A stretch of DNA of 44,561 nucleotides from assembly GCA_017630405.1 (NCBI GenBank), contig JAGBVH010000024.1:95638-140198 (forward strand), given 5' to 3'. Under the pieces are notes generated by a model. It made no database searches and was not told where the DNA came from. It was given only the letters and a program-made list of their open reading frames with translations. Both the position numbers and the translations under genes were made by a program. This document shows positions 1-44,561 of this stretch, piece by piece. Origin of the DNA: Alphaproteobacteria bacterium (lineage in GTDB: Bacteria > Pseudomonadota > Alphaproteobacteria > Rs-D84). Within the stretch, counting starts at the first letter, position 1. Each line of letters begins with the position of its first letter.

Positions 1-1
1 G

Positions 2-991
2 GCGCGTGCGACCGAATGGGTGAATACGACCTGCCCGCATTGCGGTGGCGCGGCACGGCGCGAAACGGATACTATGCCACAGTGGGCGGGGTCTTCGTGG
101 TACTTTATGCGGTATCTGGATTCCAAGAACAATGATGCGTTCGCATCGCGTGCCCAGTTGGATAAATGGATGCCGGTCGATCATTATAACGGCGGTATGG
201 AACATACCACACGCCATTTGCTGTATTCAAGATTCTGGTACAAGGCTTTGGCGGATTTGGGATTTGTTCCGGGCATTGAGCCGTATAAAAAACGCACCAG
301 CAATGGTCTGATTATGGCGGCGGATGGTTCCAAGATGTCCAAATCGCGTGGAAACACGGTGCCCAGTTCGGATGTTGTCGCGCGCAGTGGCGCAGATGCA
401 TGCAGATTGACTATTTTGTATCTGGGGCCATGGGAACAAAGCGCAAACTGGTCCGAGGATACATTGCGTGGGGTTGAGCGCTTTTTGAAACGCGTTGAAA
501 ATCTGTTCGATAACCTGACGGACGAGGTTCCAACCGCGGCACAGGAACGTCTGATGCATAAATTAATTGCAGATGTGACCGAACGTATTGAAAATATGAA
601 ATTTAATACGGCAATTTCCGCGATGATGGAATATATCAATGCGTTTTCGGGCAAAATGCCACGCGCGGCATATGCGGTCTTGATGCAGGTGCTGAATCCG
701 TTCGCGCCACATTTGACCGAAGAAATGTGGGAAAAGATGGGTAATGACGAAATGCTGGTTCTGTCCCAGTGGCCGACATTTGATGCATCGAAATTGGTCG
801 AAACGGAAATGACCATGGTTGTATCCATCAATGGTAAACGCGCGGCCGAATTTGTTGTGCCGGCGGATGCCGATGAAGCAACGGTTGTGTCCGCGGCCAA
901 GGCCACCGCAGGGGCGAAACTGGATGGGGCAACGATAATCAAGACAATTGTGGTGCCCAAGAAGTTGGTAAACTTTGTAGTAAAGAAGTAA
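2..991 (+). CDS. leuS: Leucyl-tRNA synthetase, C-terminal part (5' end outside window)
   Basis: Class I aminoacyl-tRNA synthetase that charges tRNA-Leu in the cytoplasm. The reading frame is open from base 2, so this is the C-terminal third of a gene that begins upstream; an in-frame GTG at 20 is not a true start. The visible part begins in the region after the editing domain (motif RETDTM, then SSWYFMRY), continues through the HYNGGMEHTTRHLLY segment of the catalytic core and the KMSKS signature (bases 332-346), and ends with the helical anticodon-binding domain and the small C-terminal domain typical of bacterial LeuRS. It stops at a TAA immediately before a hairpin terminator. Identification is secure; only the missing N-terminus limits it. 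Confidence 0.96.
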   Translation, partial: ARATEWVNTTCPHCGGAARRETDTMPQWAGSSWYFMRYLDSKNNDAFASRAQLDKWMPVDHYNGGMEHTTRHLLYSRFWYKALADLGFVPGIEPYKKRTSNGLIMAADGSKMSKSRGNTVPSSDVVARSGADACRLTILYLGPWEQSANWSEDTLRGVERFLKRVENLFDNLTDEVPTAAQERLMHKLIADVTERIENMKFNTAISAMMEYINAFSGKMPRAAYAVLMQVLNPFAPHLTEEMWEKMGNDEMLVLSQWPTFDASKLVETEMTMVVSINGKRAAEFVVPADADEATVVSAAKATAGAKLDGATIIKTIVVPKKLVNFVVKK

Positions 992-994
992 AAA

Positions 995-1014
995 AATCCC
1001 CCAAACAGGGGATT
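995..1014. terminator. Bidirectional terminator between leuS and the minus-strand cluster
   Basis: Stem AATCCCC / GGGGATT around a six-base loop, followed by a T-rich run on the plus strand and, read the other way, by AT-rich sequence after the minus-strand stop at 1016. It can serve both convergent transcription units. Confidence 0.75.
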
Positions 1015-1015
1015 T

Positions 1016-1435
1016 TTATTTTTGTTTCATAAGCATTTCTGCTTGTTTATTAGCAGTTAAATTTTGATGAATCTTGAATACGTTTACACAAAGAAAGTTG
1101 TCATTGTCAAAAGATATTACTATTTGGTCACCTTCGCGTGGTGTCGGAGTTTTGCTATTGTCTAATTGTGAAGTTCTAAATTGGACGGTTTGGCCATCTT
1201 TTGTTATACAGTTTAATTCGTAATATGTACCATTTTTACTTGTGTATGGTGTGACACGAAAAACCTTTACTGTATCAATGCCTGGGATTATACTTTTTAC
1301 TGTTTCGTATTCTTTTTTCTCGACCGTTTTAGAGATAAAACGAGCTGTACCCATCATCATCATGCCGAGAATTGTAATTTTGACAAATATTTTGGTGTTA
1401 AACGCGAATTTGTCTGCAAAATCGTTTATGTCCAT
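1016..1435 (-). CDS. Small single-span membrane protein of unknown function
   Basis: I do not recognise this 139-residue protein. Residues about 16-34 form one hydrophobic segment (KITILGMMMMGTARFI); the preceding residues are acidic and the remaining ~100 look like a soluble, probably extracytoplasmic beta-rich domain with a polar tail. The start at 1435 is supported by an AGGGGA ribosome binding site just upstream. It is the last gene of the minus-strand cluster, 14 bases after rpiB, and ends at the shared terminator. Its place behind bactofilin and an M23 peptidase suggests an envelope role, which is only inference from context. Confidence 0.7.
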   Translation of the reverse strand: MDINDFADKFAFNTKIFVKITILGMMMMGTARFISKTVEKKEYETVKSIIPGIDTVKVFRVTPYTSKNGTYYELNCITKDGQTVQFRTSQLDNSKTPTPREGDQIVISFDNDNFLCVNVFKIHQNLTANKQAEMLMKQK

Positions 1436-1449
1436 TGGTTTCCCCTGTT

Positions 1450-1896
1450 TTACGAAATTTTTTCAATTCGGCGGATGCGGCGTTCGATATTATCAAATGG
1501 GCTTTCCAAAAATGTTTGGGCAGTCAAAAATGCAACTTCGATATCAATATCGTCCGCGGCCAGCGCAAGTACATTGATGTCATCGTGGAATCGGTCGTCA
1601 CGCGCCTGATTTGGGGTGCTGCAACGAGAAGCGCGTAGGTGACGATAACGGTTCGCGGCAATCATAATGCCCGCGCCTGTGCCGCAAATCAGTATGCCAC
1701 GTGAATTTGTGTCGTCTGCCATGGCTTCGGCCATTGTTGCGGCAACATCTGGAAAATCAGCAGGTGTATTAGGATCGTCAACGCCCAGATTTACAACCAT
1801 ATAACCAGCCGCAGCCAACATTTCAATCAGGTATAGTTTAAGCCCTACCCCGCGATGGTCGGCGGCAATAAAAACTTTGGATACTGTTTTGTTCAT
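1450..1896 (-). CDS. rpiB: Ribose-5-phosphate isomerase B (RpiB/LacAB family)
   Basis: Interconverts ribose 5-phosphate and ribulose 5-phosphate in the pentose phosphate pathway. The 148-residue length fits the family. Visible signatures are the N-terminal ADHRG motif that binds the phosphosugar, the RGILICGTGAGI stretch carrying the catalytic cysteine and the following GTG anion hole, and the H-DDINVLAL segment corresponding to the usual H-N-DANVLCLG. The start ATG overlaps the bactofilin stop (ATGA), with AAAGGA upstream, so translation is probably coupled. The C-terminal tail (about 20 residues, RRIRRIEKIS) is charged as in relatives. A related family member acting on another pentose or hexose phosphate is possible but less likely. 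Confidence 0.9.
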   Translation of the reverse strand: MNKTVSKVFIAADHRGVGLKLYLIEMLAAAGYMVVNLGVDDPNTPADFPDVAATMAEAMADDTNSRGILICGTGAGIMIAANRYRHLRASRCSTPNQARDDRFHDDINVLALAADDIDIEVAFLTAQTFLESPFDNIERRIRRIEKIS

Positions 1897-2243
1897 TTTT
1901 TCTTTTCCTTTCTTTTTTCAAGTTTACATTCCAGGCCTGTATTGCTGGTAATGTTCAATGTGTGATATGACAATGTGCCGGTCATCTGGGCCGCGCTGAA
2001 GATGTTTGCCACGTTAACAGTAGCTGGACCATCCAGTGCGCCGTGTAAGAACAAAGTGTTGGCGTTAAGTTCGCCAATAACATGGCCGCCACGACCGATA
2101 ACTACCGTTTCTGCGGTCACATTGCCGCGGATTTCGCCATGTATTTGAACGGTGTGGTCGGTCTTGATATTTCCGACCAATTCACAGCCCGCGCCAATTA
2201 CGGTTGGGGATTGTTTTTCACTAGAGTTTGTAAATGCCAACAT
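1893..2243 (-). CDS. Bactofilin (polymer-forming cytoskeletal protein)
   Basis: Bactofilins polymerise without nucleotides into filaments that recruit cell-wall enzymes to defined sites. This 116-residue protein has the family's right-handed beta-helix signature: repeating short strands with glycine turns (GCELVGNIKTDHTVQIHGEIRG, then GRGGHVIGELNANTLFLHGAL), flanked by a polar N-terminal tail and a Lys-rich C-terminal tail. It lies directly downstream of an M23 peptidase, the classic partnership (peptidase plus bactofilin) seen in many proteobacteria. The start at 2243 has AAGGAAG at proper spacing. It overlaps rpiB by four bases. Identification is from fold pattern and neighbourhood, both strong. 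Confidence 0.9.
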   Translation of the reverse strand: MLAFTNSSEKQSPTVIGAGCELVGNIKTDHTVQIHGEIRGNVTAETVVIGRGGHVIGELNANTLFLHGALDGPATVNVANIFSAAQMTGTLSYHTLNITSNTGLECKLEKRKEKKK

Positions 2244-2245
2244 TT

Positions 2246-3361
2246 TTAGTCTTCCTTTACGAATTTAGTTGGGTCAAAGGGCGAGCCTTTGTACCGGATT
2301 TCATAATGCAGGTGTGGGCCCGTTGAACGGCCGGATGAACCCGCCAATCCAATAACGGTTCCTGGACGAACCCAATCCCCGCGGGATACATTTATATGTG
2401 ACAGGTGTGCATAAAGCGTTGTAAAGCCTAATCCGTGATCGATTTCAACCGTTGTGCCGTATCCGACGCGTTCGCCCGCCGATACCACGCGCCCAGGTGC
2501 AACAGCCATAAGTTCTGTGCCAATTTTACCTGCGAAATCAATGCCGCGATGCTTCTTGGGCTTGCCAGTAAATGGGTCGTTGCGTGTGCCATAGTTTGAT
2601 GTGATACGCGATTTTACAGGCTTGCCCAGTGGCAAAATCTCGTTCAGGCGTTTAAGACCGTTCCAGCGTTCCAGACCGTCAGCCAGTTTCTGATATTTTT
2701 CATCTAATTCTTTGTCCAGTTCAATAGGCGAAAATGCAGAGCCGACTAATGGGTTCGAATACTTGTTCGCGTTTTTAAGCAGAGTCTTTTCGCTTAAACC
2801 CAATGTGACAATTGTGCTGTTTATTTTCTTGATTGCGCTGTGCAGGTCGGTTGTGTTGTCCTTGGTTAACTTGGAAACCATGTCAACGATTTGGTTGTCT
2901 GCATCGGCAATAGTAAGCATGGATTCAACCATTTGGGCATTGCGCTTTTTAAGTTCTTCGTTTTCTGCGCGGGTTAATTCATATTCCGCAGACAGTTCCG
3001 ACAGTTTTGTGTATTCTGGGGTAAATTCTTCATCGCTGAACATTTCGGACAAGCGGGTGCGTAAAAAGTCCAATTCGCCCCATGTCTTGATGCGGCTGTT
3101 CATCAGTTTTTCTTTTTCGGTGTCAGATAACTTCTTAGAATTTAAGATTTTGTCGTCAATAACATTAAGGTCACGAGCCAGATTATTATATTTGGTCAGG
3201 TATGTGGCCAGTTCACTCATATGACGAGTGTGTGTGGCACGAGCCTCTTCCAGTTGCTGGGTGCGCTTTGTAATAATGGGCGATGATATACGAATACATA
3301 GGTTGACCATGTTGCCCAAAGAATCAATCCGATTTTGCCACAGAACTTGGTAAATCGCCAA
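2246..3361 (-). CDS. M23 family peptidoglycan peptidase (catalytic part; N-terminus appears frameshifted)
   Basis: LytM/M23 zinc metallopeptidase predicted to cut peptide cross-links of peptidoglycan. The C-terminal domain has all zinc and catalytic signatures: HRGIDF (H271, D275 counted from the TTG at 3361), the YAHLSH segment, and GPHLHYE (H350, H352). Before it lie about 200 residues of charged coiled coil. No membrane anchor is seen in this frame. The preceding open frame (3217-3522) encodes the expected basic N-terminus and transmembrane helix, and the two frames join naturally near 3270 if one base is restored. Alternatively translation restarts at the ATG at 3220, which overlaps the upstream stop as ATGA. 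It sits one gene before bactofilin. Confidence 0.85.
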   Translation of the reverse strand: MAIYQVLWQNRIDSLGNMVNLCIRISSPIITKRTQQLEEARATHTRHMSELATYLTKYNNLARDLNVIDDKILNSKKLSDTEKEKLMNSRIKTWGELDFLRTRLSEMFSDEEFTPEYTKLSELSAEYELTRAENEELKKRNAQMVESMLTIADADNQIVDMVSKLTKDNTTDLHSAIKKINSTIVTLGLSEKTLLKNANKYSNPLVGSAFSPIELDKELDEKYQKLADGLERWNGLKRLNEILPLGKPVKSRITSNYGTRNDPFTGKPKKHRGIDFAGKIGTELMAVAPGRVVSAGERVGYGTTVEIDHGLGFTTLYAHLSHINVSRGDWVRPGTVIGLAGSSGRSTGPHLHYEIRYKGSPFDPTKFVKED

Positions 3362-3522
3362 AAACTGCTTTGACCATATGTGTAAACATTGCCGCGCGGA
3401 GTGTCCATTACGGTAAACTCACGCGGTGGGAATATGCGCACAATTACGCGCCATACGGCACGAAATGGCGATGTTATAAACGCCCATAGTGATGTAAAAT
3501 ATCGTGTTATAAAATTTATCAT
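3217..3522 (-). CDS. N-terminal membrane-anchor part of the M23 peptidase (separated by apparent frameshift)
   Basis: Encodes 101 residues: a basic amphipathic start, a segment with PPREFTVMDTPRGNVYTY, and one transmembrane helix (IGLILWATWSTYVFVY, about residues 64-79). The last ~20 residues after LLQ (to the TGA at 3217) look unrelated to any domain. In the overlapping -1 frame the same DNA encodes a fluent coiled coil (RTQQLEEARATH) that runs into the M23 peptidase. This is the architecture expected of bactofilin-linked M23 enzymes: short cytoplasmic tail, membrane helix, coiled coil, peptidase. I therefore read it as the 5' piece of one gene split by a one-base loss near 3268-3272. A separate small membrane protein coupled by the ATGA overlap is the alternative. 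Confidence 0.65.
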   Translation of the reverse strand: MINFITRYFTSLWAFITSPFRAVWRVIVRIFPPREFTVMDTPRGNVYTYGQSSFWRFTKFCGKIGLILWATWSTYVFVYHRPLLQSAPSNWKRLVPHTLVI

Positions 3523-3524
3523 AT

Positions 3525-4205
3525 CTAGGATATTTTAGACAAAGCATTTCTAATAGTCAAGCCGTCACGCAAAACCGGGTCAAAGTTCATCGGCAGTGAC
3601 TGATGAATTTTAGATATACCGCGTGTGCCCAAGCGACCGCTTAACAGAACGCGTTCCGCGGTTTGTTTTGCGCCAAATAATGGCAATATGTTAATATCCC
3701 CCAGGCGCGCTTGGTGCATCGCATGTATGGCGGTTGATACTGTGGCGGCATCTGTAATCATACAGAAAGTTCCCATTGGGCGAACGCGGGCGATGCATTT
3801 CTTTATCCAAATTTCAAGGTCTGCGTTATGATGGGCATTGTGTTTGGCTGGTGTGCCATTAAAGTATGGTGGGTTGGTAATAACCAAGTCAAATGTGCAT
3901 GCGCTGCGCCATGTGTATATATCAGCATTTATAAGTTCCAAAGGTATATCGTTCAGTTCAGCATTTTTGTTTGCCATATCTAACATTGACTGGTTTGTAT
4001 CGATTGCTGTGATTTGTGCGGATGGGTTATGGTGGTGCAGGCACATAGATACGCCACCACTGCCGACACCGACATCAAGTACTGTGGTTGCGTCATCTGG
4101 GGCAAACGCAGCCAGCCACACCGCATCGGATGTTGGGTTGTATATGCCACGGTGCATTTTAACGCGACCGCCACACAGGGTAAAAATTTCTTGTTTTGTG
4201 CTCAT
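3525..4205 (-). CDS. trmN6: TrmN6-like tRNA1(Val) adenine-N6 methyltransferase
   Basis: SAM-dependent methyltransferase of the small-domain class that includes YfiC/TrmN6, which methylates A37 of tRNA-Val in E. coli. The sequence shows the glycine-rich SAM loop (LDVGVGSGGVS), an acidic residue ending the next strand (ITAIDTN), and the adenine-N6 catalytic motif NPPYFNG. The N-terminal 'GGRVKMHRGIYNPTSDAVWLA' region matches the family's entry to the fold (quoted in part). Two in-frame ATGs, at 4211 and 4205, are possible; the second is preferred because a good promoter -10 box ends only eight bases upstream of it, implying a leaderless transcript. It heads the minus-strand cluster that leads into the peptidase and bactofilin genes. 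Confidence 0.82.
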   Translation of the reverse strand: MSTKQEIFTLCGGRVKMHRGIYNPTSDAVWLAAFAPDDATTVLDVGVGSGGVSMCLHHHNPSAQITAIDTNQSMLDMANKNAELNDIPLELINADIYTWRSACTFDLVITNPPYFNGTPAKHNAHHNADLEIWIKKCIARVRPMGTFCMITDAATVSTAIHAMHQARLGDINILPLFGAKQTAERVLLSGRLGTRGISKIHQSLPMNFDPVLRDGLTIRNALSKIS

Positions 4206-4213
4206 TGACATTT

Positions 4214-4241
4214 ATAATACCCTATAGAAAACAAAAGGCAA
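4214..4241 (-). promoter_or_regulatory. Promoter for the trmN6-M23-bactofilin-rpiB cluster
   Basis: Minus-strand -35 TTGCCT (4236-4241), 16-base spacer, -10 TATTAT (4214-4219). The predicted transcription start falls about on the ATG at 4205, which would give a leaderless mRNA. Confidence 0.5.
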
Positions 4242-4245
4242 GTTT

Positions 4246-5232
4246 ATGTTAGAAGATGTGTTTATTGTGCAAAGTGCAATTAGTGCGTTTAATAATGCGG
4301 CATTATATGCCCCTGCGTTTTTGTGGTGGGGTGTGTTGGCACTGCCTTTGTTCGCACTTGTTTATTGGTGCAGTGATGTGATAGTTGCGCGTATGGGCTG
4401 GAATAATCCAAGTAAGTTGTTGGGGCGCATTTCATTGTGGACTGTTGGGTTGAGTTTTGCGTGGGTAATAATGTTTTCTGGTAATTATTCGGTTTTGCGT
4501 GATGGTTTGTCGGCCCTGCCCTTGGTTATGGCTGGGATTGTGTTTTTAATGTCGCTGTTTTTGGGATCGTATATGCGTGAATTTAATGTCCAGCGTAACA
4601 GAACCTATTATGGCTTGATGGCGTTGGTGGTTTTGGGCGTTGGGTTGTCCGATATGCATAATTGGTGGGGACCTGTGTTACAGATAGGTGCGCTGGTGCT
4701 GGGCTGGTTGCTGGGGCGCGCGGCCAAGAACAAGATGCGTCCGATGGCTGGGACTGTGTTGATATTGTCTATGGTTGTGATTGCGATATTGATGCAGCCT
4801 GAATTCTTTAGGTTTGGACAGTTGGGTAATTTGACAGTGTTTCATTTGCTGGCGTTGTTGGTGTTTGGTGCGGCGGCGGTTGCGACAATGGTGTTGAACA
4901 ATGTTGTGGCGCGTGGTCGTATTCATCAAAGCGCATATGTGAAATTAAAGTGGCTGGCCCGCTGTTTGTCTGTGTTGGGGTGTGCTTTGTTTTTGTTGAC
5001 CGAAGCGTTGCCGATATTTATTGGTGAAATGGCTATGTTGGCACTTATGTTCGCAATGTCTGTATGGCACTCAAAAGGCTTGGCTGCGGGGCTTGTGAAT
5101 AAAATGTATGCCGTTGTGCTGATGTCGTTTGGCCTGATAACTGTGATGCCGGTAATAACTGCGCTGGGGATAGTTTATTGGGTCCAAAATCCTTGTGAGG
5201 CGTGGCGCAGAGATATCAAGGTTTTGTTATAA
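4246..5232 (+). CDS. Polytopic inner-membrane protein of unknown function
   Basis: A 328-residue, strongly hydrophobic protein with about nine predicted membrane-spanning segments (for example FLWWGVLALPLFALVYWC near residue 25, LPLVMAGIVFLMSLFLG near 90, MALVVLGVGLS near 126, and YAVVLMSFGLITVMPVITAL near the C-terminus). Loops are short and there is no obvious soluble domain. I do not recognise transporter, O-antigen polymerase or rhomboid signatures. The start at 4246 has AAGG eight bases upstream. It is transcribed away from trmN6 and lies 83 bases before lpxA, so a link to envelope biogenesis is possible but unproven. Confidence 0.8.
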   Translation: MLEDVFIVQSAISAFNNAALYAPAFLWWGVLALPLFALVYWCSDVIVARMGWNNPSKLLGRISLWTVGLSFAWVIMFSGNYSVLRDGLSALPLVMAGIVFLMSLFLGSYMREFNVQRNRTYYGLMALVVLGVGLSDMHNWWGPVLQIGALVLGWLLGRAAKNKMRPMAGTVLILSMVVIAILMQPEFFRFGQLGNLTVFHLLALLVFGAAAVATMVLNNVVARGRIHQSAYVKLKWLARCLSVLGCALFLLTEALPIFIGEMAMLALMFAMSVWHSKGLAAGLVNKMYAVVLMSFGLITVMPVITALGIVYWVQNPCEAWRRDIKVLL

Positions 5233-5266
5233 TTGGTTATATTTATTTAATACCATTTAGTATCGT

Positions 5267-5272
5267 TATAAT
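5267..5272 (+). promoter_or_regulatory. Possible -10 element upstream of lpxA
   Basis: TATAAT in the AT-rich 83-base gap before lpxA. No convincing -35 box at standard spacing; only the -10 is supported. Confidence 0.3.
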
Positions 5273-5315
5273 GTATTATTTCTAGCGTTAATTAATAAAA
5301 AAAGCGAGAAATATT

Positions 5316-6113
5316 ATGGCGATACATCCAACAGCAATTATTCATGAAGGCGCTCAACTGGGGGCGGATTGTAAAATTGGTCCATATTGTGTTATTGGAC
5401 CGAATGTTATTCTGGGCGATAGGGTCGAGTTGGTTTCACATGTTGTAATTGATGGTAAAACTTCGATTGGTGATGATTCTATTGTTTATCCTTTTGCTGT
5501 TTTGGGTGTAATGAGTCAGGATTTGAAATGGCAGGACGAAGCGACTATGACTGGTTTGCGTATCGGTAAGCGTTGCAGAATTCGTGAATATGCTACAATT
5601 CATTCGGGGACACCTGCGTCCGATGGTACGGTTATTGGTGATGACTGTCAGATTATGGTTAATGCGCATGTTGGCCACGACTGCAAGGTTGGAAACAGTG
5701 TTGTTATGTCCAATCTTGTTCAGGTTGCAGGTCATGTTGAAATAGAAGATTTTGCGATTTTGTCTGGTGGTACTATGGTATTACAGTTTGCCAGAATTGG
5801 TCGTAATGCGTTTATCGGTGGTATGTCTGGTGTTGGTAATGATGTGCTGCCATATGCAATATATGATGGAAATCGCGCGGTGTACAGAACTATTAACCGC
5901 GTTGGCTTGATGCGTCATGGGTTTACAAATGAAGATATGCACGCAATTCATTCGGTATATTCTGCTGTGTTCCGCGGGACAGAAGGGACTGTGACCGAAC
6001 GCTTGGCCAAGGTTCGCAAAGAAGTCAAAAATAATAAGTATGCGATGGATGCAATAGACTTTATCGAAAATCGTTCAAAGCGCGGAATTGGTACATCTAA
6101 AAATGCAGAATAA
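5316..6113 (+). CDS. lpxA: UDP-N-acetylglucosamine O-acyltransferase LpxA
   Basis: First committed enzyme of lipid A synthesis: moves a 3-hydroxyacyl chain from acyl carrier protein to the 3-OH of UDP-GlcNAc. The 265-residue length is typical. Residues 1-190 are hexapeptide repeats forming a left-handed beta helix (IHPTAIIHEGAQLGADCKIG and onward). The catalytic histidine is H121 in VGHDCKVGN, and the GGMSGVGNDVLPYAI segment matches the family region that positions the acyl donor. A helical C-terminal domain follows (NEDMHAIHSVYSAVFR). The end overlaps the start of lpxB, implying a shared transcript. The usual neighbours lpxD and fabZ are not upstream. Confidence 0.96.
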   Translation: MAIHPTAIIHEGAQLGADCKIGPYCVIGPNVILGDRVELVSHVVIDGKTSIGDDSIVYPFAVLGVMSQDLKWQDEATMTGLRIGKRCRIREYATIHSGTPASDGTVIGDDCQIMVNAHVGHDCKVGNSVVMSNLVQVAGHVEIEDFAILSGGTMVLQFARIGRNAFIGGMSGVGNDVLPYAIYDGNRAVYRTINRVGLMRHGFTNEDMHAIHSVYSAVFRGTEGTVTERLAKVRKEVKNNKYAMDAIDFIENRSKRGIGTSKNAE

Positions 6114-7239
6114 AAATCAGAAAGTATTCATTATTGCGGGTGAAGTGTCTGGTGATGTGCTGGGCGCGCGCATTATGTCGCAAATGCCTGATGCTGAATT
6201 TGTTGGCATTGGTGGTGAAAATATGCGTGTTGCTGGTCTGAAGTCCATTTTTCCTATGTCTGATTTGTCGGTTATGGGTGCGGTCGAGGTTTTGGCCCAT
6301 GCGCGTACTTTGATGGCGCGTATTCGTCAGGCGGTTGATGCGATTCTGGACAGCCGACCAGATGTTGTTTTGACTATCGATTCCCCTGGGTTTGCTAAAA
6401 GTGTTATCAAACAAATTCGTAAAAGCGAAGCTGGACGCGAATTGATTGAAAATGGGTTGCGCTTTCATCATGTGGTTGCACCACAGGTTTGGGCGTGGCG
6501 TTCAAAGCGTGCCAGGAAATATGCGCGTATGTTTGATAAATTATATGCGTTCTTTGATTTTGAAGTGCCCTATTTTACAAAATATGGGTTGGATACAGTC
6601 GCGGTTGGTCATCCTGTGGCGGAAGGCTTGTTGGGTAAGTTTAAGGTGGCTAAAAAATCGTCTGATAAAATTATAACTTTGGTTCCAGGCAGTCGTATGT
6701 CCGAAGTAAAACGCCTGTTGCCACTGATGCGTGCGGTTGTAGAAATGCTGGTGCGTAATGGGTATTCGGGGTACAAGTTTGTTATACCGACCGTTGAAAC
6801 AACCAAGGAATATGTTGCAACGCAAACTGCACGTTGGGCGGTAAAGCCAGAACTGGTGCCGGCGGCCAAGCGATATGATTTATATAATAAGACTTATATT
6901 GCTATTGTGGCCAGTGGCACAGTATCTGCGGAATTGGCGATGTTGCATGTGCCGGCGATTGTTGTGTATAAAATGAATCCTGTGACGACTTGGCTGGTAC
7001 GCCAGATGATAAAGGTTCGCTGGGTGTCGCTGGTAAATATTTTGTTGGGGCGTGGCGTGTACCCAGAATTCTTGGGGCCTGCGGCAAATTGCGAAAATGT
7101 GTTGAATGCGGTTCAGCAGTTAACAATCCCATCCAAGCGTGAAAAAATGATTGCTGATTTAGTGTCTGCAGATAATTTGTGGTTGCGGCCAGAGGGTGTG
7201 GCAAGTGAACTGATTGCGCAAGGTGTCAGAAATAAATAA
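6103..7239 (+). CDS. lpxB: Lipid-A-disaccharide synthase LpxB
   Basis: GT19-family glycosyltransferase that joins UDP-2,3-diacylglucosamine and lipid X to make the lipid A disaccharide at the inner membrane. The 378-residue product shows the N-terminal IIAGEVSGDVLGARIM motif, FVGIGG, the membrane-associated VDSPGFA-like segment (TIDSPGFAKSV), PQVWAWRSKRARK, and the C-terminal sugar-nucleotide region with LVPGSRMSEV and AIVASGTVSAELAM. The ATG at 6103 is chosen over the TTG at 6088 because the family begins right at the IIAGE strand; it overlaps the lpxA end by 11 bases. No lpxI lies between lpxA and lpxB, unlike many alphaproteobacteria. Confidence 0.95.
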   Translation: MQNKNQKVFIIAGEVSGDVLGARIMSQMPDAEFVGIGGENMRVAGLKSIFPMSDLSVMGAVEVLAHARTLMARIRQAVDAILDSRPDVVLTIDSPGFAKSVIKQIRKSEAGRELIENGLRFHHVVAPQVWAWRSKRARKYARMFDKLYAFFDFEVPYFTKYGLDTVAVGHPVAEGLLGKFKVAKKSSDKIITLVPGSRMSEVKRLLPLMRAVVEMLVRNGYSGYKFVIPTVETTKEYVATQTARWAVKPELVPAAKRYDLYNKTYIAIVASGTVSAELAMLHVPAIVVYKMNPVTTWLVRQMIKVRWVSLVNILLGRGVYPEFLGPAANCENVLNAVQQLTIPSKREKMIADLVSADNLWLRPEGVASELIAQGVRNK

Positions 7240-7260
7240 AAAACGCCGAATGGCGTTTTT
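7239..7260. terminator. Bidirectional terminator between lpxB and adk
   Basis: Stem AAAAACGCC / GGCGTTTTT with a GAAT loop. The symmetric A and T runs make it work for both convergent genes. Confidence 0.85.
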
Positions 7261-7263
7261 TAT

Positions 7264-7836
7264 TTATTTCCATTTTAATGCATGCAGGATTCGGGCAAAG
7301 TTTGCGGACTCTTCTTCGCTGGAATCCACATCGGAAAAGGTTATGTCCCCTGCCCGCGTGGCTAACCATTCAATGGCGGGCATAGTAGTAATGTGGAATG
7401 TTTCTATGCGATGCTGAATAGTTGTTATGCTGTTGTCGTCCTTGCGATTAGAACCTGCTGCTTTGCGTTTGTTTATGCGTTGAACCATTATTGAGTCTGG
7501 AACATTCAGGTATATGATATGTATATCGTATCTGGTTGCGAAGTTGTTAATCAGCCATTGTGCCTGACCCAATGTGCGTGGGAAACCGTCAAGAATAATG
7601 TCGCCCTTGGTGTTGTTGATTTGTTGGGCAATTATGTTTGATACCATTGTATCTGGTATCAGATTCCCGTCCGCGATTATTCGGCGTATGGGTGAATTTT
7701 CAGGCTGTGCCCGCAGGATTGCACCAGTTTCAATGTGTGTGTATTCTGGGCGAATATCGTGCAGCATACGAGAAAAAGTTCCCTTGCCTGTGCCGGGGCC
7801 ACCCATTATAACAATCATTTGTTTTTTATCTGTCAT
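7264..7836 (-). CDS. adk: Adenylate kinase (short form without LID domain)
   Basis: Catalyses ATP + AMP to 2 ADP. The P-loop GGPGTGKGT (about residues 11-19), the AMP-binding ETGAILR region and the DGFPRT motif are all present. At 190 residues it is a short form: the LID segment between RINKRKAAG and the HRIETF helix is only a short loop without zinc-type cysteines. The C-terminal ~25 residues are acidic and less conserved than usual, so another nucleoside monophosphate kinase is not fully excluded. It is isolated from the usual secY neighbourhood. The start ATG at 7836 follows a possible broken small gene and ends at the terminator shared with lpxB. Confidence 0.85.
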   Translation of the reverse strand: MTDKKQMIVIMGGPGTGKGTFSRMLHDIRPEYTHIETGAILRAQPENSPIRRIIADGNLIPDTMVSNIIAQQINNTKGDIILDGFPRTLGQAQWLINNFATRYDIHIIYLNVPDSIMVQRINKRKAAGSNRKDDNSITTIQHRIETFHITTMPAIEWLATRAGDITFSDVDSSEEESANFARILHALKWK

Positions 7837-7968
7837 CTTTTGCTAAATATCCTTCTAGTGCGTTTTGTGTTAATTTTGTGACGGGTTCAATGCGTTGCTG
7901 TATATTAGGCCGTCTTGGTGAAGAAGTATTTCGCCCGTTGCGGTTTGTGTGATATTAGATGACGGCAT
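7826..7968 (-). pseudogene. Possible small gene upstream of adk, apparently frameshifted
   Basis: A strong ribosome binding site (AAAGAAAGGGG) precedes an ATG at 7968. The frame from this ATG closes after 32 codons at 7870. From about residue 12 the -1 frame encodes a more protein-like tail (RNTSSPRRPNIQQRIEPVTK, then a short helix ending in KDDR) and stops at 7826, overlapping the adk start. Adding one G in the GGG at 7934-7936 would give one 47-residue reading frame. No function can be assigned; a purely non-coding leader is the alternative. Confidence 0.3.
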
Positions 7969-8001
7969 AATAATCCCCTTTCTTTGTTTATATTATATCA
8001 T

Positions 8002-8030
8002 AAAAAACACCGCCCGCAAAGCGGACGGTG
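8002..8030 (-). terminator. rpsA terminator
   Basis: Minus-strand hairpin of about ten pairs with one mismatch (CACCGTCCGC / GCGGGCGGTG, loop TTT) followed by six T residues. Confidence 0.85.
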
Positions 8031-8052
8031 GAATAATCTGTGGATTCACAAA

Positions 8053-9768
8053 TTATTTTTTGCTGTTTTCGATTGCAGCGCCCAAGATATCGCCCAATAC
8101 GGAACCGGAATCGGCTTCGTTTGCGAATTCTTTGACGGCCTGCTTTTCCAATGTCACCTGCAGTGCACGGACAGACAATTTAACTGTGTTGTCTTCGATT
8201 GAAACAACAGATGCTTCAACAGAGTCGCCAATGTTAAATTTAGATGTGTCCTGTTCTGATTTTTCGCGTGACAGGTCTGTACGACGGATAACACCACGTG
8301 CATCACCAGCCAATGTCAAAATCAATTCATCAGGTGTGATTTCGGAAACTGTACCGCATACAACTGCGCCCTTCTTCAAGGATACTGCGTTGTTGTCTGC
8401 GCTTTCGGTCAACTGTTTGATGCCCAATGTGACGCGTTCTTTTTCTGGATTGATGTCCAAGATTTTTGCAGTCACTTCTTGGCCGCGAACGAATTTCTTC
8501 AATTCTTCTTCGTCCAATTTGTTCCAAGACAGGTCGGAAATGTGAACCATACCGTCCAATTCTGGTGTCAAGGCAACGAACAAGCCAAATTCAGTTGTGT
8601 TTTTGATTGGACCTGTGATGACATCGCCAACATTGTGTGTTTCAGCGAACTGTTTCCAAGGATTTGGTTGCAGTTGTTTGTAACCCAATGAAATGCGACG
8701 TTTGTCCTGGTCGATGCCCAAAACAACAACGTTGATTTCTTGACCGTTTTGCAAAACTTTGCTTGGGTGAATGTTCTTGTTTGTCCAAGACAATTCAGAC
8801 ATGTGAACCAGACCCTCGATATTGTTGCCCAAGTCAATGAATGCACCATAGTCTGTCAAAGATGATACTTTGCCAGATACTGTGTCGCCTACATTGAAAG
8901 CGCGAGAAGCTGTTTCCCATGGATCTTCTTCCAATTGTTTTGCACCCAATGAGATACGATGTGATTCTGGGTCAAACTGGATAACTTTAACCTTGATTTT
9001 TTCGCCAACATGAACCAATTCACGTGGGTGGTTAACGCGTTTCCATGACAGGTCTGTGACGTGCAACAAGCCGTCAATGCCGCCCAAATCAACGAATACA
9101 CCGTAATCTGTGATGTTTTTAACTGTACCTTCGATAACCGCACCCAGTTCGATGTTTTTCATCGCTTCTTTCTGGGCAGCTGCGATTGTGTCAGACTGAA
9201 TCGCGCGACGAGATACGATTGCGTTTGTGCGCAAAGCGTCCATTTTTAATACGCGGAATTTGTCTTTCAAGCCAATCAAAGATTTCGCATCGCGGATTGG
9301 TTTGTGGTCAACCTGAGATGATGGCATAAATGCGAATACGCCATTGATGTCAACTGTGAAACCACCACGAACAACATCGATAATTGTACCTTCTGGGTCA
9401 ACGCCTTCGGCAACTGTCTTTTCCAAATCTTTCCATGCTTTTTCTGCGCGTGCTTTGGTGTATGACAGAACAGCAGTACCTTCGCGGGATTCATAACGTT
9501 CTACAAAAACATCGATGATATCGCCAACAGATGGTACGGATGCGCCGAATTCCTTTAATGGAACGCGACCTTCGGATTTAAGGCCAACATCAACCATCGC
9601 GAAATCACCGCGGATGTCTTTGACTGTACCTTTTGTTGCATAGCCCTGCAAAGTTTCTTGTGCGCCATAGTTTGTGTCAAACATCTGGACGAAATCTTCG
9701 CCGGACAGTGGATTAAATAAATCTTTGGATAAATCTTTCATAAGAAAATATTCATCAAAGTTTGCCAT
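8053..9768 (-). CDS. rpsA: 30S ribosomal protein S1
   Basis: RNA-binding protein that helps mRNA dock onto the small ribosomal subunit. The 571-residue product consists of six S1 (OB-fold) repeats; the middle repeats carry the typical YGVFVDLGGIDGLLH, YGAFIDLGNNIEGLVH and FGLFVALTPELDGMVH signatures, each followed by a DLSW or ELSW turn and an H-x-x-x-L strand. The first two domains (ribosome-binding) are more divergent, as in the family. The ATG at 9768 is chosen over a TTG two codons upstream. The gene has its own promoter and terminator and stands alone; the common upstream neighbour cmk is absent. Confidence 0.95.
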   Translation of the reverse strand: MANFDEYFLMKDLSKDLFNPLSGEDFVQMFDTNYGAQETLQGYATKGTVKDIRGDFAMVDVGLKSEGRVPLKEFGASVPSVGDIIDVFVERYESREGTAVLSYTKARAEKAWKDLEKTVAEGVDPEGTIIDVVRGGFTVDINGVFAFMPSSQVDHKPIRDAKSLIGLKDKFRVLKMDALRTNAIVSRRAIQSDTIAAAQKEAMKNIELGAVIEGTVKNITDYGVFVDLGGIDGLLHVTDLSWKRVNHPRELVHVGEKIKVKVIQFDPESHRISLGAKQLEEDPWETASRAFNVGDTVSGKVSSLTDYGAFIDLGNNIEGLVHMSELSWTNKNIHPSKVLQNGQEINVVVLGIDQDKRRISLGYKQLQPNPWKQFAETHNVGDVITGPIKNTTEFGLFVALTPELDGMVHISDLSWNKLDEEELKKFVRGQEVTAKILDINPEKERVTLGIKQLTESADNNAVSLKKGAVVCGTVSEITPDELILTLAGDARGVIRRTDLSREKSEQDTSKFNIGDSVEASVVSIEDNTVKLSVRALQVTLEKQAVKEFANEADSGSVLGDILGAAIENSKK

Positions 9769-9845
9769 CGCCAATAGTTTAAAAAATAGCGAGGTCTTGT
9801 GGGGTTAATCGGACTGATTCTGCGCCCACCCGCAAAATCCCGATG

Positions 9846-9874
9846 ATTATACAGACTTTTTTGACAAAATGCAA
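9846..9874 (-). promoter_or_regulatory. rpsA: rpsA promoter
   Basis: Minus-strand TTGCAT (9869-9874), 17-base spacer, TATAAT (9846-9851). The implied leader is about 70 bases long and lacks a clear Shine-Dalgarno sequence. Confidence 0.75.
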
Positions 9875-9892
9875 GTTTTTTCAATAAAATAA

Positions 9893-9912
9893 ATCTCGCC
9901 AGTCGGCGGGAT
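9893..9912 (-). terminator. Terminator of the thyA cluster
   Basis: Minus-strand ATCCCGCC / GGCGAGAT stem with a four-base loop (one G-T pair), followed by TTATTTTATT. It lies just after the stop of the 151-residue gene. Confidence 0.65.
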
Positions 9913-9924
9913 GTTTTTATGGGA

Positions 9925-10380
9925 TTATTTTGTGTGTTGTTCTGCTTTTATAATCAGTTTATCAATGCGTTCTGGGAATAATTTAAATACGCTATTTGGG
10001 ATGCCGGATAAATCAGAATTATGATATGTGCCCAAAATGCGAGAATTGCGAAGTGTGGCGCGATTCTTGATGTTGCCCTGGGCATCGATTATGCCCATAA
10101 TGCGGTCGTGTTTGAATGAAAACGCCAAGTCCATAACCAGATTTGGATTAACCTGTCCGACCAGTTCGTATTCGATATGAACTGATTTATAGCCTTCTAG
10201 TTCATGAAAGTTATTCGCCATATATGTATTGTATTCGTTGTGCTTGCCCGAAAACACATATGCTTGGGCAGCCAAAGACGAACGGTGGATAAGGTCTGCG
10301 TGTTTGGCATAGAATACCGGATTAACTGCCGCCAAGCATAATTCGCGCAGTTTGAAAATTGGTGCAAGTTCTGTGTTCAT
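9925..10380 (-). CDS. Hypothetical soluble protein, last gene of the thyA cluster
   Basis: A 151-residue protein that I do not recognise. It has no signal peptide or membrane segment. Predicted helices in the first half (HADLIHRSSLAAQAYVFSG) and strands in the second half (VHIEYELVGQVNPNLVMDLA, then a turn and FSFKH) suggest a compact alpha/beta fold. AAAGGA precedes the ATG at 10380. It follows the methyltransferase-like gene by ten bases, so the two are probably co-transcribed with thyA. Confidence 0.65.
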   Translation of the reverse strand: MNTELAPIFKLRELCLAAVNPVFYAKHADLIHRSSLAAQAYVFSGKHNEYNTYMANNFHELEGYKSVHIEYELVGQVNPNLVMDLAFSFKHDRIMGIIDAQGNIKNRATLRNSRILGTYHNSDLSGIPNSVFKLFPERIDKLIIKAEQHTK

Positions 10381-10390
10381 TTTTTGTCCT

Positions 10391-11104
10391 TTATAATGAT
10401 TTTAAAATGTGTTCGTTTAATGCCTGTTTTATGGCGGGATTTTGTGGGGCGGTCCACTTTTCCCAGTGACGACTGGCGCTACTTAGTTTTATGTCTGTTT
10501 TTTTGCTGTTGTATATCATAGTTGGCATTTGTGTATATTCTTGGTCGAATATTTTTGTTTCCAAGAATATGTCTAACAGTTCAAACATCAAATTGTTGCG
10601 TGGAAAGTGTACTGGGGCCGCCAAGATGCCGTTGACGTGTTTTGGATGTCCCCCTATTCTTAATGTCCCGCCTGGTTTTAATGCGATGGCTGCGCGGCCA
10701 TAGAATTCGATGGCGTGCGCAACATCTGGGGAATACAAAGGTAATGAATACAATGCCCAGATTTCATCGAATTCATTTTCAAATCTTGTTTCGTTAAAGT
10801 CACAGTTTATGACGGTATTGGCGGATTTTTTGTCGTTTATATATGGATCGACATTTGTAACATCGCATGATATGCGTGCAAAATTCAGTGCGCGCTGAAT
10901 TTTAGAATTTCCGCCCCCGACCAGTAATAGTTTCTTGTTCTGCAGAAGTTTTTTTATATCGCGGTGTGGTATTTCAAATATTTCCATGTAAACAGACAGC
11001 GGGCGTGATGTGTTGACCCAACTGCTGTTGAATACTCTTTTCAGTTCTTGAAAATCGACATCTTGTCCAGACATAGCATGTGCTATTATAGGACAAAAGG
11101 CCAT
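10391..11104 (-). CDS. Methyltransferase-like Rossmann-fold protein downstream of thyA
   Basis: A 237-residue protein with a class I methyltransferase-like pattern: a glycine-rich first strand and loop (KLLLVGGGNSKIQ), an acidic residue after the second strand (DVTNVDPY), and a later ALKPGGTLRIGGHP strand that resembles the conserved post-motif III region. The catalytic target cannot be deduced. The frame is open upstream to 11212 inside thyA, but the ATG at 11104, 14 bases after the thyA stop, is the likely start; another ATG at 11074 (MSGQD) is possible. No good ribosome binding site is seen, so translation may depend on thyA coupling. Confidence 0.6.
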   Translation of the reverse strand: MAFCPIIAHAMSGQDVDFQELKRVFNSSWVNTSRPLSVYMEIFEIPHRDIKKLLQNKKLLLVGGGNSKIQRALNFARISCDVTNVDPYINDKKSANTVINCDFNETRFENEFDEIWALYSLPLYSPDVAHAIEFYGRAAIALKPGGTLRIGGHPKHVNGILAAPVHFPRNNLMFELLDIFLETKIFDQEYTQMPTMIYNSKKTDIKLSSASRHWEKWTAPQNPAIKQALNEHILKSL

Positions 11105-11118
11105 GTTGTCAATATGTT

Positions 11119-12069
11119 TTAGCGTGCCACTGCCCCGCGTAATGCTTCGTGGCAAACATAATCGCGCAGCACAAACCCGCCGTTTGCGTGCCAGTTCAGC
11201 ATGCCAGTCCAATTTTCGTCTGGGATTTCGACCGTTGGCAGTTTATATGGTTGGCGTTGTAATTGCTGGGATACCTGTTCCAGATGATTTGTATAAATAT
11301 GCGCATCGTGGAATTCGCCCTTTAAGATGCCGGGCTTAAGCCCTGCTTCTTTGGCATATAACAGCAACAGCAGCGCGTAACTGGCGATATTGTATGGAAT
11401 GCCAAGGAACATATCACATGAACGCTGGGTCCAAATCAGGGACAGTCGACCGTCACGCACAATCAATTGGTGCATAACATGACATGGTGGCAGCGCCATT
11501 TGTGGAAAGTCTACTGGATTCCAAGCGGAAACCAGTATTCGGCGGTCGTTCGGATTGTTTTTAAGTTTGTCGATTGTGATTGCGACTTGGTCTATGCCTG
11601 GTTTTTGTGGGTTAAAATTATCGGTTGGGTTTTTGTTTATGCGTTTTTCATCCCATTGATATTCCCCGCCAAAGTGTCGCCACTGAAATCCATAGATTGG
11701 TCCCAAATCGCGCTCGGCATCCGCGATTGAATTACGCAGGTCTATTTTTTGCTGTGGTGTTAAGTCGGCGCTGACGGTCATTTGATATGATTGCTCTATT
11801 TTTTCAGGATTGGCCCATTCGTTCCAGATTTTACATTTGCGGTCGCGCAGCCATTGTTTGTCGGTTATGCCGTGTAAAAAGAATTCCAGTTCCGTTGCGA
11901 TATTTTTAAGCCCCATTTTTTTTGTTGTAATCAATGGGAAACCAGTTTCCATATCGTGAACAAATACTGCGCCATGGCCCGTGCCAATGTCTGGTATCCC
12001 TGTGCGATTTTCGCGAATATCGGTACAGTTGTTATATATATCGCCCAGTATATCCAGATATGCTTTCAT
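11119..12069 (-). CDS. thyA: Thymidylate synthase ThyA
   Basis: Makes dTMP from dUMP using methylene-tetrahydrofolate. The 316-residue product has the FPLITTKKM entry motif, the long insert typical of some bacterial forms (about residues 88-120), RRILVSAWNP with the phosphate-binding arginines, the catalytic cysteine C196 in ALPPCH, the RSCDMFLGIPYNIASY segment, and HDAHIYTNHLEQ near the C-terminus. AAAGGG precedes the ATG. It heads a three-gene minus-strand unit; dihydrofolate reductase, its frequent partner, is not adjacent. Confidence 0.97.
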   Translation of the reverse strand: MKAYLDILGDIYNNCTDIRENRTGIPDIGTGHGAVFVHDMETGFPLITTKKMGLKNIATELEFFLHGITDKQWLRDRKCKIWNEWANPEKIEQSYQMTVSADLTPQQKIDLRNSIADAERDLGPIYGFQWRHFGGEYQWDEKRINKNPTDNFNPQKPGIDQVAITIDKLKNNPNDRRILVSAWNPVDFPQMALPPCHVMHQLIVRDGRLSLIWTQRSCDMFLGIPYNIASYALLLLLYAKEAGLKPGILKGEFHDAHIYTNHLEQVSQQLQRQPYKLPTVEIPDENWTGMLNWHANGGFVLRDYVCHEALRGAVAR

Positions 12070-12126
12070 TTTTTTCCCTTTTTTTTTTCAGTATTCACAA
12101 TTTGTGATATGTTTTTCAATAAAAAA

Positions 12127-12144
12127 ATCCCGCAAATGCGGGAT
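12127..12144 (-). terminator. Terminator of the 105-residue exported-protein gene
   Basis: ATCCCGC / GCGGGAT stem with a four-base loop followed, on the minus strand, by TTTTTTT. Confidence 0.85.
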
Positions 12145-12152
12145 AAAATTGA

Positions 12153-12470
12153 TTAGCGCAGCCCCTTGGCGCGACAGCAAGATGCCGCGGCAGATTTCCA
12201 ATCCGAATATGACGAGGATGGATTGCGTAAATCCTTCCATGGTTGCCAGCCAGAACATTTTTTTGCTGTGCCGACACCGGTGCATTTTACATAGCGGCGC
12301 AGCGTACATGTCTGGTTTGATGTGCGACCCGTATCGGTTGTACATTTGACGACCACATTTTGGTTTTTCGCATCATTTTTGCCAAGTTCTTTGGACGATA
12401 AAACCTGATACGCGGACGCGCCCTGAAACGCGGTTCCTATAATCATCAATGCGAAAAGAATCTTCTTCAT
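12153..12470 (-). CDS. Small exported Cys-containing protein, unknown function
   Basis: A 105-residue protein with a clear signal peptide (MKKILFALMIIGTAFQGASA). The mature part of about 85 residues is basic and carries six cysteines (VVVKCTTDTG, QTCTLRRYVKC, AKKCSGW and a CC pair near the end), suggesting a small disulfide-bonded periplasmic or secreted domain. I do not recognise the family. AAAGGA lies upstream of the ATG. Although it follows the prepilin peptidase cluster, it has its own promoter and terminator, so it may be expressed separately. Confidence 0.75.
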   Translation of the reverse strand: MKKILFALMIIGTAFQGASAYQVLSSKELGKNDAKNQNVVVKCTTDTGRTSNQTCTLRRYVKCTGVGTAKKCSGWQPWKDLRNPSSSYSDWKSAAASCCRAKGLR

Positions 12471-12495
12471 ATGGTTTTCCTTTGCAGTCGTATTT

Positions 12496-12524
12496 ATTAT
12501 ATTGATTTAATCAATAAAATACAA
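12496..12524 (-). promoter_or_regulatory. Promoter with palindrome in the spacer
   Basis: Minus-strand TTGTAT (12519-12524), 17-base spacer, TATAAT (12496-12501). The spacer contains the inverted repeat TTGATT-A-AATCAA (12502-12514), a plausible repressor site. Confidence 0.6.
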
Positions 12525-12531
12525 CGGGATT

Positions 12532-14532
12532 TTAGTCCACTGACCAAGGCTCGTCGTTCATGACCAGATAATATATGGCGGCATCGCTTGTCCCAGGGTT
12601 GCGCAGGATTGGGCGCACTACATATAAATCCATTGGGCAACTTGGGCCTTCGTCAAGTGTTTGGTGCAGTTTTGCTGCAAAATCCATTGCCTGCAGGAAA
12701 GCGGCATCATCATCGGCGGCAACTGTTGAATCACCGGCCCACATAAACCACATACCATGATTGACAACATTTTCCTGACCTTTGATATCATCGGCAGATA
12801 CCAATAACAGTGGCGAGAATTCAACACCATTTGTAAAATCACCTGTTTCTGTTTCAGTATAGTCATACATTCCGCCGACAAATTTGACGACGCCGTACCA
12901 CGCACTGGCTTTGGCGCCAAGGGTGGATATTGCTTCAAGATTTGCCATTGTAGAATGGAACAGCCAGTCACGTAATTTGCCGGATTTCATACTGGAACGG
13001 CCCATCTTTGCGGCTTTATTGATTGTTTTGTTTGTTTTGCTGCTCCATGTGGCTTTTAGCCATTTTCGACCACGTGCGAATATATTGCCTGTTTTTGCTT
13101 CGCGAAGGGCGCGCAGGTTGCCCTGAATTGTTTTTAATTCGTCACGCATTTTCAGCAAATCGTTCAGATGCTTTACATCTTGTGTTTTTTCTAAATCTTT
13201 AATAGCTTTTGCGACATCATCTGCTTCTTTTTGCATTACTTTTACTGCATCTGTTGCGGTATCAAGTTCTTTTTGAAGTTTAGCGGCCTCTTCCCCACGG
13301 TCCAGATACTTTAAGTCATCAGCGGACAAACCGAATTGATTTTTCAGTCTGTTTACCTCTTGTTGGGCGGATGAGTGCGCTTGACGCGCTTTTTTCATTG
13401 CGCGTTGGCCTTCGTTTGCGTTTGCGGTTTTTTTGACAGCAGCAGCTGTTCTTTCAGAATTTTTCATGCTGACTTGCATTTTTTTCATTTGTTCAGGGCT
13501 AAGTTTACGAACCGCATCTGGGACATCATCAAATGCTTTTAGTGATGTTTTAAGCCCATCAATTGTTTTATTTGCATCGGCAATGGCATCAAGTAAATCC
13601 GCCGATCGTTTTGTCGCCAACAGGTAGTCTTTTGCTATGTCAGTTCCGCGTGCCAAATCGATTGCGTCGTCTATTTTGTCCATTGCTCTTGCGGCTCTTG
13701 CGCCCTTGACGGCGGTTTTACCAGCGTTCCATGCGCCGCCAGTGAATATCATAAGGGCCACATCGGCGGCGACTTCTGCGTATGTAATCCAACGCAGGTC
13801 TACATCGCCCGCGACATAATAGTCATTGGTATCTTTTTCGCCGGCTTGTTCCATACCGACCGTTTTTGTGACCCCCTTGTTAAATGTATTGTCGTCATTG
13901 GCCAGTGCGCTGTCCGCGGCACAGGCGGACGGGAAAAGATTGTCGATATTGGCGCGGATATAGTCCAGACCGACTGTATTGTTTTTATCCGGTCCAACCA
14001 TATCGCGCAGTGCGCCTGGGCGCACCGCCATAATCGCGTACCAGCCGGGGTCTGTATTGGTCCATATATCGGCATCATTACCGGTGCTGATTTCTGGGTT
14101 GCCATCGGCGGCAAAGCGTTCGCGCTTGGCATTCATGTCACCGCGCTGCTGTAATTTATGTGGGGTGGTTGAATAGTTGAATTTTATTTCACGACCATTT
14201 GGGAAAGTGTGTGAAATGGTTTCGAATTTGATTAATTTGTCGGGGTCGGCATTGGCAACCTCGGGACAGGCAAGAACCTTTTCAATTGTATCTTTGGAAA
14301 ACAGAGAATTTTGCAACCAAAGGCTGATTGCATAATCATCGGCGTTGTAGGCATCAAGTTTATCGGCATTTTGGGTCAGGGCATCATTAAACGCGGCGGT
14401 CGCGCAAGGCGTGCTGTCCGCAACGCGGATTGGCCGGCCGTTTTCATCCAGTTGCACCGTATCTGCATTTGTCGAACCGGCAAATGCAGATAGCGCAACA
14501 ATCAATCCAAAGATTAAATTATGTGTTTTCAT
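12532..14532 (-). CDS. Large exported protein with coiled-coil core, unknown function
   Basis: A 666-residue protein that I do not recognise. It has a signal peptide (FGLIVALSAFAGSTNA), an N-terminal domain with two Cys (DSTPCATAA, VLACPEV), a moderately hydrophobic segment near residue 255 (AADVALMIFTGGAWNAG) followed by a basic Ala/Arg helix (KGARAARAMDK), about 200 residues of charged coiled coil (roughly 300-500), another hydrophobic stretch near 545-560, and an acidic C-terminal domain ending NDEPWSVD. Its start overlaps the stop of the preceding gene (TAATG), so the two are translationally coupled. Arrangement is reminiscent of exported effectors, but that is only a resemblance. Confidence 0.75.
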   Translation of the reverse strand: MKTHNLIFGLIVALSAFAGSTNADTVQLDENGRPIRVADSTPCATAAFNDALTQNADKLDAYNADDYAISLWLQNSLFSKDTIEKVLACPEVANADPDKLIKFETISHTFPNGREIKFNYSTTPHKLQQRGDMNAKRERFAADGNPEISTGNDADIWTNTDPGWYAIMAVRPGALRDMVGPDKNNTVGLDYIRANIDNLFPSACAADSALANDDNTFNKGVTKTVGMEQAGEKDTNDYYVAGDVDLRWITYAEVAADVALMIFTGGAWNAGKTAVKGARAARAMDKIDDAIDLARGTDIAKDYLLATKRSADLLDAIADANKTIDGLKTSLKAFDDVPDAVRKLSPEQMKKMQVSMKNSERTAAAVKKTANANEGQRAMKKARQAHSSAQQEVNRLKNQFGLSADDLKYLDRGEEAAKLQKELDTATDAVKVMQKEADDVAKAIKDLEKTQDVKHLNDLLKMRDELKTIQGNLRALREAKTGNIFARGRKWLKATWSSKTNKTINKAAKMGRSSMKSGKLRDWLFHSTMANLEAISTLGAKASAWYGVVKFVGGMYDYTETETGDFTNGVEFSPLLLVSADDIKGQENVVNHGMWFMWAGDSTVAADDDAAFLQAMDFAAKLHQTLDEGPSCPMDLYVVRPILRNPGTSDAAIYYLVMNDEPWSVD

Positions 14533-16127
14533 TACCAGTCACGAATTTGGCTTGCTTGTTTCTTCTTTTTTTCCCAAGCTTGTTCTGCTTGGTTTTTTTG
14601 TTCCGGGGTGGAATAATCGTCTCTGTCGGTATATCCATTACCATCGGTGTTGCTGAAACCGTCTGATATTTGCAGTACGTTGCTATTAAGGTTCGTAAGT
14701 GCTTCTTGGTCAGCGCTTGAAATGTCCGATGGTGATATTTCATGCATTATAAATAATTGATCATAACCTTCTACGGTTACAGGCGTCGTGTCGTCAAATA
14801 ATGCTTCATATGTTACAGTAAGAATTGCTGTTATACCAGTGAGTACTAGAAAACCAGTACCTGCACCGCGTGCAAACCTAGAGGCTTTGCTTAGTGCATT
14901 AGTTGCTTTGGCTGCCCCGGTGGCCGTTGCTCCCAGTTCAGCGGCAGCTGTTACAGTTGTGCCAGCCATAGTAGCTGTACTGTAGGCAAGTCCGTATGAA
15001 GCTGCAGATGTACCATAGGCAATGCCAGAAAGTATCGCTGGCCATTTTGCCCATTGCAATGTAGTTGATGCTACCTCTCCGAAGGTCTTTGGGTTTTCAA
15101 TTTCTAGCTCCGCTGTGTTCAGATACTTTGCGACGATTGCTATAGGGTCATTTGTTGATGCTATGTATAATCGGAAATCTTTTGGATTACAACCATCTGT
15201 TCCATTTGCTGTATAAAAATCATTGGCAATTTTATAACCGTCTTTTACAGCAAAGTCTAGGAGAGCATTACTAGTTACGCAATCAGAACATTGATTGTGG
15301 TTTATCACTGTCATACCATTGGTGTCTTGGCCGACAGCCGACACATGATTTTTATCATAATTAATGAGTTGGCCTGGGAACGAGTTGTATCTGCTTATTT
15401 GATGCTTTCCGTTTATAATGTAGTTGGTTGAGTTCTTATATGGGATAGACCAGTTCATTTTGTTTTTGCATGAGCCGTTATAGTTTGTAATTGCTTTATC
15501 AGCATCATTGTATACAAGCCATTTGCCCGGTGTTCCGGTGCCTTTTGGTAAAGCAAGCAGATAATATGTGGAGGCCAGGTTGCTGAGAATTTTGTTTATA
15601 TCTATTTTTATAGGTACTTGGTTTTCTTTCGGTGTTTCTGTATAGGTATCCATTGTTACTACTTTTATTTTCTGGGCCGTATCATCCCATATTATAGGGA
15701 GCTGGAGCGTGGCCTTCATATTTTCGTAGTTCGTAAAATTACTCTCACCTATTGATTGCGCAAATGCGACAAAGTACTCGGGACAAAAATTTGAAACATA
15801 CAATAGCATTGAACCAACAGAAGCTTTTGCTAGATTGGACCGGTTTTCGCGAACTACGGGATCAATTGACCTAGAATCGCTGAACGTGTTAGATATCGAG
15901 TAGATTTGGCCATCTTTATTGTTTGCTCCTGTAATCATATCCTGCAACCCTTTAAAAGGTGTTTCGTCTGTTTGTGTCTCTGGGCCGTCATTCAAAAAGT
16001 TTACGATGTCTGTGTTGTTGAGATAATTATTCAGGCAATTCTTAAGCCCTTCCGCAACTTCGGCCCTATCAGCCATTGCGCCAGTTGTCATTAAACCGAT
16101 AAGTGATGATAAAATTAAACGTTTCAT
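14532..16127 (-). CDS. Large exported protein with two central hydrophobic segments, unknown function
   Basis: A 531-residue protein of unknown family. The signal peptide (LILSSLIGLMTTGAMA) is followed by a Cys-containing N-terminal domain, a middle part with an NQCSDC motif near residue 280, then two Gly/Ala-rich hydrophobic segments (about 365-400, WPAILSGIAYGTSAAS onward, and about 425-445, GFLVLTGITAILTVTYEA) separated by a basic linker (KASRFARGAG). The C-terminal 60 residues are polar and end in a Lys-rich helix. The layout, exported head, hydrophobic pair with ARAxGA-like linker, polar tail, loosely parallels its downstream neighbour. It is 15 bases from the upstream gene and overlaps the next one. 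Confidence 0.75.
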   Translation of the reverse strand: MKRLILSSLIGLMTTGAMADRAEVAEGLKNCLNNYLNNTDIVNFLNDGPETQTDETPFKGLQDMITGANNKDGQIYSISNTFSDSRSIDPVVRENRSNLAKASVGSMLLYVSNFCPEYFVAFAQSIGESNFTNYENMKATLQLPIIWDDTAQKIKVVTMDTYTETPKENQVPIKIDINKILSNLASTYYLLALPKGTGTPGKWLVYNDADKAITNYNGSCKNKMNWSIPYKNSTNYIINGKHQISRYNSFPGQLINYDKNHVSAVGQDTNGMTVINHNQCSDCVTSNALLDFAVKDGYKIANDFYTANGTDGCNPKDFRLYIASTNDPIAIVAKYLNTAELEIENPKTFGEVASTTLQWAKWPAILSGIAYGTSAASYGLAYSTATMAGTTVTAAAELGATATGAAKATNALSKASRFARGAGTGFLVLTGITAILTVTYEALFDDTTPVTVEGYDQLFIMHEISPSDISSADQEALTNLNSNVLQISDGFSNTDGNGYTDRDDYSTPEQKNQAEQAWEKKKKQASQIRDW

Positions 16128-16142
16128 TTCTTTCCCTTTTTT

Positions 16143-17168
16143 TTATTCGGTTGCTCTAGTAGCTGAAGACCACGTTGAACATGCGGTTCTTAGTTTGATT
16201 AACATTTTTTCCCTTCGATGTGCATCCCCAAATAGGTCGGCACATTTTGTACACTGTTCTGCTACTTTGTCCATATACGATTGGTTGGATTGATTGTTGA
16301 GATAATCATCGGCGATTTTTATCTGTGCCTTGCAATTTTCGTGGTCTGGGCATTCATCGCAATATTGCTTTGAAAAGCATGCGGAAGATTCGTCCTGTTC
16401 CATTGTTTCACATTTTTTCTTCTGTTCTTCTTCGCGACGTGCCTGGGCCTCGGCCGCGGATTCAAGTCTTATGGTGTTGTATGCCTTGGCTTCCTTGAAT
16501 GGTTCATAGCCAAGTTTTTCATTATCAATGCGATTTTCAAATGACACATCCGCATAGGTTTTTGGAAATTCGCTGTTGCTGATTGCCGCTGGGTCGGATG
16601 TCTGGTCATGGTATGACGCAAGTTCCGCGGCGCGGGATTCCATATCCGATTGCCACTGTGGCTTGGTTTCGGTTTTTGTGGTTGCCGATGTTGCAACCAT
16701 TGGATTTGGTACAGCGTATGTCGGGAATGTGGCGTTTTTATTTATGCTGTTTGATTTAATATATTCATTGTATGCCCAATCAATATAGCCCATGCATGCG
16801 GTCGCGTAATTGCGATCGCCCGACATTTGAGATAATTGCAACATTACAGATGGGCGAACATCGGATAATTTGGTGCCGCGACAATTATTCATCTGGGCAC
16901 ATGTGACGGATACTAAATCCGCGACCAGTGCCTGACACTCGTCAGTTTTTACGTCCGGACCGTTAACATATACCGGTACAGGCATGCGCATGTTGTATGG
17001 CGCGTTTGGTGACCAAAATGGATTTGATGAATAGTTTTGGACCCCCTGAATCAGGCCGTATTGGGAAAAAGGCTTCGTGTCTGCGTGCAATTCGCCCGCC
17101 ATCAGCGCGCAAACGCTTATACAAATAACAGACTGATATTTGTGAAAAATATGCGATTTTCTTCCCAT
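16143..17168 (-). CDS. Exported Cys-rich protein, unknown function
   Basis: A 341-residue protein with a basic N-terminus and hydrophobic stretch (VICISVCALMAGELHA) that looks like a signal peptide ending near residue 30. The mature protein begins with an aromatic/Pro segment (NPFWSPNAPYNMRMPVPVYV), continues with a domain containing paired Cys (CQALVADLVSVTCAQMNNC), a Thr/Lys linker, and a charged helix (EAQARREEEQKKKCE) leading to a Cys-dense tail (SKQYCDECPDHENCK, EQCTKC). At least a dozen cysteines imply oxidising surroundings. No family recognised. It lies 24 bases after the prepilin peptidase gene, so they form one transcription unit. Confidence 0.75.
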   Translation of the reverse strand: MGRKSHIFHKYQSVICISVCALMAGELHADTKPFSQYGLIQGVQNYSSNPFWSPNAPYNMRMPVPVYVNGPDVKTDECQALVADLVSVTCAQMNNCRGTKLSDVRPSVMLQLSQMSGDRNYATACMGYIDWAYNEYIKSNSINKNATFPTYAVPNPMVATSATTKTETKPQWQSDMESRAAELASYHDQTSDPAAISNSEFPKTYADVSFENRIDNEKLGYEPFKEAKAYNTIRLESAAEAQARREEEQKKKCETMEQDESSACFSKQYCDECPDHENCKAQIKIADDYLNNQSNQSYMDKVAEQCTKCADLFGDAHRREKMLIKLRTACSTWSSATRATE

Positions 17169-17192
17169 CCTTGTCCCTGCTTTATTGTTTCA

Positions 17193-17666
17193 TTATAACG
17201 AAATCGCCAAATTAAGTAAACCGAAAAAAGCACCAATTAAAAAGAAAGGCGCAAATGGAATGAATTTTTGATGACGAATGCGCGCCCAAATCATGCCTGA
17301 AATACACGCGATAACCAATGCAATCGCCAATCCGTCCGTTCCCAGCCACAGGCCGCCAACACCAATTAATTTGATGTCGCCCATGCCAATCGGGGCGGAA
17401 ATGTTGTCATCGCCCTGCTTTCTTAGATAATAATCAAACGCAAATCCCGTTATCGCCGCCAATGTATAGCCAAATATGCCACCAATTACCGCGGCGGACA
17501 GTCCATGCGGCCAATCAAAAAATGCTATCAGGGCCAAGCCCGTCAGCATCAATGGGAATAAGTACGCATCCGGTATTATGCGGCGGCGAAAATCCGCGCG
17601 CGCTATCATCAATGACAGGCCAAATGCCAATGCTAAAAGCATAGCAAAAAATATATTAAAAATCAT
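17193..17666 (-). CDS. Minimal A24 prepilin peptidase (CpaA/TadV-like)
   Basis: Membrane aspartyl protease that removes the leader peptide of type IV prepilins or pseudopilins. The 157-residue product has about six membrane helices and both catalytic aspartates: one in ARADFRRRIIPD (about residue 25) and one in GMGDIKL. It lacks the N-terminal methyltransferase domain and Cys cluster of full-length PilD enzymes, as in CpaA/TadV forms. AGGGGG precedes the start. It opens a cluster with three large exported proteins of unknown function; no pilin, ATPase or secretin is visible here, so its substrates must be encoded elsewhere or be unrecognised. Confidence 0.88.
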   Translation of the reverse strand: MIFNIFFAMLLALAFGLSLMIARADFRRRIIPDAYLFPLMLTGLALIAFFDWPHGLSAAVIGGIFGYTLAAITGFAFDYYLRKQGDDNISAPIGMGDIKLIGVGGLWLGTDGLAIALVIACISGMIWARIRHQKFIPFAPFFLIGAFFGLLNLAISL

Positions 17667-17677
17667 TTTTTCCCCCT

Positions 17678-17707
17678 TGCCTTTCGAATCGGAATTATGC
17701 TACACTT
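17678..17707 (+). promoter_or_regulatory. gcrA: Possible gcrA promoter
   Basis: TTGCCT, 18-base spacer, TACACT on the plus strand in the 72-base divergent gap with the prepilin peptidase. A TATATT box lies just after it and could be used instead. Confidence 0.3.
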
Positions 17708-17738
17708 ATATTATAGTAAATAACAAGGGTTTTGTGAA

Positions 17739-18404
17739 ATGAGTAAAGGTTGGGATAACGCAACACTTAAAAAGTTAAAAGCCTTGACTGGCAAGGGACT
17801 GTCAACATCCGAAATCGGCAAGCGCTTGGGTATGTCCAAGAATGCCATCGTGGGTAAGTTAAATCGACTGGGCTGGAATGCTAAGGCCGGTGGTGCAACC
17901 GCTGATAAAAAAGTGCCGGCGGAAAAGCCTGCAACCAAGGCAACTGCAAAAAAATCGGCGGCCAAAGTGACCGCGGCTAAAAAAGCAACTGCGACAAAAG
18001 TGACAACTAAGAAAGTTGCGCCTGCGAAAAAGGTGGCCGAAGTAAAAGTGCCAAAGGCTACGACTAAAAAAGCAACGCCTGCGAAAAAGGTGGCTGAAGA
18101 AAAAGCGCCAAAGGCGACAGCGAAAAAGACAACTGTGACCAAGGAAACTGCGAAAAAAGTCGAAAGCGCGACAAAGGAAACTAAAAGCACAAAATCTAAT
18201 GCCAAGACATTGGCGATGCATCAAAGAATTATTCAGCATTCTTTGGAAATGGCGAACTTGAAACCTAATCAGTGCCGTTGGCCGATTGGGGATCCGGATT
18301 CTGAACATTTCCATTTCTGTGGCGAAACTGTGTTCGTGGGCAAGCCTTATTGTTATGAACACTGTAAACAGGCATATCAGTTTACGCCGCCAAAGAAAAA
18401 GTAA
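17739..18404 (+). CDS. gcrA: GcrA cell cycle regulator
   Basis: Alphaproteobacterial transcription factor that works with sigma-70 and GANTC methylation to control cell-cycle genes. Both conserved ends are present: the N-terminal DNA-binding domain (KGWDNATLKKLKALTGKGLS, then GKRLGMSKNAIVGKLNRLG) and the C-terminal sigma-interacting Cys/His domain (NQCRWPIGDP, FHFCGE, KPYCYEHC). Between them lies an unusually long (about 120 residues) Ala/Lys/Thr linker of imperfect repeats such as KKATPAKKVAEEKAPKATAK, resembling the tail of bacterial histone H1-like proteins and making the protein 221 residues long. AAGGG precedes the start. It is followed after 24 bases by the large acidic membrane protein. 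Confidence 0.95.
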   Translation: MSKGWDNATLKKLKALTGKGLSTSEIGKRLGMSKNAIVGKLNRLGWNAKAGGATADKKVPAEKPATKATAKKSAAKVTAAKKATATKVTTKKVAPAKKVAEVKVPKATTKKATPAKKVAEEKAPKATAKKTTVTKETAKKVESATKETKSTKSNAKTLAMHQRIIQHSLEMANLKPNQCRWPIGDPDSEHFHFCGETVFVGKPYCYEHCKQAYQFTPPKKK

Positions 18405-18428
18405 TATCACACAGTCCGAGGGATTGAA

Positions 18429-20426
18429 ATGCCAACCGAGAGAGAAAATTTGAAATTCGTTGACTATGATATCATGGAACATCTGTTTCGTGCGTGGTTT
18501 AATGCCGCGCATGAGTTGCTGTTTGTTGTGGACAGGTCTGTGGCCGACTATAAGCCTAATGTTTTGTTGGTTGTTGATGCACAGGATGGGCGCAAGTGGG
18601 ATGATATCTTGGTTAATGACTATGGGGTCGATTTGGAAAATGTGCGCCCCAAGAAGGATAATAAATATCAAAAACTGGATATAGAATACGGCGGACTTGA
18701 TGTCTATGATGATTTGATTCAGGCCTATGATGATGAAGAAAATATAAGTGCTGAATTGGCGGCGTTGGTGGACTTTAAAATGGGCGCGGCGTTTCGTGGC
18801 GCAACCGAAAGACTGGCCGATGCCGAGGCTATACAGCAAAAAGCGCGTGCCACAATCGAAAAAACAAACGAAACAATTGAAGAACTGCAGGAACGCGTTA
18901 AGAGCCTGCGCGTAAAGTTGGCAAATCAAAGAAAGACTGTTGGCAAGGAGCCAACCAAGCAGTCAGCAGCAAAAATTTTGCGTACCGAGTCTTTGATTGA
19001 TGCGACAAATGATAAATTAAAGCGTGCCAAGAAAAGGCTCCAAAATGCGCAACACAGATTGGTGGCGGCGCAGGATGATGCGGAAGTTGCGCAAAGAATT
19101 CTTGAATATGTACAAAATCATAATGATGGATTGGGGGGTGCCCTGCCCGCGATGCCGGTGGTGACCGATGTCGCGCCGGTTGCAGAAGCTCCAACGCCAA
19201 TGGTTCAAGAATACAAAAAAACAGAAGTTATTCCATATACAGAAGAAGAAACAGAAGAAGAAAAGGCAGAAGAAATGGCCGATGAAGAAGTAAAACCGTT
19301 GTTTGATAAGGATCCGGAAATCTTGGACGAAGAATTGGCGTTTCAGCCTATTTCGTTCGATATTCCAACACCGATGCCCGAGGCTCCCGCGCCTGTGGTA
19401 CAAGAAGTTGAGGAAGAGCCAGAGGTGGAAGTGCCTGTGTTTGAAACACCGGTAGTTGAAGAAGTTGCAGAAGAGTCTGGGAAAACACAGTTCGTGCCTG
19501 TGTCGACACCTGTGCTGGATTCTATTACCGCGGTGCAAGAGCCGACAGAAGTTGTCGCGACCGAGGAAGAAACACGCAGTTACGAGGAACCTTTTGTGCC
19601 AACTCCAATTCCTATGCCAGAATCAATGGTGCAACCTGAGCCAGTGCCAGAACCTCTTCCAGAAGTTGTTCCAGCACCGATCAGTTCGGATTTTCGTCCT
19701 GTGTCACCAATTACAGGTGAAATGGTTGAAAACAAGGCACCTGTGGCTGTTGCGCCAACAGCAAATAGACCAAATGCCTTGTATTACATTATGTTGGTCG
19801 GCTTGATTGTTTTGTCTGTATTTACTTTGTGGTTGTATCAAGGTACAACCAATGATAAAACACCAGAATTGGGTGTCGTTGGTTCCCCTGTGATAGAAGA
19901 AGAACCGGAAATTCAGCAACCAGAGCCTGTTGTGGAGCCAGAACCTGTGGTCGTGGAGCCTGTTCAGATTTTGCCAGAGCCTGTTGTAGAACCAGAACCT
20001 GTGGTAGAGGAACCAGAGCCAGTGCCAGTTCAAGTAATTGAAGAAGAGCCTGAGGTTGTGGTCGAGCCAGAAGTTGTTCAGCCTGTTGCGGTCGAAGAGG
20101 AAGAAGTTGTCGAGGAAGAATATGTCCCAGAAACTTTCCCTATTGCAACACCAGAGCCAGAACCGATTATTATCCCAACCGAGGAAGAAGTTATCGCATC
20201 TAAACCTGCCTATAATGTGTCACAGCAGGAAAAGATGTTTATGGCGGATGCGGAATATGAAACAGACGAGCCAGAAGTTATCACAGAAGAAGTTGAAACC
20301 TGTGCTGGTGGGGCTATGCCGGATGAAGATGGCTGTTGCCCTGGGGAAACGCTTATGGGCGCGGATGATGGCAGTTTTGCGTGTTGTTCGTTGGATACAG
20401 GTGAATGTTTCCCGCCAATGTATTAA
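18429..20426 (+). CDS. Large acidic single-span membrane protein with Cys-rich tip, unknown function
   Basis: A 665-residue protein with no signal peptide. Residues 1-125 form a globular domain (FVDYDIMEHLFRAWFNAAHE at the start); about 125-225 are a coiled coil (EKTNETIEELQERVKSLRVK); a Pro/Glu/Val-rich stretch follows; one membrane helix lies near residue 460 (YYIMLVGLIVLSVFTLWLY). A second Pro/Glu-rich spacer with 'PEPVVEPEPV' type repeats leads to a C-terminal Cys-rich end (CAGGAM, GCCPGE, FACCSLDTGEC). The likely topology is cytoplasmic N-terminus with the Cys tip outside, reached by a rigid acidic spacer, somewhat like TonB or TolA in layout but without their domains. GAGGG precedes the start, 24 bases after gcrA. 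Confidence 0.8.
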   Translation: MPTERENLKFVDYDIMEHLFRAWFNAAHELLFVVDRSVADYKPNVLLVVDAQDGRKWDDILVNDYGVDLENVRPKKDNKYQKLDIEYGGLDVYDDLIQAYDDEENISAELAALVDFKMGAAFRGATERLADAEAIQQKARATIEKTNETIEELQERVKSLRVKLANQRKTVGKEPTKQSAAKILRTESLIDATNDKLKRAKKRLQNAQHRLVAAQDDAEVAQRILEYVQNHNDGLGGALPAMPVVTDVAPVAEAPTPMVQEYKKTEVIPYTEEETEEEKAEEMADEEVKPLFDKDPEILDEELAFQPISFDIPTPMPEAPAPVVQEVEEEPEVEVPVFETPVVEEVAEESGKTQFVPVSTPVLDSITAVQEPTEVVATEEETRSYEEPFVPTPIPMPESMVQPEPVPEPLPEVVPAPISSDFRPVSPITGEMVENKAPVAVAPTANRPNALYYIMLVGLIVLSVFTLWLYQGTTNDKTPELGVVGSPVIEEEPEIQQPEPVVEPEPVVVEPVQILPEPVVEPEPVVEEPEPVPVQVIEEEPEVVVEPEVVQPVAVEEEEVVEEEYVPETFPIATPEPEPIIIPTEEEVIASKPAYNVSQQEKMFMADAEYETDEPEVITEEVETCAGGAMPDEDGCCPGETLMGADDGSFACCSLDTGECFPPMY

Positions 20427-20430
20427 AGAA

Positions 20431-20452
20431 AACCCGCAATCGCGGGTTTTTT
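20431..20452 (+). terminator. Terminator of the gcrA unit
   Basis: AACCCGC / GCGGGTT stem, AATC loop, then TTTT on the plus strand. Confidence 0.85.
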
Positions 20453-20466
20453 ATTTGATATTTTGT

Positions 20467-20494
20467 AAAAAAAAACGCGCCGATGGCGCGTTTT
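20467..20494 (-). terminator. tig terminator
   Basis: Ten-pair stem AAAACGCGCC / GGCGCGTTTT with a three-base loop, followed by a long T run on the minus strand. Confidence 0.85.
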
Positions 20495-20496
20495 GA

Positions 20497-21804
20497 TTAG
20501 CGAACTTCTGCCTGTTTGAATAATTCTTCGGCAGTCACTTTCTTGTCTTTGGTTTTGACATGTGTCAGCATGGCATCCAAAGCCTTGCGTTCGAACAGCA
20601 TACCGCGCAGCATTGCCAAAGCATTTTGATTCTTGTTATAGAATTCAAAGATTTGTTTTGGATCTGGATAGCGTGCTGCTTCGGCCCAAATTGCCTGTTG
20701 CAAATCGTCACGAGTTACTTCGACCTTGTTCTGGGTGCCCCATTCGGCCAAAATCAAACCCAATTTAACGCGGCGTTCTGCGTCTTTGTGTTCTTTCTTT
20801 TCATCCCATTTGTGGTCGCATTTTTCATCGTGGCAATGTGCGTGACCGCGGTCAAATTCTGCCTTGGCCATGTTGTATTCTTGTTCGACCAATGATTCTG
20901 GCAAGTCCAGTTTTACTTTGTCGCCCAAGATATCCAGCAATTCATTGCGCATATCGCGTTTAGATGCTTCGTCATATTGTTCCGTCAAAATCTTGCGAAT
21001 ATGTTCTTTTAACGCTTCAACGGATTCCTGACCTACTTCTTTGGCCAATTCGTCGTTCAATTCTGGCAAGATGAATTTGCGAATTTCATGAATTTCAACT
21101 TCGAAACGCGCATCTTTGCCGGCCAAGTTTTCTGCGTGATATTCGGCTGGGAATTTAACATTTACATCGAATTTATCGCCCTTTTTGTGGCCGATGATTT
21201 GATCTTCGAATCCTGGGATAAATGCGCCAGAACCCAATGTCAAATGATGTTTTTTTGCTTCGCCACCTTCGAATGCTTCATCGCCTACAAAGCCCTTGAA
21301 GTCGATAACAGCGATGTCGCCGTTTGCGGCTTTGTATTTTTCGTCCTGTTTTTCAGCTGTACTGCGGCTTTTGCGCAGATTTTCCAATGATTTTTCAACT
21401 TCTGATTCTGGAACTTCTGCAACTTTTTTGGTCAATGTGAATTTGTCCAAGTCGATTTCTGGTAATGTTGGTAGAATATCGAATTCCAAAGAGTATTCGG
21501 CATCTTTTCCAATTTCCCAGCCTGCCAAGTCAGCCTTTGGCGCACTGGCCAAGCGAAGTTTTTTATCCGCAAGATAGTTATTCAAATCCTGGTTCATCAA
21601 TTTGTCGATTGCTTCGCCATATGCAGACGCATTGTATTTCTGGCGCAGGATAGACAAAGGAATTTTACCCATGCGGAATCCAGGCATTTTGGCCTTTTTA
21701 CCGTATTCCAACAGGATTTCGTCGGCTGCTGCCTGCAGTTCATCGGCGGAAATCAAACCATTGACGGAATAATGTAAATCTTTGATTTTTTCTTTTTTAA
21801 ACAT
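20497..21804 (-). CDS. tig: Trigger factor chaperone
   Basis: Ribosome-bound chaperone with peptidyl-prolyl isomerase activity. The N-terminal ribosome-binding domain carries the KMPGFRMGKIPLSILRQKY signature (family GFRxGKxP), the FKBP domain follows (GDIAVIDFKGFVGDEAFEGG, GSGAFIPGFEDQIIGHKKGD), then the helical C-terminal domain. The 435-residue length is normal. A short His/Cys insert in the C-terminal domain (HAHCHDEKCDHKWDEKKEH, bases about 20795-20860) is odd and looks able to bind a metal ion. GGGGA precedes the start, and a promoter lies upstream. clpP and lon, common neighbours, are absent. Confidence 0.96.
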   Translation of the reverse strand: MFKKEKIKDLHYSVNGLISADELQAAADEILLEYGKKAKMPGFRMGKIPLSILRQKYNASAYGEAIDKLMNQDLNNYLADKKLRLASAPKADLAGWEIGKDAEYSLEFDILPTLPEIDLDKFTLTKKVAEVPESEVEKSLENLRKSRSTAEKQDEKYKAANGDIAVIDFKGFVGDEAFEGGEAKKHHLTLGSGAFIPGFEDQIIGHKKGDKFDVNVKFPAEYHAENLAGKDARFEVEIHEIRKFILPELNDELAKEVGQESVEALKEHIRKILTEQYDEASKRDMRNELLDILGDKVKLDLPESLVEQEYNMAKAEFDRGHAHCHDEKCDHKWDEKKEHKDAERRVKLGLILAEWGTQNKVEVTRDDLQQAIWAEAARYPDPKQIFEFYNKNQNALAMLRGMLFERKALDAMLTHVKTKDKKVTAEELFKQAEVR

Positions 21805-21840
21805 ATGTTTTCCCCTAAATTAACTTAAGATTGCTGTGTG

Positions 21841-21868
21841 ATTATACACTGTTTTTCAATGAAAGCAA
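21841..21868 (-). promoter_or_regulatory. tig: tig promoter
   Basis: Minus-strand TTGCTT (21863-21868), 16-base spacer, TATAAT (21841-21846), directly after the rpsI terminator. Confidence 0.65.
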
Positions 21869-21872
21869 TAAT

Positions 21873-21895
21873 AAAAAATCCCGCAGATGCGGGAT
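21873..21895 (-). terminator. rplM-rpsI terminator
   Basis: ATCCCGC / GCGGGAT stem with a four-base loop, followed on the minus strand by TTTTT. Confidence 0.85.
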
Positions 21896-21915
21896 TCTTT
21901 TCTGTTCGAAACATA

Positions 21916-22404
21916 TTAACGTTTGCTGAACTGAGTAGAACGACGAGCCTTGCGGAAACCGTAGTGCTTACGTTCAACAACACGGCTGTCGCGTGTCAAG
22001 AAGCCAGCGGCCTTCAAAGCAGCGCGCAATTCTGGTTCTTTCTTTTCCAGTGCTTTGGAAATACCGTGTTTTACAGCACCAGCCTGACCTGACAGACCGC
22101 CGCCTTCAACCATAGCAACGATGTCGTATGCTGTTTCGCGTTTTGTAACACCGAATGGTTGTGCGACGATCATCTGCAATACTGCACGACGGAAGTATTC
22201 GCCAGATGCTTTGCCGTTAACTGTGATATTGCCCTTGCCTGGCATCAAATATACGCGTGCAACAGAGTCTTTGCGTTTGCCGGTTGCATATGTGGCATCG
22301 TTCAATTTTGGTGCCGCAACAGGTGCTTTTTTAGCAACTGTTTTTTTAGCAGGGGCAGCTTTCTTAGCTGTTGTCTTTGCTACTGTTTTCTTTGCTTCTG
22401 CCAT
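21916..22404 (-). CDS. rpsI: 30S ribosomal protein S9
   Basis: Small-subunit protein whose C-terminal tail reaches the P site. The conserved core runs from [15 protein letters not shown] through [10 protein letters not shown] and [19 protein letters not shown] to the C-terminal [14 protein letters not shown] 35-residue N-terminal extension rich in Ala and Lys ([17 protein letters not shown]) precedes the core, a common alphaproteobacterial feature and compositionally like the GcrA linker nearby. Its start codon overlaps the rplM stop (TAATG), so translation is coupled. Confidence 0.97.
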
Positions 22405-22877
22405 TATTCGCCCCTTTTGTTTTTACGGTTCAAGCCTGCGAAATCAATAACTGTTGGTTTCTGGGCTTCGTGTTTGTGTTCTGTGCCTGCATAAACATGC
22501 AATTTGGTCAAACGCTGGTTTGCCAAAGCAACTGCAGTGCGACGACCCATCATGCGTTTTACAGCGTTGAAAACCAATTTTTCTGGTTTTTCGCTGCGCA
22601 TCTGACCCAATGTGCGGGATTTCAAGCCGCCTGTCCACAAGCTGTGCCAGAAGAAACGGTCTTTGTCAGCTTTTTTGCCAGACAAAGCAACTTTGTCAGC
22701 ATTGATAATGATTACATGGTCGCCACAATCCATATTTGGTGTCCATGTTGGTTTGTGTTTGCCACGCAGGATGTTAGCAGTATATGCCGCCAAACGACCC
22801 AATGTGCAATCAGTTGCGTCAATCAGATACCACTGGGCATCCAATTCGCACTTTTTTAACGATTTTGTCGCTGCCAT
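22404..22877 (-). CDS. rplM: 50S ribosomal protein L13
   Basis: Early-assembling large-subunit protein. Core signatures: [20 protein letters not shown], the [20 protein letters not shown] strand-turn, and [19 protein letters not shown] with the following [17 protein letters not shown]. The 157-residue length is typical. It is the first gene of the standard rplM-rpsI pair and has a strong promoter. The upstream AGGG-like sequence (CAAGGGT) is about 12 bases from the ATG. Confidence 0.97.
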
Positions 22878-22915
22878 TTTATTTTTACCCTTGGTTTATA
22901 AATTAAAGCGACGCT

Positions 22916-22944
22916 ATTATGACGCAATCCTGCAGAAAAGTCAA
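22916..22944 (-). promoter_or_regulatory. rplM-rpsI promoter
   Basis: Minus-strand TTGACT (22939-22944), 17-base spacer, CATAAT (22916-22921). Confidence 0.75.
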
Positions 22945-22982
22945 GAAAAATCAATATGGTATTATTATACCGTTAAAAAGAT

Positions 22983-23007
22983 GTAAAAAAACGCCCGAAT
23001 GGGCGTT
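22983..23007 (-). terminator. argS terminator
   Basis: AACGCCC / GGGCGTT stem, four-base loop, followed by TTTTTTT-rich sequence on the minus strand. Confidence 0.8.
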
Positions 23008-23009
23008 CT

Positions 23010-24716
23010 TTACATTTCGGATGGAATTTTTAATCCCATCAAATCGATCGTTTTGGTCAGTGTGTTAAGTGCGACCTGAACAATGTGCAGTCGCCCTGCC
23101 CGTATGTTTTCTGGGATATCGTCACGCAGAATTGGGCAATTATGATAGAATGTGTTAATCAGTTGGCACAAATCATAGGCGTAGTTCGCAATCATGTCTG
23201 TGGCGCGATTTTCAAACGCGGTATGAACTGTGCGTTCAAAATCCAGTATGCCAATCATCAGATTGCGTTCTTCGGCACACATTGGCATATAGTTTGAATC
23301 TGATGCAAATGTGGCGCGTTTAAGAACGCTGTTAAGGCGGACCGCTGTGTATAGGATATATGGGCCAGTGCGACCTTCGAAACTGGTGACAGCCGCTGGG
23401 TCAAAGATATAATCCGAACGAACATCGTGCATCAAATCGTTAAATTTGACCGCCGCCAGCGCAATTGCGGATATGGTATCGTTGTCCAGTGTCTTGCCTG
23501 ATTCTGTGACACGGGCTTGGACTGCTTCGTTAACAGCGTCGATAATGTCGTCAAGACCAGCTGCGTTGCCGTCACGTGTTTTGAATGGCTTGCCATCGCG
23601 TCCGTTAATTGTGCCGTATCCGATATGTTCAAAGTTGTTGTAATCGAATATGCCGGATAATTCTGATGCGCGGAACAATTGTTCAAAGTGCAGACTCTGG
23701 CGCAGATCTGTGAAGTATATGATTTTGTCTGGGTTGTCGGTCTTTTTGCGACAGTAAACCGCGGCCAAGTCGGTTGAATCGTATGTGTCTGCCCCGCGTG
23801 AGTCGGTCCACATATATGGTGGCATTGGTTTATTGTCTGTGTCGCGTTTTACGATAATTACTTCGGCACCATCGCTTGGTTCAATCAGGTTCTTGGCGCG
23901 AAGAATCTTTTCGACATCTGGCAAATATTGCGCAGCGTTGCGTTCGCCTAAATCATAATCAAAAGGCAAAATGTTCAGGCGCTTAACCGTGTCGTTCATC
24001 ATATCCAGTGATATTTTCAGGAACTTTTCATATAACGCGAAATAACCCGCGTGACCGTCCTGAAATTTTGCTTTTATTTCCTGGGCGTGGGCCTGAAAGT
24101 CGGGGTTTCCTTTGGCGAATGAACTGGCCGCTGGATAGTATGTGTTCAATTCAGAAGGGTTGATTTCAAAGTCAACATCTGTTTCTGGGTCGAAATTATC
24201 CGAAAAATAAGGCAATTCTGGGTGCAAGCGTTCAATCCATGCGATTACCAATGCCATTGGTTTCCCCCAGTCGCCAATATGGTTCCATGAGTAAGTCTTG
24301 TGGCCCAAAAGGTTTGCTATGCGATTGAATGTATCGCCAACAATGGATGTGCGCAAATGGCCAATATGTAAAGATTTCGCAACATTATATGCGCCATAAT
24401 CCAAATCTATGGTTGTTGGTGTGGATGTTTTTGGTGCCTGTGGCTGCGCAGCGGCATTCCAGATAAATTCATCTTTTAATTTAATATTGATAAAGCCTGG
24501 GCCCGCGACAGATGTGGATTCGACAAAATCCAGTTCTGCCAATTTAGGTGCGATTTCGGCCGCTAATTCGCGTGGGTTTTTACCGGTGCTTTTTGCCATA
24601 GCCATCGCAGCGTTTGTGGAAAAATCCCCAAATTCTCGGTTGCGTGGTGTTTCAAGGTTCACATTTGTGCCAAGTTTTTCGTTAATTGCATCTGATACAT
24701 ATTTATATAAATTCAT
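23010..24716 (-). CDS. argS: Arginyl-tRNA synthetase
   Basis: Class I synthetase that charges tRNA-Arg. The N-terminal Add-1 domain (NREFGDFSTNAAMAMAK, GPGFINIKL) is followed by the catalytic core with YGAYNVAKSLHIGHLRTS containing the HIGH motif, WNHIGDWG, then the YGTINGRDGKPFKTRDG region that replaces a canonical KMSKS loop in this enzyme, and the DALR anticodon-binding domain at the end (RTGPYILYTAVRL onward). Length 568 is normal. It lies 17 bases after the sensor kinase gene, so it is probably read from the same transcript. Confidence 0.96.
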   Translation of the reverse strand: MNLYKYVSDAINEKLGTNVNLETPRNREFGDFSTNAAMAMAKSTGKNPRELAAEIAPKLAELDFVESTSVAGPGFINIKLKDEFIWNAAAQPQAPKTSTPTTIDLDYGAYNVAKSLHIGHLRTSIVGDTFNRIANLLGHKTYSWNHIGDWGKPMALVIAWIERLHPELPYFSDNFDPETDVDFEINPSELNTYYPAASSFAKGNPDFQAHAQEIKAKFQDGHAGYFALYEKFLKISLDMMNDTVKRLNILPFDYDLGERNAAQYLPDVEKILRAKNLIEPSDGAEVIIVKRDTDNKPMPPYMWTDSRGADTYDSTDLAAVYCRKKTDNPDKIIYFTDLRQSLHFEQLFRASELSGIFDYNNFEHIGYGTINGRDGKPFKTRDGNAAGLDDIIDAVNEAVQARVTESGKTLDNDTISAIALAAVKFNDLMHDVRSDYIFDPAAVTSFEGRTGPYILYTAVRLNSVLKRATFASDSNYMPMCAEERNLMIGILDFERTVHTAFENRATDMIANYAYDLCQLINTFYHNCPILRDDIPENIRAGRLHIVQVALNTLTKTIDLMGLKIPSEM

Positions 24717-24733
24717 CTTTGTGTGTCCTTAAA

Positions 24734-26014
24734 TTATATTGGTAAAACAACCCTTACTTTTAAGCCGCCCATGTCGCTGTTTTCAAGGAATAGTTGGCCA
24801 CCATGGTTTTCAATCGCAGTTTGGGCAATTGACAGTCCAAGACCTGTGCCGCCGGTGTCTGAACCACGCGCATCGTCCAATCGAACAAATGGACGCATCG
24901 CGTCTTTTTTGCGGTCGTCAGGAATGCCAATACCATCATCTTCGATTGTGATTTCGATTGTGTCTTCGAAATCGCGTTCTGTGATTTTGATTTGTTTGTT
25001 CGCGTATCTGGCCGCGTTTTCGATTATATTGCCAAATGCGCGCGCCAATGCCATTGGACGAGCATAGAATTGTGCCGGTGTGTCAGGGAAATTGGTAATG
25101 ATTTCCTTGTCTGGTGCGGCATCACGTGCGATACGGGTCAACATCGGTGGCAGTTCGGTTGACTGCTCGATTTCTGGCATTTCGCCACGCGCAAAGGCCA
25201 GATAGCCATTGACCATTTCGGACATGCGATCTATGTCGCGGATAAGATTTTCGTTGGTTGCAGCGCCTGTTTCCAATGAAAGGCGCATGCGTGTAAGCGG
25301 TGCCTTAAGATCGTGGCTGACCGCGTTAAGCATATCTGTGCGCGTGCGGTTATAGCGGTCAAGGCGTTCCTTCATAGTTATCATGGAAGTTGCTGCTTCG
25401 CGAATTTCTTTAGAACCGCTTGGTTCAAAACCAGGTGCATCAAGGCCACGACCAAAACGACTGGCGGCGCGGGCAATACGGCGGATGCTGCGTGTGTGCA
25501 TAATGATAAATGGTGAAATCAATATCGATACAATCAAGATAGAACCAATCAGCCAGATTATAAACACTTCGGTACTGGTCGAGTAAATACGGTACAGTGA
25601 AGTTCCAAATGTGGATATTTGGTCGTTTTTAGTTGGGATGTCAACGAATACCAAACGCTTGCCTTTGTCGATGTAAATTTGGGCGCGGCGTTGCAGGCGT
25701 TTTGATAATTCAGATGCCAAGCGTCCTGCTTCGTTAGAATGGTTGTCATTATGTTTTGGACGGTTTAATTTATCATGAATCGTGACGTTGATTCCAATGT
25801 CACGCGCAAGTTTTTGGACAGCGTCATTATTGCCTTCGTCCATAAAGTTCATCATTGTAGATATTTCGCCCGCCAATGTGCGTGCAAGTGTGTCGTGAAC
25901 GCGTGACCAGTGATTGCCAAAAAAGGCATTGGCAACGATAACCTGTGCCACAATCAGGGGAATTAAAATCATCAATATTGTGCGAGCTAAAAAGCTGCGT
26001 GGTATAAGTCTCAT
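24734..26014 (-). CDS. EnvZ-type sensor histidine kinase
   Basis: Membrane sensor that phosphorylates the adjacent response regulator. Two membrane helices (about residues 12-32 and 150-172) flank a roughly 115-residue periplasmic domain; a HAMP-like segment follows, then the dimerisation domain with the phospho-acceptor H234 in AVSHDLKAPLTRM and the ATP-binding domain with N box NIIENAARYA, D box DDGIGI and G box GTGLGLSIAQT. The arrangement and the short periplasmic loop fit the EnvZ group. It overlaps the regulator gene by four bases (ATGA). The signal sensed cannot be told from sequence. Confidence 0.93.
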   Translation of the reverse strand: MRLIPRSFLARTILMILIPLIVAQVIVANAFFGNHWSRVHDTLARTLAGEISTMMNFMDEGNNDAVQKLARDIGINVTIHDKLNRPKHNDNHSNEAGRLASELSKRLQRRAQIYIDKGKRLVFVDIPTKNDQISTFGTSLYRIYSTSTEVFIIWLIGSILIVSILISPFIIMHTRSIRRIARAASRFGRGLDAPGFEPSGSKEIREAATSMITMKERLDRYNRTRTDMLNAVSHDLKAPLTRMRLSLETGAATNENLIRDIDRMSEMVNGYLAFARGEMPEIEQSTELPPMLTRIARDAAPDKEIITNFPDTPAQFYARPMALARAFGNIIENAARYANKQIKITERDFEDTIEITIEDDGIGIPDDRKKDAMRPFVRLDDARGSDTGGTGLGLSIAQTAIENHGGQLFLENSDMGGLKVRVVLPI

Positions 26015-26667
26015 TTTTTCTCACCCTTGTTAGTGCGTCCTGGGGCGGTTGTATCAACCAGTTTATAGCCCTGACCGCGGATTGTCATTATGTCTAGGTT
26101 GGATAATACTATATTTATTTTGCTGCGCAAGCGTTTTGCGACCATTGGTGCTGCGGGTACGATATTGCCAATCGGACTAATCAGATTGTGCAGCAGTTTC
26201 TTTTCTTCGCCGGATAATGCCAAAACCTTGGGAGTTGGGGCGTTGATAAAGAATTCGTCATCGACCAGCGACAGCCCCGCGGGTAATCTTTGGTTGTTTG
26301 TCGCGGATGATTTGGTGATATTGTTCAGGCGCAGTATCAGTTCGCGAATCTGAAACGGTTTGGCCAGATAGTCGTTTGCGCCATTGGACAGGCCGTCAAT
26401 AGTGTTTTCGGGACCGGTCATCGCGGTCAACATAATAGTTGGTGTTGAATTGCCCGCGGCGCGTAATTTCTTAAGAAAACTTAATCCATCCATACCTGTC
26501 ATCATACGGTCAAGCACGATTCCGTCAACCGATATTCGTTTCAAAATATCGTTCGCATTTTCTGCTGAATTTGCGGTTATGACATTAAAACCCTCGTTGC
26601 GCAGGCCATGTGCCAACGCATCACGCAGTATGTCATCGTCATCAATAATCAGAATTGTTTTGTTCAT
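26011..26667 (-). CDS. OmpR-family response regulator
   Basis: Two-component transcription factor of 218 residues. The receiver domain has the acidic pocket (LIIDDDDILRD), the phospho-acceptor D53 in GIVLDRMM, the switch Thr in IMLTAMT, and the LAKPF lysine. The C-terminal winged-helix DNA-binding domain ends in RGQGYKL, and its recognition region (MVAKRLRSKIN, VLSNLDIMTIRGQG) is somewhat shorter and more divergent than OmpR. No clear ribosome binding site precedes the ATG; instead a long inverted repeat lies just upstream. Translationally coupled with the kinase. Confidence 0.92.
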   Translation of the reverse strand: MNKTILIIDDDDILRDALAHGLRNEGFNVITANSAENANDILKRISVDGIVLDRMMTGMDGLSFLKKLRAAGNSTPTIMLTAMTGPENTIDGLSNGANDYLAKPFQIRELILRLNNITKSSATNNQRLPAGLSLVDDEFFINAPTPKVLALSGEEKKLLHNLISPIGNIVPAAPMVAKRLRSKINIVLSNLDIMTIRGQGYKLVDTTAPGRTNKGEKK

Positions 26668-26682
26668 TTCGTGCTTTATGGT

Positions 26683-26730
26683 TGCTGATTTCTGATTTAG
26701 AAATCATAAACCCTAAATCAGAAATTGCAA
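26683..26730. repeat. Long inverted repeat between an exported-protein gene and the response regulator gene
   Basis: Arms ATTTCTGATTTAG (26688-26700) and CTAAATCAGAAAT (26713-26725) are perfectly complementary around a 12-base loop, extended outward by TTGC/GCAA with one bulge. An alternative inner pairing, TGATTTCT with AGAAATCA (26686-26706), excludes the main hairpin. There is no T run after it on the minus strand, so it is not a standard terminator. Confidence 0.8.
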
Positions 26731-26731
26731 A

Positions 26732-27652
26732 TTACTTTTTTAATGGTTCAACAGCATATTCGCCAGGTTGAATTGTGCGCATAGCGTTGTTTGGACCGAT
26801 AATATCGGTTTCTTCGGTAATCTGGGCGCGGAATTGCATGTCGCTGGTTGCGAATTCTGTTTTAAACAGCGCATAACCTGTGCCGCCACCGGTTGTTGGA
26901 CCCTGCATGCCCAAAGAATAGTAACCGCCCAAGATACCATAATCCAAATCAATGTAGTCTATGCTGACCATCAAGGAAACATTGCTGGAACCATCGCTGG
27001 TCATATTACATGAAAATTCACGATTTGACAGGATTGCCTGAGAGTTCAATGGAACCATGATATCCATAACTGTTGGTTCACACTTTCTGTCGATGCCATT
27101 TACCAGGAATTCGTATGTCATGTCAACAGTAGCCTTGGACAGGCCGGTGGATACATTTACCCTTGAAATTGTGGCTTTTGGTATTTTGACCATCGCGTTG
27201 GCAATACCGCTGCGTACTGGGAAAGACAGACCAGACTGCAGGCAGTCACGTGAAAATGGGTCCGCTTCACAGATGTAAACGCGTGAATGCTGGTTCATCA
27301 TGAACATGTTGGCCAGACTGTTGAACAAAAATGTGCGTGTTATTTTGTCGTTAAGGCGTGTGCAGCCAAAATTACGGCAGATAATCATTGGTCTGTCCGC
27401 AAAGATTACGCCTGGATGGGCCGCCTGTTCCGCATCACGGGCTGCAATAATGTTCTTGTCATAGTCAAGGCTGTCCGCGCGTTCCATAAACTCGGTTTCC
27501 GGAATAAAATTCGGATCATCAGGATACGCATAGTAAGATTGGACCGGTGTTTCGGTATAAATTGTTTGAAAATCTTGGTAAACAAACTCTTCTGCGAACG
27601 CAGGAACTGCGCATAAAACCAAGAAAAATGTCGTAAAAATAGATTTTGACAT
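26732..27652 (-). CDS. Exported protein upstream of the two-component system, unknown function
   Basis: A 306-residue protein with a signal peptide (IFTTFFLVLCAVPAFA). The mature part starts with an acidic, aromatic stretch and has a Cys-containing middle (IICRNFGCTR, VYICEADPFSRDCLQ), then alternating strands typical of a beta-sandwich (VSLMVSIDYIDLDYGILGGY, GGGTGYALFKTEFA). I do not recognise the family; a periplasmic or outer-surface beta protein is likely. It has a near-consensus promoter and is followed by the inverted repeat and the regulator/kinase/argS genes, so it may be their co-transcribed partner or regulatory target. Confidence 0.75.
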   Translation of the reverse strand: MSKSIFTTFFLVLCAVPAFAEEFVYQDFQTIYTETPVQSYYAYPDDPNFIPETEFMERADSLDYDKNIIAARDAEQAAHPGVIFADRPMIICRNFGCTRLNDKITRTFLFNSLANMFMMNQHSRVYICEADPFSRDCLQSGLSFPVRSGIANAMVKIPKATISRVNVSTGLSKATVDMTYEFLVNGIDRKCEPTVMDIMVPLNSQAILSNREFSCNMTSDGSSNVSLMVSIDYIDLDYGILGGYYSLGMQGPTTGGGTGYALFKTEFATSDMQFRAQITEETDIIGPNNAMRTIQPGEYAVEPLKK

Positions 27653-27679
27653 GATTAAGCCTTTCTTTCTCTCTGTTGA

Positions 27680-27709
27680 ATATTAGAACATTTTTCATAA
27701 TTGTGTCAA
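27680..27709 (-). promoter_or_regulatory. Promoter of the exported-protein / two-component unit
   Basis: Minus-strand consensus TTGACA (27704-27709), 18-base spacer, TAATAT (27680-27685). Confidence 0.7.
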
Positions 27710-27789
27710 AGCAAAAATATTTTTATTGAAAAATGATATCTGTTTGTTCTAAGTTAAAAGCAATTGGAATATAAGAAAGGTGATTTTCT

Positions 27790-28449
27790 ATGGTCGATAT
27801 CATAATTACAGGTGAAGCGGGCAAGTTGCACGCGGTGTATCACAAATCTGCAAATGTAGGTGCGCCATTGGCGGTTGTTTTGTCTGGGAATCCACGCCAA
27901 AAGTATCATATGAATGACAGAGTTTCATATGCGATGTTTCGTGCTTTTATGGATATTGGCTTTTCTGTTGTGCGGTTTAATTATCGTGGTGTCGGTGATT
28001 CCGAGGGGCTGATTGGTACTACATCGGAAAATATGCTGGATATAGCAACTGTAATTGACTGGATTCAAAATCATAATGAAGACAGTGACAAGATATGGTT
28101 GGCTGGGAATCAGTTGGGTGCGTGGTATGTTTTACAGGCGATGATGCGCCGTCCAGAAATATCGGGATTTGCGTTGGTGTCGCCAGATGCTTCGGTGTCT
28201 GACTTTGCGTTCTTGTCGCCACGCCCAAATCGTGGCTTGTTGCTGCAGGGGGCGATGGAATCCGATGAATCACGCGCTTTTGCGACACACTTGACCCAGA
28301 TTTTAAAGAAACAAGCCCAGATTGACTTGGAAACTATTCGCGTCAAGGGGGCTGATGCTGCGTACAGTCAGCCTGCAGACCTGCGCCAAATGTATAGTGA
28401 TTTAAAGGCCTATGTTGGTCGTGAAAATGCCGAGGATAAGTTGCTGTAA
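27790..28449 (+). CDS. Alpha/beta-hydrolase fold protein lacking the catalytic residues
   Basis: A 219-residue protein with the alpha/beta-hydrolase layout of the COG2945-like group: [11 protein letters not shown] at the oxyanion strand, [17 protein letters not shown], then [11 protein letters not shown] at the nucleophile elbow. In active relatives this elbow reads G-x-S-x-G (typically AGFSFGAW); here the Ser is Q108. The family's GADHFF histidine region reads GADAAY (A190), and the acidic member of the triad near [10 protein letters not shown] is not clearly preserved. It is therefore probably a pseudoenzyme, perhaps a binding or scaffold protein. AGAAAGGTG precedes the start. It ends two bases before ruvB, so both are in one operon. 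Confidence 0.85.
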
Positions 28450-28450
28450 T

Positions 28451-29440
28451 ATGATGGACAAAGAAAGATTTTTGGATGCGAATATCCCAGACGAAATGGC
28501 GGCGACTATTCGTCCGCGGTCGTTGGCGGATTTTATTGGTCATGAAAGCCTGAAGCAGAATTTGTCTGTGTTTGTGTCGGGGGCGCGTGCGCGTGGCGAG
28601 GCTATGGACCATGTGTTGTTGTATGGTCCCCCAGGACTGGGTAAGACAACGCTGGCACATATTGTTGCAAATGAATTGGGAACGAATTTTCGCGCAACTG
28701 CGGCACCTATGTTGACCAAGCAAGGGGATTTGGCGGCGATATTGACCGCGCTTGAACCGATGGATGTGCTGTTTATTGATGAAATTCATCGTTTGCCAAC
28801 AGCAATTGAAGAAGTTCTTTATTCTGCGATGGAAGATTTTAAATTGGATATTATGTTGGGCGAAGGGCCCAGCGCAAAAAGTGTGCGTATCGACCTGCCC
28901 CCGTTCACTTTGGTTGGGGCGACAACGCGTACTGGATTGCTGTCAAATCCGTTGCGCGACCGATTTGGGATTGATTTAAGGTTGTCTTTCTATTCACCGG
29001 AAGATTTGGCCAAGATTATTCAGCGCAGTGCGAGTATTTTGGGAACGCCTATTGATGCTGATGGCGCGTTGATGTTGGCGCGTTCTGCGCGCGGAACACC
29101 GCGTATTGCGAACCGTTTGTTAAAGCGTGCACGCGACTTTGCAGCGGCGTTGCGTAAAAATCAGATAACCGCAGATACTATCAAGACTACCCTGTTCCAG
29201 TTGCATATTGACGGATGTGGCTTGGACGAGATTGACCGTGAATATATGAATTCGATTATTAAACACTATGCTGGCGGACCAGTAGGGATAGAAAATCTGG
29301 CGGCAGCGTTGTCGGAACCTGCAGATACAATCGAAGATGTGATTGAGCCTTATCTTATGCAGTTGGGCTTTGTTCAGCGCACCCCACGCGGACGTGTGAT
29401 TACTGATGCCGGATATCAGCATCTGGGGCTGGAAAAGTAA
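28451..29440 (+). CDS. ruvB: Holliday junction branch migration ATPase RuvB
   Basis: Hexameric AAA+ motor that drives branch migration of Holliday junctions with RuvA. The 329-residue product has the N-terminal [10 protein letters not shown] motif, Walker [11 protein letters not shown] (about residues 58-67), Walker [10 protein letters not shown], sensor 1 [19 protein letters not shown], the sensor 2 [16 protein letters not shown], and the C-terminal winged-helix region ending QRTPRGRV. The ATG at 28451, right after the hydrolase stop, is preferred over 28412 inside that gene. ruvA and ruvC, usually adjacent, are not in the window. Confidence 0.97.
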
Positions 29441-29441
29441 T

Positions 29442-29816
29442 ATGTCAGTTCATCATTTTCCTTTTACAATTGCCTATGCGGATACTGATGCCGAAGGTAT
29501 TGTGTATCATGCGCGTTATCTGGAAATTGCAGAACGCGCGCGTATGAGCTGGTTGCGTGGCAAGTTAAATGTTGGTGATGATATTGGCTTTGTTGTGCGC
29601 GAATTAAATATCAAGTATTTACAACCGTTAAAAGTCGCTGATGAATTTGTTGTGGAAACCCAAATGGTGGATGTTGGGGCGGCCGTTGTGCGTGTGGAAC
29701 AAAAGTTCGTGAAAGACGGAATAATTTCTGCTATAATAAACCTTAAGGTTGCGTATCTGGGGGCTGATATGCGTCCAAAACGCATACCGCAAGATTTTAT
29801 TGCTGATTTAGTATAA
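29442..29816 (+). CDS. ybgC: YbgC-like acyl-CoA thioesterase of the Tol cluster
   Basis: Hot-dog-fold thioesterase, 124 residues. It has the family's catalytic signature YADTDAEGIVYHARYLE with the active-site Asp, followed by the ERAR helix and strands IKYLQPLKVADEF and VRVEQKFV. YbgC is the usual first gene of tol-pal clusters in proteobacteria and is linked to phospholipid metabolism there. The ATG at 29442 starts two bases after the ruvB stop; the longer frame from 29406 would overlap ruvB. tolQ follows 24 bases later. Confidence 0.92.
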   Translation: MSVHHFPFTIAYADTDAEGIVYHARYLEIAERARMSWLRGKLNVGDDIGFVVRELNIKYLQPLKVADEFVVETQMVDVGAAVVRVEQKFVKDGIISAIINLKVAYLGADMRPKRIPQDFIADLV

Positions 29817-29840
29817 AGACAAAAGAAAAGGAAGGAAGAA

Positions 29841-30314
29841 ATGGAAAGTAGTTTTTCGTTATTAAGTTTATTTACTGGTGACTGGATGACATTGTTGGTG
29901 TCAATTGTGCTGGTGGTGTTCAGTGTAATGTCTTGGACGGTGATTGTGGAAAAAATCCGTCTGTGGCACGCCCAGAAAAAGAATCCAGTTAAATTCAAGC
30001 CTGGTGAAAATTTGGACGCGTTTATGATGCCTTTTGACAAGAATCTGTGGTTCTTGTCTATGGTTGCGTATATTTCACCATTTATTGGCTTGTTTGGTAC
30101 TGTTTGGGGTGTTATGGATTCGTTCGCATCTATTGGTGTGAATCAGTCGGTAAGTATTGGTGTTATTGCGCCAGGGTTGGCGGTTGCGTTGGGAACAACT
30201 GCGCTGGGGCTGATTGCGGCTATACCTGCGGCGATTGCTCATCAGGTGTTTGTCAGAAAGGCCGATGATTTGTATGACAGATTGGAAATGGCCTGTAAAG
30301 AATTAAAGAAATAA
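29841..30314 (+). CDS. tolQ: TolQ proton channel subunit, short form
   Basis: Inner-membrane channel protein that, with TolR, uses proton flow to energise TolA. Three membrane helices are visible (about residues 15-37, 71-93 and 108-135), with the conserved ISPFIGLFGTVWGVMDSF and the pore-lining GLAVALGTTALGLIAAIPA. At 157 residues it is some 70 shorter than usual: the cytoplasmic region between helices 1 and 2 is only about 33 residues where TolQ and ExbB normally have about 100. Conserved membrane motifs are intact, so it is probably functional. GGAAGG lies upstream. tolR starts on its stop (TAATG). Confidence 0.92.
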   Translation: MESSFSLLSLFTGDWMTLLVSIVLVVFSVMSWTVIVEKIRLWHAQKKNPVKFKPGENLDAFMMPFDKNLWFLSMVAYISPFIGLFGTVWGVMDSFASIGVNQSVSIGVIAPGLAVALGTTALGLIAAIPAAIAHQVFVRKADDLYDRLEMACKELKK

Positions 30315-30724
30315 TGGTGGCGGATATGTCCAGATTAAGACGCAGAAATAATGATGCTTCTATCCAGTTAACGCCAATGATTGATGTTATGACGGTGCTG
30401 TTGGCTGTGTTTATGGTGACAACGCCGATGATGACAACGGGGATTGATTTGGAACTGCCACGCGCGGGTGCGTCCGCTATGACGGGCAGTGATCACGCAA
30501 TTCAAATCAGCGTGGATGAGCGTGGAAATTACTTTTTGTCTGATACAAAGTTGTCGCGGGACGAGGTTGTAAAACGCGCGCTGGCGATGCGTGGTGAAAA
30601 TCCTCAGCTGACCATTATGATAAGTGGTGATGCGCATGCGGATTATGGCGCGGTAATGTCTATGATGGGCAAATTAAAAGATGTGGGCTTTCAAAAAGTT
30701 GGTCTGCGTACACAACCGGAATAA
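30314..30724 (+). CDS. tolR: TolR proton channel subunit
   Basis: ExbD/TolR-family protein, 136 residues, with a short cytoplasmic start, one membrane helix and a periplasmic domain. The proton-carrying Asp is D24 in QLTPMIDVMTVLLAVFMV, and the periplasmic part has the typical GIDLELPRAG strand and the C-terminal ISGDAHADYGAVMSMM region. The ATG at 30314 overlaps the tolQ stop; a second ATG at 30326, four codons on, is also possible. It works with TolQ and TolA to maintain the outer membrane during division. Confidence 0.94.
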   Translation: MVADMSRLRRRNNDASIQLTPMIDVMTVLLAVFMVTTPMMTTGIDLELPRAGASAMTGSDHAIQISVDERGNYFLSDTKLSRDEVVKRALAMRGENPQLTIMISGDAHADYGAVMSMMGKLKDVGFQKVGLRTQPE

Positions 30725-30735
30725 AATAACTGGCG

Positions 30736-31503
30736 ATGACAAAGTTTAATCAATTTTCGTTGGAAAATATGCTGATGTCCATTGGGGGGCATTTGTTGGT
30801 TGTCGCGGTTATGGTGACCTCGTTTGCGTTGGTGGTTAATCGTGCCCAGTTGGTGACACCGGACAGAATACAAATCGTTGAAATTGATTTAGATAATGTC
30901 AAGGTTTCTGGTGATGAAACTAAACTTTATAATGTTGGCGAAATGAAAGAAAAAGAAGAAGAGCCTAAGCCAGAGCCCGCAAGTAAGCCAGAAGAGAAAG
31001 TCGAGGCAGAACAGGAAAAAATTGAAATCGAGCAGCCTACCTTGGTCGAGGAAGAAAAAAAGCCAGAGCCAGAGCCCGAGAAAAAAGAAGAAGAAAAAAA
31101 AGATAATCCAAAGGATATAGAAGAAGCGCCAGTCGTCAAGAAAAAGCGCGTTGTTCGTGTTAATCGCGAGGTTTTGTCGCTGGACAGAACTTTGACAGTT
31201 TCTGTGGTTGATGCATTGCGTGTTGCGATGACCAGATGCTGGGTAATTGATACAAAACGCCCTGATATATCTGATATTCGTGCGGTTGCGCATCTGACTA
31301 TGCGTAAAAATGGAACAGTGCGCGATGTGTGGTTTGAATCTGCAGCGCGTGCGGAAACAGATCCTGCGTTTAAATATGTGTTGGATACCATTAAATCGGC
31401 AATTGATGTATGTCAGCCGTTCAGAATGTTGCCAGCAAACGAGTATGCCAAGTGGGAAAAGATACAGTTAACCTTTTATCCAACACAGGGTAAAGTTATG
31501 TAA
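30736..31503 (+). CDS. tolA: TolA-like energy transducer
   Basis: Links the TolQR motor to the outer-membrane side. The 255-residue product has an N-terminal membrane helix (about residues 16-36, SIGGHLLVVAVMVTSFALVV), a Glu/Pro/Lys-rich rod (about 70-130, with EPKPEPASKPEEK-like runs), and a C-terminal domain matching the alphaproteobacterial TolA end: a Cys-containing RCWVIDTKRP segment, VAHLTMRKNGTVRDV, and a terminal VCQPFRMLPANEYAKWEKIQ (quoted whole). The rod is far shorter than in E. coli TolA. It is the last gene of the unit; tolB and pal do not follow. Confidence 0.88.
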   Translation: MTKFNQFSLENMLMSIGGHLLVVAVMVTSFALVVNRAQLVTPDRIQIVEIDLDNVKVSGDETKLYNVGEMKEKEEEPKPEPASKPEEKVEAEQEKIEIEQPTLVEEEKKPEPEPEKKEEEKKDNPKDIEEAPVVKKKRVVRVNREVLSLDRTLTVSVVDALRVAMTRCWVIDTKRPDISDIRAVAHLTMRKNGTVRDVWFESAARAETDPAFKYVLDTIKSAIDVCQPFRMLPANEYAKWEKIQLTFYPTQGKVM

Positions 31504-31504
31504 A

Positions 31505-31525
31505 AAACCGCAGAAACAGCGGTTT
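31505..31525. terminator. Bidirectional terminator between tolA and the XRE regulator gene
   Basis: AAACCGC / GCGGTTT stem with a seven-base loop, flanked by A and T runs so that it works in both directions. Confidence 0.85.
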
Positions 31526-31527
31526 TT

Positions 31528-31944
31528 TTATTGTTCTATATTGTTTAGTGTTTTAAGCATTTTCATGACGATGTCGCGTTGGGCGTCGTTTGGCAATTTC
31601 CAATAAAGATTGATTAACTGTAAAGATTCATTTTTGCCCAATGGATCATCTTCGGCCTGGTCATAAAGACGCTGAATCTTGCCGTTGCGTGGTTCGGACT
31701 CGATGTATCCAGGCAGCCCTGTAAAGAAGAAAGCCACAGGTGTTTCCATAGCAACGCTAAGTTCAAAAAGACGAGATGCCGGGATTCTGTTGCCAGCGGT
31801 TTCGTATTTTTGAATCTGTTGGAAAGTGATGCCGCATGTTGTCGCCAAATCTTTCTGGGACAGCCCCAGCATAACGCGGCGCAACTGCATGCGTTGTCCA
31901 ATATGTTCGTCTATTGCGGATGGGGTATATGGTTTTCCACTCAT
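31528..31944 (-). CDS. XRE-family helix-turn-helix regulator
   Basis: A 138-residue cytoplasmic DNA-binding protein. The HTH domain spans about residues 10-70: IGQRMQLRRVMLGLSQKDLA, then GITFQQIQKYETAGNRIPAS and a LFELSVAMETPVAFFF helix, a pattern common in alphaproteobacteria. The C-terminal half is polar and ends in a helix (WKLPNDAQRDIVMKMLKTL). The ATG at 31944, with GGAG upstream, is preferred over 32043 because the frame upstream is not protein-like. A perfect 14-base palindrome lies in its promoter region, so autoregulation is plausible. Confidence 0.88.
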   Translation of the reverse strand: MSGKPYTPSAIDEHIGQRMQLRRVMLGLSQKDLATTCGITFQQIQKYETAGNRIPASRLFELSVAMETPVAFFFTGLPGYIESEPRNGKIQRLYDQAEDDPLGKNESLQLINLYWKLPNDAQRDIVMKMLKTLNNIEQ

Positions 31945-31970
31945 ATCTTTTTCTCCATTTCTTAAGACAA

Positions 31971-31984
31971 TTATCCTAGGATAA
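31971..31984. promoter_or_regulatory. Perfect palindromic operator candidate
   Basis: TTATCCTAGGATAA is its own reverse complement and sits immediately downstream of the XRE gene's -10 box, where bound protein would block initiation. Confidence 0.6.
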
Positions 31985-31985
31985 A

Positions 31986-32014
31986 TATATACAGTTTTTC
32001 TTTTTCTTTTGCAA
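31986..32014 (-). promoter_or_regulatory. XRE gene promoter (shares its -35 box with the gpmI promoter)
   Basis: Minus-strand TTGCAA (32009-32014), 17-base spacer, TATATA (31986-31991). TTGCAA is palindromic and serves the opposite strand too. Confidence 0.55.
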
Positions 32015-32037
32015 TCAAAAAACAGTTGTGATACCTT
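32009..32037 (+). promoter_or_regulatory. gpmI: gpmI promoter (shares its -35 box with the XRE gene promoter)
   Basis: Plus-strand TTGCAA (32009-32014), 17-base spacer, TACCTT (32032-32037). The -10 is weak. Confidence 0.45.
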
Positions 32038-32066
32038 AATCATGATTTGAAGTACGAGGAAAAGAT

Positions 32067-33539
32067 ATGAATAAACCAGTTGTTTTATGTATTATGGACG
32101 GTGTTGGTATCAACGCGGACCAAGTGCACAATGCTGTTGCGCAGGCAAATATGCCGTTTTTTGATATGCTGCTAGAAAAATATCCGCATTCAAGATTGGA
32201 TGCCAGCGGTGTTGCTGTTGGTTTGCCTGAGGGAACAATGGGGAATTCCGAGGTTGGGCATATCACAATGGGCGCGGGGCGTGTCGTTAATCAGTTTTTG
32301 CGCCGCTTTCAGTTGGAGAATTGGGATAAAAATGCGCCTTTACAGGATTTTATTAAATCGGTCAAGGATTCTGCCGGTGTTGTGCATATGGCGGGATTGA
32401 TGTCTGATGGGCGCGTACATTCTGATATCAACGATATGCTGACAATCGCCCAGTATGTGATTGCGGCTGGTTTGCGTGTATGTATTCATTTTATCGCTGA
32501 TGGTCGTGATACCCCGCCACAGTCCGCTATGAAATACATAGAATTGATAAAAGGTAAATTGTCGGATGCGTTTGCGCGTGGTGATGCGTTTTTTGGTACA
32601 TTGACCGGTCGTTATTGGGCGATGGACCGTAATCAGAATCTGGACAGAACAAAATTAGCTTTTGATGCGATTGCGTGTGCGAAATCAGAATATCATGCGG
32701 ACAGCATAGAAGATGCGCTTAATGCCGCATATGCGCGTGGTGAATTCGATGAATTTATCAAGCCGACAGTGATTAGTGGCGATTTGCCGATAACTTCCAA
32801 TGATGGGTTCTTGTTTGGGAATTATCGCAGTGATCGTGCGCGCCAGATTATGCGTGCGATTTTGACTACTGGGGCAAAAGTATTGTGTTTTTCACAGTAT
32901 GGCGAAGGATTAAATGAACTGTGCCCTGCTTTGTTGTCTGATGTCGCCATAGAAAATACTTTGGGCGATGTTTTGGCGGCAAATCATATGTTGCAGTTGC
33001 GTATTGCCGAGACAGAAAAATACAATCATGTGACATACTTCTTTGATGCGGAACGCAATATCGATTTTGACGGCGGGAAAAAGGTTTTAATACCGTCACC
33101 AGATGTAGCAACCTTCGATATGAAACCAGAAATGTCGGCGGTTGAGATTACAGATGCATTATTGCCGCTGTTGGGACAGTATGATGTTATTATATTGAAC
33201 TTTGCCAATGGTGATATGGTTGGACATACTGGTAATGAAGATGCGGCTGTGCGCGCAATGGAGGTTTTGGATGCGCAGTTGGCGCGTATAGTGCCGGCTG
33301 TAATGGATTTGGGCGGCGTGGTTTTGATAACTGCCGACCATGGAAATGCGGAAAAAATGTGGGATGACAAGAATAATGGACCATGGACTGCACATACAAC
33401 TAATCCTGTGAATTTTATTGTCGTTTCTGATGACAATGTTTCGGTTCGTGATGGTGGTTTGGCTGATATTGCGCCAACAATATTAAAGATTCTTGGAATC
33501 AAACAGCCGTCTGATATGACTGGAAAGTCTTTGATATAA
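32067..33539 (+). CDS. gpmI: Cofactor-independent phosphoglycerate mutase
   Basis: Glycolytic enzyme interconverting 3- and 2-phosphoglycerate with two metal ions. The 490-residue product shows the metal-binding CIMDGVGIN start, the catalytic serine S61 in TMGNSEVGHITMGAGRV, the HFIADGRDTPP motif, the GRYWAMDRNQNLDR segment, FGNYRSDRARQI, and the C-terminal phosphatase-like half with NFANGDMVGHTG and TADHGNAE carrying the remaining metal ligands. Length is slightly below the usual 510. GAGGAAAAG precedes the start. It has its own promoter, divergent from the XRE regulator. Confidence 0.97.
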   Translation: MNKPVVLCIMDGVGINADQVHNAVAQANMPFFDMLLEKYPHSRLDASGVAVGLPEGTMGNSEVGHITMGAGRVVNQFLRRFQLENWDKNAPLQDFIKSVKDSAGVVHMAGLMSDGRVHSDINDMLTIAQYVIAAGLRVCIHFIADGRDTPPQSAMKYIELIKGKLSDAFARGDAFFGTLTGRYWAMDRNQNLDRTKLAFDAIACAKSEYHADSIEDALNAAYARGEFDEFIKPTVISGDLPITSNDGFLFGNYRSDRARQIMRAILTTGAKVLCFSQYGEGLNELCPALLSDVAIENTLGDVLAANHMLQLRIAETEKYNHVTYFFDAERNIDFDGGKKVLIPSPDVATFDMKPEMSAVEITDALLPLLGQYDVIILNFANGDMVGHTGNEDAAVRAMEVLDAQLARIVPAVMDLGGVVLITADHGNAEKMWDDKNNGPWTAHTTNPVNFIVVSDDNVSVRDGGLADIAPTILKILGIKQPSDMTGKSLI

Positions 33540-33542
33540 AAA

Positions 33543-33567
33543 ATCCGCCAGTTGGCGGATTATTTTT
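33543..33567. terminator. Terminator between gpmI and tadA
   Basis: ATCCGCC / GGCGGAT stem, AGTT loop, followed by a T run on the plus strand and AT-rich sequence on the other. The stop codon of tadA abuts the stem. Confidence 0.8.
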
Positions 33568-34006
33568 TTCGGCGCAACACAAAGAAGTCGCGCAGTAATT
33601 GTGCGGATTCGTCCGCAAATTCAGAAATTTGATAAACTGCTGGTTTCCACAGGTGCTTGTCTGTTTCATATATGCGTGCGTTGGATGTTATGCCCCCGCC
33701 CTTTTCATCTGTGGCTGCAAAGTATATGTTGTTGATGCGCGCAAAAGATATCGCTGTGGCGCACATGGCGCAAGGTTCAAGCGAAACATATATGTCGCAG
33801 TTGTCCAAGAATTTTGTGCCTAGTTTTTTACAGGCGCGATTTATGGCGACAATTTCAGCGTGCAGGGTTGGGTTCTTTTTAAGTTGAACCTGATTTTCGC
33901 CACGTGCGATTATTTTACCATTTTGAACAATGACTGCCCCAATTGGCACATCATCGTGTGCGGCGGCGCGTTTGGCTAAAATTAATGCTTGTTTCATGTG
34001 CTTCAT
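33560..34006 (-). CDS. tadA: tRNA-specific adenosine deaminase TadA
   Basis: Converts A34 of tRNA-Arg(ACG) to inosine. The zinc and catalytic residues are visible: H49 and E51 in TLHAEIVAI and C79/C82 in EPCAMC. The substrate-binding VPIGAVIV strand and the FARINNIYFAATDEKGGG region follow the family. Length 148 is typical. The start at 34006 (or ATG at 33997) lies only 17 bases from the divergent rsmD start, so the two genes share a very short control region. Guanine or cytosine deaminase relatives are less likely given the tight TadA match. Confidence 0.94.
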   Translation of the reverse strand: MKHMKQALILAKRAAAHDDVPIGAVIVQNGKIIARGENQVQLKKNPTLHAEIVAINRACKKLGTKFLDNCDIYVSLEPCAMCATAISFARINNIYFAATDEKGGGITSNARIYETDKHLWKPAVYQISEFADESAQLLRDFFVLRRKK

Positions 34007-34023
34007 GTTGTATAGTTTATAAC

Positions 34024-34584
34024 ATGGAATCTAAATTGCAAATTATTTCAGGAATGTTTCGTGGTCGGCGTCTGAATTTGCCACCTGATGCACGCCCAAC
34101 CCAGAATATGGCGCGAATTGCCTTGTTTAATATGCTGGAAAGTGGGATTATTGATGCGGGTGCGCCTATGGTTATTTGGGATGCGTTTGCGGGCAGCGGT
34201 TCGTTGGGACTGGAATGTTTATCACGCTATCCACAGGCCAAGGTTTTATTCAGTGATACCGCATACAGTTCTATCAGCACTGTTCGCAAGAACTTATCTG
34301 TGTTGTCGATTGGTGCGCGTGCGGATACTTATCAGGGCGATGCAATCGCGGCGATTCCGCGCTTTGCCGAGATGTCCGATATAATATTTGTGGACCCGCC
34401 CTATCCTATGGCAACTTTGGGTGTTTCTTTTGTAAAAGGATTGTCGCGGGTGGCACACAAAGGGACGATTGTCGTATGGGAACAAGAGGCCAGTAATTTT
34501 GTTGCGCCAAATTCTGAAAAATGGGCGATTTTACGTGATAAAGTCTATGGGCGCGCTCGTTTTCTGATTTTGCAAAAAATATAA
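34024..34584 (+). CDS. rsmD: 16S rRNA guanine-N2 (G966) methyltransferase RsmD
   Basis: Methylates a guanine of 16S rRNA in the small subunit. The 186-residue product has the N-terminal ISGMFRGRRL segment, PTQNMARIALFNML, the SAM-binding loop WDAFAGSGSLGLE, and the catalytic VDPPYP motif (residues 123-128). The frame is open upstream to 33943, but the ATG at 34024 matches the family start and leaves room for the divergent tadA. coaD, its frequent neighbour, is not present. Confidence 0.95.
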   Translation: MESKLQIISGMFRGRRLNLPPDARPTQNMARIALFNMLESGIIDAGAPMVIWDAFAGSGSLGLECLSRYPQAKVLFSDTAYSSISTVRKNLSVLSIGARADTYQGDAIAAIPRFAEMSDIIFVDPPYPMATLGVSFVKGLSRVAHKGTIVVWEQEASNFVAPNSEKWAILRDKVYGRARFLILQKI

Positions 34585-34633
34585 GAATTTTTTTCTAGCT
34601 TTTTATTTCTCGCTTTTTTGAGAACCCGAATTT

Positions 34634-34642
34634 TGGTATAAT
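34634..34642 (+). promoter_or_regulatory. Extended -10 promoter of surface module 1
   Basis: TG-G-TATAAT (TG at 34634, TATAAT at 34637-34642) with no good -35 box. The same layout occurs before module 2. Confidence 0.5.
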
Positions 34643-34730
34643 ATAGAAGATACTATAGTAGGTAAATAATGGTCTGATGCGCGCGCATTGGGCTGTTTTT
34701 GGGATGCCTGTTCGGGCAGAAGGGAGTTTT

Positions 34731-34928
34731 ATGAAGCACTTGGTGCTGCTTGTTTGCGTACTGATGGCTGGAACTGCATATGCGGATCTGGCGTCTGTTT
34801 CGTATGTCTCTAAGGCCACAGAAACAAGCGTAAAGACATCAGCAGAAACAAAACAGACTATGGCGGGTGAATATACTGTTTCGGGTGCTTTGTATGTGCC
34901 AACGCCGCCGTTGCCACCGATGGATTAG
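34731..34928 (+). CDS. Small exported protein of surface module 1
   Basis: A 65-residue protein with a signal peptide (HLVLLVCVLMAGTAYA) and a mature part of about 47 residues: a polar, Thr/Ser/Lys-rich stretch (VSKATETSVKTSAETKQ), a GEYTVSGALYV strand and a Pro-rich end (PTPPLPPMD). AGGGAG precedes the ATG at 34731; the longer frame from 34677 adds nothing family-like. It is clearly a paralogue of the gene at 36706, which shares the SVSYVS start, the YTVSG strand and the PTPPLP tail. It ends four bases before the large repeat protein, implying co-translation. Function unknown; a surface subunit or partner of that protein is a guess. Confidence 0.8.
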   Translation: MKHLVLLVCVLMAGTAYADLASVSYVSKATETSVKTSAETKQTMAGEYTVSGALYVPTPPLPPMD

Positions 34929-34932
34929 TGCT

Positions 34933-36564
34933 ATGAAATGGGTGTTGGGGATAATCTTTGGTGTGCTTTGTTCTTTTTCCGCATATGCGGGGTTGGCGGT
35001 TAATGTTGATTATATTCACAGTTTAATTCAACGAAAGTGGGATGTTACAGTGCCGTTGAATGATGCGCTGACTGATACAAGTATGGTCGCAAATATGGAG
35101 TATCTGTTGCGGGCGGTGGATGTTGCGAATTACAAGTTAAACGGTTGGGTGACGACCAACTATGCCGAAAGTGAATATGCTACAAATGCTGCGGCGGATA
35201 CTGTGGCGACACAGTTGGCGGTTGATAACTTGATTAAATTTATTGGGTTCCCCTTTTCCTTGACCACAACCGATACAACAGAGTATTTCCAGTTTACAAT
35301 GTCGGCCAAGGGGACATTTTATGTAAATTGGGGCGATGGAAACGAAGAAGTTATCGAACGATCGGATACAAATGAAACAACATACGAACATACATATGCG
35401 ACCGCGGGTGAGTATAAAATTGAACTGGATGGCAAGGCAACCGCATACAGTAATGGCAGTACGACACCAGCAATCAGTTTTAATAACAATCAAAATGTCG
35501 CAAAAATTAGTGGCAGTTTGGGGATAATTTTCCCAACGCTGGCCAATGGTACCCAGCCAAAGTTTTATTATACTTTTGGGAATCTGCCAAACCTTGGTGG
35601 TGCGATACCACCTTCGTTGTTTACTGGCATAAATGGTAAACCAACCAAAAATATGTTTTATGGTACATTTTTTGGCGCGAGTAATTTAACTGGTCAAATA
35701 CCAGAAAAATTGTTTGCTGGCATCAAGGGCGACCCTATGGAGGGGCTGTTTTATCGTACATTTGAAAATTGCTCGGGGCTGGGTGGCGATATTCCGGCGG
35801 GATTGTTTGCGGGATTGGATGGTGCGCCAGCTCGCGATATGTTTCATGCGACATTTTCTGGTTGTGTGGGGTTGACTGGTTTTGGCGGGGCATTGTTTGC
35901 CGGTATTTCTGGCGCGCCGGCCCAACGTATGTATAATGCGACTTTTTCGGGGTGTTCTGGATTAACAGGAAGTATCCCAAGTGGCTTGTTTGGTGTGTTT
36001 AATGGTGTGGCCCAGGAATTGATGTTTGGGAATACTTTTTATTCATGTTCAGGTTTGACGGGTGGGATTCCGGCGAATTTATTTGCGGGTGTTACGGGGC
36101 AGCCCGCCAAGCGTATGTTTGAAGGTACTTTTAATATGTGTTCAGGCTTGACGGAAAGTATCCCTGCGGATTTGTTTGCGGGATTGGATGGGACTCCAAT
36201 GGAAAAAATGTTTTATAATACCTTTGCAGGGTGCAGTAGTTTGTCTGGTGATGTGCCAAGCGGTCTGTTTGCAAATATTTCTGGTGCAGTTGCACCCCAG
36301 ATGTTCGCCAGAACTTTTTATAACTGCAGCAGTTTGACCGGAATCCAAGATGGCGTGTTTGGCGCGTTGACTGGCGGGGCGCAGAATCAGATGTTTATGG
36401 AAATGTTTTATCGTAATTACGCATTGCGTGGGCCGTCGGCCAGAATTGGCGGGCAATATTTGTATGAAATATGGCCGGACGCAACAAGTTCGCATGTGGG
36501 CAAGATGTATTCTGATGATACAGGTTTGTCTGATTGGATATCAATTCCAAGTGCTTGGAAGTAA
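34933..36564 (+). CDS. Exported WGDG/LF-repeat surface protein, module 1
   Basis: A 543-residue protein with a signal peptide (VLGIIFGVLCSFSAYA). The mature start (about 20-120) contains VDYIHSLIQ, VPLNDALTD and an AADTVAT motif. Next is a PKD-like strand pair with FYVNWGDG (near residue 132) and YEHTYATAGEYKIEL, then the conserved GSLGIIFPTLANG linker. Nine repeats of about 31 residues follow (bases 35587-36414), each like CSGLTGGIPANLFAGVTG then MFEGTF, and the protein closes with GGQYLYEIWP and SIPSAWK. The repeats resemble BspA-type leucine-rich repeats in spacing but not exactly. No membrane anchor or sorting tail is seen. Likely a cell-surface or secreted binding protein; ligand unknown. 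Confidence 0.82.
   Translation: MKWVLGIIFGVLCSFSAYAGLAVNVDYIHSLIQRKWDVTVPLNDALTDTSMVANMEYLLRAVDVANYKLNGWVTTNYAESEYATNAAADTVATQLAVDNLIKFIGFPFSLTTTDTTEYFQFTMSAKGTFYVNWGDGNEEVIERSDTNETTYEHTYATAGEYKIELDGKATAYSNGSTTPAISFNNNQNVAKISGSLGIIFPTLANGTQPKFYYTFGNLPNLGGAIPPSLFTGINGKPTKNMFYGTFFGASNLTGQIPEKLFAGIKGDPMEGLFYRTFENCSGLGGDIPAGLFAGLDGAPARDMFHATFSGCVGLTGFGGALFAGISGAPAQRMYNATFSGCSGLTGSIPSGLFGVFNGVAQELMFGNTFYSCSGLTGGIPANLFAGVTGQPAKRMFEGTFNMCSGLTESIPADLFAGLDGTPMEKMFYNTFAGCSSLSGDVPSGLFANISGAVAPQMFARTFYNCSSLTGIQDGVFGALTGGAQNQMFMEMFYRNYALRGPSARIGGQYLYEIWPDATSSHVGKMYSDDTGLSDWISIPSAWK
35587..36414 (+). repeat. Nine tandem 31-residue LF repeats
   Basis: Coding tandem array of about 92-93 bases per unit, consensus C-S-G-L-T-G-x-I-P-x-x-L-F-A-G-x-x-G-x-P-x-x-x-M-F-x-x-T-F-x-x. 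The units differ enough in DNA to be old. Confidence 0.85.
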
Positions 36565-36610
36565 TTTTTTGCCGATTTGATTCTTTTGGCTTTTTCTGAA
36601 GTTCGATTTT

Positions 36611-36619
36611 TGATACAAT
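36611..36619 (+). promoter_or_regulatory. Extended -10 promoter of surface module 2
   Basis: TG-A-TACAAT (TG at 36611, TACAAT at 36614-36619). The flanking sequence (TTCGATTTTTGATACAATA) aligns with the module 1 promoter region, so the promoter was probably duplicated with the genes. Confidence 0.5.
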
Positions 36620-36705
36620 AAAAGAGATAGAATATATGGGGATGTGCACTAATTTATTGATTGTGCGATGTTTTTGTGGCGCAACGATTTGGTGCAAGAG
36701 GGATC

Positions 36706-36945
36706 ATGAAGTATATAGTGCTGATAGTTTTTGTCTTATTGACGGGAAACGCGTTTGCGAACGTGGCTTCTGTGTCATATGTCAGCCAAGCTACCCAGAC
36801 CAAGGTGGATACGGCTGCGGACACTGTTCAGACATTGCAGGGTGATTACACTGTGTCGGGGTCAGTTGTTGTGACCGGATCGTTTACGGTGACGGGGGCA
36901 TTCAAGGTTCCAACCCCGCCATTACCAAACCCAAATGCGGACTAG
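36706..36945 (+). CDS. Small exported protein of surface module 2
   Basis: A 79-residue paralogue of the gene at 34731. Signal peptide YIVLIVFVLLTGNAFA; mature part with SVSYVSQATQTKVDTAADT, a duplicated beta-strand stretch (YTVSGSVVVTGSFTVTGAF) that is one or two strands longer than in module 1, and the same Pro-rich tail (VPTPPLPNPNAD). The ATG at 36706 has AGAGGGA upstream. It is followed after six bases by its large repeat-protein partner. Its strand count differing between paralogues suggests repeat gain or loss. Confidence 0.8.
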   Translation: MKYIVLIVFVLLTGNAFANVASVSYVSQATQTKVDTAADTVQTLQGDYTVSGSVVVTGSFTVTGAFKVPTPPLPNPNAD

Positions 36946-36951
36946 TATTGG

Positions 36952-38226
36952 ATGTTGAAACGAATCGTATGCTTTTTGTTGGGCTTGTTTATGTTTGGGG
37001 CAAATGCAGCCGAGTTGGTCACGGTTCGTTATATTCATGAATTGCTGGAACATAATTATGGTGTGTATGTTCCGGTTAATGATACCCTTACTGATACGGA
37101 CTTAGATACGCCAGCAAATATGGAGTACTTGCTGTATATTGTGGATTTGGCCAATGAGTTTATCCGCGGAACCCCGACTGCGTATAGTTCGACCGTTTAT
37201 GCGACGGATGATGCGGCCGATACTGTTGCAACTATTCAGGCATTTGATACATTGCTGGAAGAAGTTGAGGTTTTGGATCATGAATATCCATTTGAAATTA
37301 CGGTAAGTGGTGGAAACTTTTCGTTTACGATGTCGGCCCAAGGGGAATTTTATATCGATTGGGGCGACGGCAGCGAAGAACAAATAATTACTAAGTCAGA
37401 TACAAATAATACAACCTATTCGCATTCCTTTTCTGGTGAGGGTCCTTATTCAGTTCGTTTTGGGGGATTGGCTACGGATTACAATGATGATGTCACTACT
37501 GCGGCAATCAGTTTTTATGATAATTCGACTATTTCTACTATTCAGGGGAATTTAAGCATAATATTTCCAACTTTGCCTGATGGTAAAAATCCGCGTTTTT
37601 ATCAGTCCTTTGCTGAAATGTCTGTAACTGGGGCAATACCGGCGAATTTGTTCATTGATTTGGTGGGGGCGCCGGTTGAAAATATGTTTTACAGAACTTT
37701 TTATGGCAGTAGTGGTTTTCGTGGTGCAATACCAGAGAGTTTATTTGGAACAATGACTGGTGCGCCCGCCCCGGGGATGTTCTATGAAACTTTTCGTGGT
37801 GTAACGCAGTTAACGGGTTCCGTTCCTGTGAAGTTGTTTTCTAGTATTACAGGTGCGCCCGCGGAAAATATGTTTTATGGAACGTTTTATGGGTGCTCGA
37901 AAATGCGCGGTGAAATTCCATCTGGACTGTTTGCGGGGATTTCTGGTGCGCCTGCCCCTGGGATGTTTGATCAAACATTTGCCAACTGTAGTAAAATTAG
38001 TTCGATTGGCGAAGGCGTCTTTGGCAATCTGTCTGGTGATGCGCAGAATAATATGTTTTACAGAACTTTTTATGGTAATAAAAAAATGACAGGTTATTCC
38101 CCAAAGATAAACGGAAAATATTTGTATGAAATTTGGCCGAGTGCCACGACAGCACAGGTTGGTGGTATGTTCGGCAGTTGTAATAAAATATCTGACTATC
38201 GCTCTATGCCAAGTGCTTGGCGGTAA
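36952..38226 (+). CDS. Exported WGDG/LF-repeat surface protein, module 2
   Basis: A 424-residue paralogue of the protein at 34933. Signal peptide RIVCFLLGLFMFGANA; mature start VTVRYIHELLEH, VPVNDTLTD and the AADTVAT motif align with module 1. The PKD-like part has FYIDWGDGSEEQ and YSHSF, followed by LSIIFPTLPDG, then five LF repeats (bases about 37612-38076, for example GEIPSGLFAGISGAPAPGMF), and the same closing cap (NGKYLYEIWP, SMPSAWR). It has four fewer repeats than module 1, accounting for its shorter length. No clear ribosome binding site; translation is probably coupled to the small gene six bases upstream. Confidence 0.82.
   Translation: MLKRIVCFLLGLFMFGANAAELVTVRYIHELLEHNYGVYVPVNDTLTDTDLDTPANMEYLLYIVDLANEFIRGTPTAYSSTVYATDDAADTVATIQAFDTLLEEVEVLDHEYPFEITVSGGNFSFTMSAQGEFYIDWGDGSEEQIITKSDTNNTTYSHSFSGEGPYSVRFGGLATDYNDDVTTAAISFYDNSTISTIQGNLSIIFPTLPDGKNPRFYQSFAEMSVTGAIPANLFIDLVGAPVENMFYRTFYGSSGFRGAIPESLFGTMTGAPAPGMFYETFRGVTQLTGSVPVKLFSSITGAPAENMFYGTFYGCSKMRGEIPSGLFAGISGAPAPGMFDQTFANCSKISSIGEGVFGNLSGDAQNNMFYRTFYGNKKMTGYSPKINGKYLYEIWPSATTAQVGGMFGSCNKISDYRSMPSAWR
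37612..38076 (+). repeat. Five tandem LF repeats
   Basis: Coding tandem array of about 93 bases per unit, same consensus as module 1 with G-A-P-A-x-x-M-F in most units. Confidence 0.8.
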
Positions 38227-38278
38227 CTATTAAAAAACACTTGATTTTTTATGGCTTTTAGATAATAATATCCCGCGC

Positions 38279-38298
38279 GCAGCACCCTTGGAGGCTGC
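38279..38298 (+). promoter_or_regulatory. rplY: Stem-loop in the rplY leader
   Basis: GCAGC and GCTGC arms around a ten-base loop, about 36 bases before the rplY start. A possible promoter (TTGATT with TAATAA or similar) lies some 20 bases upstream. rplY is autoregulated in E. coli; whether this leader does the same is unknown. Confidence 0.3.
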
Positions 38299-38334
38299 CG
38301 AATATAAACAAACATGCTATAAAAGGATAAAAAA

Positions 38335-38955
38335 ATGGCAATTAACTTAAACGCAGAAATTCGCAACGTTGCTGGCAAGGGGGCCGCACGTAGCATCCGC
38401 AATAACAAAAACATCCCTGCTGTTATTTACGGGGAAAAGAAATCCCCTGTTGCAATCGAATTGAACGGTCGTGAATTCGAAATGCTGTTGAAAACACCAG
38501 GTTTGCGGACTAAATTGTTCCAAATCAAAACAAGCGAAGGTACAGAAGACGCAATGTTGATGGATATTCAGTATCACCCAGTTTCTGATGCTGTTATTCA
38601 CGCAGACTTTAAACGCATCGATGTTAAAAAGCCTGTTAATGTTGTTGTACCGGTCGAAGTTATCAATGTTGAAACTTCTAAGGGCTTGAAATTGGGCGGT
38701 ACATTGAACTTTGCAGTACGTAAAGTTGCATTGCGCGCTTTGATTGACGCAGTTCCAGAAAAAATCACAATCGATTTGGCAAATATGACAATCGGTGATG
38801 TGGTTCACGGTTCTGACTTGGTATTGCCAGCAGGCGTTGAACTGGGCCTGCATCAGGCTGAATTGGCGTTCGCTATTATTGGTGGTAAAATGCCAATGGA
38901 AGAAGATGAAAAAGCCAAGGCCGCAGCAATGGCAGCAGCCGCCGCGAAAAAATAA
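38335..38955 (+). CDS. rplY: 50S ribosomal protein L25 (long CTC form)
   Basis: Binds 5S rRNA in the large subunit. The 206-residue protein has the N-terminal L25 domain (RNVAGKGAARSIRNNKNIPA, VIYGEKKSPVAIELN, then MDIQYHPVSDAVIHADF) and the second CTC beta domain (VVVPVEVINVE, LGGTLNFAVRKVALRA, GDVVHGSDLVLPAGVEL), ending in an Ala/Lys-rich tail. AAAGGA precedes the ATG. pth, its usual downstream neighbour in alphaproteobacteria, is missing; rnpB and a surface gene follow instead. Confidence 0.95.
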   Translation: MAINLNAEIRNVAGKGAARSIRNNKNIPAVIYGEKKSPVAIELNGREFEMLLKTPGLRTKLFQIKTSEGTEDAMLMDIQYHPVSDAVIHADFKRIDVKKPVNVVVPVEVINVETSKGLKLGGTLNFAVRKVALRALIDAVPEKITIDLANMTIGDVVHGSDLVLPAGVELGLHQAELAFAIIGGKMPMEEDEKAKAAAMAAAAAKK

Positions 38956-38959
38956 TAAT

Positions 38960-38986
38960 AAATCCGCTTCGGCGGATTTATTTTTT
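38960..38986 (+). terminator. rplY terminator
   Basis: AAATCCGC / GCGGATTT stem closed by a TTCG tetraloop, followed by ATTTTTTT. Confidence 0.9.
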
Positions 38987-39010
38987 TAAATTGAATATTC
39001 TGAATAATGA

Positions 39011-39037
39011 AAAAACACGCGCCCATGGGCGCGTGTT
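39011..39037 (-). terminator. rnpB terminator
   Basis: Near-perfect palindrome (arms AACACGCGCCC and GGGCGCGTGTT) followed by TTTT on the minus strand, immediately after the RNase P RNA. Confidence 0.85.
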
Positions 39038-39368
39038 ATCAGTAAAAGCGTATAAGCCGGATTCTGTTCTGCCCTGGCCCAGTGTCTTTTGGGAACCAAG
39101 CCAAGGTAGCGGACATGATTAATCTGCAATTTGTGTTACCACAATTGTCAAGCCTTCTACCCGCCCCCAACCTGGGACTCGTATAGGGGGCCTATTTGAA
39201 GTTGCTGCGCACAGAGATTGCCCGTTTCACTCGAATTTAATCGTTTACGTCACTGTTGCTCTAATCGTCGGGTCGCCCCGCCTGGTATATTAGCCAGTGT
39301 GCTGTCCCACGCAGTCCGGACTTTCCTCCGACCCGAGGGGCGGATCGGCCATGTCCTGCTCTTCTGAT
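39038..39368 (-). ncRNA. rnpB: RNase P RNA, type A
   Basis: Catalytic RNA that trims the 5' leader of tRNA precursors. Read on the minus strand it contains the universally conserved GGAGGAAAGTCCGGACT near the 5' end, GAAACGGGCAA-like core sequence (GTGAAACGGGCAATC), and near the 3' end CAGAACAGAATCCGGCTTA, the canonical closing segment. The ends were set by helix P1: ATCAG-A-AGAGC (from 39368) pairs with GCTTTTACTGAT (to 39038). The 331-base length is a little short for type A. The deduced start agrees with the position predicted from the promoter, and a strong hairpin terminator follows at once. Confidence 0.95.
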
Positions 39369-39374
39369 AGGGGT

Positions 39375-39402
39375 ATTCTAGCATTTTTTTATCAATTTTC
39401 AA
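39375..39402 (-). promoter_or_regulatory. rnpB: rnpB promoter
   Basis: Minus-strand TTGAAA (39397-39402), 16-base spacer, TAGAAT (39375-39380), giving a start near 39368. Confidence 0.75.
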
Positions 39403-39517
39403 GTTTTGCTGATCTTTGGAAAAGGTGTCAAAAAAAATTTTTTTAAAAATCAAGTCTTTTTTACTTGTGTGATGTGTGTTTTTTTTTCTATGATTACTAC
39501 AAAAGGGAAGGAAGAAA

Positions 39518-42500
39518 GTGGGAAAAATAGCCAGATTATTAAGGTTTTTAGCAGTTTTGTCGATGTTCGTTGTGGGCGCAAATGCGTTCGCTATTGGGTT
39601 TGTGTGCGAGAATGAACGCACCTATACATCGTGTGTAAGCGGATATTATTTGTCCGATTGTGGTGATTATGTTGATGGCCGTACATTGACCGAATCGGAT
39701 TTGTCGGCTGGAAATTCGTGCGTTCTATGTCCAGATGGTTATGACTGTGAAGGTGGAATGAAGTGTCCATATAATCCGAATGCGGATGAAGATGGTGGGT
39801 TTGTTTGTGATGAAGCATATTTCGAATGTGAATCTGGCTATTATTTGTCTGATTGTGGCGATGCTTTGGATGGGCGCACTTTGACCAATGATGATATAAC
39901 GGTTGGCAACTCTTGTGTTGCATGTCCAGAAGGTTATGACTGTATTGGTGGTATGACATGTCCGGCTGATGAACCTATTTTGCAAGAATGTCCAGAAGGT
40001 CAGTATTTGTCTGATTGCGGTGCTTCTTCTAATTGGGGAGGTCAAGATTTATTAGATAACGAATTGACATTAGGCAATGCTTGCTTGAATTGCCCAGATG
40101 GTTGGATTTGTGACGGTGGGGCGTTTTGTCCGTACAGGGATGACGGCGTGTCTGGATTTGTCTGTGATACTAAGCGTTTCTTGACTTGTCCAGAGGGGCA
40201 ATTCCTGTCGGATTGCGGTTCGTCATCAAATTGGAATGGTCAGGTGTTGACAACGGATGATTTAACGGCAGGTAATGCATGTGTTGAGTGCCCTGAAGGT
40301 GTCATATGTGATGGTGGCAAAACATGTCCGACTGATCCAGATTATAAGTTTGAATTAAAGACGGTTTTGGGAACAACATCTTTTAATGTTGGTATTAGTG
40401 CTGCGGGTAAATTCTATATTGATTGGGGAGATGGAAATATTGAAACGATAATCAATGAAACAATAGCCTATGAGTTTGTGTCGCACTCATATGATACAGC
40501 GGGTCAATACACAATTAAAATTGGTGGATTGGCAACTGGGTATGATGTTGAGGCGATTACTCAGGACGACTCCCCTGTTATTAACTTTTCGGCTGCTAAG
40601 ATAGCGTCAATTGGTGGTAGCTTGGGTGCCATATTCCCAACATTGTCAAATGGTGATCAGCCCGGCTTCTTTAGTACATTTGCTGGCTCGAAAATTACAT
40701 CGTTGCCATCAACGTTGTTTAATGGAATTCGTGGTGCGGGTGAATCTATGTTCACAGAGACCTTCGCAGGCTGTACAGGGCTGACGGAAATACCAGCAGG
40801 ATTGTTTAGTGGTATATCTGGTGCGGCAGATTGGATGTTTAATAGCACATTCTTTGGCTGTACAGGGCTGACGGAAATACCAGCAGGATTGTTTAGCGGT
40901 GTATCTGGTGCGGCGGCTCATATGTTTAGTGGCACATTTGATGGGACACAAATTACATCGATACCGGCTGATTTGTTTAGTGGTGTGACTGGCGGTGCTG
41001 CTTCATTGTTTAGCAATACGTTTGCAAATACGTCTGTTGTTTCGATCCCCGCGGGTTTGTTCAGCGGGATAGATGATGTTGCTGATTATATGTTTAGTGG
41101 CACATTTGATAGTTGTACGAGCTTGAAATCTATTCCAACTGGACTGTTTGATGGCTTGTATGGTCAGGATAGTATACCGGATACAATGTTTGAGGGCACG
41201 TTTAGCGCGTGTACATCTTTGACAGGTCCTGCAGCGCGATTCTCGGACGAATTGGGTGGTAAATACCTTCATCAGGTTTGGCCGATGCTGGATGCTGATA
41301 TGTGGACATATGCCGATACAAATATTGATAATTTGAAGTATATCCCAACATCTTGGGGTGGTGATGGTTATATAAAGTGTGATGTGGGTGAATATTTGCC
41401 AGCTGGCGAATCGGTTTGTGCGGTGTGCCCTGTTGGGTCGTACTGTGTGGGTATTACAGATGTTAATACTAGCGCTTCGGATCAGGGTATTGAATCATGC
41501 CCATCCGGCTATACAAATAATGAAACTGGTTTGACCAGTGGTGTAGATTGCTTTGGTGGGTACAAGTTCACAATCGAGACTCTGCCTATGACTGGTGAAT
41601 TTGGTTTTAGTATGATGGCCGTTAATGGTAATTTCTGGGTTGATTGGGGTGATGGTACACCGGTGGAATATATCCCAATAACCGATTTCTCTAACAAACC
41701 TGTTTCACACACATATGAAGGCTCTGCTGTTGCACGCACAATTAAAATGGGTGGTTTGGCAACGGAATATCATCCAACTGTATTACCTTGGACTGCTCGC
41801 ATTATTGTATTCACAAATAATACGAATATATCAAAACTATATGGCAGTTTGGGTGCTATATTCCCAACTTTGGCGAATGGAGCGCAACCTGGATTTGTAA
41901 CAGCATTTGCGGGGAACTCTAATTTGACACAAATTCCATCGACTTTGTTTGATGGTATTACCGGTCAGCCACGTGGCTATATGTTCACGCAAACATTTGC
42001 TGGAACAGGTTTGACATCAATCCCAGAAGGCTTGTTTGCTGGATTGGATGGTGCACCAACCGAAATGTTGTTTGCAAATACATTTGGGGGCACCAAAATT
42101 ACATCGATACCTGCGGGTTTATTCAGTGGTATCAAGGGGGCGCCAGCACTAAATATGTTTAATGCCACATTTGCGGATACAAAAATTACTTCAATCCCAG
42201 AAGGCCTGTTTGACGGGTTGAACACATCGGCTGCAGCGGCGGACGGTATGTTTGCGCAGACATTTTATAATTGCACGTCTTTGACTGGTCCTGCGGCGAA
42301 AATGTCCGCGGCCAATGGTGGTCAGTATCTGCATAAAATCTGGCCGATGACTGGTGCGACTATGCAGACTTATACCGGCACAAATATTGATGGGCTGCGT
42401 GTTATCCCAGTGTCTTGGGGTGGCGAGGGTGTCTTGGGTTGTGATCCTGGTCAGTACTTGAAGTCAAATGCGACAACATGTTCTGCGTGCGAGGCAGGTT

Positions 42501-44561
42501 ATTACTGCCCAGGTGGAGAATTGACACCATCCACCACAGCAAATGTTGGAAGAAACAGCTGTTCAACAGATACAGGTTCTAAATATACATCGTCAGCGGC
42601 CAGTTCATATTCGATTGAACAGTGCTATGTGACTGTTGTTGCTGGGAAATATGTAGCAGAAGCGACCAAGGGTCAGGTTGACTGTGCGGAAGGTAATTAC
42701 TGTGCGGGCGGTACAACTGTGTACTATGGCGCAGCAGGCGGTACAACGACTGGTGGTATGACCGAGTGCCCTGCTGGATCATACTGCCCAGCCAAGGCAT
42801 CGGCTGCGACAAAATGCCCAGGATTGTATGTGAACAGTCCAGCGGGCTCGAACGCAGCAGAAGATTGCTATTTTACACCAGCAGTTGGATATTATATTGC
42901 CAGCTCTGGTGCAACAGCAGAAACTGAGTGCGAAGCAGGATATTATTGTCCGAATAATAAGTTGAACTATCCAAATGTAAGCGCAAAAACGGCTTGCCCT
43001 GCCCCTGCTGATCACAAGCGTACAAGCGTTCCTTCGACTTATTATAATGCACAGATTGAATCTACACAGAGCAGCGGCACCAAAAAGACCAAGATTGAAC
43101 AATGTACAGCGTTTACATGGTTGGTATCTGGTTCTGTTGGTAAGTTGTATGAATATGCTACATATAACACAACCACCCAGAAGTATGATAATACAACCAG
43201 TTATGCTTGGTCAGAAGTAAAGCCTGGGTATTACCTGAAAACACCAGCATCATGTGGTACTTATGCCTATTATCTGGAAGCGGTGCCATGCGAAAAGAAC
43301 AGCTATTGCCCAGGTAAGGCTGCGGTGACTTGCAACAGCAGTAATCAGGCAACAGTTCATACCGCAACATTTGGTTTGGAATCTTGTGGAACTGCTACTG
43401 GTGACGCGTACGGCTTGTCCGATGGTGGTACAAGTGCCAAGACTGTCAATGCGTGCTATTTGATGACACCAAAATACCAGTTCGTTAAGGAACCAAATGC
43501 TGCACCAACTTTGTGCGAGGCTGGTTCAGCCTGTGCTGGTGGCGTAAAGGTTGTTTACGGTCAAACTGGTGGTGCAACGGCTTGTTCTGGCGCGACATAC
43601 AGCGGCGCGGGCGCGGCAAGTTGTACGACCTGCCCAACTGCAGCACAGTATGCTGACAAGGTGGTTTCGTATAATAATGTTGGTCATACAGATAAAGCGA
43701 ATTGTTATGCCACATTTGATGTGGATGTGAATAATGGTTCTGTTGATTCTGTGAACTGTTATCTGAAAACAGGTTCAGATTATGGTAATGCGACCAATGG
43801 CGTAAATCATTGTTGGACACATACTACAAACTTGACCTGTGGTGCTGGATACTATTTGTCTACAGATTTGCATGCCTATAATACAGAACGCTGGTTCCAG
43901 AATTTGAATCAGGCTATGACAGGAACATGTATTGAAGTGGGTGCTGGACACTGGTCGCCTGCTGATTCGCTGACACGTAATGACTGTGCAGCGGGCTATG
44001 ATGATGGTTCTGCAACTGCATCTGTTGAAACAGACTGTAAGATGACTGTGCCTGCGGGTAAAGTTGTTGAAAGTGCGGGCGCGGCTGCTACGACACCAAC
44101 TGGTCATTGGTATAGCGCACAGCATACTGTATCTCAGGGTTCTACATCCGGTTCCAATAAGCAGTCTTGTGCGACATCATATACAACAACAAATTCGACA
44201 ACACAGACAGATCACGATGCTGAAACCGATTGTAAGATAACCTGTGAGGCTGGTAGTTATGTAAAGACTGCTCGTCAGGCTTGTGTCTCGGTTGATGTAA
44301 GTGGTAAGTTCATGGGTAAACATACAGTTGAACAAAGCAAAAACTCAACACTTGAATCATGTCCAGATGGTTGGGATGGTTCGGATGGCAATCGTGACTC
44401 TAACAAGAGTTGTTATGCGGCCTGTGCGACATCTGATAAGACCATTTCTAACGGTACTATCACAAGTGTTGTTAATGCGAAGGAATACTATACAGGCAGC
44501 GCATATCCAGCATGTAAGTATAATGCGTCATGTTCAGCAACATATGGTTTGAGCGGCAACG
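39518..44561 (+). CDS. Giant exported Cys-rich surface protein (3' end outside window)
   Basis: Open from a GTG at 39518 (AGGAAG eight bases upstream) to the window end: at least 1,681 residues. Order of parts: signal peptide (FLAVLSMFVVGANAFA); four Cys-rich repeats of about 60 residues (YLSDCG, GNSCV-CP-GYDC-GG-CP; bases about 39640-40335); a first cassette with FYIDWGDG, GSLGAIFPTLSNG, six LF repeats and KYLHQVWP/IPTSWGG; a short Cys-rich link; a second cassette with FWVDWGDG, GSLGAIFPTLANG, four LF repeats and QYLHKIWP/IPVSWGG (to about 42430); then over 700 residues of CPAGSYCP-type segments resembling ephrin-receptor-like GCC2/GCC3 domains. Likely a secreted or surface adhesin held by many disulfides. 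Frame was checked at five points along its length. Confidence 0.88.
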   Translation, partial: MGKIARLLRFLAVLSMFVVGANAFAIGFVCENERTYTSCVSGYYLSDCGDYVDGRTLTESDLSAGNSCVLCPDGYDCEGGMKCPYNPNADEDGGFVCDEAYFECESGYYLSDCGDALDGRTLTNDDITVGNSCVACPEGYDCIGGMTCPADEPILQECPEGQYLSDCGASSNWGGQDLLDNELTLGNACLNCPDGWICDGGAFCPYRDDGVSGFVCDTKRFLTCPEGQFLSDCGSSSNWNGQVLTTDDLTAGNACVECPEGVICDGGKTCPTDPDYKFELKTVLGTTSFNVGISAAGKFYIDWGDGNIETIINETIAYEFVSHSYDTAGQYTIKIGGLATGYDVEAITQDDSPVINFSAAKIASIGGSLGAIFPTLSNGDQPGFFSTFAGSKITSLPSTLFNGIRGAGESMFTETFAGCTGLTEIPAGLFSGISGAADWMFNSTFFGCTGLTEIPAGLFSGVSGAAAHMFSGTFDGTQITSIPADLFSGVTGGAASLFSNTFANTSVVSIPAGLFSGIDDVADYMFSGTFDSCTSLKSIPTGLFDGLYGQDSIPDTMFEGTFSACTSLTGPAARFSDELGGKYLHQVWPMLDADMWTYADTNIDNLKYIPTSWGGDGYIKCDVGEYLPAGESVCAVCPVGSYCVGITDVNTSASDQGIESCPSGYTNNETGLTSGVDCFGGYKFTIETLPMTGEFGFSMMAVNGNFWVDWGDGTPVEYIPITDFSNKPVSHTYEGSAVARTIKMGGLATEYHPTVLPWTARIIVFTNNTNISKLYGSLGAIFPTLANGAQPGFVTAFAGNSNLTQIPSTLFDGITGQPRGYMFTQTFAGTGLTSIPEGLFAGLDGAPTEMLFANTFGGTKITSIPAGLFSGIKGAPALNMFNATFADTKITSIPEGLFDGLNTSAAAADGMFAQTFYNCTSLTGPAAKMSAANGGQYLHKIWPMTGATMQTYTGTNIDGLRVIPVSWGGEGVLGCDPGQYLKSNATTCSACEAGYYCPGGELTPSTTANVGRNSCSTDTGSKYTSSAASSYSIEQCYVTVVAGKYVAEATKGQVDCAEGNYCAGGTTVYYGAAGGTTTGGMTECPAGSYCPAKASAATKCPGLYVNSPAGSNAAEDCYFTPAVGYYIASSGATAETECEAGYYCPNNKLNYPNVSAKTACPAPADHKRTSVPSTYYNAQIESTQSSGTKKTKIEQCTAFTWLVSGSVGKLYEYATYNTTTQKYDNTTSYAWSEVKPGYYLKTPASCGTYAYYLEAVPCEKNSYCPGKAAVTCNSSNQATVHTATFGLESCGTATGDAYGLSDGGTSAKTVNACYLMTPKYQFVKEPNAAPTLCEAGSACAGGVKVVYGQTGGATACSGATYSGAGAASCTTCPTAAQYADKVVSYNNVGHTDKANCYATFDVDVNNGSVDSVNCYLKTGSDYGNATNGVNHCWTHTTNLTCGAGYYLSTDLHAYNTERWFQNLNQAMTGTCIEVGAGHWSPADSLTRNDCAAGYDDGSATASVETDCKMTVPAGKVVESAGAAATTPTGHWYSAQHTVSQGSTSGSNKQSCATSYTTTNSTTQTDHDAETDCKITCEAGSYVKTARQACVSVDVSGKFMGKHTVEQSKNSTLESCPDGWDGSDGNRDSNKSCYAACATSDKTISNGTITSVVNAKEYYTGSAYPACKYNASCSATYGLSGN
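39641..40335 (+). repeat. Four Cys-rich N-terminal repeats of the giant protein
   Basis: Units start near 39641, 39837, 39998 and 40197. Shared pattern: G-x-[YF]-L-S-D-C-G, a variable loop, G-N-[SA]-C-x-x-C-P-[DE]-G-x-x-C-x-G-G-x-x-C-P. The first two and the last two are each other's closest relatives. Confidence 0.8.
40685..41211 (+). repeat. Six LF repeats, first cassette of the giant protein
   Basis: Units of 28-32 residues, consensus C-T-x-L-T-x-I-P-x-G-L-F-S-G-[IV]-x-G-A-A-x-x-M-F-x-x-T-F-x-x. Two neighbouring units are almost identical in DNA. Confidence 0.85.
41914..42270 (+). repeat. Four LF repeats, second cassette of the giant protein
   Basis: Units such as TGLTSIPEGLFAGLDGAP followed by MLFANTF; 28-32 residues each, in phase with the first array. 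Confidence 0.8.

Follow-up and report, generated by a model that had tools for sequence, protein, structure and literature searches.

A predicted PKD-like domain and leucine-rich-repeat cassette with five variable repeat positions in an alphaproteobacterium with a small genome

Repertoires built on leucine-rich repeats (LRRs), the variable lymphocyte receptors among them, have an LRR framework in which a few positions of each repeat are hypervariable. BACOVA_04585 (4fs7) is, we take it, filed as a BspA-type LRR protein, and the motif TF..C..LT.IP presumably resembles the BspA repeat core. PARCEL repeats have a canonical unit of 25–26 residues and often occur in membrane-targeted proteins; Roske et al. 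(2010, PMC2996958) leave undecided whether their polar positions are under selection or drift neutrally. The module described here, in a putative surface protein of PKD plus PARCEL/BspA-like LRR, is of a known kind, and ours is a variant of it. New here are a pattern of variability at five repeat positions and its contrast with the conserved orthologues of gene 1. Among the matches listed in a search of open-licence literature, no paper dealt with this cassette family.

Four cassettes in three genes

The window, that is, the whole 44,561-nucleotide stretch of DNA analysed, carries three cassette genes; these and the other window features given below lie on the plus strand. Gene 1 (34933..36564) encodes P0001 of 543 residues. 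An N-terminal module (VNVDYIH...ANMEYLL..., residues 20–106; 34990..35250) is followed by a PKD-like domain with the WGDG motif (residues 107–193; 35251..35511), a divergent first repeat with the sequence GSLGIIFPTL (residues 194–228; 35512..35616), nine LF/MF..TF repeats (residues 229–499; 35617..36429), and an IWP...IPSAW cap (residues 500–543; 36430..36561). Gene 2 (36952..38226) encodes P0002 of 424 residues, in which the PKD-like domain (37285..37545), a GNLSIIFPTL first repeat (37546..37647), five repeats (37648..38091), and an IWP...MPSAW cap (38092..38223) are arranged in the same order. Gene 3 (39518..44560) starts with GTG and encodes at least 1681 residues (P0003); its open frame is incomplete, as the contig and the window end together and cut it. 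Cys-rich modules flank its two cassettes. Cassette a consists of a PKD-like domain (40346..40615), a GSLGAIFPTL first repeat (40616..40714), six repeats (40715..41224), and a VWP...IPTSW cap (41225..41356), and cassette b of a PKD-like domain (41567..41842), a GSLGAIFPTL first repeat (41843..41944), four repeats (41945..42286), and an IWP...IPVSW cap (42287..42418). WGDG is found at residue 133 of P0001, 137 of P0002, and 303 and 710 of P0003, and IFPTL at residues 199, 204, and 372 and 781, respectively.

The four ordered cassettes with 9, 5, 6, and 4 full repeats are as the initial annotation had them. Its repeat length of 28–31 residues has to be widened to 27–31, and its motif wording does not fit P0002, which has GNLSIIFPTL and the cap end MPSAW. 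IFPTL, previously regarded as a separate linker, is rather part of the first repeat: comparison of the stretch with the repeat profile by hhalign gives a probability of 97.9% and an E of 4e-13. The cap may be a modified last repeat, for which the same comparison gives a probability of 42%.

Two further cassette proteins, P0004 (L013:257-1492) and P0005 (L012:5735-7678), are encoded in the same 1.05-Mb genome and have diverged caps. The N-terminal module is common to P0001, P0002, P0004, and P0005. Judged by eye, genes 1–3 adjoin an L25-like ribosomal gene and the RNase P RNA, and P0005 is flanked by rpsK-like and rpoA-like genes.

Directly upstream of both small cassette genes of the window lies a small companion gene. 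Companion 1 (34731..34928) encodes 65 residues and ends 4 bases before gene 1, and companion 2 (36706..36945) encodes 79 residues and ends 6 bases before gene 2; both N termini look signal-peptide-like by eye. In a set of 7989 candidates, companion 1 has 422 homologues at E <= 1e-3. Similar small genes precede cassette genes at 21 of 50 loci including the two window genes, which is a count of at least 21, as L096 and L102 were missed by the pattern though visible. A stricter pattern found none in 77 loci, though it matches both window companions. Some companions show weak matches to phage families. The companion protein is likely a partner of the N-terminal module.

Predicted fold and inheritance as a block

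The structure model of P0001 (pLDDT 92.7) joins a PKD-like domain to an LRR solenoid, as had been anticipated from the sequence. The strands in residues 108–172 are modelled at high pLDDT, and the nine repeats are predicted to form a solenoid which superposes on LRR proteins across most of the repeat region. The WGDG...H-[ST]-[YF] motif of the PKD beta-sandwich is present in all four window cassettes. In profile searches, P0001 reaches 14.1 of 27 and 13.4 of 23.5 bits against the PKD profiles PF00801/PF18911, below the gathering score, and P0002 and P0003 have no match to them. PKD is matched at E <= 0.01 by three of the 30 members of the relative alignment A3, and is precomputed for 37 of 120 relatives among the matches listed (manual count). 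Against TIGR02167, P0003 scores 24.5 bits with a cut-off of 30, and P0001 and P0002 have no match at E <= 1; four of the 30 A3 members match at E <= 1e-3, the best at 7.4e-10. The window proteins match neither PF03382 nor, at E <= 1, PF13306 (LRR_5), which is hit below threshold by the viral relatives L112 (E 0.0012) and L120 (E 0.012). The profile of PamR, a CPR pilus protein (NF058578, cut-off 300 bits), gives only 22.9, 22.1, and 25.7 bits for P0001–P0003, confined to the PKD-like part, and 22 of the 30 A3 members match it at E <= 1e-3. The suggested resemblance to PKD and BspA/PARCEL thus stands by fold and by matches that are sub-threshold or at the level of relatives. A PDB sequence search with P0001 returned nothing at E <= 1, and Foldseek of its model against the PDB returned no match at E <= 0.001; LRR rows appeared in the VIA second look only. 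No surface anchor was recognised in the cassette proteins.

The cassette is inherited as one block, as the initial annotation had proposed, and is duplicated and multiplied in that form. Of 7997 candidates scored, 974 proteins match its profile at E <= 1e-3, so it is no chance pattern, and its parts co-occur. HMMs of the parts in 125 family proteins reveal that repeats follow 226 of 228 PKD-like domains and come before 218 of 220 caps. The 125 proteins hold one to three units each, and the N-terminal module is present in 117 of them; more units are found in giant ORFs, for which eight stretches were examined (two of them joined) and L174 gave no ORF under the filter used. Many cassette relatives are from animal guts. 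Of 23 genera in the order to which the window's source belongs, 12 have a match, each in one family. The PKD–repeat–cap combination also occurs in viral and environmental relatives, and so is not private to the window genes.

Variable repeat positions and their explanation

With LF numbered as positions 1 and 2, positions 11, 12, 15, 16, and 19 differ most between repeats. Between close relatives, changes at these five are roughly threefold more frequent than at the remaining non-scaffold positions, and the scaffold is almost invariant. Close pairs were defined, depending on the analysis, by an identity of > 78%, 80–99%, or 72–99% and by a local window identity of >= 0.7 or >= 0.65, and were made disjoint. 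As repeat insertions and deletions confounded wider orthologue groups, the claim of variability is limited to such pairs. Of 35 DNA pairs, 14 were used, two of them being window genes that are given apart. In nine of the 12 gene pairs, dN/pooled dS at the five positions exceeds 1, and in three the 95% interval lies wholly above 1. Five of the 12 compare genomes G014 and G085, the source of all three clear pairs, and three more compare paralogues from a single MAG. Pooled over all 12 pairs, the ratio is 1.03 (bootstrap interval 0.69–1.72, which spans 1), so relaxed constraint is possible overall. Two pairs are clearly below 1 (L049/L172, 0.26; L090/L093, 0.32), and the pool without them, an after-the-fact choice, gives 1.59 (1.32–1.92).

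The orthologues of P0001 behave differently from these pairs: conservation is high at the five positions, whereas the remaining variable positions drift, and the alignment of the 12 orthologues has no internal gap run > 10. Gene 2 shows a conserved-like trend, from one pair with 23 codons and dS near saturation. The earlier proposal of a diversifying binding surface agrees with the variability in many family members, but not with window gene 1, where these positions stay the same or similar from one species to the next.

The variation might arise mainly by recombination in which paralogues swap and shuffle their repeats and point selection plays little part, and we hold this to be the most serious rival, albeit a somewhat doubtful one. 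Repeat number differs by whole repeats between close relatives, whole-repeat indels dominate, and direct DNA repeats exceed a synonymous-shuffle null in P0002 and in cassette a of P0003. Inverted k-mers (dyad symmetry) in the four arrays stay within that null (p 0.13–1.0), in a test different from the original method, MEME. Scaffold dS is above non-repeat dS in four pairs, by factors of 5.5 (L062/L065), 2.9, 1.95, and 1.9, which points to repeat swapping; the eight pairs with a scaffold/non-repeat dS ratio <= 1.3 give a dN/pooled dS of 0.90 (own ratio 1.24). Against recombination as the main source, L216/L223, L041/L104, and L020/L091 have dN/pooled dS of 2.89, 1.57, and 1.46 without raised scaffold dS, of which only the first has an interval excluding 1.

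It is less probable, and in our judgement unlikely, that the proteins are structural or spacer elements such as periplasmic or fibre-like stalks, whose variation at the five positions reflects a lack of constraint and not binding. The pooled ratio of all 12 pairs is what relaxed constraint predicts, the companion and the N-terminal module recall phage tail-fibre phrases, and no ligand is known. Yet the three pairs with whole intervals above 1 speak against it, and a lack of constraint would not explain why the five positions are conserved in P0001 orthologues while others drift.

The viral relatives raise the question of phage origin. The viral contigs L112, L119, and L120 encode the cassette without the N-terminal module, which is found in none of 120 phage-type relatives, and 34 of 120 relatives of L119 have the full order of PKD-like domain, repeats, and cap. 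PF03382 is precomputed for 9 of 120 phage-type relatives (manual count). L120 sits among tail genes, with a tail-fibre gene on one side and a tail-fibre-assembly gene on the other, a match to phrog_9915 is common to cassette proteins and phage relatives, and the BFVD entries A0A8S5RYD6 and M4QPG4 match structurally across the whole length. A tblastn search of a phage database returned three Klebsiella phage records, two of them one phage, covering 30% of P0002. The excess of change at the five positions is not significant in phage-type relatives (odds ratio 1.34, p 0.097). That the window genes encode tail-tip proteins of a prophage or phage remnant, instead of bacterial surface proteins, is nevertheless very improbable: their N termini are signal-peptide-like, those of L112 and L120 have no such stretch by eye, they carry the module absent from the phage-type relatives, and their neighbours appear to be housekeeping genes. 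A diversity-generating retroelement, which would write the repeat variation, was dropped as having a negligible chance: Y, S, N, and G are frequent among the variable residues and reverse transcriptase matches occur in 3 of 10 genomes, but the other seven, including G085, G074, and G179, have no PF00078 match, and third codon positions change too (87/375).

Proposed function and comparison with known systems

We propose with moderate confidence that the cassette is an exported ligand binder, in which a PKD-like domain is predicted to precede an LRR solenoid beginning with the IFPTL repeat and specificity would come from the five positions. As these positions are fast in many relatives and conserved in relatives of gene 1, the module is likely an exported binder with its target tuned or kept. 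The five positions would form one exposed stripe contacting the ligand, and export would be by Sec, to judge from the N termini. In part of the family, selection for change may act, rather than relaxed constraint; some members would keep changing in an arms race or as the glycans of host, phage, or food vary, whereas others, including gene 1 and probably gene 2, would keep one conserved target. Some pairs point to selection for change and gene 1 orthologues to conservation, so a single scaffold seems to serve in two ways. More tentatively, these tiny-genome alphaproteobacteria may possess an inherited receptor repertoire, made from an adhesin cassette that phage tail tips also use, expanded in some 1-Mb genomes to at least about a dozen genes, and equipped with a fibre-like companion and an N-terminal module of its own. 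Its hypervariable reading head of five positions per repeat would either be pushed to change or stay fixed on a single conserved ligand. The positions provide a site map for a ligand search in bacteria with ~1-Mb genomes known mainly from metagenomes, as well as a natural LRR scaffold whose variable positions are marked out.

Different from variable lymphocyte receptors, the cassettes are ordinary genes without somatic assembly, belong to a different LRR class, and vary at different positions. They share with tailed-phage PKD-domain LRR proteins the order of PKD-like domain and LF repeats, but the window genes carry an N-terminal module and signal-peptide-like N termini. The LRR solenoid, the large expanded families, and the variable repeat number are like those of BspA-type LRR proteins and of the Trichomonas BspA-like family (PMC2843621); unlike BspA-type proteins, the window proteins have no LRR_5 match, and the PKD-like domain, the N-terminal module, and the cap are fixed features. 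As for PARCEL/DUF285 (PMC2996958), both have tandem repeats of variable number, a conserved hydrophobic frame, variable polar positions, and a sporadic spread, whereas the window units are 27–31 instead of 25–26 residues long, score below the TIGR02167 cut-off, and have no excess of dyad symmetry. Whether polar positions are selected or neutral, a question left undecided for PARCEL there, becomes testable at five positions in a related family.

Cassette architecture and genomic setting

Four cassettes with 9, 5, 6 and 4 full repeats, as proposed by the initial annotation, are present at the claimed places with the same repeat numbers, in three plus-strand genes (P0001, 34933–36564; P0002, 36952–38226; P0003, 39518–44560). 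P0003 has two cassettes and is open at the contig end. Each cassette runs from a PKD-like domain (WGDG) via a divergent first repeat (IFPTL) and the LF repeats to an IWP cap. A P0001 query of the source genome (1.05 Mb, 30 contigs) produced 11 matches, spread over five reading frames: the three window genes and two elsewhere, P0004 and P0005. The four small proteins (P0001, P0002, P0004 and P0005) have in common an N-terminal module containing ANMEYLL-like letters. P0003 is built of Cys-rich modules (YYLSDCG...CPxGYDCxGG, GYYCPGG) that surround its cassettes (39518–40340 and 41360–44560), with 137-nt direct repeats, and an RNase P RNA (RF00010, 39035–39367, minus strand, 168 bits) lies just upstream of this giant gene. 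By eye, P0005 (L012:5735-7678, G000:C19) and one other ORF are located between rpsK-like and rpoA-like genes, a ribosomal-protein region being an odd location for a surface-protein gene. The same locus holds an adjacent paralogous pair (10671–13454 and 13433–15001), Cys-rich and secreted-looking, with CQQKYDGCMDSFCMLDN-like letters.

The cassette family comprises 974 proteins at E ≤ 1e-3 (7997 candidates scored). Architecture was counted in the best 120 of these 974 plus the five own proteins, a list skewed to full-length proteins because the query was full-length. In these 125 proteins, the repeats follow the PKD-like domain in 226/228 cases and precede the cap in 218/220, which bears out the earlier claim of a single inherited unit with co-occurring parts. 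The full order is present in 121 of the 125, the pattern being the N-terminal module and one to three units of PKD, repeats and cap. Among six giant ORFs read, one has 13 PKD-repeat units, and a recognised cap is absent from four. A further observation concerns an ORF of about 4110 aa (L169, G120:C2:1-14500, ORF 2-12331) that carries five PKD-repeat units and, in its final 1000 residues, Flg_new repeats and a C-terminal Endonuclease_1 match (PF04231, E 5e-25); judged by these matches, it is a fusion of cassettes to a nuclease.

Distribution and companion gene

The 77 loci fetched by name are labelled as Alphaproteobacteria or as bacteria with a vaguer name, and many derive from the hindgut of ruminants; Candidatus Enterousia avistercoris is also represented, and 19 loci (within L039–L106) belong to one MAG, JAAVBP (Mgla_MAG_35-bin_11). 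Of 202 genomes in the order of the window, 111 match (12 of 23 genera), the matches listed all being in the window's own family. An even class-wide draw of 385 genomes matched the window's genome and one other alone, the latter through a pair of short hits to the PKD-like domain; three same-genus genomes in this draw gave no match. With P0002 as the query, 20 of 59 genomes match; they belong to a single genus and include the window's genome. A P0085 query matches 83 of 132 genomes within the genus.

A small companion gene lies a few bases 5' of P0001, P0002 and P0004, but P0005 showed none in this position. The encoded protein begins with a signal-peptide-like stretch and has PTPPLP-like letters at its end. 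A systematic pattern check of the 50 cassette genes with sufficient upstream sequence found a companion in 21 (the two window genes counted), and two more are visible by eye. JAAVBP accounts for 15 of the 29 genes without it (0/15 by pattern search). Searching with a profile built from 13 companions yielded 422 homologues at E ≤ 1e-3 (7989 candidates). Some of six companions scanned have weak phage-family matches (e.g. phrog_38418, 3.8e-7; phrog_564, 1.5e-5; tail-fibre families, 0.07–0.2); these matches aside, the companions contain what we take to be phage-fibre-like phrases.

Variation in the repeats

Internal indels of at least 8 aa occur in 40 of 73 close protein pairs (proteins being shared between pairs). 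Of 54 indels, 28 are 28–32 aa and four are 58–62 aa, hence repeats are gained or lost whole. Across 1647 repeat stretches, the most variable of the 31 repeat positions are 11, 15, 16, 12 and 19, counted from LF = 1, 2. Eighteen disjoint close pairs not belonging to the P0001 group show change at these five positions in 208/1044 cases and at other non-scaffold positions in 169/2447 (odds ratio 3.35, p 2.5e-27), with a higher rate at the five in 15 of 18 pairs. Four disjoint pairs of P0001 orthologues behave oppositely (10/192 versus 105/442). In 15 pairs of phage-type relatives, the trend (80/259 versus 114/455) was not significant (p 0.097).

From 113 distinct ORFs, 14 disjoint DNA pairs of 72–99% identity were obtained, 12 of them not window genes; of these 12, five set G014 against G085 and three consist of paralogues inside one MAG. 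In the 12, dN over pooled dS reaches 1.03 at the five positions, against 0.28 at the remaining variable positions, 0.23 in non-repeat sequence and 0.03 at scaffold positions. The five-position value exceeds 1 in nine of the 12 pairs, and its 95% codon-bootstrap interval lies wholly above 1 in three, all from the same two genomes. The interval of the 12-pair pool is 0.69–1.72, and becomes 1.32–1.92 only after post hoc removal of two clearly constrained pairs. Removing pairs with scaffold dS above 1.3 times non-repeat dS, in which repeats may have been swapped, left eight pairs at 0.90 (own ratio 1.24). Across much of the family, then, change at the five positions is at the least freely tolerated, and in some pairs it is probably driven. 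For the five positions of window genes 1 and 2, comparison with a yak caecum MAG (L035) gives 0.03 in both cases, at pooled dS near saturation (1.59 and 1.28) and, for gene 2, from two changes in 23 codons. A retroelement is an unlikely source of the variation, since reverse transcriptase matches are absent from 7 of 10 genomes and changes also fall on third codon positions.

Viral relatives and known systems

Viral contigs encode the same cassette order. A viral query (L119) retrieved 1087 proteins at E ≤ 1e-5 (7993 candidates). In the best 120 of the 1087, the PKD-like profile matches 118, the repeat profile 120 and the cap profile 35; the full order is present in 34, and the N-terminal module, by its own profile, in none. 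The L120 cassette gene lies directly 3' of a 1567-aa tail-fibre-like gene and 5' of a tail-fibre-assembly gene. Phage-family matches were found in two of four neighbour genes checked around L119 and in none of three around L121. The gene preceding the L119 cassette gene (L119:3697-4824) also matches phrog_9915, so that two such proteins stand in tandem.

A near-invariant scaffold carrying five positions, fast-changing in some members and conserved in others, is the pattern expected of a binding surface, which makes binding the putative function. The cassette proteins would likely constitute an exported LRR adhesin family with one changing and one locked mode. In mode of working they are likened to the PARCEL and BspA surface proteins and to the PKD-LRR proteins of phages. 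The window proteins, however, fall below the profile cut-offs for these families and lack dyad symmetry, and are therefore classed as a related variant rather than as members.
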